Below, piece after piece: positions 1-34,304 of a stretch of 34,304 nt of DNA. A model generated the notes under the pieces. The model was not told the origin of the DNA. It worked only from the letters and a program-made list of their open reading frames with translations, and ran no database searches. Position 1 is the stretch's first letter. The number at the start of each line of letters is the position of its first letter. The DNA is from Fibrobacter succinogenes (GTDB taxonomy: Bacteria; Fibrobacterota; Fibrobacteria; Fibrobacterales; Fibrobacteraceae): contig CACWNW010000035.1 in assembly GCA_902762305.1 (NCBI GenBank), positions 1-34,304 on the forward strand, in the 5' to 3' direction. The position numbers and the translations under genes were made by a program.

Positions 1-77
1 TCGCACAGCGGCGACTTCTTGACTGCAAGAGCGATGGCATGTTCGCGACCACCGCTACCAACGACGAGAATATTCAT
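1..77 (-). CDS. purD: Phosphoribosylamine-glycine ligase, N-terminal fragment cut by window edge
   Basis: Only the first 25 codons lie in the window. The translation begins MNILVVGSGGREHAIAL, the N-terminal nucleotide-binding loop typical of PurD (GAR synthetase), which joins phosphoribosylamine to glycine using ATP in purine synthesis. The ATG at 77 is preceded by an AAGGA about nine bases upstream. The gene is a housekeeping anchor, so the accessory region appears to begin immediately to its right. It is cut by the window end, with no sign that it is broken. Confidence 0.85.
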   Translation of the reverse strand, partial: MNILVVGSGGREHAIALAVKKSPLC

Positions 78-111
78 AAGCGAGTCCTTATACTTGTACG
101 GGGGATAATGT

Positions 112-160
112 AGAAAAATAGCATGCGGAAGGGGCCTTGGCCCAATACTACTTGCATGCT
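112..160 (-). terminator. Probable Rho-independent terminator of the 148-669 lipoprotein gene
   Basis: On the minus strand, outer arms AGCATGC (154-160) and GCATGCT (120-126) pair perfectly around an inner GGGCC/GGCCC pairing, and an ATTTTTCT stretch follows. The hairpin overlaps the last codons and stop of the lipoprotein gene and lies between it and purD. Stem quality is good, but the T-run is short. Confidence 0.5.
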
Positions 161-669
161 TTTTCATACGAATCATACCATTCAGGGAAAACTGATTTCA
201 ACTCCACCAACATTCTTTTATCCATTCGACCATTTGAATTCGAAGTCTGACAGCGGTCATTTACAGTAATCGACCCAAGATACAGCGAATCACGATTAAA
301 GCAATCTACAAGCAGATTATACGTTGCATAAAAATTTTTTATCGCACTCGAATCTTCTTCCAATGGAAAAGACAAACTGAAGGCATGTTTATATACGCTT
401 GAATCAGCGACTTCAAATATTCCTTTCTTTGCACTTTTATCATTGCGCAACATAATCTTTGATGTTCCAAATTCTCGATTCCATATTTTCCCAAGGGGCT
501 TTACAGGAAATCCATAAACAACACAATATGCTGCGCTAAAAGTCTCTCTTTTCTCTAGATATTCCTTTTCAATAGAATTCAATTCCTGTTCATCCTTTTC
601 TGTAGAACAAGATACTAGCAGAAAGAATATGGCACACAAGAAGATCTTCATCATTCCATTTTTGCACAT
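148..669 (-). CDS. Small hypothetical lipoprotein (173 aa)
   Basis: A short hydrophobic segment ending in LVSC, followed by a charged STEKDEQ stretch, forms a lipobox, so the product is probably an exported lipid-anchored protein. The rest shows no family I recognise; it contains several scattered cysteines after the lipobox. I chose the ATG at 669 because GGAGAAAATAAT sits directly in front of it. The frame stays open up to 726, but that extension reads a remnant of a GNAT gene 3' end (674-701) and has no lipoprotein-like N-terminus. The ribosome-binding site itself seems to derive from that remnant, whose codons for MEKI overlap the GGAG. Further ATGs at 654 and 651 are possible alternatives. 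Function unknown. Confidence 0.65.
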   Translation of the reverse strand: MCKNGMMKIFLCAIFFLLVSCSTEKDEQELNSIEKEYLEKRETFSAAYCVVYGFPVKPLGKIWNREFGTSKIMLRNDKSAKKGIFEVADSSVYKHAFSLSFPLEEDSSAIKNFYATYNLLVDCFNRDSLYLGSITVNDRCQTSNSNGRMDKRMLVELKSVFPEWYDSYEKACK

Positions 670-673
670 ATTA

Positions 674-701
674 TTTTCTCCATCAAAATCCACGAGACTC
701 C
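674..701 (-). repeat. GNAT 3'-end repeat, copy A (leftmost)
   Basis: On the minus strand this reads GVSWILMEKI in the GNAT frame, matching the tail GVSWIFMEKN of the full GNAT gene at 21718-22194. The shared core TCCACGAGACTCC on the plus strand is identical to copies B and D. It is the left border of the defence block and supplies the ribosome-binding site of the lipoprotein gene that follows. Confidence 0.6.
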
Positions 702-785
702 AGTTGTCGATTTTACGTTGAATCATCAGTTTTTCCGTTTATCCAACCTTAAAACAACTAATTTCGTCCGTTTTTCCAACTATTT

Positions 786-914
786 TTACGACATTTTTGC
801 CCATTTTTCCAGTTTATCTCTCATGGCCGGGCGATTCTTGAACCGCGACAGCCAAGATATTTTCAGCCGGTTGACTTCCGGAAGGCCGCCTTCGTACTTG
901 AGCCGTTCGAGTCG
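786..914 (-). pseudogene. C-terminal remnant of an unidentified protein
   Basis: After the TGA that ends the AlbA_2-type remnant (915-917), the same minus-strand frame stays open for 43 codons. It reads RLERLKYEGGLPEVNRLKIS and ends SRFKNRPAMRDKLEKWAKMS before a TAA. No start codon or ribosome-binding site precedes it, so it is probably a gene tail left by recombination. The P-x-V...RFKNRPAM pattern faintly recalls the C-terminus of glutathione S-transferase-like proteins, but I do not claim that identity. Confidence 0.3.
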
Positions 915-1576
915 TCAATGTTCAGGTTCCCGAGCTTTTTCGTGAATCGCCACATATTTCTGAATCCGGCTATTCGGCTTATCCGGAACAGTATAACGTA
1001 TTCTTTTGTTAAGCAATGGCTTGAGGTACAATTTATCAAAACTCTTTCGGTCAGACAACTTCAAGAATGCCATCATCTCCTTTTTAGACCGAGGGATTCT
1101 ACAGAACAAGACCAGTTCATTGCATTTAGTTTGTATATCATCTTGGGGGGCGACTTGGGGGGGAACTTGGGGGGTGATCACGTCAAAATCCGAATTCAAC
1201 ACATAATACACCGAGTCAACCGTTTTGCCCTTTTGCTTCAAAACGCCCATTTTTTTAAGAAAATCAAGGTTTGAATCAGCCAATTTCCGTTTTTCACCGA
1301 CAAATTGAACATACTCGCGCACCGCGTAGAAATATCCAACTGAGCCTTATCTGGATTTTCAACACCCTCAATCCAAAAACGATTGTCGAGCGCCTTGGAA
1401 TCTTCACCAATTCCTAAAAGAATATACCCACCGCCAAGCCCAGGTTCGTTGCTAAACGAACAGACAGACTCCATCAACGACTGAGCCGAATCACTTTCGC
1501 CCTTGGCCTCAATCCACACGCATTCATCGGATTCGGACAACAGTTTATAGAGTTCTTGTGCAGTGTAGAGTTTCAT
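915..1576 (-). pseudogene. Broken AlbA_2 (Schlafen-like) domain regulator with internal deletion
   Basis: The first part starts at ATG 1576 behind AGAGGAAAACA. It reads like the N-terminal AlbA_2 domain of putative DNA-binding/ATP-dependent regulators, with CVWIEAKGE, GGGYILLGIGED and CASMFN in the expected order. The frame then runs into a stop at 1238. A second overlapping frame (915-1322) holds a plausible C-terminal part beginning REYVQFVGEKRKLADSNLDF. Full members of this family are normally several hundred residues, so the middle (the AAA-4-like ATPase part) is missing and the two ends are joined out of frame. The gene lies last in the long minus-strand defence block. It is almost certainly inactive as a full protein, though the isolated AlbA_2 domain could still be made. 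Confidence 0.6.
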
Positions 1577-1679
1577 TGTTTTCCTCTAGTCCATGGGATT
1601 CCTATTCTACCTAAATATAACTCCATTCACTTGACACAAAGTGACAAAATGACATTTTCCTCAATAGCGTAACAGCCCC

Positions 1680-2891
1680 TTACGCAAGCGTATAATAATC
1701 AAGTATCAAGTCAACCGCACTTGCGTCCTTGAGGATTCGGTTTTCGTAGCGTATCCGTCTGCTTCTTATTTGCTTCTTCGCAGCTCTTTCTTGCTTTTCA
1801 TATTCCTGTCGATACATGATATCCGTCATAAAAGGGCCGCGTTGAACTTCAATCTCGGGCATTGGCTCGGGTTCGTTTCTTTTTTCAAAGTCCATGAGAT
1901 CCAAATACGTCGAAATCCTTAGACGGTTCTGAGAAGACAAGCCCATGGCCGTTGCATAGACTTTTGCGTTTCGAATGATTTCAGCATCACGAGGAATCCC
2001 TATAGACTCAAGATTATCCGGAATATAAGAGAATCCCATAAAATAGACTCTCTGCGCATTTTTCAGGAATCCTTGATACCTTTCTTTTTCGGATTCATCG
2101 CGATTCTGGCGCTTTTCCCAGACAGTTTCCATCCTCTTGGCAATTTCTTGATACATGCCATTTTCTACAGCACCAAAGGGAATTTCCTCAAGAGAGCCGA
2201 TAAAGCCATTGACATGAAATATTTGCATTTCTTTTATGAAGGAATGAGCGTCTGCATCTGCATATTGTTTGTCCGATGTCAAATACAAGAAGATGCAATA
2301 TTCCAGGACGCGGTCATAATTAAAGGTAAGGAACACTGTTTGTTTTAAGATTTCTTTCCAATTATCTTGTTGGTCTATCAGAGAAAGCAAATGCTGAATC
2401 CAGTCAATGTTGCCAAGCCATTGTTCCTTCTTTTTACCTTCACCACCTCTTACATAAGAGTTTTCCGACTCTTTTTCCGCCATAAGAATTTCACGGGCGA
2501 TCAATCGCTTACCAAAGTCAGCCTCTTCTGATTTTTCTTGGCCTAGACGATTCTTTAAGAACTCATCTGTCGAAACCATCATCGAATGGCGAATACTCTT
2601 GGCAAAATCCTTTACTATTGAAGAAACAATATTGTTTATCGTTTGCTTTTCTGAGTTTAATCTTGTGTTATAACCACCTATTTGGTTTGCTTTGTTTTTG
2701 TATTCACTATATGTAATATGCAAGCGTTCTGGATACAAGTCAAAGAGATAGTGTCTATCTAGCAAATGCTGCGCCGCAAACTCAAAATGATCTCTATAGT
2801 CAAAATTTTTCAAATTCTGCATCAGCATAGCGCCCGTAGGGAATCCATACGGGACACTGCAACCGGCACCTATGATAAAGACATCAGACAT
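1680..2891 (-). CDS. SIR2-like domain protein (403 aa), probable defence NADase
   Basis: The N-terminus has the Rossmann-type NAD-binding loop GAGCSVPYGFPTG (about residues 8-20). TFNYDRVLEY follows at about 189-198, HVNGFIG at about 226-232, and the YFMGFSYIPDNLE segment near residue 290. These are the hallmark blocks of the SIR2-like families found in many anti-phage systems, where they usually destroy NAD+ to stop infected cells. The C-terminal 100 residues are charged and have no recognised domain. I chose ATG 2891 rather than the in-frame TTG at 2894, with AGGA about nine bases upstream. It follows the DUF1016 gene on the same strand, separated by a tiny ORF. The NADase activity is inferred from the family; a bare deacetylase-like role is less likely given the neighbours. 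Confidence 0.75.
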   Translation of the reverse strand: MSDVFIIGAGCSVPYGFPTGAMLMQNLKNFDYRDHFEFAAQHLLDRHYLFDLYPERLHITYSEYKNKANQIGGYNTRLNSEKQTINNIVSSIVKDFAKSIRHSMMVSTDEFLKNRLGQEKSEEADFGKRLIAREILMAEKESENSYVRGGEGKKKEQWLGNIDWIQHLLSLIDQQDNWKEILKQTVFLTFNYDRVLEYCIFLYLTSDKQYADADAHSFIKEMQIFHVNGFIGSLEEIPFGAVENGMYQEIAKRMETVWEKRQNRDESEKERYQGFLKNAQRVYFMGFSYIPDNLESIGIPRDAEIIRNAKVYATAMGLSSQNRLRISTYLDLMDFEKRNEPEPMPEIEVQRGPFMTDIMYRQEYEKQERAAKKQIRSRRIRYENRILKDASAVDLILDYYTLA

Positions 2892-2897
2892 CAATCG

Positions 2898-2957
2898 TTA
2901 TCCTACTTCCGTATCGGCTTTTTTCTTAGACATTATCTCAGTCATTTTCTTGGTCAT
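2898..2957 (-). CDS. Possible 19-codon leader ORF before the SIR2-like gene
   Basis: Between the DUF1016 stop (2966) and the SIR2 start (2891) the minus strand reads MTKKMTEIMSKKKADTEVG then TAA, ending six bases before the SIR2 ATG. There is no obvious ribosome-binding site. The ATGACTGAG inside it resembles the first codons of the DUF1016 gene (ATGACTGAG at 4096), and both lie just after a copy of the same 33-bp repeat. It may therefore be the stub of a duplicated DUF1016 5' end. It could act in translational coupling, but may equally be meaningless. Confidence 0.25.
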   Translation of the reverse strand: MTKKMTEIMSKKKADTEVG

Positions 2958-2988
2958 TTGACATTTCAATGCTTTATTTTGGAGGGGC
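2956..2988 (-). repeat. 33-bp direct repeat, copy downstream of the DUF1016 gene
   Basis: This matches 4153-4185 at 30 of 33 positions (plus strand begins ATTTGACATTTCAA and ends TTTATTTTGGAGGGGC), in the same orientation. It includes the stop codon and last residues of the DUF1016 gene. The two copies flank that gene exactly, suggesting it can be lost or gained as a unit. Confidence 0.6.
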
Positions 2989-4096
2989 GAGTTTTCCCTT
3001 TGGATTTAGGCAAGTTTTTCTTTTGATATTCTATTTTCAAATCTGGATGTTGCAAATAGAAATTTTTCTTTTCTTGTTCAATGGCCAGTTTCAGCTCATC
3101 TTGCGTGGGCATATACGGCATATACTTTGCCATAAATATCTGTTTTGAGTCATGTAACACAGAATAGCGAGCGATATCTTCATCTGTCTTAGAACAAAGT
3201 ACTATGCCGATAGTCGGATTATCCCCTGATTTCCGTTTCAAGTCATCGTACATCCGTATATACATATCCATCTGCCCAACATCCTGATGTGTGATTTTAC
3301 CGATTTTCAAGTCAAACAGCACATAGCACTTCAACTCAATATTGTAGAAAACAAGGTCAACATAGTAATCATCCGTTTCAGTGACAATATGCTGCTGACG
3401 GGCGACAAAAGCAAAGCCCTTGCCCATCTCCATCAGGAAATCCCGTATGTGAGTCAAGATGGCGCTTTCAAGTTCAGTTTCGGTATAGTCATTTGCTTGA
3501 AAACCTAAAAATTCAGCAATTACAGGGCTCTTAATCAGTTCAAACTGGGAACTCTGAAAATTTTTTGTATTACGTTTCATTTCGGCAATCACCTTTTCCT
3601 TTTTGGGCGAATGCAAAAGTCTTTCGTAATACTGCGTAGATATATTCCTATCCAAAGTTCTGACGGGCCACATTTGCGAATCGGCCTCTTTCATGTACCA
3701 CATTCGGGCGTCGTCATTCGACACCGACAACAGACGCTTAAAATGGGACCAATTAAGATTGCGCACACATGTGTTCACAATTTCAAAATCGTTAAACAAC
3801 AGATAAAACTTCCTGAAATATTGAACATTCCGTTTGCCGTAGCCATCCCCGAATTTTCTAGTCAAATCCTCCGAAATAAGTTCAACAAGCCGATCCCCGT
3901 ATGCCGCCCTATTCTTCCCCTTCTGTTCTTGTTCGACAATTCTTCGCCCAATATTCCAGTTTGTGACTACAATGATTGAACTGACGGCGCTGTTGGCCGC
4001 ATTTCTGGCGTTCTGGACAAGTTGAGCTATTTCGTCCAAGAACTTGCTTTCGCTTTTAGTCGCAACTTTCAGGTGTTTTACTTTTGGCTCAGTCAT
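2966..4096 (-). CDS. DUF1016/YhcG-type PDDEXK nuclease domain protein (376 aa)
   Basis: Residues about 20-170 form the alpha-helical DUF1016 N-terminal region, with NWNIGRRIVEQEQKG and YGDRLVELISEDL typical of the family. Residues about 195-340 are the PDDEXK-like nuclease fold. They show LESAI (209-213), YVDLVFYN with Asp247, and VLFDLKIGKI with Asp262 and Lys264 as the likely metal-binding and catalytic residues. Length fits the family. The ATG at 4096 is chosen; upstream sequence is repeat material. Members often sit beside type I restriction systems and in defence islands, as here, but their exact role is unsettled. The final residues (KGKTRPSKIKH) are encoded by a 33-bp direct repeat that also occurs before the start, so the native C-terminus may have been replaced. 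Confidence 0.8.
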   Translation of the reverse strand: MTEPKVKHLKVATKSESKFLDEIAQLVQNARNAANSAVSSIIVVTNWNIGRRIVEQEQKGKNRAAYGDRLVELISEDLTRKFGDGYGKRNVQYFRKFYLLFNDFEIVNTCVRNLNWSHFKRLLSVSNDDARMWYMKEADSQMWPVRTLDRNISTQYYERLLHSPKKEKVIAEMKRNTKNFQSSQFELIKSPVIAEFLGFQANDYTETELESAILTHIRDFLMEMGKGFAFVARQQHIVTETDDYYVDLVFYNIELKCYVLFDLKIGKITHQDVGQMDMYIRMYDDLKRKSGDNPTIGIVLCSKTDEDIARYSVLHDSKQIFMAKYMPYMPTQDELKLAIEQEKKNFYLQHPDLKIEYQKKNLPKSKGKTRPSKIKH

Positions 4097-4268
4097 TTGT
4101 CATATCCCTTTATCAGCATTCGCGATTAAATATACATTCTTGCCAGGACATAATTTGACATTTCAAAATTTTATTTTGGAGGGGCAAGCCTTCCCCTCGC
4201 TCGCACTACGTTGCTCGCTACTCTTTCTAGCGGGGACACCCCGCAACGCCCCGAAAGCAAATACCATA
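4097..4268. other. Repeat-rich spacer between the HNH and DUF1016 genes
   Basis: This spacer holds the second copy of the 33-bp repeat (4153-4185) and a perfect hairpin GCGGGG-ACA-CCCCGC at 4230-4244. It also holds a weaker AGGGG/CCCCT hairpin near 4180-4197 on the minus strand. The GC-rich block 4186-4255 contrasts sharply with the AT-rich HNH gene on its right. The hairpins may terminate transcription leaving the HNH gene, but no long T-run follows either one. Confidence 0.45.
4153..4185 (-). repeat. 33-bp direct repeat, copy upstream of the DUF1016 gene
   Basis: Partner of 2956-2988; only three adjacent positions differ. On the minus strand it lies about 55 bases before the DUF1016 ATG and could also carry part of its leader. 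Confidence 0.6.
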
Positions 4269-5489
4269 TCATACTTCATCTAATTGATTTATAATATCTG
4301 TTTTAAATTTTCGAAGTGGATAATCATCACCATCATCAAAAAATAAAGGTAAACCCAAAAGAATTTTCTTCAAAGACTCTTTTTTTTCTTCGGAGACATT
4401 CTTTTCTTCGTAATATATTTCTGCATATTTTTCTAAATTGACTCCTAAGATAGCAGCATATTTCACAAGTAAATTTTTCAATTCTAACTGATGACCATTA
4501 TACAGAATTTCCAAATGAAATACATCATTTGAATTTTTGACAAGTTTTTTAAACTTCTCTATTTTATGGCCTTGAACTCGATCTATAGCGATTTCACTTT
4601 CCGAAAATTTTTTTTCTATTGATATCTTATAGCTTGCCTTGGGAATGAAACTTTTTTGCGCTGTTTTGACTATTTTTATTTCATCTCCATCCATTCTAAA
4701 GACCGCATTATTTCCAAATTCTTCTAAATACGGATAAATTGTATCTTTATCACAATCATTTTTCCCTTCATTGCAAAAAGGGCAAGATGGGATTAAATTA
4801 TAAAATGAACATGATAAAAAGGGGTATTTCGATTTTACATAAAAATGATCTAATTGAGGACGGCATTTCCATTCCCCCTCTTCATTTTTTGCTGTAAAAA
4901 CATATTGCCTGTTGCAATAGGGGCACACCGTCAACTTCAAACTATCGCATAGACTATACGCATTCCAAGACGATTCTTTGTCATACAATTTTTTATAACC
5001 CAGCAATTGTTGAATTTCATCTGACAGTTTTTTCTTTTTGTTGTATTCGTCTAAATCATTTTTTACAACAGCTTCCAAAGCCTCCACTTCATTTTTCAAC
5101 GCTTCATTATCTTGATCGTTTTTTAAATCTTTTTTCTTTTTTAAATATTCCTTTAATTGACTTGATTTTTCAACAACCAAATTCTTAAATTTCAAAGAAT
5201 CCCTAACTCTTTTCAATTGAGATGGTTGGGTGCAAATAAGTTCTTCAAATTCTTGATCTTTATCTTCAGCGAAATAATTTTGATCTTTTTTCTGCTTTTC
5301 TGTAATAAACCCCAATAACTCGTAAAGTCTTTTTTTTCGATTTACCGCTTTAGTAAACGCCCCTTTCACTTCCCTTGAGGCATTTTGGGGTGGTTTCGGT
5401 TCTTTTATTTTAAAATTCGATCTTACCCATTCCCAATGGGCTTTTTCCGCTTTGGCGACTTCAGGAGAATCCTTGTTTATTTTAATCAT
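4269..5489 (-). CDS. HNH endonuclease (406 aa), third gene of the RT-nitrilase/ATPase/HNH module
   Basis: The first 165 residues are highly charged and predicted helical or coiled coil (runs of K, E, D). An HNH/zinc module follows: CPYCNR at 189-194, QLDHFYVKS at 212-220 with the catalytic-type Asp-His, and NLIPSCPFCN at 231-240. Two CxxC pairs would bind a structural zinc. This layout resembles the HNH partner (PtuB-like) found with an ATPase in Septu systems and in some retrons; that link is by family pattern, not a search. The ATG at 5489 has a GGGG about nine bases upstream and lies 12 bases after the ATPase stop. It is strongly AT-rich like the two genes before it. Likely role: DNA or RNA cleavage once the ATPase/RT sensor is triggered. 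Confidence 0.75.
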   Translation of the reverse strand: MIKINKDSPEVAKAEKAHWEWVRSNFKIKEPKPPQNASREVKGAFTKAVNRKKRLYELLGFITEKQKKDQNYFAEDKDQEFEELICTQPSQLKRVRDSLKFKNLVVEKSSQLKEYLKKKKDLKNDQDNEALKNEVEALEAVVKNDLDEYNKKKKLSDEIQQLLGYKKLYDKESSWNAYSLCDSLKLTVCPYCNRQYVFTAKNEEGEWKCRPQLDHFYVKSKYPFLSCSFYNLIPSCPFCNEGKNDCDKDTIYPYLEEFGNNAVFRMDGDEIKIVKTAQKSFIPKASYKISIEKKFSESEIAIDRVQGHKIEKFKKLVKNSNDVFHLEILYNGHQLELKNLLVKYAAILGVNLEKYAEIYYEEKNVSEEKKESLKKILLGLPLFFDDGDDYPLRKFKTDIINQLDEV

Positions 5490-5501
5490 AACGCATCGCC
5501 C

Positions 5502-7391
5502 CTATGATTTTACTTTTCTCTTTAATAAAGTTTTTAAAATCGGATCACCAATTTGATCAAGTAGTAAAAGATCCTTTTTAACGACATTTCCACTTTTCAA
5601 ACGAGAAATCAGTTCATTGATTTTCTTTTCTATTAAGATCCCCATCGTCCCATCTAAAAAGAACCCCGTTTGTAAAATGTCTAAAATATTCCCAGCCAAA
5701 GGACATGATACACTATTATTGTCAACAAATACTTTTCCAAATCGTCTTCCTTCAGCATCTTTTTCTCTCTGCAATCTTAAAATATTATCGCTCAAACAAT
5801 CTGTCACTATAAAAGGAGAATGCGTTGCCATAATTAATTGAACTTTTAATGTTTCACCCGTTCCTAAAAAAGGTTTTTTTAAAGGATCATTAACATCCTT
5901 TCGAATTTTTTTCAGTCGATATTGCATATCATCCAATAAATCAACAAAAACATCAAACCATTTTCTTTGCCATTCTGGATGCATAAATAAATCAGCTTCA
6001 TCAACCAACAAACAAATCGAATCTAAAGACGCTCCCTTCCTCGCAGATTCCTTCAAACAACTATACAGTCTTGAATAGAAACGAACAAATTGTTTTTCTC
6101 CAGAACTTAATGTTCTAGTAAATTCAAATGAAAATAACGGATATAAATAATACATTGCATTATACAAATCTCGAACTTCTCGCAAAACTTGCTTTCTATG
6201 CCTTAAATCAAAAATAATGCCCTGATCGTTTTTTTTACATTTTTTTGACAATTCAATAATTTTTTTTGTTCTAAGACCTTGTTCTCCAATGTTATTATCT
6301 CTATTTTTATAAAAGAAATTTTTTAATATTTTATACGGTGCTCTTTCAAATTCACTCCAATTAATCTCCAACACAGAATCAATAGTATTACGAGATTGTT
6401 TCGATGAAAAAGTACGAACACAACTCAGTAATGTTGCAAACAGAAATTTTTTTCCTACAGAATCACAGGTTTCGTCGTAAAGCTTATGAAAAAATTTTTT
6501 TATTCTAGAAATTATCAATTCTTTAACTTCGTCATCTATACTATCTAAATTTTCTGGCAAAGCTCTTTCCAAATCATAATCTACTATATCAGGAAAATGA
6601 TCTGTTAAAGAATTAACAGCGCCATAATGTTTAATATACAAATCAACAAGTTCATTTATTCCGCAATCAACATTATCTCGTAATGGCTTCATAACCATCA
6701 TTTGTGGCACTGGGATTATTTCAAAAAATTTTTCTCCGGCATTCAGCATCAATTCTATCACACGATTTTGTTCCATTTCAAAATGATAAACTCGTTCATC
6801 CTTGCGGGAATAAATTTCCTGAATATCATTTGGAACACTAAGTATCGTTTGTTTATCTCTATAAAGAAATCCATTAGTGGAAATATTTTTATAATTCTCA
6901 TCCAAAACGACATCAACATATTCTTTAAATTCTGGACTAAAGTATATGGGCAAATCTTTTGAAAAAGAAAATTTTTTCCCTTTTTCTAAATTAGGCAATT
7001 TTATATTTAATTTTACTTTTACGGTTTTAGACGAGACAACATGTATTTTCTTATTTTCAACAAAAACTAATGCATACTCTTTATTATCATCGTATTGACG
7101 GCATTTATTTGAGATTATATCAAATAGTGCTTTCAATATCGTTGTTTTTCCAGTTCCATTATTGCCCACTAAAACCTTTACGTCAGTTAAATTGCTAGAA
7201 TAAAAACTTTTTTGATAATTATCGTTTTTTGAAACGGTAACATCTAAAATTCCTGATTTTTTTCTTTCACCATGTACATTATATTCAGAAGAAAGGGATA
7301 ATCCCAAATCATGGAATAAATACCCTTTCGTCTCATCAAAATCATCTAACCTCGAAAAGTTATTAAGCCACAAATAGACAAATTTTTTCAT
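5502..7391 (-). CDS. SMC/ABC-type AAA ATPase (629 aa), PtuA-like, second gene of the module
   Basis: Walker A GNNGTGKTT is at residues 76-84. The ABC signature LSSGEKQ is at 428-434, Walker B LLVDEAD at 461-467, followed by FMHPEW, and the switch histidine MATHSP at 521-526. The wide gap between Walker A and the signature is filled by a helical insertion, as in AAA15/AAA21-type ATPases of Septu, retron and OLD-like defence systems. I see no TOPRIM nuclease at the C-terminus; nuclease activity is presumably supplied by the HNH protein encoded next. The start ATG 7391 has a strong AAGGAG eight bases upstream that overlaps the RT stop (11-base gap), so the genes are almost certainly co-transcribed and translationally linked. 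Confidence 0.8.
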   Translation of the reverse strand: MKKFVYLWLNNFSRLDDFDETKGYLFHDLGLSLSSEYNVHGERKKSGILDVTVSKNDNYQKSFYSSNLTDVKVLVGNNGTGKTTILKALFDIISNKCRQYDDNKEYALVFVENKKIHVVSSKTVKVKLNIKLPNLEKGKKFSFSKDLPIYFSPEFKEYVDVVLDENYKNISTNGFLYRDKQTILSVPNDIQEIYSRKDERVYHFEMEQNRVIELMLNAGEKFFEIIPVPQMMVMKPLRDNVDCGINELVDLYIKHYGAVNSLTDHFPDIVDYDLERALPENLDSIDDEVKELIISRIKKFFHKLYDETCDSVGKKFLFATLLSCVRTFSSKQSRNTIDSVLEINWSEFERAPYKILKNFFYKNRDNNIGEQGLRTKKIIELSKKCKKNDQGIIFDLRHRKQVLREVRDLYNAMYYLYPLFSFEFTRTLSSGEKQFVRFYSRLYSCLKESARKGASLDSICLLVDEADLFMHPEWQRKWFDVFVDLLDDMQYRLKKIRKDVNDPLKKPFLGTGETLKVQLIMATHSPFIVTDCLSDNILRLQREKDAEGRRFGKVFVDNNSVSCPLAGNILDILQTGFFLDGTMGILIEKKINELISRLKSGNVVKKDLLLLDQIGDPILKTLLKRKVKS

Positions 7392-7402
7392 TTTTCATCT
7401 CC

Positions 7403-10400
7403 TTAAACTTTCTTCACAACAAATCTAGCCGACAATGGTTTAATATCTGGTTTTCCCTTTTTCTTGCATTCTTTTTTTACCTTTTTCTTCTCTGCAAAAT
7501 GTTTCAAATTCTCTTTAATTTCCCCATCCAATTTTTCGTAATAACCATATTGATAATAACGATATTTACTTAAATTTATAGATCCAATTATCACATTATC
7601 ATTTTCACCGCCCTTTAAGCGCACAATATCTTTACTGTCTCTATCATAGGGACCGGTAATACGAGAATCGCCATAAAGAGAAGTGTTAGATTGTGCTATA
7701 AAGCAATGAAGATCACGAGATGTGGAAGATATTATTTTTGAAAAATATGTAGTATCCGGGTTAAATACAGATACAGTTAAAATGTCACATAATCCTTTAA
7801 ATAAAGCCCTTGCTGCAACATCAGTCAATTCATAGCATACAAAGGAGGCAATATTTATTCCGTTCCATTTAAAAATTTGATACTCTGGTTCGTGAAGATC
7901 TTCACATATTCTCCCAATTTTAGAGAGTTCCTTTTTTTCTATCGGAGAATAATCATTTTTTTCACGAATATATATCAGGGACTCTTTACCAAAGCGATTT
8001 AAAGGAACTGACAACGGGAAAATATTTAAAAGATAATTGTGGACAAAATCATCTTTTCCCTCAACATATTGTAATCCAGCGACAACAGCAATGTTTGTTT
8101 TCTTAGAAAAACGGATAAGATCTTTAATCCAATAAATCGGAACATAAAGCTCAGGCATTATTAAAATTTTGGCATCATGATAATTGCTATACTGAAACAT
8201 TCCTTTCAAAACATTATTAAAAGATAGTTTTGCGTCATAAGTCAAAGGTTTCCATCGATCCGTTGGATTTTTTGTATCAACTTCAAATTTCACGCTCGCA
8301 ACACCAACCTCTATTTTATTGCCAAAAGACTTTCGTGAAGGGATAATAACTCTATTCAGCCTATATCCAGCGATATTAGACTCTTCATCCATAGAAATAA
8401 CCGGAGAAACAGTCTTTATAAAATTTACTTTTCTATATAAATTTGAGACAAAATCTGATACATACGAAAATTTTCCGTCAGTTCGTCTCTTTATGTGCCG
8501 TTGATAAAAAATTAACAGCATTACTTCTTCATAATAAATAAAATGCGGAGACCACTTAAGTTTTTTCGATTTATCCAAATCACTACTAATGTTTCCAAGT
8601 TCTTTCATTGTCATTTTCAAGAAAGACACTTCATTCTGATAATCAAAATAATTTGATAATGGTATCGGAATCAAGGAATCATCGAAATAATTGACATCTA
8701 TGTATTTTTTGACCTGATCACAAGCCTTTGCGAAATTTTTCTTACAAGCGTCGAAATCTAGTGACAAACTCATATATAAACCAACATTTAACACAGATTG
8801 CAATGTATCTTGTAATTTTTTTGTCAGTCCTTTTGTTGTTGAATAGAGTTCTTTTTTCAAATTATTACATTTAATGTTCTTTATTTCTTTTCTTATTTTC
8901 TTACAAAAAGCCCTTGCGTTACCTTCATCATTTGCAATTTTTCTTCCTTTTGTTCGTTGAACCATAACTAGGAAACTCAGATAACGGCCCCAATAAGGAT
9001 AAAATTCAATGCACTGACTTCCCGAGAAGAACTGTTCAATTTGTGATATATTTTCATCAATATTTTTTTTTAGCTTACTAGATCTGAACGCATCAATACG
9101 TGAATAATTATACAACAAAGAGGAGAAAAAACGTCCCACTTCAAAAGAACTTATATCAATTTGTCCAATATCTCTTATTTTATTCTTCGAGGACAAATTT
9201 TCAACATCATACACCCTCTCTGCGAAAGCTTCTAATTTCAAATCAATATCTGGAATCGGATCTAACTGGCTAGGCTTCACTCTTATAGTTTTGTCATAAA
9301 TATCAATTATCGCCTTTGGTTCATTGTGTTTTACACATACGACCTTAATTTTTTCTTTTTGTATCGTCAAGGTTGGTATTTGCGATAGACTATAATTGTC
9401 GTGATTCGCCTGCAATAAATCAAATTGGATTAAGACTCGATTGATAATATCTGCATTGCATTCATTTTCAGATACACAAGTTTCATAAACTAGTAAAATA
9501 TCATCTACATATCGTCCATAATAAACAGGTTCAGTTTCAAGAACTTTTTCATCAAAATTAGAAAGGTATAAATTGCCTAGAACCATTGAGGAAAATAGAC
9601 CTATAGGAAGTGGATATTCTTCCTTTTTAAATTCATCCATTCCTCTTCTATAAGGAGATATTTTTTCTTTATATTTTATGAAGACTTTTTCAAATAATTC
9701 ATTTAGCACATTTACTATTTTATTCTCAGAATTCTTTGATGCAAAATCATCTAATTGTGAAAAACTAAATCTTACCGAATAAAAAAATGATTTCAAATCC
9801 AACGAAAAGAGAATCGTATCTTTTCCACTATCATAAGATTCTCTTAACGCATCAAAAGCTCGATTTCTCCATGAATTGTATTGAAAATAAAACATTTTGA
9901 AAAATCTATTGCTTTCAAAATCAATATCTTCAGAGACAACATCTTTTCTTACAGAATTACCATATACACATTTTACAGGAAAATCATTTGAATAATAATA
10001 TTCCGCAATAAAGAGAGTCCAAAATACATCTAGAATATATATTTCAACAGGAGCGTCAATAAAAAAATTTACTTCTGTTAAGGATTTCTCGCAATTACTG
10101 ATATTAGAAACGGGCATATCAGCAGAGCGTTTTTTGGGATTTTTTTCTTCAAACTTTTTTGGTAAAATAAAGAAATCAATACTTTGAATCAGCGAATTAA
10201 AAAATATCTTTGACGATTTCTTCCTTGGATGTAACAATGCATCAGCCATGCAAGAAAACGATTCATTCATTTTCTCTGAATCATACTCAAAGTCAACTAT
10301 TTTTGAACGAATCAGAAGGAAATTTTTATTATAGAAATAGTATCCCTTTAATTTTCTATACGCTCCCTCAAGGCATCTCTTAACATCACCAAAATCTTCA

Positions 10401-10408
10401 AGATTCAT
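7403..10408 (-). CDS. Reverse transcriptase-nitrilase fusion (1001 aa), DRT/UG-type defence RT
   Basis: The N-terminal RT shows motif A SLDLKSFFYSV (catalytic Asp204), motif B PIGLFSSMVLGNLYL (268-282) and motif C RYVDD (299-303). A long helical region (about 390-640) follows. The C-terminus (about 685-985) is a carbon-nitrogen hydrolase (nitrilase) fold with MPELY (Glu753), a candidate Lys near IREKN (817) and FVCYEL (Cys858) as the Glu-Lys-Cys triad. RT-nitrilase fusions are known among the 'unknown group' RTs behind DRT type 1 and relatives. Their nitrilase and their association with ATPase-HNH pairs are poorly understood. The start at 10408 is 15 bases after the hsdS stop with only a weak ACGGAA, so hsdS read-through may drive it. 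No space exists for a retron-type msr-msd upstream. AT-rich composition marks it as foreign to the hsd genes. Confidence 0.85.
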   Translation of the reverse strand: MNLEDFGDVKRCLEGAYRKLKGYYFYNKNFLLIRSKIVDFEYDSEKMNESFSCMADALLHPRKKSSKIFFNSLIQSIDFFILPKKFEEKNPKKRSADMPVSNISNCEKSLTEVNFFIDAPVEIYILDVFWTLFIAEYYYSNDFPVKCVYGNSVRKDVVSEDIDFESNRFFKMFYFQYNSWRNRAFDALRESYDSGKDTILFSLDLKSFFYSVRFSFSQLDDFASKNSENKIVNVLNELFEKVFIKYKEKISPYRRGMDEFKKEEYPLPIGLFSSMVLGNLYLSNFDEKVLETEPVYYGRYVDDILLVYETCVSENECNADIINRVLIQFDLLQANHDNYSLSQIPTLTIQKEKIKVVCVKHNEPKAIIDIYDKTIRVKPSQLDPIPDIDLKLEAFAERVYDVENLSSKNKIRDIGQIDISSFEVGRFFSSLLYNYSRIDAFRSSKLKKNIDENISQIEQFFSGSQCIEFYPYWGRYLSFLVMVQRTKGRKIANDEGNARAFCKKIRKEIKNIKCNNLKKELYSTTKGLTKKLQDTLQSVLNVGLYMSLSLDFDACKKNFAKACDQVKKYIDVNYFDDSLIPIPLSNYFDYQNEVSFLKMTMKELGNISSDLDKSKKLKWSPHFIYYEEVMLLIFYQRHIKRRTDGKFSYVSDFVSNLYRKVNFIKTVSPVISMDEESNIAGYRLNRVIIPSRKSFGNKIEVGVASVKFEVDTKNPTDRWKPLTYDAKLSFNNVLKGMFQYSNYHDAKILIMPELYVPIYWIKDLIRFSKKTNIAVVAGLQYVEGKDDFVHNYLLNIFPLSVPLNRFGKESLIYIREKNDYSPIEKKELSKIGRICEDLHEPEYQIFKWNGINIASFVCYELTDVAARALFKGLCDILTVSVFNPDTTYFSKIISSTSRDLHCFIAQSNTSLYGDSRITGPYDRDSKDIVRLKGGENDNVIIGSINLSKYRYYQYGYYEKLDGEIKENLKHFAEKKKVKKECKKKGKPDIKPLSARFVVKKV

Positions 10409-10423
10409 TTTTCATTTCCGTTT

Positions 10424-11611
10424 TTACATTACTTCCACTTGGCCGGTCATGAGGAGCGGGAGGAGGGTGTTGCGTTGGGTGGTTAAGGCTTCGATTTGTT
10501 TTAAATTTATCAATCGCTTTTTAAACATTGGAGAAACTCGTTGAACAAAGGATTCAATGGCCGGCGAGTTCCAGCATATACTATAATTCGTTAAATCGTT
10601 CATAACTATATAAGGAATAGCAGAACCATGAGTACCACCACTGTAAGCGGGTTCAAAAAGATATTTCATCGTGAAATATAGATACGGCATCACAGAAGCA
10701 CTTGTATTTTTCAATACGCACGCATAAGTTCTTTGATACAAATCAAACTTGCCATCATAATACGAAACACGTCCTGTATAGCTTCCATTTCCTGAGACTA
10801 AAATAGCCTGTCCATCATATAAATACTCATTAGAAGACAATTTTTCCGGTGCACAGGAAAAGAAAGCATAATCTCCGGGAATTCTTTTTGAAACATCTTT
10901 TTTTCCTGTAAAAATACGGCATAAATCACCAAGTTTTTTCACTTCCCAATCCGCAGGGATGTTGCGGTTGAGGATTTTGTTGTAGGTGGTTTGGTGGCCG
11001 GCGCATTGGAGGAAGGTGTAGTCGTAGATTGTCTTGGCGGTTTGTTCCAGCACGCGATTCTGGACACGGAGATTTTCAATGCGTTTGTCAAAATCAGAAA
11101 GCATGTCTCCTATTTTCTTTTGAACATTCAAACTAGGCAACATGATTGGCATATCTTCCATCGTCGATACTGCAAGAGTGAATCGCATTCCACTTCCGGT
11201 TGCATTCAGCTCAAAATACTTTTTAATGTAATCGGAACTCATAAATGCGTTCAAATACTTGCCGTAAACAATTTTCTCATTTGGCTTTGCCAAAGCACAA
11301 TGGTAGCCAAGAACAACATCATCAAAATCATCGGCGATGTAAGTCGAAATGCCTATATCATCACGAGTTTCGCTATCTTTAGTAAACGCAACAAAGCCCT
11401 TCTTTAAAGAAAGTTTATTTATGTTGTTATCACTTGCGGATGCGACCATAAACGAATCATAATCCGACTGTTTAATTGCCCAATTGTGGTAAACATCGGT
11501 AAAATTACAAAGCCTTACAATCTTTTCGCCCGGCTTTGTTTTCTTATCAACACTACTGATTACAATTTCAGCAATATCCGCCAATCGATATTTCTTCATT
11601 TCCACAGTCAT
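10424..11611 (-). CDS. hsdS: Type I restriction-modification specificity subunit S (395 aa)
   Basis: The two-half architecture is clear. A first target-recognition domain (about 5-165) is followed by a conserved helix NVQKKIGDMLSDFDKRIENL. A second recognition domain opens at IPADWEVKKLGDLCRIFTGK (about 215), and a last helix ends LLPLLMTGQVEVM. HsdS picks the DNA sequence that the M and R subunits methylate or cut. The start is ATG 11611 behind an AGAGAGA stretch; 29 bases separate it from hsdM. The central parts of both recognition domains are more AT-rich than the flanking conserved helices, consistent with domain swapping between strains. No partial hsdS copy or recombinase for phase variation is present in the window. 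Confidence 0.9.
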   Translation of the reverse strand: MTVEMKKYRLADIAEIVISSVDKKTKPGEKIVRLCNFTDVYHNWAIKQSDYDSFMVASASDNNINKLSLKKGFVAFTKDSETRDDIGISTYIADDFDDVVLGYHCALAKPNEKIVYGKYLNAFMSSDYIKKYFELNATGSGMRFTLAVSTMEDMPIMLPSLNVQKKIGDMLSDFDKRIENLRVQNRVLEQTAKTIYDYTFLQCAGHQTTYNKILNRNIPADWEVKKLGDLCRIFTGKKDVSKRIPGDYAFFSCAPEKLSSNEYLYDGQAILVSGNGSYTGRVSYYDGKFDLYQRTYACVLKNTSASVMPYLYFTMKYLFEPAYSGGTHGSAIPYIVMNDLTNYSICWNSPAIESFVQRVSPMFKKRLINLKQIEALTTQRNTLLPLLMTGQVEVM

Positions 11612-11640
11612 ACAATCTCTCTTTCGACTAGCGAGGGTTC

Positions 11641-13317
11641 TTAAATCTTCATTCCCTTAAGGTTCTTGAGAATCTGATTATCAAGATCTATACCCTGGGC
11701 AGAGAGTGTTTCCAGTTCCTTGGCAAAGCCCTTTATCTTGGCCTTGAATTCTTCGGGGGTTATCTCTACGTATTCGACCTTGATATCAAAGTATTGGCCG
11801 GCGCTCAGGCTGTAGCCCTTTTCCCTGATATCCTTGTATGTCACGGCAACAGAGAAGTCTTCCACAGTCTTCTTTTTACGGAAGGTGCTCACAATCTTCT
11901 CGATTTCTTCGGGGCGTAAACGACGCTTTTGGTTGTTGCCTTCCTTGTATTCTTCGCCAAGTTTGCTGGCGTCAATCAAAATCACCTTGTCGGAATCTTT
12001 CTTGGGCGATTTGTCGAAGAACAGTACAGAAACGTTGGTTCCGGTGTTCGCAAACACGTTACTCGGCATGCTGACCACACCGCTAATGATATGCTTATCT
12101 GTTAGGTATTCAAGTATTTTGTATTCAACGCTCTTTTTCCCTTTTTCCTTTTTTGGAGGCTTGCTTGTAATAAAACCCGTGGGAATAACGATTGCGCCCT
12201 TGCCATCGGCCTTGATGGAGTTAATCACATGCTGGATAAAGCAGGTGTAAATGGCCATCTTGGGCTTATTGGGGTCAACCTTCTTTACCTTGTTGGGGAT
12301 ACCGGCCCAAAAGCGGACACTATCTGCCGCCAGGGTGTCGGAATACTCAGGGAAATCAAGCTTGAACGGAGGATTGCTTACAACAAAGTCAAACTTCTTG
12401 GGGCTTCCATCCTTTTCTACATGGGCGGGTTCCAAAAGTGTGTTCCCCTGCACCACATTAGGCAAACTGCCTACCAAATTGTTCAAGATTAAATTCAGTC
12501 GCAGCATTTCGCTGGACTTGTCCGAAATATCCTGGCTGTAAATGGAGCAGCGGTCCTCGCCCACCTGGTGAGCAAGCGCCATAAGGAGCGTGCCGGTGCC
12601 TGCACTGGGGTCGTAACAGGTTGCGCCCTTGTATTCGGTTTCGGGATCCACCAAAAGCTGAGCCATCACCTGGGCAATGGCACGGGGAGTAAAGTATTCC
12701 GCATACTTACCGCCACCGGCATTGTTGTAATCCTTAATCAGGTATTCAAAAATGCCGCTGAAAAAGTCATACTTTTCGTTGAAAACTTCTTCAAAGTTAA
12801 ATTCGGCAATGTTCTTCACCAACGCCTTGGCAAAATCATCGCGCTTACCAATGTCGGTCACATAGGGCGTAACGGCAGCAAAGATGCTCACTTTCGCCTT
12901 GCCCGAGGTCACCACCGAAAACTGGTCCTGGTTATAGGTCGCGATATCAACCAAAGTGGAATCTAGCAACGCCGAGAAATCGCCTTGAGTCGAAGCATTG
13001 TATAAATGGCTCAAGGTCTGATGCGGCTTGATTAAGGGAATGCCTCCGCCCATGTAAGAGAACAAATCCTCGACTTCTTCATCGGTAAAGGAGTCGTATT
13101 CAACATCCCACTTTTCCGCTTTGCTCAAGCGCTTTTTATAAGGAGTCTTTTGGTTCTTGGCTTCAAAGGCAAACTTGTCGTTAAAGAACTTGTAAAGGAA
13201 AATCTCTGTGATTATCTTGTATTCGTTGCCGCCATTTGCAAGGCCATACGCACCAGTCGTACTTTTAAGGGAATCAATAAGGGCTATGGTTTTGGCTTTG
13301 AGTTCTTCGGTGTTCAT
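11641..13317 (-). CDS. hsdM: Type I restriction-modification methyltransferase subunit M (558 aa)
   Basis: The N-terminal helical domain (about 1-165) precedes an N6-adenine methyltransferase core. The AdoMet-binding motif DPSAGTGTL is at 236-244 and the catalytic NPPF at 315-318. With HsdS it forms the modification enzyme that marks self DNA. The ATG directly abuts the hsdR stop (TAAATG), and its ribosome-binding site GGAG lies in the last codons of hsdR, so expression of the two is coupled. Length and motif spacing are normal; there is no sign of damage. Confidence 0.93.
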   Translation of the reverse strand: MNTEELKAKTIALIDSLKSTTGAYGLANGGNEYKIITEIFLYKFFNDKFAFEAKNQKTPYKKRLSKAEKWDVEYDSFTDEEVEDLFSYMGGGIPLIKPHQTLSHLYNASTQGDFSALLDSTLVDIATYNQDQFSVVTSGKAKVSIFAAVTPYVTDIGKRDDFAKALVKNIAEFNFEEVFNEKYDFFSGIFEYLIKDYNNAGGGKYAEYFTPRAIAQVMAQLLVDPETEYKGATCYDPSAGTGTLLMALAHQVGEDRCSIYSQDISDKSSEMLRLNLILNNLVGSLPNVVQGNTLLEPAHVEKDGSPKKFDFVVSNPPFKLDFPEYSDTLAADSVRFWAGIPNKVKKVDPNKPKMAIYTCFIQHVINSIKADGKGAIVIPTGFITSKPPKKEKGKKSVEYKILEYLTDKHIISGVVSMPSNVFANTGTNVSVLFFDKSPKKDSDKVILIDASKLGEEYKEGNNQKRRLRPEEIEKIVSTFRKKKTVEDFSVAVTYKDIREKGYSLSAGQYFDIKVEYVEITPEEFKAKIKGFAKELETLSAQGIDLDNQILKNLKGMKI

Positions 13318-16300
13318 TTACACTCCATAACTATTATACTGATTGATGTATTCATTAGAAATCAGGTTGCTAATGAATTTACGGTCATCAAGACTTGCGG
13401 TCAAATCAAGGTCCATGAACTTGTGGCTTACGCAGCCTAAAATATCCTTGCGGAGTTTGTCCTCGTTTTCCACAATTCCCGGATTCTTTTCAAACAGGTC
13501 ATCGGCAGAATCCTTGATTTCGATAAGGCTTTTTTGAATTTCGAATTCTTCCTTAGAAAGCAAGGGTCTTTCTTTCTTATCGCTTTGGGCACGCACTTCA
13601 TTTGCTTCTACAATTCGCTTATGAATGCGGACAAATTTCTCATCGTCCTTGTAATGGGACTTTAGCGTGCGATTCTTGCGATTGATTTCCTTGATTTTAG
13701 ACATTACGTCTTTCAAGTAGAAAATGCTGCATTCTGCTTCGGTTTTGTCTTTAGGAATGTAGCCGTGTTCCCTGAAATACTTTTTGAATTCTTCAATAAG
13801 GTTGACAAACTTGTCTTCTTTCTTATCGAAGTTGGCGTCAAATTCGGCACGAACCTTTTCGGCTTCTTCCCTAAGGCTATTAATGATAATCTTGAGTTCT
13901 TCTGAAATGCCCTTGCGGAATTCAAAATCGAGACTATCAAGAATCGTATTGATTATGCCCGACACATCTTCGCTATGGTCGTTGCCTTCCTTGAAGTTAA
14001 TGGCCGCAATGCGGCGTTCCACTTCACGCAGCAAAACAGGAATGCCACCAGGCAGCATGTTCTTATACTTGTCCTGCAGTTCAACGTTCCCGCTGGAACG
14101 GATTCTGTTGCCCAGGCCCTTTGCATCTTCAAGAATTTTACGAAGGTGGTACAGAGGCTCCTTGTCTTCAATTCCATCAATGACTTCGCGGAATTCCTCG
14201 TAATTCTCGGTAGGGAAATTCCACAAGAAATCCGTCAGTTCCTTAATCTGCTGCTTGACTTCTTCGGGATTTTCAATAATCACCTGGCCCGGATCAGCGG
14301 AAAGTTCCAAGCCAGAATCTTCCGTAGTCTTGTTCAGTTCCCGAAGATAGCGGTCGTTGGTGGCATCAAAGTTTTCCTTGATGTCAACAAAGTCCACCAC
14401 ATAGCCGTATTTGAAATCTTTATATGGACGATTGACACGAGTCAGCGCCTGCAACAAATCGTGACCATCGAGTTTGCGGCCAAGATACAACTTTTTCAAG
14501 CGGTTTGCGTCAAAACCCGTAAGCAACATTTTATTGACAATCAAAAAGTCCGTCGTCATGTTCTTCTTGTAGTCAACAATGTATTCCTTGCGTTCCTTCT
14601 TGTCTCCTTCATCATGGAGAATCAGGGACGCCTTCAACGGTTTTTCAAAGAAAGAAGCGTTGTAATGCATCAGCTTTTCTGCCGCCATGTTTGCGACTTC
14701 TTCTTTCTTTTTCTCAATGACACTTAATGCAAAATTGTAGCGTTCGTTCCACAACTCAAAAAGTTTGCGGGCCTGGTCGTTGGTTTTGCAAACAATCATC
14801 GCACCAATAGACTTGTCGTCACATTCAACGCGGAAAGAGGTAAAATCATCGATGATATAATCCAGCAAGGCGTTCAAATACTTAGGATGCTCAATGATTT
14901 TATCCTTATCGATATCGCTCTTTTTGACTTGAATCTGGTTTGCCGAATTGTTTTCAAGTTCATCAAGAATCCCCTGCAAAGTTTCTTTGTAGTGGGTTTC
15001 AATGGGTTCACGCATCAACTTAAGCGTGTAACCGTCCGCAATTGACTTGTCGTAATAGTAGGTGTGAATGTAATCGCCAAACACGCGCCAGGATTCACGT
15101 TCTTCACGAAGCAGCGGAGTGCCCGTAAGGGCGAGCTTTATTGCATGTTTGTCGGCACTCAAAAGGTTTGCAAGGAATGCTCCTTCGGGATTGTAGCCTC
15201 GGTGAGCCTCGTCAATAAAGAATATTCGTTGCAGGTTTGTGTTGTAGCCCGCAGAAATATCTACCGGGGCCTTGTCTTCGGCGAATTTCTGGATATTCAC
15301 CACGGTGATTTCCAGCCTACCGTCGGCACTTTTTACCAGCTGCGTATTCTTGATATCTGCCATGAGTTGTGCGCGGTCTTCTACAGTCTGCACAACAAGG
15401 CCGCGAGCGGCAAACTCGTCGCACGCCTGTTCCATCAGGTCGATTCTATCCACGATGAAATAGAACTTGGCGGGAATAGACTTCTTCGCAAAATAGTCGG
15501 TGAGGCTCTTTACGGAGTAATAAGCCAAAGCCGTCTTGCCGGAGCCCTGCGTATGCCAAATAATTCCACTCTTTACGCCTTCATCCAATTTTTTACGGAT
15601 GGCAAAAGAAGCGAAAAGTTGCTGGTAACGCATTACATGTTTTTCAAGCGTTTTAATCTTTTCGCCGTCGTCTTTTTCGACCGTCTTTTCTACATAGGCA
15701 AAACCATAACGAAGCAGGAACAAGAAACGCTCCTTGCTCAGCAGCGAAGTCAGAATGCGGTTCGTGGGAGTAGTCACCTTGCAATTCGTGGCATACTCCG
15801 GATGGCATTTGAGAGAAAGACAATTTCTGTGCTTAAGAATCAGTTTTTCTGTATCTTCAGAAACTTCCCGATAGGGATACTTGGGGCCGAACTTTTCGTC
15901 TTCTTCGCGAAACACATTGAAAAACGCTTTTTGCTTGCCAATGCAGGCGTAGAACGCTCCCTGAACAGGAACACGATTCGCATTGTCGTATTCTTGATTG
16001 TTGCTAAAAATCATCAACTGGGTGATGTTCAGAAAACGCCTAAAACTTTTGTTGGGCAAACGCTTCTGGTTTGTGCGGCTTTGCTCAGCAACAATGCCTT
16101 CTGCATTATTAGGCTTTTTCACTTCGATAAAAGCCAAAGGCAAACCGTTCACAAAACACGTAATATCTGGGCGGAAACTATCACCCGTCTCCTGATTCTC
16201 GCAAGGAAGTTCCGTCGTCACAAGCCAGCTATTGTTCTCCGGATTTTCGAAGTCAATCAGCTTGATTCCTGAATTCGAAGAGAGAACCTGGTAAAATTCA

Positions 16301-16548
16301 CGACCAAGATCGTCGCTGCCAAGCTTGCTCAACGCAAACTTCGCAAAAATTTGAAGATCATGGAGCTTTTGCTCCGGATTTAAACGAACAAGGGCTTTAA
16401 GGAATTCATCAGTAAGAACGTTGTTGTTCTTATCGAGCCTACCTACCGGAGTTTCTTCGCCGCATTCAGCAAAATAGGTGTAACCCAAACGGCACAGATG
16501 AAGTGCCGCCGGGACCTGAACTCTAGTACATTCGTTAAATCCAGCCAT
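13318..16548 (-). CDS. hsdR: Type I restriction endonuclease subunit R (1076 aa)
   Basis: The N-terminal nuclease domain shows Asp128 (FRPDIT) and the Glu-Val-Lys of AFIEVKKPN (142-144). The SF2 helicase/translocase motor follows, with TQGSGKT at 334-340 and FFIDEAH at about 444-450, then GFDANRLKKLYLGRKL and the RVNR motif further on. The subunit pumps DNA and cuts at a distance when the target is unmethylated. I chose ATG 16548 (MAGFNEC); a TTG at 16554 is in frame. No good ribosome-binding site precedes either, and a terminator-like hairpin lies just upstream, so expression may be restrained. hsdR is first in the order R-M-S, followed by the RT module. Confidence 0.92.
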   Translation of the reverse strand: MAGFNECTRVQVPAALHLCRLGYTYFAECGEETPVGRLDKNNNVLTDEFLKALVRLNPEQKLHDLQIFAKFALSKLGSDDLGREFYQVLSSNSGIKLIDFENPENNSWLVTTELPCENQETGDSFRPDITCFVNGLPLAFIEVKKPNNAEGIVAEQSRTNQKRLPNKSFRRFLNITQLMIFSNNQEYDNANRVPVQGAFYACIGKQKAFFNVFREEDEKFGPKYPYREVSEDTEKLILKHRNCLSLKCHPEYATNCKVTTPTNRILTSLLSKERFLFLLRYGFAYVEKTVEKDDGEKIKTLEKHVMRYQQLFASFAIRKKLDEGVKSGIIWHTQGSGKTALAYYSVKSLTDYFAKKSIPAKFYFIVDRIDLMEQACDEFAARGLVVQTVEDRAQLMADIKNTQLVKSADGRLEITVVNIQKFAEDKAPVDISAGYNTNLQRIFFIDEAHRGYNPEGAFLANLLSADKHAIKLALTGTPLLREERESWRVFGDYIHTYYYDKSIADGYTLKLMREPIETHYKETLQGILDELENNSANQIQVKKSDIDKDKIIEHPKYLNALLDYIIDDFTSFRVECDDKSIGAMIVCKTNDQARKLFELWNERYNFALSVIEKKKEEVANMAAEKLMHYNASFFEKPLKASLILHDEGDKKERKEYIVDYKKNMTTDFLIVNKMLLTGFDANRLKKLYLGRKLDGHDLLQALTRVNRPYKDFKYGYVVDFVDIKENFDATNDRYLRELNKTTEDSGLELSADPGQVIIENPEEVKQQIKELTDFLWNFPTENYEEFREVIDGIEDKEPLYHLRKILEDAKGLGNRIRSSGNVELQDKYKNMLPGGIPVLLREVERRIAAINFKEGNDHSEDVSGIINTILDSLDFEFRKGISEELKIIINSLREEAEKVRAEFDANFDKKEDKFVNLIEEFKKYFREHGYIPKDKTEAECSIFYLKDVMSKIKEINRKNRTLKSHYKDDEKFVRIHKRIVEANEVRAQSDKKERPLLSKEEFEIQKSLIEIKDSADDLFEKNPGIVENEDKLRKDILGCVSHKFMDLDLTASLDDRKFISNLISNEYINQYNSYGV

Positions 16549-16568
16549 AATCAATAATCATTTAACCC

Positions 16569-16598
16569 AAAAAACCGGCTTGCCCGAGTGAGCAAACC
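16569..16598 (-). terminator. Terminator-like hairpin in the hsdR leader (possible attenuator)
   Basis: On the minus strand GGTTTGCTC (16598-16590) pairs with GGGCAAGCC (16585-16577) across an ACTC loop, nine pairs including two G-U. GG and six T residues follow, 20 bases before the hsdR ATG. It meets the pattern of an intrinsic terminator inside the leader of the whole defence operon. Confidence 0.5.
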
Positions 16599-16609
16599 TT
16601 ATGTACGGT

Positions 16610-16636
16610 AATATAATTTAAAATCATGTTTGGCAA
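16610..16636 (-). promoter_or_regulatory. Weak candidate promoter of the hsd operon
   Basis: On the minus strand TTGCCA and TATATT are separated by 15 bases, shorter than the optimum of 17. Transcription from here would enter the hairpin at 16577-16598 almost at once. It is the best candidate I can see between the divergent hsdR and ORF6N genes. Confidence 0.3.
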
Positions 16637-16691
16637 GTCTATTTTTCTTAGAAATGAAGCATTTGAGAGAGAAAACTCTTCTCTGGCATTT

Positions 16692-16722
16692 AAAATCGCT
16701 CGCCGACAGCGAGCGATTTTTT
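16692..16722. terminator. Perfect 12-bp stem terminator between two divergent genes
   Basis: AAAATCGCTCGC and GCGAGCGATTTT pair over 12 bases with a CGACA loop and a T-run on the plus strand; the minus strand also ends in TTTT. Both flanking genes start away from it, so it has no obvious transcript to end. It may insulate, or be left from a rearranged segment. Confidence 0.65.
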
Positions 16723-16786
16723 AGCCGGGCGTTACGGGTGCGGCGCCTGAGCACCCGTTCGAAGGGGTAGCGAAAGACCAATGGAG

Positions 16787-16840
16787 ATCCCCGCCTTCGC
16801 GGGGATGACATGGGGCTGTAGCGAGGGGGAGACTTCCCCC
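16787..16840. repeat. REP-like palindromes in the hsdR-ORF6N spacer
   Basis: ATCCCCGC-CTTC-GCGGGGAT at 16787-16806 is a perfect 8-bp stem, inside a sequence that translates as VIPAKAGIS on the minus strand. That palindromic intergenic repeat is widespread in bacteria. A second hairpin GGGGGA-GACT-TCCCCC lies at 16825-16840. Together with the terminator at 16692 this 400-base spacer is a patchwork of non-coding repeats. Confidence 0.55.
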
Positions 16841-16864
16841 CTTTTAAAAAATCGCGCGGACCTA

Positions 16865-16893
16865 TTGACAAACTGGATTTTTGAATCTATATT
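16865..16893 (+). promoter_or_regulatory. Near-consensus sigma-70 promoter of the ORF6N gene
   Basis: TTGACA (16865-16870) and TATATT (16888-16893) are separated by exactly 17 bases. TGCACAAGTGTACA, a two-arm motif found in similar form near other promoters of this window, begins four bases downstream (16897-16910). The start codon lies about 50 bases further on. Confidence 0.7.
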
Positions 16894-16950
16894 TAGTGCA
16901 CAAGTGTACAGTCTTCGGCATTTTTCGCTTGTATGCCAGAGGAGTTGACG

Positions 16951-17949
16951 ATGAAGAAAGATGTTGCGGCCAGTGCGGCCGGGGCCGTCGCGCCGAAAAA
17001 GCCTGAATTTTCCCTGATAGACGAGGATTTGCTCAAGTCGCGGATATATACCATCTGCGGGGTAAAGGTGATGCTCGATGCCGATTTGGCGGAGATTTAC
17101 GGGTACAGCACGAAGAGATTTAACGAACAGGTAAAGTGTAACATTGAACGATTTGACGCGGATTTTCGGTTTCAATTGACGCGAGATGAGTACTTGTCAA
17201 TTCTAAGGTCGGAAAAACCGACCTTAGAACAGGGAAAATATGCAAAATACCTACCATACGCCTTCACTGAACAGGGTATTTATATGCTTATGACTGTTCT
17301 TAGGGGCGATTTGGCCATTTTGCAAAGCAAGGCCATCATCCGTCTTTTCAAGCAGATGAAGGACTATATTATTGAAGAAAATCGGACTCTGTTGGGTTAT
17401 GACGAACTCGCACGCATTGTAGCACAGACGGAACGGAATACTAAAGATATCGCAGTCATTCAGTCCGATCTCCAGAAGGTCATGGCGAATTTTATCGACC
17501 CGAGCACCATCAAGCACTTCTTGATTCTGAACGGGCAACGCCTGGAGGCCGATGTCGCCTACACGCAGATTTACGGCATGGCGAAGAAGTCGGTGCTGAT
17601 TGTGGATGACTATCTGGATGTAAAGACGCTCGACTTGCTGCGGTGCGTGGCGAAGGGTGTTTCAGTCAAGATTTTCAGCGAACAGCACGGGCGCACCCGC
17701 CTGACCGAGAGCATGCTGGCGGACTTCAGGGCAGCCCGCCCAGATGTTGAGCTTGGCGATGTTCGTGCCACAGGGAACCTGTTCCACGACAGGTACATCT
17801 ATCTGGATTTCGGGACCGTCAGCGAGAAACTTTTCCACTGCGGGGCGTCAAGTAAGGACGCGGGGAACAAGATCACGACCATCATGCAGCTGGAAGATAT
17901 CGCGGGGTATCGTGCACTGTTCGAGAGGCTGTTGCGAGAGGGGGAATGA
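16951..17949 (+). CDS. ORF6N domain protein with PLD-like C-terminal domain (332 aa)
   Basis: The N-terminal part (about residues 18-105) contains MLDADLAEIYGYSTKRFNEQ and RFRFQLT-like segments typical of the ORF6N (KilA-N-related) DNA-binding domain. Further on, KKSVLIVDDYLDVKTLDLL and HDRYIYLDFG...CGASSKDAGNK resemble a phospholipase-D-like fold with a degenerate HxK motif (His-Asp-Arg). This makes catalysis doubtful and a regulatory or nucleic-acid-binding role more likely. I chose ATG 16951 because AGGAG lies seven bases upstream; an in-frame ATG at 16933 lacks such a site. It is divergent from hsdR, and ORF6N genes are commonly found beside type I restriction loci. It could regulate that operon, which is inference. 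Confidence 0.75.
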   Translation: MKKDVAASAAGAVAPKKPEFSLIDEDLLKSRIYTICGVKVMLDADLAEIYGYSTKRFNEQVKCNIERFDADFRFQLTRDEYLSILRSEKPTLEQGKYAKYLPYAFTEQGIYMLMTVLRGDLAILQSKAIIRLFKQMKDYIIEENRTLLGYDELARIVAQTERNTKDIAVIQSDLQKVMANFIDPSTIKHFLILNGQRLEADVAYTQIYGMAKKSVLIVDDYLDVKTLDLLRCVAKGVSVKIFSEQHGRTRLTESMLADFRAARPDVELGDVRATGNLFHDRYIYLDFGTVSEKLFHCGASSKDAGNKITTIMQLEDIAGYRALFERLLREGE

Positions 17950-17960
17950 TCACCGCTTTT

Positions 17961-17992
17961 ACTTCTTCTCCATGAATATCCACGAGACTCCG
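17961..17992 (-). repeat. GNAT 3'-end repeat, copy B
   Basis: The minus strand reads GVSWIFMEKK then TAA, as in the GNAT tail. It abuts the Fic stop codon (17993-17995) without a single spare base and ends close to the ORF6N stop. It is near-identical to copy D (20169-20210) over ACTTCTTCTCCAT and TCCACGAGACTCCG. Confidence 0.65.
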
Positions 17993-19039
17993 TCACTTCT
18001 TCAAATACTTCGTACCACGTCCGGCGCCGACTGTCGTGATGATTCCGCTTTTCAGCATCTTTCCCAAGACGTATTCTACGGTAGTCGGGCTGACGTCAGG
18101 AAGAATCTTGCATATCTCTGATTTCGATATCGGGAGAAGACTATTCAATACAGTCGCTTCGATGCGTGATGTCTTGGTTATCTTGCTTGAATTCACCGTC
18201 GCAAAGCGCTTGTCCAATTCTTGATAGCACTGGTAGAGCATACTTAAGAAATGCTGGACAAACGGGAAATAGTCATTGTGACTCTCGTGCCAATTCACGG
18301 ACGATTCCCGCAGAGATTCATAATACCACGACTTGTTCTTATTGATTTGTTCTTCGTACGAAATGTATTTGCCGACATCATAGCCGTTCTTGTACAAAAG
18401 AAGAAGCGATAGCAATCGCGACATTCTGCCGTTTCCATCTCTGAATGGATGAATGCACAGAAAATCGAGCGTCACGCATGGGATGAGCAACAGTTTGTTT
18501 ATCGATTCATCTGCCACAGCATCCATATAAGCAAACTCTAGTTGTTCCATCGCCTTTTGCGTTTCAACCGCACGCACAGGCGCAAAACGAATTTTACGCA
18601 TTCCCGACTTGTCAATTTCGAGAATCACGTTGTCTTCATTCTTGAACATACCGCCACGACTTTGGGCCACCTGCGCTAGAAGCATCCGATGCAACGAGAG
18701 CATCGTCTGCACAGAAAAAGGGATGTCGTTATAGCCGGTATGGATAAGCGAAAGGGCGTCACGATAACCGGCGATTTCGGCTTCGTCATGATTGAGCGGG
18801 GCGCTGTTCTGATTCACGATTTGCGCAATTCGGTCGTCACTGGTGATGATGCCCTCGATGGCATTTGAACTTTTAACCGACTGAACCCTGGCGATAGATT
18901 CAAGTTCCGTGAAAATCTCCTGATGAGATTCCTTGCGGAACAATGCCATCGTCTTTAACGACGCAATAGAGGATGTCGTATTGACCAAATTTGCGGGCAA
19001 CATCCCATTTTTCAAGAAGGAATAGTCAAACTTATGCAT
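17993..19039 (-). CDS. Fic family protein (348 aa), probable AMP-transferase with N-terminal inhibitory motif
   Basis: The Fic core HPFRDGNGRMSR lies at about 197-208; its His is the catalytic base and Asp/Gly/Asn/Gly/Arg bind ATP and metal. Near residue 58 the segment SSNAIEG fits the inhibitory (S/T)xxxE(G/N) motif placed N-terminal to the core, so this is a self-inhibited (class II type) Fic protein. The C-terminal 80 residues (TSRIEATVLNSLLPISKSEI and following) look like a winged helix, suggesting that it also binds DNA. I chose the ATG at 19039 because the longer frame to 19093 runs through the promoter. Repeated ATGCAGA boxes there suggest autoregulation. The target protein is unknown. 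Confidence 0.85.
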   Translation of the reverse strand: MHKFDYSFLKNGMLPANLVNTTSSIASLKTMALFRKESHQEIFTELESIARVQSVKSSNAIEGIITSDDRIAQIVNQNSAPLNHDEAEIAGYRDALSLIHTGYNDIPFSVQTMLSLHRMLLAQVAQSRGGMFKNEDNVILEIDKSGMRKIRFAPVRAVETQKAMEQLEFAYMDAVADESINKLLLIPCVTLDFLCIHPFRDGNGRMSRLLSLLLLYKNGYDVGKYISYEEQINKNKSWYYESLRESSVNWHESHNDYFPFVQHFLSMLYQCYQELDKRFATVNSSKITKTSRIEATVLNSLLPISKSEICKILPDVSPTTVEYVLGKMLKSGIITTVGAGRGTKYLKK

Positions 19040-19050
19040 AAACAGGCTCT

Positions 19051-19103
19051 TTTCTGCATATAATATAATTCTTTTTATGCAGAAAAGCAACAATAATCTG
19101 CAT
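19051..19103 (-). promoter_or_regulatory. Fic promoter with repeated ATGCAGA operator boxes
   Basis: On the minus strand TTGCTT (19085-19090) and TATATT (19062-19067) are 17 bases apart. A perfect 9-bp inverted repeat TTTCTGCAT (19051-19059)/ATGCAGAAA (19077-19085) straddles the -10, and a further TCTGCAT lies at 19097-19103. A repressor on these boxes would block the promoter; the winged-helix end of Fic is the natural candidate. Confidence 0.6.
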
Positions 19104-19141
19104 AATCAACCAAAAATTTTATGCAGTTCGCAAATTTTAGT

Positions 19142-19321
19142 TCATTTCTTTTCCATGAAAATCCACGAGACGCCGTTTTCGAAACGTTTGCGATCGAATG
19201 TGCGGAAGCCTTCGCGTTCATAGAACGAGACTGTTTCAGGCACATCGCCACTGTCAACCCATTTTTTGGGGCCAAACCGCTTGCGAACCCACATGAAATA
19301 TTTTTTTTCACCCATTGTCAT
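19142..19321 (-). pseudogene. GNAT 3'-end remnant, copy C (longest), fused to a foreign N-terminus
   Basis: From 19253 to 19142 the minus strand encodes SGDVPETVSFYEREGF...ENGVSWIFMEKK, about nine in ten bases identical to the end of the full GNAT gene (21748-21855). Upstream, the same frame begins MTMGEKKYFMWVRKRFGPKK, which is not GNAT sequence; I do not recognise it. The product would lack the acetyl-CoA-binding part, so it cannot be an active acetyltransferase. It separates the Fic gene from the lectin gene. Confidence 0.65.
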
Positions 19322-19630
19322 TTGGGGTTCAGTCTTCAAATATCTTTTCTTTGTAAAACATAATTTTTTTTTACAACAAAAAAGCGAGAAAAAACAATCA
19401 TTCACGCAATCAATAAATGAAAGGACTAAAATGTTCTTTTGAATAACTCAATGTTTAATTGATAAATAAGGAGAATACACACCAGAAGTAATATTTAGTG
19501 CAATAGTAGCGTTCCTGGAGTTTTGACTTCTCGAAAAAGGCAACATCCAGACCAGCGACCTTATAATAGCTCTCTACGAGCAAAATAAAAAATCAACAAA
19601 ACAATATCCTTTCATAGGAGGTTATTTACT
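19322..19630 (+). other. Non-coding leader upstream of the lectin gene
   Basis: No convincing ORF is present in these 309 bases. The plus strand has a TATAAT near 19563 with no clear -35, a TAATATTTAGTGCAATAG stretch near 19485-19503 resembling other -10 regions of the window, and a long A/T-rich stretch. A strong AGGAGG stands just before the lectin ATG. Confidence 0.4.
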
Positions 19631-20023
19631 ATGAGAAAACCTTTAATAGTTCCGATTAAATCTTTCCCCAAGGGTTGGTACCTTACATGGAGCGTTTCGT
19701 CTCAATGCTATTACAATGGTAATGTCCAGATTAAATCGGGCGGAAATGTATTACAGACAATTGAAAAAACAGACCATAGCTCAAATCTCCAGATTCTCGG
19801 AAACGGAAGTGCCCTTATTCCTTCTGAGGATATGGAGATTGTTATTACGTTTTATGATGGTACGGAAGATGAAGAAATCCTAGAGCAACATCAAGTAAAC
19901 ATGATCCTGAATAAGAAGGGCAAGCCTGTTGGCATCACAATCGGAATGTGCGTAGAAGATTCGTACGACCAAGACTTCAACGACTTGTTTATTTCTCTTG
20001 CCGGTTGGGAAAAACGGGGATAA
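19631..20023 (+). CDS. LecB/PA-IIL-like calcium-dependent lectin (130 aa)
   Basis: Residues 109-118 read EDSYDQDFND, matching position for position the calcium-binding loop EDGTDNDYND of the fucose-binding lectin II family (LecB of Pseudomonas). The protein ends in glycine (Gly130); in LecB the C-terminal glycine carboxylate completes the calcium site of the partner subunit. The preceding beta-rich sequence and small size fit the family. No signal peptide is visible, as in LecB itself. It has its own AGGAGG and a terminator, stands alone on the plus strand between GNAT-tail copies C and D, and is probably a single-gene insertion. Sugar preference cannot be read from the sequence. The assignment rests on motif and C-terminus, not on an alignment. 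Confidence 0.7.
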   Translation: MRKPLIVPIKSFPKGWYLTWSVSSQCYYNGNVQIKSGGNVLQTIEKTDHSSNLQILGNGSALIPSEDMEIVITFYDGTEDEEILEQHQVNMILNKKGKPVGITIGMCVEDSYDQDFNDLFISLAGWEKRG

Positions 20024-20050
20024 AAGAAGAAAGACTATAATTCTAGCATT

Positions 20051-20078
20051 TGAACTGAACCCCAAAAGTTGGGCTGTC
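20051..20078. mobile_element. Possible solo end of an IS3-family insertion sequence
   Basis: TGAACTGAACCCCAAAAGTT followed by GGGCTGTC resembles terminal inverted repeats of IS150/IS3-type elements. No transposase gene or partner end is in place, so this is at most a relic. Confidence 0.25.
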
Positions 20079-20097
20079 AAAAGTTAGGATAGTTTAC

Positions 20098-20126
20098 GGC
20101 AGGATCTAAAATCCTGCCTCTTTTTT
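20098..20126 (+). terminator. Rho-independent terminator of the lectin gene
   Basis: GGCAGGAT and ATCCTGCC form a perfect 8-bp stem with a CTAAA loop, followed by TCTTTTTT. It lies 75 bases after the lectin stop. Confidence 0.85.
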
Positions 20127-20168
20127 AACAAAACCAAACTTATAGCATCTCATTATAAGCCTAGCCTC

Positions 20169-20210
20169 ACTTCTTCTCCATAAATATCCACGAGACTCCG
20201 TTTTCTCGAA
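20169..20210 (-). repeat. GNAT 3'-end repeat, copy D
   Basis: The minus strand reads LRENGVSWIFMEKK then TGA. It matches the GNAT tail, with two extra bases in the plus-strand GTTTTCTCGAA compared with copies C and E. It follows the stop of the AAA/DUF4143 gene by 27 bases. Confidence 0.65.
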
Positions 20211-20237
20211 GTCCAATCCCTTGCATAGCCATAAAAA

Positions 20238-21572
20238 CTAGTACTGAAATTCGCCCAATTTTCCCGCATAATAGAGCGGCAAATTCACTAGTTTGTAAGG
20301 TTTTCTACCCTGAGGAGTCACGGCATTTTCAACAGATTTTTTTCCACTGTACAAGCGAAGAGCAACCTCAAAGCCACCCTCGTCAATATACGAATGTAGC
20401 GACCGCAGCGAACCTGTCGCACCGCTCTTGACTTCAATAGGAACAACATTTCCATCTTTCACAATCAAGAAATCGACTTCGGCATTCGCCTGCTTCTTTT
20501 CGCGTATCCAAAGAGTCGGCTTGTGCAACACGTCACTCTGCGAAGCAAGCAGTTCCTGGCCCACGACATGTTCAGCAATCATTCCGTTGTACGCATCGCT
20601 CAACTGGACATCTTTATAATACACGCTTGAAAGCCCGAGCGCATAATTCAAAAGTCCCGTATCCAGAAACTGCAAACGCGGATGTTGCTTGAAATTTGGT
20701 ACGAGCGGCAACTCATGCCCGTTCACCGGATAGCGCAAATAAAGGAACATCGCGCGCTCCAGAATTTTGAGAGCCTCGCCAATTTCCTTGGACTTGTAAT
20801 TGCTGTTGCCAAAACGCTCAAACTTGATTCGCTTCCCTGTTTCAAAAGGCGCAGTTTCAATCACATGCCGAATAACATTCGCCTCCGTGGCGTTCTTCGC
20901 ATATTTCGAAACATCATCCTTGTAAGACGTTATCAAGGATTCATACACGGAATTCAATTGTGACATGTCTTCCGTCTCGACATAACGTGCAACGACTTCG
21001 GGCATTCCGCCCACAAACGAATACAGGCGAAACAGGGATGCAAGTTTGTTTTCCGCAATTTCGGGAATTTCCTTTTCGCGGTACATTTCCAAGACGGCAT
21101 CTTCGCCCAACGCCGCCATAAACTCCACGAACGTCATCGGGAACATGTAGCGGTATTCAACGCGCCCCACCGGGAAACTGATCTTGTGGCGTTCCATCAT
21201 CACTTCCAATAGCGAGCCTGCACCGACCACATACAGTTCCGGCATTTCCTCGTAAAAATAACGGAGCTGCGCAACCGCCTTCGGCGAATTCTGGATTTCA
21301 TCGATAAACAGCAGGACATTCCCGTGTGGCACAATCTTCTTTTCAAGGCAGATATAACGAAACAAATCCTTCACGGACAAATCGTTCTCGAAAAGATCAC
21401 GGTCAGCCTTCTTTTCGAGATTAAGTTCGATAAAGGTGTCGAAGCGCTTGCCAAATTCCCTGACAACCGTCGTCTTGCCGACTTGCCTTGCCCCACGCAA
21501 AATAAGCGGTTTACGGGCCGAAGCCGCCTTCCATTCTTCCAAATCTTTGAGAATTGAACGATAAAACCCCAT
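20238..21572 (-). CDS. AAA ATPase with DUF4143 C-terminal domain (444 aa)
   Basis: Walker A GARQVGKT lies at 27-34, Walker B-like LLFIDEIQNSP near 100, and GAGSLLEV near 130 as a sensor-type segment; SFPVGRVEYRYMFPMTFVEF is a family signature. The C-terminal DUF4143 part ends in a restriction-endonuclease-like block, EVDFLIVKDGNVVPIEVKSG, with Asp and Glu-x-Lys. Such proteins are very common in gut anaerobes and have no settled function; roles in toxin-antitoxin-like or defence functions have been proposed. I chose ATG 21572 behind AAGAGG; the longer frame to 21650 reads an AT-rich promoter. It stands directly after the full GNAT gene. Confidence 0.85.
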   Translation of the reverse strand: MGFYRSILKDLEEWKAASARKPLILRGARQVGKTTVVREFGKRFDTFIELNLEKKADRDLFENDLSVKDLFRYICLEKKIVPHGNVLLFIDEIQNSPKAVAQLRYFYEEMPELYVVGAGSLLEVMMERHKISFPVGRVEYRYMFPMTFVEFMAALGEDAVLEMYREKEIPEIAENKLASLFRLYSFVGGMPEVVARYVETEDMSQLNSVYESLITSYKDDVSKYAKNATEANVIRHVIETAPFETGKRIKFERFGNSNYKSKEIGEALKILERAMFLYLRYPVNGHELPLVPNFKQHPRLQFLDTGLLNYALGLSSVYYKDVQLSDAYNGMIAEHVVGQELLASQSDVLHKPTLWIREKKQANAEVDFLIVKDGNVVPIEVKSGATGSLRSLHSYIDEGGFEVALRLYSGKKSVENAVTPQGRKPYKLVNLPLYYAGKLGEFQY

Positions 21573-21717
21573 TTTTGCCTCTTTTAAGAAAATTTCGCTA
21601 TATTGACACAAAGTCAGGGTAAAATATATATAATTTTTAATTAAAGTCAAATCATTTTAACACAACAACACACAAAGAATCAATTCAAAAAGCCTTTTCC
21701 CCTCAAAAAAGCAAGCT

Positions 21718-22194
21718 TCACAAGAAGAATCCCATAATTTCGTTCTTATTTTTTTCCATAAATATCCACGAGACGCCGTTTTCGAAGCGTTTGCTTTCGA
21801 ATGTACGGAAGCCTTCGCGTTCATAGAACGAGACGGTTTCAGGCACATCGCCGCTGGTGTCGAGCCATGCGCGGCTATGCGGCAACACAGATTGAATTTT
21901 GCGCAATAAAATACGTCCGTAGCCGTTCTTCTGGAATTCCGGTAGGACCATCAGGCGGCCAATGTAAAGCGAGCCGTCTTCAACGCGACCGCGAACGGAG
22001 CCGATAATCTTTCCGTCATCGGAAAGCATCTTGAGCGTCGTGTACTTCAGAAATTCTCCACGCGCATGTTCCACGGTTTCGGTCAAATTCGGAGCATCAA
22101 GCCAATTCAGAAATTCGGCAACAGGGCGAAACGCCTTGTACTGCAATTCCAGAATTTCAGGAACATCCTGTATGGTCGCGATTTCGATTTTCAT
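21718..22194 (-). CDS. GNAT family N-acetyltransferase (158 aa), source of the dispersed tail repeats
   Basis: The acetyl-CoA-binding motif appears as LMVLPEFQKNGYGRILL (about 88-104), followed by SGDVPETVSFYEREGFR and ENGVSWIFMEKN at the end. Length fits a single GNAT domain. The substrate is unknown. The ATG at 22194 starts MKIEIATIQDVPEILEL; no strong ribosome-binding site precedes it. Its stop differs from the remnants: after MEK it reads NKNEIMGFFL, while copies B, C and D stop at MEKK. It may therefore itself have been joined to new sequence at its 3' end. It is the only complete copy in the window. Confidence 0.85.
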   Translation of the reverse strand: MKIEIATIQDVPEILELQYKAFRPVAEFLNWLDAPNLTETVEHARGEFLKYTTLKMLSDDGKIIGSVRGRVEDGSLYIGRLMVLPEFQKNGYGRILLRKIQSVLPHSRAWLDTSGDVPETVSFYEREGFRTFESKRFENGVSWIFMEKNKNEIMGFFL

Positions 22195-22272
22195 TTGGTA
22201 TTCAAGATAAATTTTTCCACCGAGGCCGTCAACAATATATATTTCAGGAGGAAATCTTATTCCGAATACCCT

Positions 22273-23580
22273 ATGAAACAGAAACATCTTAAAATTTTGA
22301 GAAACACACGCCTTTTCATTGCAATCATCTTGCTTGCCGCGATGGCGGGCTTGACCTCCTGCAAGAAAACCGACGACGTCCCCGCCAAGCCGATAAAATA
22401 CAATTTTAGTGCAATCCCCCAAAAATCCTTGTGGCTAGACGTTGCCAAAAGTCAATTTGTCATCGCGGGAACTTTTCAAGTTGATACAATCAAACTAAAA
22501 GAAATCCTAGAAACGGAATCAGGCTACCTCAATTTTACTCTTTCCATAAATTCTGTTTTAAAAGGGGACCTTCAATCAAAAGAATTAAGCTTTACAAAAT
22601 ATATTGAGAAACCACTTTCCTCTAACGATTCAAACCTGTTTTTACTCAACGGGAAAAAATCTATCGATTTCTTTATCGAAAATCCTGCCGACGATGGACC
22701 ACTCTTTATGTTGGGCAATATAGGCAACTCTTTAATCTCAAAAACAGAAGACACCATAAAAGTCATCGCCAACGAAGTAAAAAGGCAACAAGAAATCACT
22801 GACGACAAAACATTCTTTTCCATCTGCCCAAACGACAAGAATTCAGCTAGAGTAAAAGAGCTCATTGCAGATATGCACAACGGGACAAAAGCCAATGACG
22901 CATATATCGAACTTGAAAAAATGGGATTCAACGCCGTCCCCGGCATGATTTGCCAAATGGACGACCGACAGGAACTCGCACAAAAGCATATTTCTCTAGA
23001 AAACAATTACCCCGACGCTTGGGAAGCATATAGACATTATAGCCCAAAGGTCGTCGTTGATGTTCTTGAAGCCATTTTGAATCAGATAACCGGCCAAAGT
23101 TTCGGTTTCATTGAGAATGGCGGTACTGAAGAAGAACGAGCCAACACTGTTCGCGGCTGGAGAACATATTTATGGCACGCCGCGAACGACAGCTTGGAAC
23201 AAAAACAAGTTTTCCAGGAAACCCAGAAAACAGCGGATTCAGCTTGTACATTTGATACAAGAATGTTTGATTCCATCGAATGGATGGACGAGTCCTTACC
23301 ATTTGAAATTAACGGGAACCACCTTATTATTCAAAAAAGAAAATTTTTTCTGCAAGGATCCAAGACTCTCTCAAAAAAAGGAATCATTTCCTTTTCAAAA
23401 GATAAAAAGTATGCAAAAGTTACTCAGGCTATTCAACGCAAAGGTATTTTCCCAACTCTAGGATATTCCCTATTTGAATTTAAATCCGACACTTTAAAAA
23501 GATGTAATCTTATTAGAACTATTGACAAAGATTCCTTAATGGAAGATATTGATAAAACAACGAATAAAATCGGGGAATAG
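22273..23580 (+). CDS. Hypothetical lipoprotein (435 aa)
   Basis: MKQKHLKILRN is followed by a hydrophobic stretch ending AGLTSC and then KKTDD, a clear lipobox signal. The middle (about 205-300) contains AVPGMICQMDDRQ and RGWRTYLWHAAND. This resembles the helical tail of proteins that assess repeats of the HEAT kind, but I cannot name a family. An AGGAGG lies at 22247-22252, about 20 bases before the ATG, too far for ideal use; no nearer start codon in frame exists. A TATATT upstream at about 22237 could be its -10. The gene is divergent from the GNAT gene. Confidence 0.7.
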   Translation: MKQKHLKILRNTRLFIAIILLAAMAGLTSCKKTDDVPAKPIKYNFSAIPQKSLWLDVAKSQFVIAGTFQVDTIKLKEILETESGYLNFTLSINSVLKGDLQSKELSFTKYIEKPLSSNDSNLFLLNGKKSIDFFIENPADDGPLFMLGNIGNSLISKTEDTIKVIANEVKRQQEITDDKTFFSICPNDKNSARVKELIADMHNGTKANDAYIELEKMGFNAVPGMICQMDDRQELAQKHISLENNYPDAWEAYRHYSPKVVVDVLEAILNQITGQSFGFIENGGTEEERANTVRGWRTYLWHAANDSLEQKQVFQETQKTADSACTFDTRMFDSIEWMDESLPFEINGNHLIIQKRKFFLQGSKTLSKKGIISFSKDKKYAKVTQAIQRKGIFPTLGYSLFEFKSDTLKRCNLIRTIDKDSLMEDIDKTTNKIGE

Positions 23581-23627
23581 TAACCTTTTCAAGCTCTCTT
23601 TATGAACCGAGACAAAAAGATACTAGA

Positions 23628-24458
23628 TCAGTAAAGGTCAATAATGACTAGTTCAGGACGATTGAAAAGTCTCGGGAGCCGCGTGCTCTCCCTGCTGAGG
23701 CCGCGACTGACTTCCATGACGGAACCGTTCTCTAGAGTGTAGATGCCATCAACGTACTTGGCAAAGTAACCCTGATCGGGCGCGAACAAGCCGATGTTAA
23801 GAAACGGTACCTTCATCTGTCCGGCGTGAACGTGCCCGGCCAGAATCAAATCGAAGTCATAGCGGCTGTAAACGTCAACTTTCTCCGGGCGGTGCGTAAG
23901 TAAGATACGAAAGTGCATCGAGTCGGCCTTGGCGTAAGCGGAGTCTAGTTGTTCAAGCCACTGATTGTCACTCATATATGTCGGGTCATCAACACCACAA
24001 ACATCCATCACAACTCCGTTGATGGTAATTGTCTCGCAGTCGCCTTCAAGAACAACAACACCAACACTTTTCATATACGCTTTCATCTCGTCAACTCGAC
24101 CACTCCAGAATTCATGATTACCGGTAACGTAAAAACAGGGGTATTTAGCAACTAAATATTCTATCGTCTTACGTGCATTATCATCAGGGAGTCCATCATC
24201 AAAGATGTCTCCGCCCAAGAAAATCACATCCGGGGCTTCTTTGTCGATGCGGTCGGTAAGCCAGCGTTGATTAGGGCCATAGTAGCAGGAATGCAGGTCC
24301 GTCACGAGAGCGGCGCGAACCTTGCCATCCACTAGATCCAACTTGACATGTTCGGTCACGGGAATCCAGGAGATTAGACATGCAATCAAAAAAGCCAAGA
24401 ACAGCCCGAGTATTATGAAAAACGCCTTACGCATTTTCATTTTCAAAAAAATTGACAT
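23628..24458 (-). CDS. Membrane-anchored metallophosphoesterase (276 aa)
   Basis: After an N-terminal hydrophobic helix (AFFIILGLFLAFLIACLI) the calcineurin-like motifs follow in order: TDLHS, GGDIFDD, TGNHEFW, LLTHRPE and AGHVHAGQ. These supply the Asp, His and Asn ligands for two metal ions. Proteins of this YaeI/YkuE type are phosphodiesterases acting at the membrane, some on lipid-linked substrates. Start choice is uncertain: ATG at 24458, 24440 and 24434 are all in frame and none has a good ribosome-binding site. The gene stands alone and is convergent with the lipoprotein gene to its left. Confidence 0.85.
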   Translation of the reverse strand: MSIFLKMKMRKAFFIILGLFLAFLIACLISWIPVTEHVKLDLVDGKVRAALVTDLHSCYYGPNQRWLTDRIDKEAPDVIFLGGDIFDDGLPDDNARKTIEYLVAKYPCFYVTGNHEFWSGRVDEMKAYMKSVGVVVLEGDCETITINGVVMDVCGVDDPTYMSDNQWLEQLDSAYAKADSMHFRILLTHRPEKVDVYSRYDFDLILAGHVHAGQMKVPFLNIGLFAPDQGYFAKYVDGIYTLENGSVMEVSRGLSRESTRLPRLFNRPELVIIDLY

Positions 24459-24511
24459 TTCCACAATCTACAAAAAAAAGATATTTACAGACCATGCTTA
24501 TATCCACAAAG

Positions 24512-24766
24512 CCTTTTTATCAGGAATCATTGTATATTTAAGGCAGACATTCAACCCCGAGACACGTATGGAAGAGACTTTCAAGACCAGAGGCGTTTGC
24601 GCGACGACAATCCAATTCACGCGCGACGGAGACAAAATCAGGAACATCCGCTTTACGGGCGGATGTAACGGCAACCTGAAGGCGATTGCGAAACTCTGCG
24701 AAGGCATGCGCGCCGAAGATATTGCGGCAAAGCTCTTGGGCAACACCTGCGGCGGGAAGCCGACTA
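24512..24766 (+). repeat. Direct repeat carrying the TSCPD gene 5' part, copy 1
   Basis: About 255 bases match 27185-27439 at about 97 percent, by eye. The copy includes a TATATT and the first 66 codons of the TSCPD gene. Both copies stop matching directly after CGGGAAGCCGACTA. Confidence 0.8.
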
Positions 24767-24909
24767 CCGTTCTTCCGAGCGCCCCTGAACTCAATCTTGC
24801 CCGATTCAGTCAGCGCATGCAAATGGCGCTGCGCCGTTCGCAAGGAGAGATTGAGCATCGAGGCCAGCGCGGGCGTGTTGATTCCAGGATTCGCCTGGAT
24901 TTCGGATAG
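24568..24909 (+). pseudogene. Truncated TSCPD-domain protein, copy 1, with foreign tail
   Basis: Residues 1-66 (MEETFKTRGVCATTIQF... to GGCNGNLKAIAKL...CGGKPT) match the small TSCPD-domain proteins (TIGR03905-like) related to the C-terminus of class II ribonucleotide reductases. Family members continue with SCPDQL; here the frame instead reads antisense of a winged-helix remnant and ends at 24909. The domain thus lacks the cysteine of its own name motif, although the first cysteines (VCATT, GGCNGN) remain. It is probably non-functional. Promoter-like TATATT lies upstream at about 24531-24536. Confidence 0.6.
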
Positions 24910-24958
24910 AATTTGTTCTGGGAGATTTTTACCTGTTTCGCGGTGGCGTACGGCACCT
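24768..24958 (-). pseudogene. Winged-helix C-terminal remnant between truncated TSCPD and zinc-ribbon genes
   Basis: One minus-strand frame reads VRHRETGKNLPEQILSEIQA, then TPALASMLNLSLRTAQRHLH and ESGKIEFRGARKNG. This is the HTH tail found at the C-terminus of AlbA_2/RecG-like regulators. It has no start of its own and is bounded by the zinc-ribbon fragment on one side and the TSCPD fragment on the other. It is a gene piece caught in a mosaic. Confidence 0.55.
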
Positions 24959-25147
24959 TTTCTTGTTGAATTCATCGACAAACTGCGAGCAGAATTCGAC
25001 CATCTGTTCCATGTTGAAGTCGCCGGTGAACGCGCCGTCCTTGTAGCAGTAGATGCAGTATTCGTCACTCTTGCTGCCATCGGCGTTGGTGCCGAAGATT
25101 TCTGGCGTGAGCGGCATTCCGCAGCTTTGACAAAATTTCATTTCCAT
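24929..25147 (-). pseudogene. Truncated zinc-ribbon protein, copy 1 (72 aa)
   Basis: The N-terminal 62 residues (CQSCGMPLTPEIFGT, YCIYCYKDGAF, MEQMVEFCSQFVDEFNKK) match the full zinc-ribbon gene at 28013 and the putative zinc ribbon family PF12674. After about 24959 the sequence is unrelated and stops after RCRTPPRNR. AAGGAG seven bases before the ATG overlaps the stop of the VOC gene, so the fragment is the second cistron of that operon. The zinc ribbon itself may still fold. Confidence 0.65.
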
Positions 25148-25149
25148 CG

Positions 25150-25542
25150 TTACTCCTTGACGAACGACCCGATTTCCACCAGATTCCCTTCGGGATCGGC
25201 GACGTAGCAAGTGCGTTGCCCCCACGGCTCCGTAGTCGGCGGCATGACGCCTTTTGCACCTGCGGCCGTGACTTTGGCGTATGCTTTATCTACTTCAGCG
25301 TAGTTAGCGACACCCAGTGCTATTTCGAAATGCCCGTTGACGCCTTTGCAGTAAGCAAACTTCTGGCTTGTCATTTTTTCAAAATCCGATTTTCGGAACA
25401 GCAGGAACAACGCTCCATCTTTCTCAAGAAAAACATTGGTCGTGTTTTCATCTTCCTTGATTTCAAAACCCAAAACGTCTCTGTAAAAGCGGACCATTGT
25501 CGCCATGTCATCGACGAAAATGCCAAAGCCTTCTAATTTCAT
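25150..25542 (-). CDS. VOC (glyoxalase/bleomycin-resistance) family protein (130 aa)
   Basis: The single VOC module runs from MKLEGFGIFVDD through FYRDVLGFEI and ends WGQRTCYVADPEGNLVEIG, the usual C-terminal metal-ligand segment (Glu in LVEIG). Members bind small electrophiles or antibiotics; the substrate is not readable. ATG 25542 has AAGGTGG eight bases upstream. It is the first gene of an operon with the truncated zinc-ribbon gene, under a TTGACA promoter with a motif shared by the other zinc-ribbon gene. Confidence 0.85.
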   Translation of the reverse strand: MKLEGFGIFVDDMATMVRFYRDVLGFEIKEDENTTNVFLEKDGALFLLFRKSDFEKMTSQKFAYCKGVNGHFEIALGVANYAEVDKAYAKVTAAGAKGVMPPTTEPWGQRTCYVADPEGNLVEIGSFVKE

Positions 25543-25570
25543 CGCAAAGCCACCTTGTGTTATATGCACA

Positions 25571-25599
25571 AATGCACACTATTTTAGTAACTCTGTCAA
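25571..25599 (-). promoter_or_regulatory. Promoter of the VOC operon with operator-like motif
   Basis: On the minus strand TTGACA (25594-25599) and TGCATT (25571-25576) are 17 bases apart. The -10 is weak and is covered by TGTGCATTTGTGCA (25565-25578), an arrangement also seen at 28036-28070. A regulator probably binds there. Confidence 0.6.
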
Positions 25600-25610
25600 G
25601 TTGTACGGAG

Positions 25611-25648
25611 AAAAAAAATTCATAGTCCGCCCCAAGATGGGGCAGACT
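25611..25648 (-). terminator. Terminator of the MerR/GyrI regulator gene
   Basis: On the minus strand AGTCTGCCCC pairs with GGGGCGGACT (ten pairs, one G-U) around ATCTT, and eight T residues follow ATGAA. It begins 12 bases after the regulator's stop codon and precedes the VOC promoter. Confidence 0.75.
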
Positions 25649-25659
25649 AAAGATATAGT

Positions 25660-26487
25660 TTATTCTATGGGGAACTGGATAACCGAGAGCCATTTTTCAG
25701 GGTCTTCTTGGTTCCAGGGCCCGTCGATGTAGCTGGTGCGAGGCTTCCCTGCAATTTTGTAGCCCTTTTCTTCGATATAGCGGAACGCCTCGATGAAAGA
25801 CTCATAGAAGCGCTCGTAAGGGCCGACATGCTTCATGCAGAGTGCCTTGGGGACTGCCGGAATGCGCTTAAACTTGATGATGTCGCTGTCGGTGCCCATC
25901 TCCACGACTTGTTCGCAGTATTCGATATCGATGTCTGTCGGGGTATATTCCTTGTTGTGTCCGACAGTAAAGCAGTATTCGGGCTTGGGGCACTTGCAAC
26001 CGAGGCGTTTCATTTCAGGGCCGATTTTTTCGTAGCACATGGGGCCCAGCGCTTCGAAGTTGGGGATGATTTCCCGATGACTTGCCACGATGATTTCCGG
26101 CAGAGACTGGATGCTGAATTTATCCATTGTATTCATTTCCTTTAGAGAATTCTTCCAGTTGAGCAGTTGGTCGCGGCGGGCAATCAAACGTTTCAGTTGC
26201 GTTTCCGTTTCCTTGATTTTCTCTTCCATCTGGTGGATGCTCGGCGTGTGCGAATCGTCTTCGTACAGCTCCTTGATTTCGTCTAGCGAGAATCCGAGAT
26301 TTTGCAATTCGCGGATGCTTTTCAACTTTTGCATCTGATCGATACTGTAGTAACGGTAACCCGTCAGGTTGTCCACGTCGTGGGGCAATAGCAGACCTTT
26401 CTGTTCGTAGTGACGCAAGGTCTTCACTGTCACCTGCATCAACTGCGAGAACTCTCCGATTTTGAGTTTGGTTTTGTAGTTTGTCAT
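25660..26487 (-). CDS. MerR family regulator with GyrI-like effector-binding domain (275 aa)
   Basis: The MerR helix-turn-helix (KIGEFSQLMQVTVKTLRHYE, with GYRYYS wing) occupies residues about 8-75 and is followed by a long dimerisation helix to about 118. The C-terminal part (about 120-275) is a GyrI-like/AraE-bind domain of the BmrR kind, which senses small hydrophobic compounds; CxC and CPKPEYC cysteines lie in its middle. ATG 26487 has no strong ribosome-binding site. It may control the neighbouring VOC or methyltransferase genes, which is inference from position only. Confidence 0.85.
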   Translation of the reverse strand: MTNYKTKLKIGEFSQLMQVTVKTLRHYEQKGLLLPHDVDNLTGYRYYSIDQMQKLKSIRELQNLGFSLDEIKELYEDDSHTPSIHQMEEKIKETETQLKRLIARRDQLLNWKNSLKEMNTMDKFSIQSLPEIIVASHREIIPNFEALGPMCYEKIGPEMKRLGCKCPKPEYCFTVGHNKEYTPTDIDIEYCEQVVEMGTDSDIIKFKRIPAVPKALCMKHVGPYERFYESFIEAFRYIEEKGYKIAGKPRTSYIDGPWNQEDPEKWLSVIQFPIE

Positions 26488-26572
26488 CGTACGATTTTTG
26501 GTTAGGATTCGAATCTGCTAGAAATATAATGCCTGCCCCAAGGGACGAGTCAAGGGAAAAATATCAAAAAAT

Positions 26573-26600
26573 AAAAAAAGTCGCCGTTTATGCCGGCGAC
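26573..26600 (-). terminator. Terminator of the methyltransferase gene
   Basis: On the minus strand GTCGCCG and CGGCGAC pair over seven bases around a GCATAAA loop, followed by seven T residues. It lies about 25 bases after the stop at 26625. Confidence 0.8.
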
Positions 26601-26624
26601 AGCTGCAATAAATGTTGGCGACGT

Positions 26625-27104
26625 TTAGAATCTACGGGAATGCCTGCAATACTCTTCGTATTCTTCGCCGAAGTCGCGGCGGAGGCGTTTTTCTTCGCTT
26701 AGCACCTGCACCATCATGATGGCAAAGAAGGCGACAAACACGACGCACGATTGCCAAGTCCACAGCCACACGGCGGCACCCACGAGATAAACGAGGGTTC
26801 CTGTAAGCATCGGGTTGCGGTTAATCTTGTACGGACCTTCAATCATCAGATGCTGCGTACGCGGGGCCACTTCGTGGCCGAAAGCATCCATCGGGTTTCC
26901 CTTGCCGCGATTGCGCATGTAGATGATAGTATAAACGCTGAGCACGAGGCCGCAAAGCATCAGCACCGCAGCGCCAACAGCGCGAGCGACACCGACCGAC
27001 CACAGTTCCGGCATGCCGGACGCGAGCCACATGATTGTCGGAATCAAGCAGACAAAGAGAATGCCGCCCAAAAGGTAACCAAAGAAATCTCTTATATGTT
27101 TCAT
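26625..27104 (-). CDS. Isoprenylcysteine methyltransferase-like membrane protein (159 aa)
   Basis: Hydrophobic segments suggest three to four membrane helices. The C-terminal signature EGPYKINRNPMLTG and the closing EEKRLRRDFGEEYEEYCR motif are those of the ICMT/PEMT family, which uses AdoMet to methylate lipid-like or small substrates in the membrane. ATG 27104 has AGGAGAG eight bases upstream. Substrate unknown; bacterial members are often unassigned. Confidence 0.8.
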   Translation of the reverse strand: MKHIRDFFGYLLGGILFVCLIPTIMWLASGMPELWSVGVARAVGAAVLMLCGLVLSVYTIIYMRNRGKGNPMDAFGHEVAPRTQHLMIEGPYKINRNPMLTGTLVYLVGAAVWLWTWQSCVVFVAFFAIMMVQVLSEEKRLRRDFGEEYEEYCRHSRRF

Positions 27105-27137
27105 AATTGTTCTCTCCTGATTTTGATATAACATAAT

Positions 27138-28013
27138 TTAAAAAACACAGATGAATACAGGCTTATTTCCATCAGAACATTCTGCGCTTTTATCGGGAAT
27201 CATTGTATATTTAAGGCAGACATTCAACCCCGAGACACATATGGAAGAGACATTCAAGACTAGAGGCGTTTGCGCGACGACGATCCAATTCACGCGCGAC
27301 GGAGACAAAATCAGGAACATCCGCTTTACGGGCGGATGCAACGGCAACCTGAAGGCGATTGCGAAACTCTGCGAAGGCATGCGCGCCGAAGATATTGCGG
27401 CAAAGCTCTTGGGCAACACCTGCGGCGGGAAGCCGACTAATACGACGATTTCGGCATCGGCACCGTTCTTGCCGTATTCGCTCACGAGAATGTAGTGCTC
27501 GTCGCAGGCGATTCCGAAGCAGCGGCCCTCGGCACCAATCTTTTCAACTTGGTTTCCCCAGTAGCTTGCGTTATCGTCTAAAAGCTTGACGCTGTTGCCG
27601 TTGATCTTGTATTCCTGATTGATGAACGAGCCCTGCAGAACAAATAGGTTGTCGATTTTCGGCATGTCCTTGATATTAAGCGCGTTTACCTCTTCGATGA
27701 ACTTCTGCTTCATGGGCGATGTGGCATGCGGCAGTTGATCTGCCGGGAGGCGCCAGCGTTTGAGCGTCGGGAAGTACTTGCGAAGCTCCGCCTTGTATTC
27801 TTCGCGAGTAAGGCTCTTGCCGGTGTTCTTGTTGAATTCATCGACGAACTGCGAACAGAATTCGACCATCTGCTCCATGTTGAAGTCGCCGGTGAAGGCG
27901 CCGTCTTTGTAGCAGTTGATGCAGTATTCTTCGTTCTTGCTGCCGTCGGCGTTGGTGCCCAAGATTTCCGGTGTGAGCGGCATTCCGCAGCTCTGACAAA
28001 ATTTCATTTCCAT
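27138..28013 (-). CDS. Zinc-ribbon protein (copy 2) whose 3' end runs antisense through the TSCPD gene
   Basis: The first 60 residues form the zinc ribbon (CQSCGMPLTPE, YCINCYKDGAF), similar to PF12674. Residues about 65-190 (SLTREEYKAELRKYFPTLKR to EYGKNGADAEIV) are a unique part of unknown fold. From about residue 191 (position 27439) the reading frame is simply the antisense of the TSCPD repeat and ends at 27138, so about 100 residues are probably artificial. The normal C-terminus was thus replaced. ATG 28013 has AAAGGAG seven bases upstream and a TTGACA promoter. Confidence 0.6.
   Translation of the reverse strand: MEMKFCQSCGMPLTPEILGTNADGSKNEEYCINCYKDGAFTGDFNMEQMVEFCSQFVDEFNKNTGKSLTREEYKAELRKYFPTLKRWRLPADQLPHATSPMKQKFIEEVNALNIKDMPKIDNLFVLQGSFINQEYKINGNSVKLLDDNASYWGNQVEKIGAEGRCFGIACDEHYILVSEYGKNGADAEIVVLVGFPPQVLPKSFAAISSARMPSQSFAIAFRLPLHPPVKRMFLILSPSRVNWIVVAQTPLVLNVSSICVSGLNVCLKYTMIPDKSAECSDGNKPVFICVF
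27185..27439 (+). repeat. Direct repeat carrying the TSCPD gene 5' part, copy 2
   Basis: Partner of 24512-24766. The two copies flank the VOC, MerR/GyrI and methyltransferase genes and have the same orientation. Confidence 0.8.
27241..27495 (+). pseudogene. Truncated TSCPD-domain protein, copy 2
   Basis: This is identical in design to copy 1: MEETFKTRGVCATTIQF to CGGKPT. It then departs at the very same base and ends NTTISASAPFLPYSLTRM, antisense of the zinc-ribbon gene. It also lacks SCPD. Two independently joined copies with the same end point are unusual. Confidence 0.6.
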
Positions 28014-28035
28014 AAGTTCTCCTTTATTTAACACA

Positions 28036-28070
28036 TACACAAATGTACACTATTTAGAAGGTTCTGTCAA
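28036..28070 (-). promoter_or_regulatory. Promoter of zinc-ribbon gene copy 2 with operator-like motif
   Basis: On the minus strand TTGACA (28065-28070) and TACATT (28042-28047) are 17 bases apart; TGTACATTTGTGTA (28036-28049) overlays the -10. The design copies that of the VOC operon. Confidence 0.6.
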
Positions 28071-28170
28071 GCCAAATCGTATAAAAAGTAGGTGCCAGCA
28101 AACATTTTCCTTTTCGTCAGCCCATCGGAAATTGTTTTTTTTCACTACAGAAAGTTAAATTAAGAGTTAA

Positions 28171-29643
28171 ATGAACGTATATAAGCTTTTAATAGTAGCA
28201 GTCATTGTGCTGTTAGTGGGCTGTGATAATCTCGACAAGAAAAAAGTCGCCCGAAAGAATTTTGATCCGTCCAAGGATTTATCGCTGTCGGATCATCTTT
28301 CCGCCGCTGATTCCATGGCGGTATTTTCTTGCCTAATGAAAGATACTTCCCAATTAATTGAGACAGCTTTTAATGTGATTGCGGAACCGGTCTTTGAATC
28401 TCGTCTAAAGAGGGATTTTGACGAACTTACAGACGCACTAACCATAAAAGATGAAAAGGAGTGTAATTCCTGTATCGCTTTCGACAAACAATGGGTTTCG
28501 TACCATGTGGAACTGTATAGAAATGGATTGCCTATAGATTCCATTCGAATTTATGCCTTGTGTTCAAAGCCTGGGTATAGAAAGAACAATCATATTTACC
28601 ATTTTGCAGATTCCCTAAAAGTCCGTAATTTCTTTGAATCCAGACATATCCAGCGAATGCCTTATCAATGCAAGGCAGATCTACGCCCTCAGCCTGGAGA
28701 CTGCGGTTTCTCTTGCCGTTACGCACTATTGAATGAAATACAAGTTCTGGATATTGAGGGGAATGCCTTGCCCGGCATTCTTGTGGCACATTTTGCAGAT
28801 TCTCTAAAAAAAGAGGTCCTAAAATCCTATGTCCGTTACAGCGCCAGTCATAATCAACACATGAACGTAGATGCTGTTTTTGAAATGAGTTTCGGTTCTA
28901 GTTTTATGTCACCCCAGGAATTGTCATCCCAAAGGTTTCAAACAACACCAGAAGTTATGGAGATGACCCATGACATATACGATTTTATTTTTTCGTGCGA
29001 CCAGAACAATTGTTTTGGATTTGAACGAGGCAAAATCAAATCTGTAACCATAAAAATGGCTCTTCGGGATGAAAATTCCAAAGCAACTTCATCCCCATTG
29101 GCTCACAACATTGCACAAGCAGATTCCATGGCGGTCATTTCGTGCTACCCAGAAACACCTGCCCCACTTTTACCCCCCAAAAAAACCGAGACATTCAATT
29201 CAATCAGTTCATCTTCGGAACACTTCGCTCCAGTTCCTCTTAAGGATGATCCCCGTCTTAAAAGAAAAAGGAGATTGCATCCCAAGTTAACATCCTATGT
29301 TGCATACACCTCAAACAAGCAAAATGACCTTGAGATGTTTGCTGACGCCGTTGTCTTTAATGAATCAGAATATTGTGACGGTATTTGTTTTGATAAGCAG
29401 TGGTCCTCCTATTACGTAGAACTCTACAAAAATGGCAAATTTATTGATGGAACACATTTTTTTACAGGACCAGCCAAGGGGTATAACAAGGACGGATTCA
29501 ACTACTATTTTGCCAATGTGGCAAAAGTTCATGAATTTTTCAATACTCGAAATGTTTTCCCCATGCCTAGGGGATGCCATGCCGATGGAAATCGTCATCT
29601 CGGATTCAAAAGAGAGAAATCAAAAAAGCGAATCAAACTATGA
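28171..29643 (+). CDS. Hypothetical lipoprotein with internal duplication (490 aa)
   Basis: MNVYKLLIVAVIVLLVGC is a lipobox signal. Two halves, about residues 45-170 and 315-471, repeat one another. FDKQWVSYHVELYRNG (104-119) corresponds to FDKQWSSYYVELYKNG (407-422); ADSMAVFSC and ADSMAVISC open each half; NFFESRHIQRMP and EFFNTRNVFPMP close them. Conserved cysteines (CNSCIAF/CDGICF) suggest disulfides or metal binding. No known family recognised. Only AAGAG precedes the ATG. The stop overlaps the ATG of a truncated second ORF (ATGA), implying that an operon partner has been lost. Confidence 0.7.
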   Translation: MNVYKLLIVAVIVLLVGCDNLDKKKVARKNFDPSKDLSLSDHLSAADSMAVFSCLMKDTSQLIETAFNVIAEPVFESRLKRDFDELTDALTIKDEKECNSCIAFDKQWVSYHVELYRNGLPIDSIRIYALCSKPGYRKNNHIYHFADSLKVRNFFESRHIQRMPYQCKADLRPQPGDCGFSCRYALLNEIQVLDIEGNALPGILVAHFADSLKKEVLKSYVRYSASHNQHMNVDAVFEMSFGSSFMSPQELSSQRFQTTPEVMEMTHDIYDFIFSCDQNNCFGFERGKIKSVTIKMALRDENSKATSSPLAHNIAQADSMAVISCYPETPAPLLPPKKTETFNSISSSSEHFAPVPLKDDPRLKRKRRLHPKLTSYVAYTSNKQNDLEMFADAVVFNESEYCDGICFDKQWSSYYVELYKNGKFIDGTHFFTGPAKGYNKDGFNYYFANVAKVHEFFNTRNVFPMPRGCHADGNRHLGFKREKSKKRIKL

Positions 29644-29771
29644 AATTCTTTTTTCTGATTGTTCTTTATACTCTTCTTTTTTTACGTTTTCGCGTTTATT
29701 ATTTTTTTTACAGCGCCTTCACAATCGGTTCCAGGGTGTCGAAATTCACGAAGTCGACTTGTTTGCCATAG
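29640..29771 (+). pseudogene. Truncated signal-peptide ORF cut by the flavodoxin-tail repeat
   Basis: ATG overlaps the lipoprotein stop and begins MKFFFLIVLYTLLFLRF, a plausible signal peptide. At about 29704 the sequence becomes the antisense of the flavodoxin 3' end, and the frame soon stops. The original gene body is missing. Confidence 0.4.
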
Positions 29772-29896
29772 GTGGCGATTAGGGCGCGGACTTCGGCGTT
29801 GCGCTCCGCTTCAGGGATTTTCAAAACCTTCGAATACAGGAGTTTCATCATGATTCGATGCTTCAGGCCGAGTTTGGTGTAATCGATGGCGCCGCG
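29708..29896 (-). pseudogene. Flavodoxin-like gene 3' remnant, duplicate of 33839-34027
   Basis: The minus strand encodes GLKHRIMMKLLYSKVLKIPE to FDTLEPIVKAL and stop, matching the C-terminus of the gene at the right edge. There is no start. The first 120 bases (29780-29896) are almost identical to the partner, while the last 70 bases (29708-29780) differ at roughly one base in seven. Confidence 0.75.
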
Positions 29897-29918
29897 TCTT
29901 CGCCTCCTTCGTTCGGAT

Positions 29919-29932
29919 TGTACAAACGTACA
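29919..29932. promoter_or_regulatory. Operator-like motif upstream of the CotH gene
   Basis: TGTACAAACGTACA, two arms of six bases around AA, resembles the motifs at 16897, 25565 and 28036; another (TGCACACTTGTGCA) lies inside the start of the CotH gene at 30071-30084. Function unproven. Confidence 0.35.
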
Positions 29933-30050
29933 CTTAAAAAATCACTTTTTTTGCGGTTAGGCAATTTTTTTGGCCGCGCCTATTGATTATGACGTAAACT
30001 TTTCTTATGTTAATAATGAATTTGGGGTTAGCCAAGAAAAGGAATAGAGT

Positions 30051-33000
30051 ATGCAGGACCCAATAAGCCATGCACACTTGTGCACAATCGCATTCTTGGT
30101 TTTGTTGACAACAACGGCCTTTGCGCAGGAAGAACCTGCCAACCAGACCGAATTTGCCGTTATTGCGCAGCCCGTAGATATTTCTATCGCGGCAAAAAAC
30201 ATGGATGTCACGCTTTCATTTTCGGCCGAAAAGGGCGAAAGTGAAATCTCGTACCAATGGTACAAATCGACCGATGGTACAATCGAGACCGGTGAAGCCA
30301 TAGAAGGCGCCACCGGGAGTTCCTACACAACCGAAATTTTCACCGAAAGGGAAATCCGCTATTACTACTGCGTCGCATCCGCCGACGAGGACAGCGTCGC
30401 CTCGGACATGGCCGTGGTGGCCTACACCGGGCTACCGATACTCTACATCAACACCGAAGTCCCTATCGACAGCATAACCAAGGACACCACCATTATAAAC
30501 GGCACGGATACCATCAACACGAACGGGTACGTCTTTGGAAACATGCAGCTCGTTTATGTGGACGACACACCGACATTCTCCTACACGTTCAAGAAAACGA
30601 AAAATGGAGAAAAGAAGGAAGGGATCAAGGGGCGCGGGAATACGACCTGGTACGACATGCCCAAAAAGGGATACAACATCAAATTCGACAAGCAACAGAG
30701 CCTGTTCGGCCTCCCCGCGTCAAAGAAATGGTGCATCTTGGCGAATTACGACGACAAGACGCTACTTCGCAACAAATTCTCGTCCGTACTCGGCAAGGAA
30801 ATCTTCAATTCGGAATGGAACCCCTATTCCTATTCTGTCGACGTGGTATGGAATGGCGAATTCCGCGGGAACTACACGCTGAGCGAAAAAAACACCATCG
30901 AAGACAGCCGTATCGACATCCAGGATATCTCCGATTACGGGAGCGCAGCCTTCACGGACCAAAACGGGGACGGGGTCATCGACCTGTACGATGGCGGATT
31001 CATCCTGGAAATCGACGAACGCCTGGACGCCCCCTACTGGTTCTTCACGAGCAAAGAAAAAACGCCCGTCACTTTGAAGGAACCCGACGAAGTATCCAGG
31101 GAAATCCAACTCCACGTGAACAAGATCGTACTGGATGCGGAAAATTCGCTGTACAGCGACTACTTTACCGACCCCAACGAAGGGTGGAGGAAATATTTTG
31201 ACGAGAACTCCGTAATCGACTGGTTGTTCACGAACGAAATCGCGCGCAACCACGACGCCCCATACTACGCCTCCATCTACAAGTTCTATTCCCCCGAAGA
31301 CGGCAAGCTGCACTACGGCCCCATCTGGGACTTCGACATGGGATTCGGCAACGACGGCGAAAACGGGAAAAGGCCCGAGCAAGGCATCACAACGGGCTGG
31401 TACGTAAAAAACGGATTCTGGACGGCCCGCATGTTCAAGGATTCCGCATTCGTCGTAAACGTGATAAACCGCTGGCGCGAAAAGAAGGCGGAACTGGATG
31501 CCGCCGTAGCTGAAATCTTCCCGGCGCTGGCCAGGGACGACTCCATTTCTGCCGAATGCAACTTCATGAAGTGGAAAATTCTCGGGACGTACGTCTGGCC
31601 GAATCCGGTCGGTTTCGAAAATCGCCTGACATACCAGAGCGAAGTCGACTACATGAAGGACTGGCTGGAAGAAAGAATCGCGTGGCTCGACGACGCCATT
31701 GAGAACACGTTCTTCATATCGTACGACCTGGATGGCGGAACACTCTCGAAGCCAAACGCGAATCCGAACGTATTCCTTGCTTCCGGCACAAAAGCGTTCA
31801 CGCTGCAGAACCCGACAAAAAAAGGGTACAATTTTATCGGCTGGAGCGGCACGGGAATTGAAGGAATGAGCAAGAACGTGACGGTTACCGACGACAGGAA
31901 AGGCGACAAGGCGTTCAAGGCGAACTGGAAAAAAGACATCTCCGCCAGCCTGGCCCTCATTGCGGACAGCCTGATGATTTACAACGGTTCCGAATGGACT
32001 CCCGAAATTGTTGTTATCCATGACGGGGATACGCTGGTCGCGGATTCAGACTACACCGTAACCTACGCGGACAATGTCTTCGCGGGTACGGCAACGATTG
32101 TGATTACGGGAACCGGTGAAATAGACGGCGTGAAAAACGAATCCTTCACTATCGCCCCGAAGCCTGCGACCCTGTCCATCGCAAATACCACCAAGCTCTA
32201 CAGGGACGAAGACCCCGAATTCACCTATACTGTCGAAGGAATGCTCGCGATCGACAGCGTAGAAGAACAGCTGACCGGTGTCGTGCTGAACCGTGCCCAA
32301 GGTGAAGACGCAGGCGAGTACGTCATCACCGCCACCATCGACACCGCCCTCAACTCAAATTACGCCGTGAGCGTCGTAGAGGGCCGACTTACGATTACGC
32401 AGAGAGCCGCCACCCTAGCCGCACAGGACATTTCCAAGGCATACGGAGAAAAGGACCCGAAACTCACGTACACTGTCGACGGAGTCAAGGAAAACATAAA
32501 GGGCGTGACGCTAAGCCGCAAATCGGGCGAAGAACTCGGCGAATACGCCATCATCATCTCGTTCGACGGCACAGCAAACCCAAATTATGTCGTAACCACG
32601 GTCGACGGCGTTTTCACCATCCATCCGAACGATTCGAAGGTCGTCGTCACCATCAAGGGACACGTGGATACCGTGCTATACGACGGTAAGAAGCATACGG
32701 TGGAAGGTTTCGATATGTCGTCCAATACCAAGGGTTATTCCCTGAACCACGTAGTATACAAGGAACACGCGACGGTATCAGGAATTGAGCCCAAGACCTA
32801 TTCCATGGGCCTCGACGCCAAGGATTTCGAGAACACCTCCCCCAACTATACGAACGTGGTGTTCAAAGTTACGGACGGCAGCCTGACCATCAAGGAAGAC
32901 AAGAAGAATGACGCTCTGCCGGCGTTACCGACCGTCGCAAATCTACTGAAGGTATCTTCCACGGATCACCGCATCCAAGTGAACACCGCCATGATGGGCG

Positions 33001-33143
33001 AGCGCTATGCCGTCATCGACATGCAGGGCGTTATCGTAAGCGAAGGCCGCGTGGAAGCCACCAGCTTCGAAATCCCGGTCTCGATGTCAGGTGTTTACAT
33101 GGTCCATGTGGGCGCCCATGCACAGCTAGTGAGCATTAAGTAG
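30051..33143 (+). CDS. Secreted CotH-kinase domain protein with Ig-like, InlB- and MBG-type repeats (1030 aa)
   Basis: A signal peptide ends at about TTTAFA (residue 24). An Ig-like domain (about 31-125) is followed by the CotH kinase-like domain (about 135-560). Its family landmarks are KGRGNTTWYDMPKKGYNIKF, WNGEFRGNYTLSEK, FILEIDER and GPIWDFDMGFGN (metal-binding Asp). Then come an InlB-type repeat (ISYDLDGGTL...GYNFIGW, about 563-640), an unassigned beta domain, two MBG-like repeats (KLYRDEDPEFTYTVEG; KAYGEKDPKLTYTVDG) and another beta repeat. The last 60 residues (MGERYAVIDMQGVIVSEGRV, then FEIPVSMSGVYMVHV) resemble a type IX secretion sorting tail. ATG 30051 has AAGGA eight bases upstream. 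CotH proteins phosphorylate secreted partners in Bacillus; here it may act on the surface or in adhesion. It is GC-rich compared with the defence block. Confidence 0.8.
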   Translation: MQDPISHAHLCTIAFLVLLTTTAFAQEEPANQTEFAVIAQPVDISIAAKNMDVTLSFSAEKGESEISYQWYKSTDGTIETGEAIEGATGSSYTTEIFTEREIRYYYCVASADEDSVASDMAVVAYTGLPILYINTEVPIDSITKDTTIINGTDTINTNGYVFGNMQLVYVDDTPTFSYTFKKTKNGEKKEGIKGRGNTTWYDMPKKGYNIKFDKQQSLFGLPASKKWCILANYDDKTLLRNKFSSVLGKEIFNSEWNPYSYSVDVVWNGEFRGNYTLSEKNTIEDSRIDIQDISDYGSAAFTDQNGDGVIDLYDGGFILEIDERLDAPYWFFTSKEKTPVTLKEPDEVSREIQLHVNKIVLDAENSLYSDYFTDPNEGWRKYFDENSVIDWLFTNEIARNHDAPYYASIYKFYSPEDGKLHYGPIWDFDMGFGNDGENGKRPEQGITTGWYVKNGFWTARMFKDSAFVVNVINRWREKKAELDAAVAEIFPALARDDSISAECNFMKWKILGTYVWPNPVGFENRLTYQSEVDYMKDWLEERIAWLDDAIENTFFISYDLDGGTLSKPNANPNVFLASGTKAFTLQNPTKKGYNFIGWSGTGIEGMSKNVTVTDDRKGDKAFKANWKKDISASLALIADSLMIYNGSEWTPEIVVIHDGDTLVADSDYTVTYADNVFAGTATIVITGTGEIDGVKNESFTIAPKPATLSIANTTKLYRDEDPEFTYTVEGMLAIDSVEEQLTGVVLNRAQGEDAGEYVITATIDTALNSNYAVSVVEGRLTITQRAATLAAQDISKAYGEKDPKLTYTVDGVKENIKGVTLSRKSGEELGEYAIIISFDGTANPNYVVTTVDGVFTIHPNDSKVVVTIKGHVDTVLYDGKKHTVEGFDMSSNTKGYSLNHVVYKEHATVSGIEPKTYSMGLDAKDFENTSPNYTNVVFKVTDGSLTIKEDKKNDALPALPTVANLLKVSSTDHRIQVNTAMMGERYAVIDMQGVIVSEGRVEATSFEIPVSMSGVYMVHVGAHAQLVSIK

Positions 33144-33309
33144 GCCCATCTGAAAAAAGCTATCAAAAGTCTTATTATGATTTTTTCTTTTTCATTTATT
33201 TCCGTCCCTCTATATCTTTCAAAATTTTATTAGCAAATTCACCATAGAAACAGCAAACATTTTCGCCCACCATTCCTTTTCCTGAATTAAGCGATAACAA
33301 GACGAACTA

Positions 33310-33825
33310 TCATTCCAGTTTCATTACCCTCACAGGTCGGTCGGCACCCACGACAAGGCTTGGGCACAATGTTTCTTTGCCGGTATCGACGAACCCGCAT
33401 TTTTCCATCACGCGGCCCGAGGACGGATTGTCGAGAAAATAACCGCCCCAAAGAGTGGTAAAGCCTTTCACGCGGATGCAGTAGTCTACCACCAACTTCA
33501 TCGCTTCGGTGCAAATTCCCTTTCCCCAATACGGGCGGGCAATCCAGTAGCCCACTTCGCATTCGGTTTCCGCGATTTTCAAGTTCGAAGCGGTTGACGG
33601 CAGATAGCCGACGCATCCGATGGTTTCGTTCGTCTCTTTCCAGATGACGGCCCACATTCCTTCCCCGCTGAAAATGGTACGGATGATTTCCAGGCTTTCT
33701 TCTACGGACTTGTGCGGAGGCCAACCCGCACGCGGCCCCACTTCGGGGTCGCTCGCATATTTAAACAACGCTTCGGCATCGCCTTCTTGCCAGTGGCGCA
33801 ATATGAATCGTTCTGTTTCCATCAT
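33310..33825 (-). CDS. RimJ/RimL-type GNAT acetyltransferase (171 aa)
   Basis: METERFILRHWQEGDAEALF opens a RimL-like domain. GYWIARPYWGKGICTEAMKL is the acetyl-CoA loop, and DNPSSGRVMEKCGFV the usual C-terminal element. Substrate unknown; such proteins modify protein N-termini or antibiotics. The ATG at 33825 (or 33822) has AAAGG upstream and lies 13 bases after the flavodoxin stop, so they form an operon. It is unrelated to the GNAT at 21718. The 166 bases between its stop and CotH hold no gene I can see. Confidence 0.85.
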   Translation of the reverse strand: MMETERFILRHWQEGDAEALFKYASDPEVGPRAGWPPHKSVEESLEIIRTIFSGEGMWAVIWKETNETIGCVGYLPSTASNLKIAETECEVGYWIARPYWGKGICTEAMKLVVDYCIRVKGFTTLWGGYFLDNPSSGRVMEKCGFVDTGKETLCPSLVVGADRPVRVMKLE

Positions 33826-33838
33826 TCAGAAACCTTTT

Positions 33839-34304
33839 TTACAGCGCCTTGACGAGCGGCTCCAAGGTATCGAGATTCACGAAGTCCACTTGCTTGCCGT
33901 AGGTGGCGATGAGGGCGCGGACTTCGGCGTTGCGCTCCGCTTCAGGGATTTTCAAAACCTTCGAATACAGGAGTTTCATCATGATTCGATGCTTCAGGCC
34001 GAGTTTGGCGTAATCGATGGCGCCGCGAAGGTGGAAGATTTTGCTCTCGTCGTAATGCGATGCGGGAACCTGCTTCTTGATGCAGCCCCTGATGTGGTTG
34101 ACGTTTTCGGCATCGGTCGGGTCGGCAAGACCGACGGTCGCGACAAACAGTTCCTGACTTGCGGAGAGGCAGCAAACCGTTTTCTTGAGGCCCATGACAC
34201 CGCCTGCGCAGAGGGCGCCCAGATAGACGATGCGGTCATAGCCGGCAACGCTTTTCACGTCTTTGAAAAAAACGGCCTTGAGCCCCGTGATTTCGGCGAG
34301 GCGT
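33839..34304 (-). CDS. Flavodoxin-domain protein, cut by the window end
   Basis: The visible 154 residues (to VNLDTLEPLVKAL) include YDRIVYLGALCAGGVMGLKK, LCCLSAS-like and VGLADPTDAENVNHIRGCIK segments and the HLRGAIDYAKLGLKHRIMMK end, typical of the flavodoxin_5/protoporphyrinogen-oxidase-like family. The frame is open through the right edge, so the true start is not seen. It leads the operon with the GNAT gene, and its 3' end is duplicated at 29708-29896. Confidence 0.7.
   Translation of the reverse strand, partial: RLAEITGLKAVFFKDVKSVAGYDRIVYLGALCAGGVMGLKKTVCCLSASQELFVATVGLADPTDAENVNHIRGCIKKQVPASHYDESKIFHLRGAIDYAKLGLKHRIMMKLLYSKVLKIPEAERNAEVRALIATYGKQVDFVNLDTLEPLVKAL

Follow-up and report, generated by a model that had tools for sequence, protein, structure and literature searches.

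Do a reverse transcriptase (RT) gene and the ATPase and HNH nuclease genes packed closely behind it make up a single defence system, or have separate systems come to lie side by side? The question is raised by a segment of Fibrobacter succinogenes contig CACWNW010000035.1, of which positions 1 to 34,304 were analysed (hereafter the window, 34,304 nt). A preliminary description had proposed that the trio is one system and that the ATPase–HNH pair is under the control of the RT product or of the nitrilase reaction. Our comparison of related loci makes a different reading highly probable: three stacked and probably co-transcribed defences acting independently, namely HsdRMS, a DRT1-like RT-nitrilase and a Septu-like pair. 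The features concerned are the following:

1680–2894, minus strand: weakly AbiH-like gene (Pfam AbiH 7.6e-4, below cut-off), conserved as right flank in allelic loci L012, L219, L221 and L222
2966–4096, minus strand: flanking gene for a YhcG/DUF1016 PD-(D/E)XK nuclease (Pfam YhcG_C 6.3e-53)
4125–4261, no strand: conserved non-coding stretch forming the right hotspot boundary (blastn against the same four loci)
4269–10424, minus strand: variable cargo (RT, ATPase and HNH genes), low in GC, bounded by a break in allelic homology
4269–5489, minus strand: HNH nuclease, PDC-M62B (PtuB-like), two CxxC pairs, 406 aa
5502–7391, minus strand: ABC-type ATPase, PDC-M62A (PtuA-like), 629 aa
7403–10408, minus strand: RT-nitrilase, UG5-nitrilase (class 3 DRT), 1001 aa
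10424–11611, minus strand: hsdS, specificity subunit (PADLOC Specificity_I 2e-58); the conserved 3′-end forms the left hotspot boundary
11641–13317, minus strand: hsdM, methyltransferase subunit (PADLOC MTase_I 7.9e-217)
13318–16554, minus strand: hsdR, restriction subunit (PADLOC REase_I 1.1e-43; HSDR_N, ResIII)

The three genes are real and seemingly intact. Their coordinates were reproduced, as were the gaps of 11 nt (RT to ATPase) and 12 nt (ATPase to HNH); RT Asp204, the YVDD motif at 300–303, Glu753, Lys817 and Cys858 were located where the preliminary description had put them, and we share its view that all three genes are of defence type. What can be regarded as demonstrated is the identity of the genes, their order and spacing, the intactness of the catalytic residues and the exchange history.

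The RT protein, described earlier as a DRT-type RT-nitrilase, indeed belongs to a known kind: its placement in the UG classification, proposed as a check at the time, gave UG5-nitrilase, a class 3 DRT (PADLOC RT_UG5-nitrilase, E 7.7e-186). The next group, Drt1a, matched at 1.2e-25, and identity with DRT1 (UG1) was rejected on this comparison. The likeness to class 3 DRTs (DRT1, DRT5S, DRT5L) lies in the fused C-terminal nitrilase with its intact E–K–C triad (E753–K817–C858) and in the RT aspartates (D204/D302/D303). Among 62 full-length relatives D204, E753 and K817 were each conserved in 62/62 and C858 in 60/62; the corresponding figure for YVDD is biased, because the scan for relatives had selected for this motif. 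The AlphaFold2 model is confident (pLDDT 86.9, pTM 0.89), and a fold search with it returned nitrilases/amidases. The closest, and only, solved sequence relative is DRT1 (9YFD, E 5.9e-12), matched over both the RT and the nitrilase stretches; the kinship is, however, distant, and the window RT, known from sequence, sits in an hsd operon. Synthesis has been reported for DRT1, DRT5S and DRT5L and defence for DRT1, while the priming Ser402 of DRT1 is reported to be non-conserved in other class 3 DRTs (PMC13275509). A retron of type I-A (Ec78/Eco7-like) was considered and rejected, the RT being of the wrong group. The earlier statement that no retron RNA accompanies the RT also stands: there is no space for one, because only 15 nt lie upstream and 11 nt downstream of the RT gene, and an Rfam search for it gave no match.

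The two genes that follow were likened earlier to Septu/PtuAB, and with this we agree. The ATPase matched PADLOC PDC-M62A at 1.1e-46 and PtuA at 1e-17, the HNH protein PDC-M62B at 2.5e-50 and PtuB at 1.1e-6; thus both find their best match in the PADLOC phage defence candidate PDC-M62, adjacent and in the same order, and no difference from it was seen. With Septu and the retron-Eco7/Ec78 effectors the pair shares an ABC ATPase followed by an HNH nuclease, both active sites being intact. In the ATPase these comprise Walker A (G76–K82), the signature (S429–E432), Walker B (D464/E465) and H524; in the HNH protein C189xxC192, D214–H215, N231 and C236xxC239 are invariant across 17 relatives. In a profile search of PDB the ATPase matched PtuA and the Ec78/Ec83 retron ATPases, its best solved relatives, and the HNH protein matched the TIGR02646 HNH chain 9N69_F (0.0011); the AlphaFold2 model of the latter is too poor for use (pLDDT 50.5). 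On the other hand, the curated Septu scores are not reached: the ATPase scores 50 bits against an NCBIfam PtuA cut-off of 500, NCBIfam PtuB did not match the HNH protein, and this protein is much longer (406 aa).

What lies upstream was absent from the preliminary description. The end of hsdS is 15 nt from the RT gene, and hsdM and hsdR precede on the same strand; the trio therefore closes a type I restriction-modification (RM) operon. No terminator-like site was found on the minus strand between hsdS and the HNH gene. In allelic hsd loci of six other genomes homology reaches the hsdS stop codon and the cargo behind it is different. Just past the cargo homology resumes in all four loci whose right end is resolved, and there the right flank is conserved (DNA of the YhcG/DUF1016 gene is 98% identical in L219); L220 and L223 share the left edge. 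With flanks conserved and cargo differing among related genomes, comparison of the sequences identifies 4269–10424 as the variable cargo of an hsd-linked defence hotspot directly behind hsdS. The GC content is 0.29–0.31 in the cargo, 0.39–0.47 in hsd and ∼0.40 in the right flank. We rejected shared low GC as a sign that the three genes were acquired jointly, because nearly all cargo in hsd loci is low in GC. The site next to hsdS in type I RM operons has been proposed as a recombination hotspot (PMC12255303); DarTG2 in EPEC, TgvAB in V. cholerae and the Campylobacter rlo genes are likewise unrelated defence genes beside hsdS in one operon. In contrast to those operons, the window cargo comes after hsdS, at the operon end, and exchange is shown directly through allelic loci of related genomes.

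Does the trio travel as a unit? RT relatives were represented by 80 of 372 candidates, selected by the motif YGRYVDD, and more than 100 relatives were compared across RT and pair. Queried with the RT protein alone, genome and viral collections gave no match, and an alignment query succeeded; similarly, in viral contigs the ATPase single-protein scan gave no match and an HNH alignment query gave matches. The preliminary description had suggested tabulating the neighbours of RT-nitrilase homologs and had named rare adjacency of the pair as evidence against its own proposal; a homolog of the window ATPase or HNH was adjacent in 0/84 loci examined. Most of the 84 are solitary; among neighbours, type I restriction genes are the most frequent. 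Downstream of RT relatives 46 genes fell into 37 clusters, the largest being HsdR (4); upstream, the largest cluster was HsdS (11). Searching 42 RT-bearing genomes, we found PDC-M62A in five, never within the RT locus. The pair, for its part, thrives without the RT: in further loci (Bacteroidia and others) HNH lies directly behind the ATPase in 20/21, with no RT-nitrilase in the visible flanks; an RT is absent from all 11 evaluable viral-contig loci and from five plasmid loci; and what precedes it in sister species is Avs2, Lamassu, a STAND ATPase or a 447-aa gene. Among the loci surveyed the trio was seen in one genome only.

A partner swap is visible within the genus. In genome G067 an RT with 99.07% DNA identity to the window RT (17 synonymous and 6 non-synonymous differences) adjoins the same hsdRMS, and the next gene encodes an AbiC-like membrane protein in place of ATPase–HNH; identity between the two genomes stops at the ATG of the gene following the RT. 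A Shine-Dalgarno-like sequence at the RT end is preserved and serves the partner in both versions. Such a sequence, together with packing as tight as 11 and 12 nt, is also what one would expect of a designed operon.

How do the competing explanations fare? Control of ATPase–HNH by the nitrilase reaction or by DNA made by the RT, on the model of msDNA and PtuAB in retron Ec78/Eco7, could draw on the close spacing on a single strand, on a variable segment filled exactly by the trio, and on precedent, PtuAB being an RT-controlled effector in retrons (PMC13096335). However, the survey counts given above and the persistence of a nearly identical RT beside a different partner make the single system proposed originally very improbable. 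We give as slim a chance to the idea that ATPase–HNH is an effector common to many upstream sensors in the genus (RT-nitrilase, effector-less Avs2, STAND ATPase). Sister-species Avs2-like proteins that lack ∼170 N-terminal positions relative to the PADLOC Avs2 profiles do precede the pair, at 17–20 nt from the ATPase, and the STAND ATPase precedes it too; nevertheless, the pair is also found behind a full set of Lamassu genes (LmuA, B, C), and in plasmids and viral contigs it occurs on its own.

A somewhat better case, still an unlikely one, can be made for a class 3 DRT with interchangeable effectors, the RT-nitrilase being a shared trigger whose effector is swapped at the start codon. The switch in G067 falls exactly there, both partners are effector-type genes, and retron RTs with varied effectors offer a comparison. 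Moreover, a membrane partner (drt1b) accompanies 18% of drt1 genes (PMC13275509), therefore class 3 RTs can have partners; Drt1b-like membrane genes follow the RT in 2/31 relatives. Yet 32 of the 63 relatives with downstream room have no co-directed partner, and at the hsdS edge, too, entire systems with no relation to one another are exchanged in the hotspot; a clean boundary therefore needs no coupling.

We thus favor stacked cargo, with RT-nitrilase and ATPase–HNH very probably two separately travelling anti-virus units parked together: two independent systems in the exchange site behind hsdS, in a genome of the Fibrobacter group. Biochemical activities and phage defence we infer throughout. 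By analogy with DRT1, the UG5-nitrilase RT would make untemplated, protein-primed DNA on itself; the self-attached DNA would assemble the RT enzyme and poise the nitrilase, which upon a phage trigger would attack an essential amide-bearing molecule, aborting the infection. In PDC-M62, if it acts as Septu and retron-Eco7 PtuAB do, the ATPase would hold and then release the HNH nuclease to cut nucleic acid (tRNA-Tyr in the known PtuAB cases). As hsdRMS and cargo are probably on one transcript, one could propose that restriction is the first line, with the two others as back-ups.

Spacing of 10–15 nt and co-orientation inside a defence operon do not, then, prove a single system; allelic comparison resolves a seemingly new three-gene system into known modules and provides a well-resolved case of defence genes landing at a type I RM operon. 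A recently moved RT-nitrilase whose partner has been exchanged from the start codon on offers a good natural test of the need of class 3 DRTs for partners.

Mechanical gene calls place a restriction operon directly 5′ of the trio, a neighbour absent from the preliminary description; the three ORFs, their spacings and the residues named there all proved exact. From hsdR onwards the order is:

16554-13318, minus strand, hsdR
13317-11641, minus strand, hsdM
11611-10424, minus strand, hsdS
10408-7403, minus strand, RT-nitrilase
7391-5502, minus strand, ATPase
5489-4269, minus strand, HNH protein
4096-2966, minus strand, YhcG-type nuclease
2894-1680, minus strand, weakly AbiH-like gene

The hsdS/RT, RT/ATPase and ATPase/HNH gaps are 15, 11 and 12 nt; no Rfam families were found in window 1-20000.

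The assignment of the RT to the DRT-type RT-nitrilases holds: its best PADLOC match is RT_UG5-nitrilase (E 7.7e-186), far above Drt1a (1.2e-25). Nitrilase fusions of UG1 and UG5 RTs were described previously (PMC8934634). The sole solved sequence relative is DRT1 (9YFD, 5.9e-12), matched in both the RT and nitrilase stretches, and the best fold matches of the AlphaFold2 model (pLDDT 86.9) are nitrilases and amidases. D204, E753 and K817 are unchanged across 62 full-length relatives, with C858 present in 60; the conservation figure for YVDD is not independent, since relatives were scanned with YGRYVDD as the pattern. A split form was seen at nine loci (L064, L067-L070, L072, L076, L077, L095), an RT of ∼650 aa followed by a separate nitrilase of ∼310 aa, the two ORFs mostly overlapping by 1 or 4 nt. 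Two E. coli plasmid records (L008, L009) carry a distant 1069-aa RT-nitrilase close to phage tail genes, and the window's own genome has a second RT gene (431 aa; L002, G000:C32:35563-36057) with a weak UG5-nitrilase profile match.

The likeness of the ATPase-HNH pair to PtuAB was also borne out. PADLOC gave PDC-M62A and PDC-M62B as best matches, PtuA and PtuB scoring weaker; the ATPase-family profile matched PtuA and the Ec78/Ec83 retron ATPases in PDB, and the HNH-family profile matched a TIGR02646 HNH chain. Unlike Septu (PtuAB) proper, both proteins fall below the curated NCBIfam PtuA/PtuB scores.

The preliminary description proposed the trio as a single undescribed anti-phage system; we found the pair in none of 84 RT-nitrilase loci (80 on genome contigs, motif-selected from 372 relatives in collections with a single genome per species, and four on viral contigs). 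Single-sequence searches of these loci found no relative of the ATPase or HNH protein; with profile HMMs there was no HNH match, and the few ATPase matches were weak (E 1e-5 or weaker), all in other genes. The PDC-M62A gene occurred in 5 of 42 RT-bearing genomes searched, never inside the RT locus. A co-directed next gene was present in 31 of the 63 RT loci with downstream room. The 46 downstream genes formed 37 clusters, the biggest being HsdR (four members), while the biggest upstream cluster was HsdS (eleven); PADLOC tallies identified at least 8 of the 33 genes immediately upstream as HsdS and, of the 31 downstream, 4 as REase_I, 2 as GajA and 2 as Drt1b. Thus, RT-nitrilases frequently stand alone and are repeatedly found in restriction operons; adjacency to restriction genes requires at least eight changes on a tree of 66. 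At L010:3711-4184 and L011:10971-11480, same-phylum RT-nitrilases come after type IIG restriction genes, with a small DprA-like (PsyrA-like) protein encoded next.

Within the genus, HNH comes after the ATPase relatives, yet the pair sits behind other systems: in two genomes an Avs2-like gene, elsewhere a STAND ATPase, a 447-aa gene or a full Lamassu set. Plasmid-collection records from Haliscomenobacter, Priestia, Pantoea, Hymenobacter and E. coli carry it without RT. HNH immediately followed the ATPase in 20 of 21 further loci, the remaining one being truncated by the contig end; no RT-nitrilase was found in the flanks of these 21, of which only ∼15 have at least 0.8 kb upstream. Eleven evaluable viral-contig loci likewise have the pair without RT-nitrilase. 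At L268:9302-10264, in a viral contig, a PDC-M62-like pair has beside it, on the opposite strand, an RT of 320 aa and another ATPase, which may be a retron carrying a PtuA-like gene. The Avs2-like proteins at L183:10873-14592 and L184:5055-8777 lack the N-terminal ∼170 profile positions, and the PDC-M62 pair starts 17-20 nt after these genes; a separate pair has possibly replaced an effector there. At L185 (genome G104), the PDC-M62 ATPase gene seems to be interrupted by a two-ORF insertion (109 and 282 aa) present in two near-identical copies.

The same RT occupies the same place in G067, a genome of the same genus, with 99.07% DNA identity over window 7386-10502 (95.6% for hsdR-hsdM). This identity ends exactly where the following gene begins, at its start codon, and in place of ATPase-HNH stands a putAbiC-domain protein of 369 aa, predicted to have two membrane segments; a 42-bp patch directly beyond both cargoes is common to the two (window 4125-4166). 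Between the two RT genes, 17 changes are synonymous and 6 non-synonymous; the RT therefore seems to be under constraint in either setting. In five more genomes with closely related hsdM (G069, G095, G060, G135, G074) homology runs to the hsdS stop, with differing cargo beyond; it returns between window 4261 and the AbiH-like gene in G067, G069, G060 and G135, the right edge not being located in G095 and G074. Among the allelic cargo are PDC-M46, a Septu-like pair (PDC-M01), genes resembling GmrSD/SspE and GajB, and a large protein with an HNH domain; nearly all cargo is lower in GC than hsdM. These comparisons make window 4269-10424 the variable part of a hotspot. At one allelic locus (L222), hsdS lies in two ORFs (225 and 183 aa, 3876-5094). 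The genus also has another family of hsd-linked hotspots (L181, L183, L184, L224, L228, L229, L231), with HsdM ∼58% identical to the window's and a common right flank of reverse-strand genes; examples of its cargo are Avs2+PDC-M62+TcmP and a putAbiC gene.

Defence genes embedded beside hsdS are already known, DarTG2 and others (PMC12255303) and TgvAB (PMC11411939) among them. By analogy, the RT-nitrilase may act in the manner of DRT1 (PMC13275509), and we infer that the ATPase-HNH pair would follow the model of PtuAB cleavage of tRNA-Tyr (PMC13096335). Within the lineages surveyed, the trio is two separately exchanged systems stacked behind a restriction operon.
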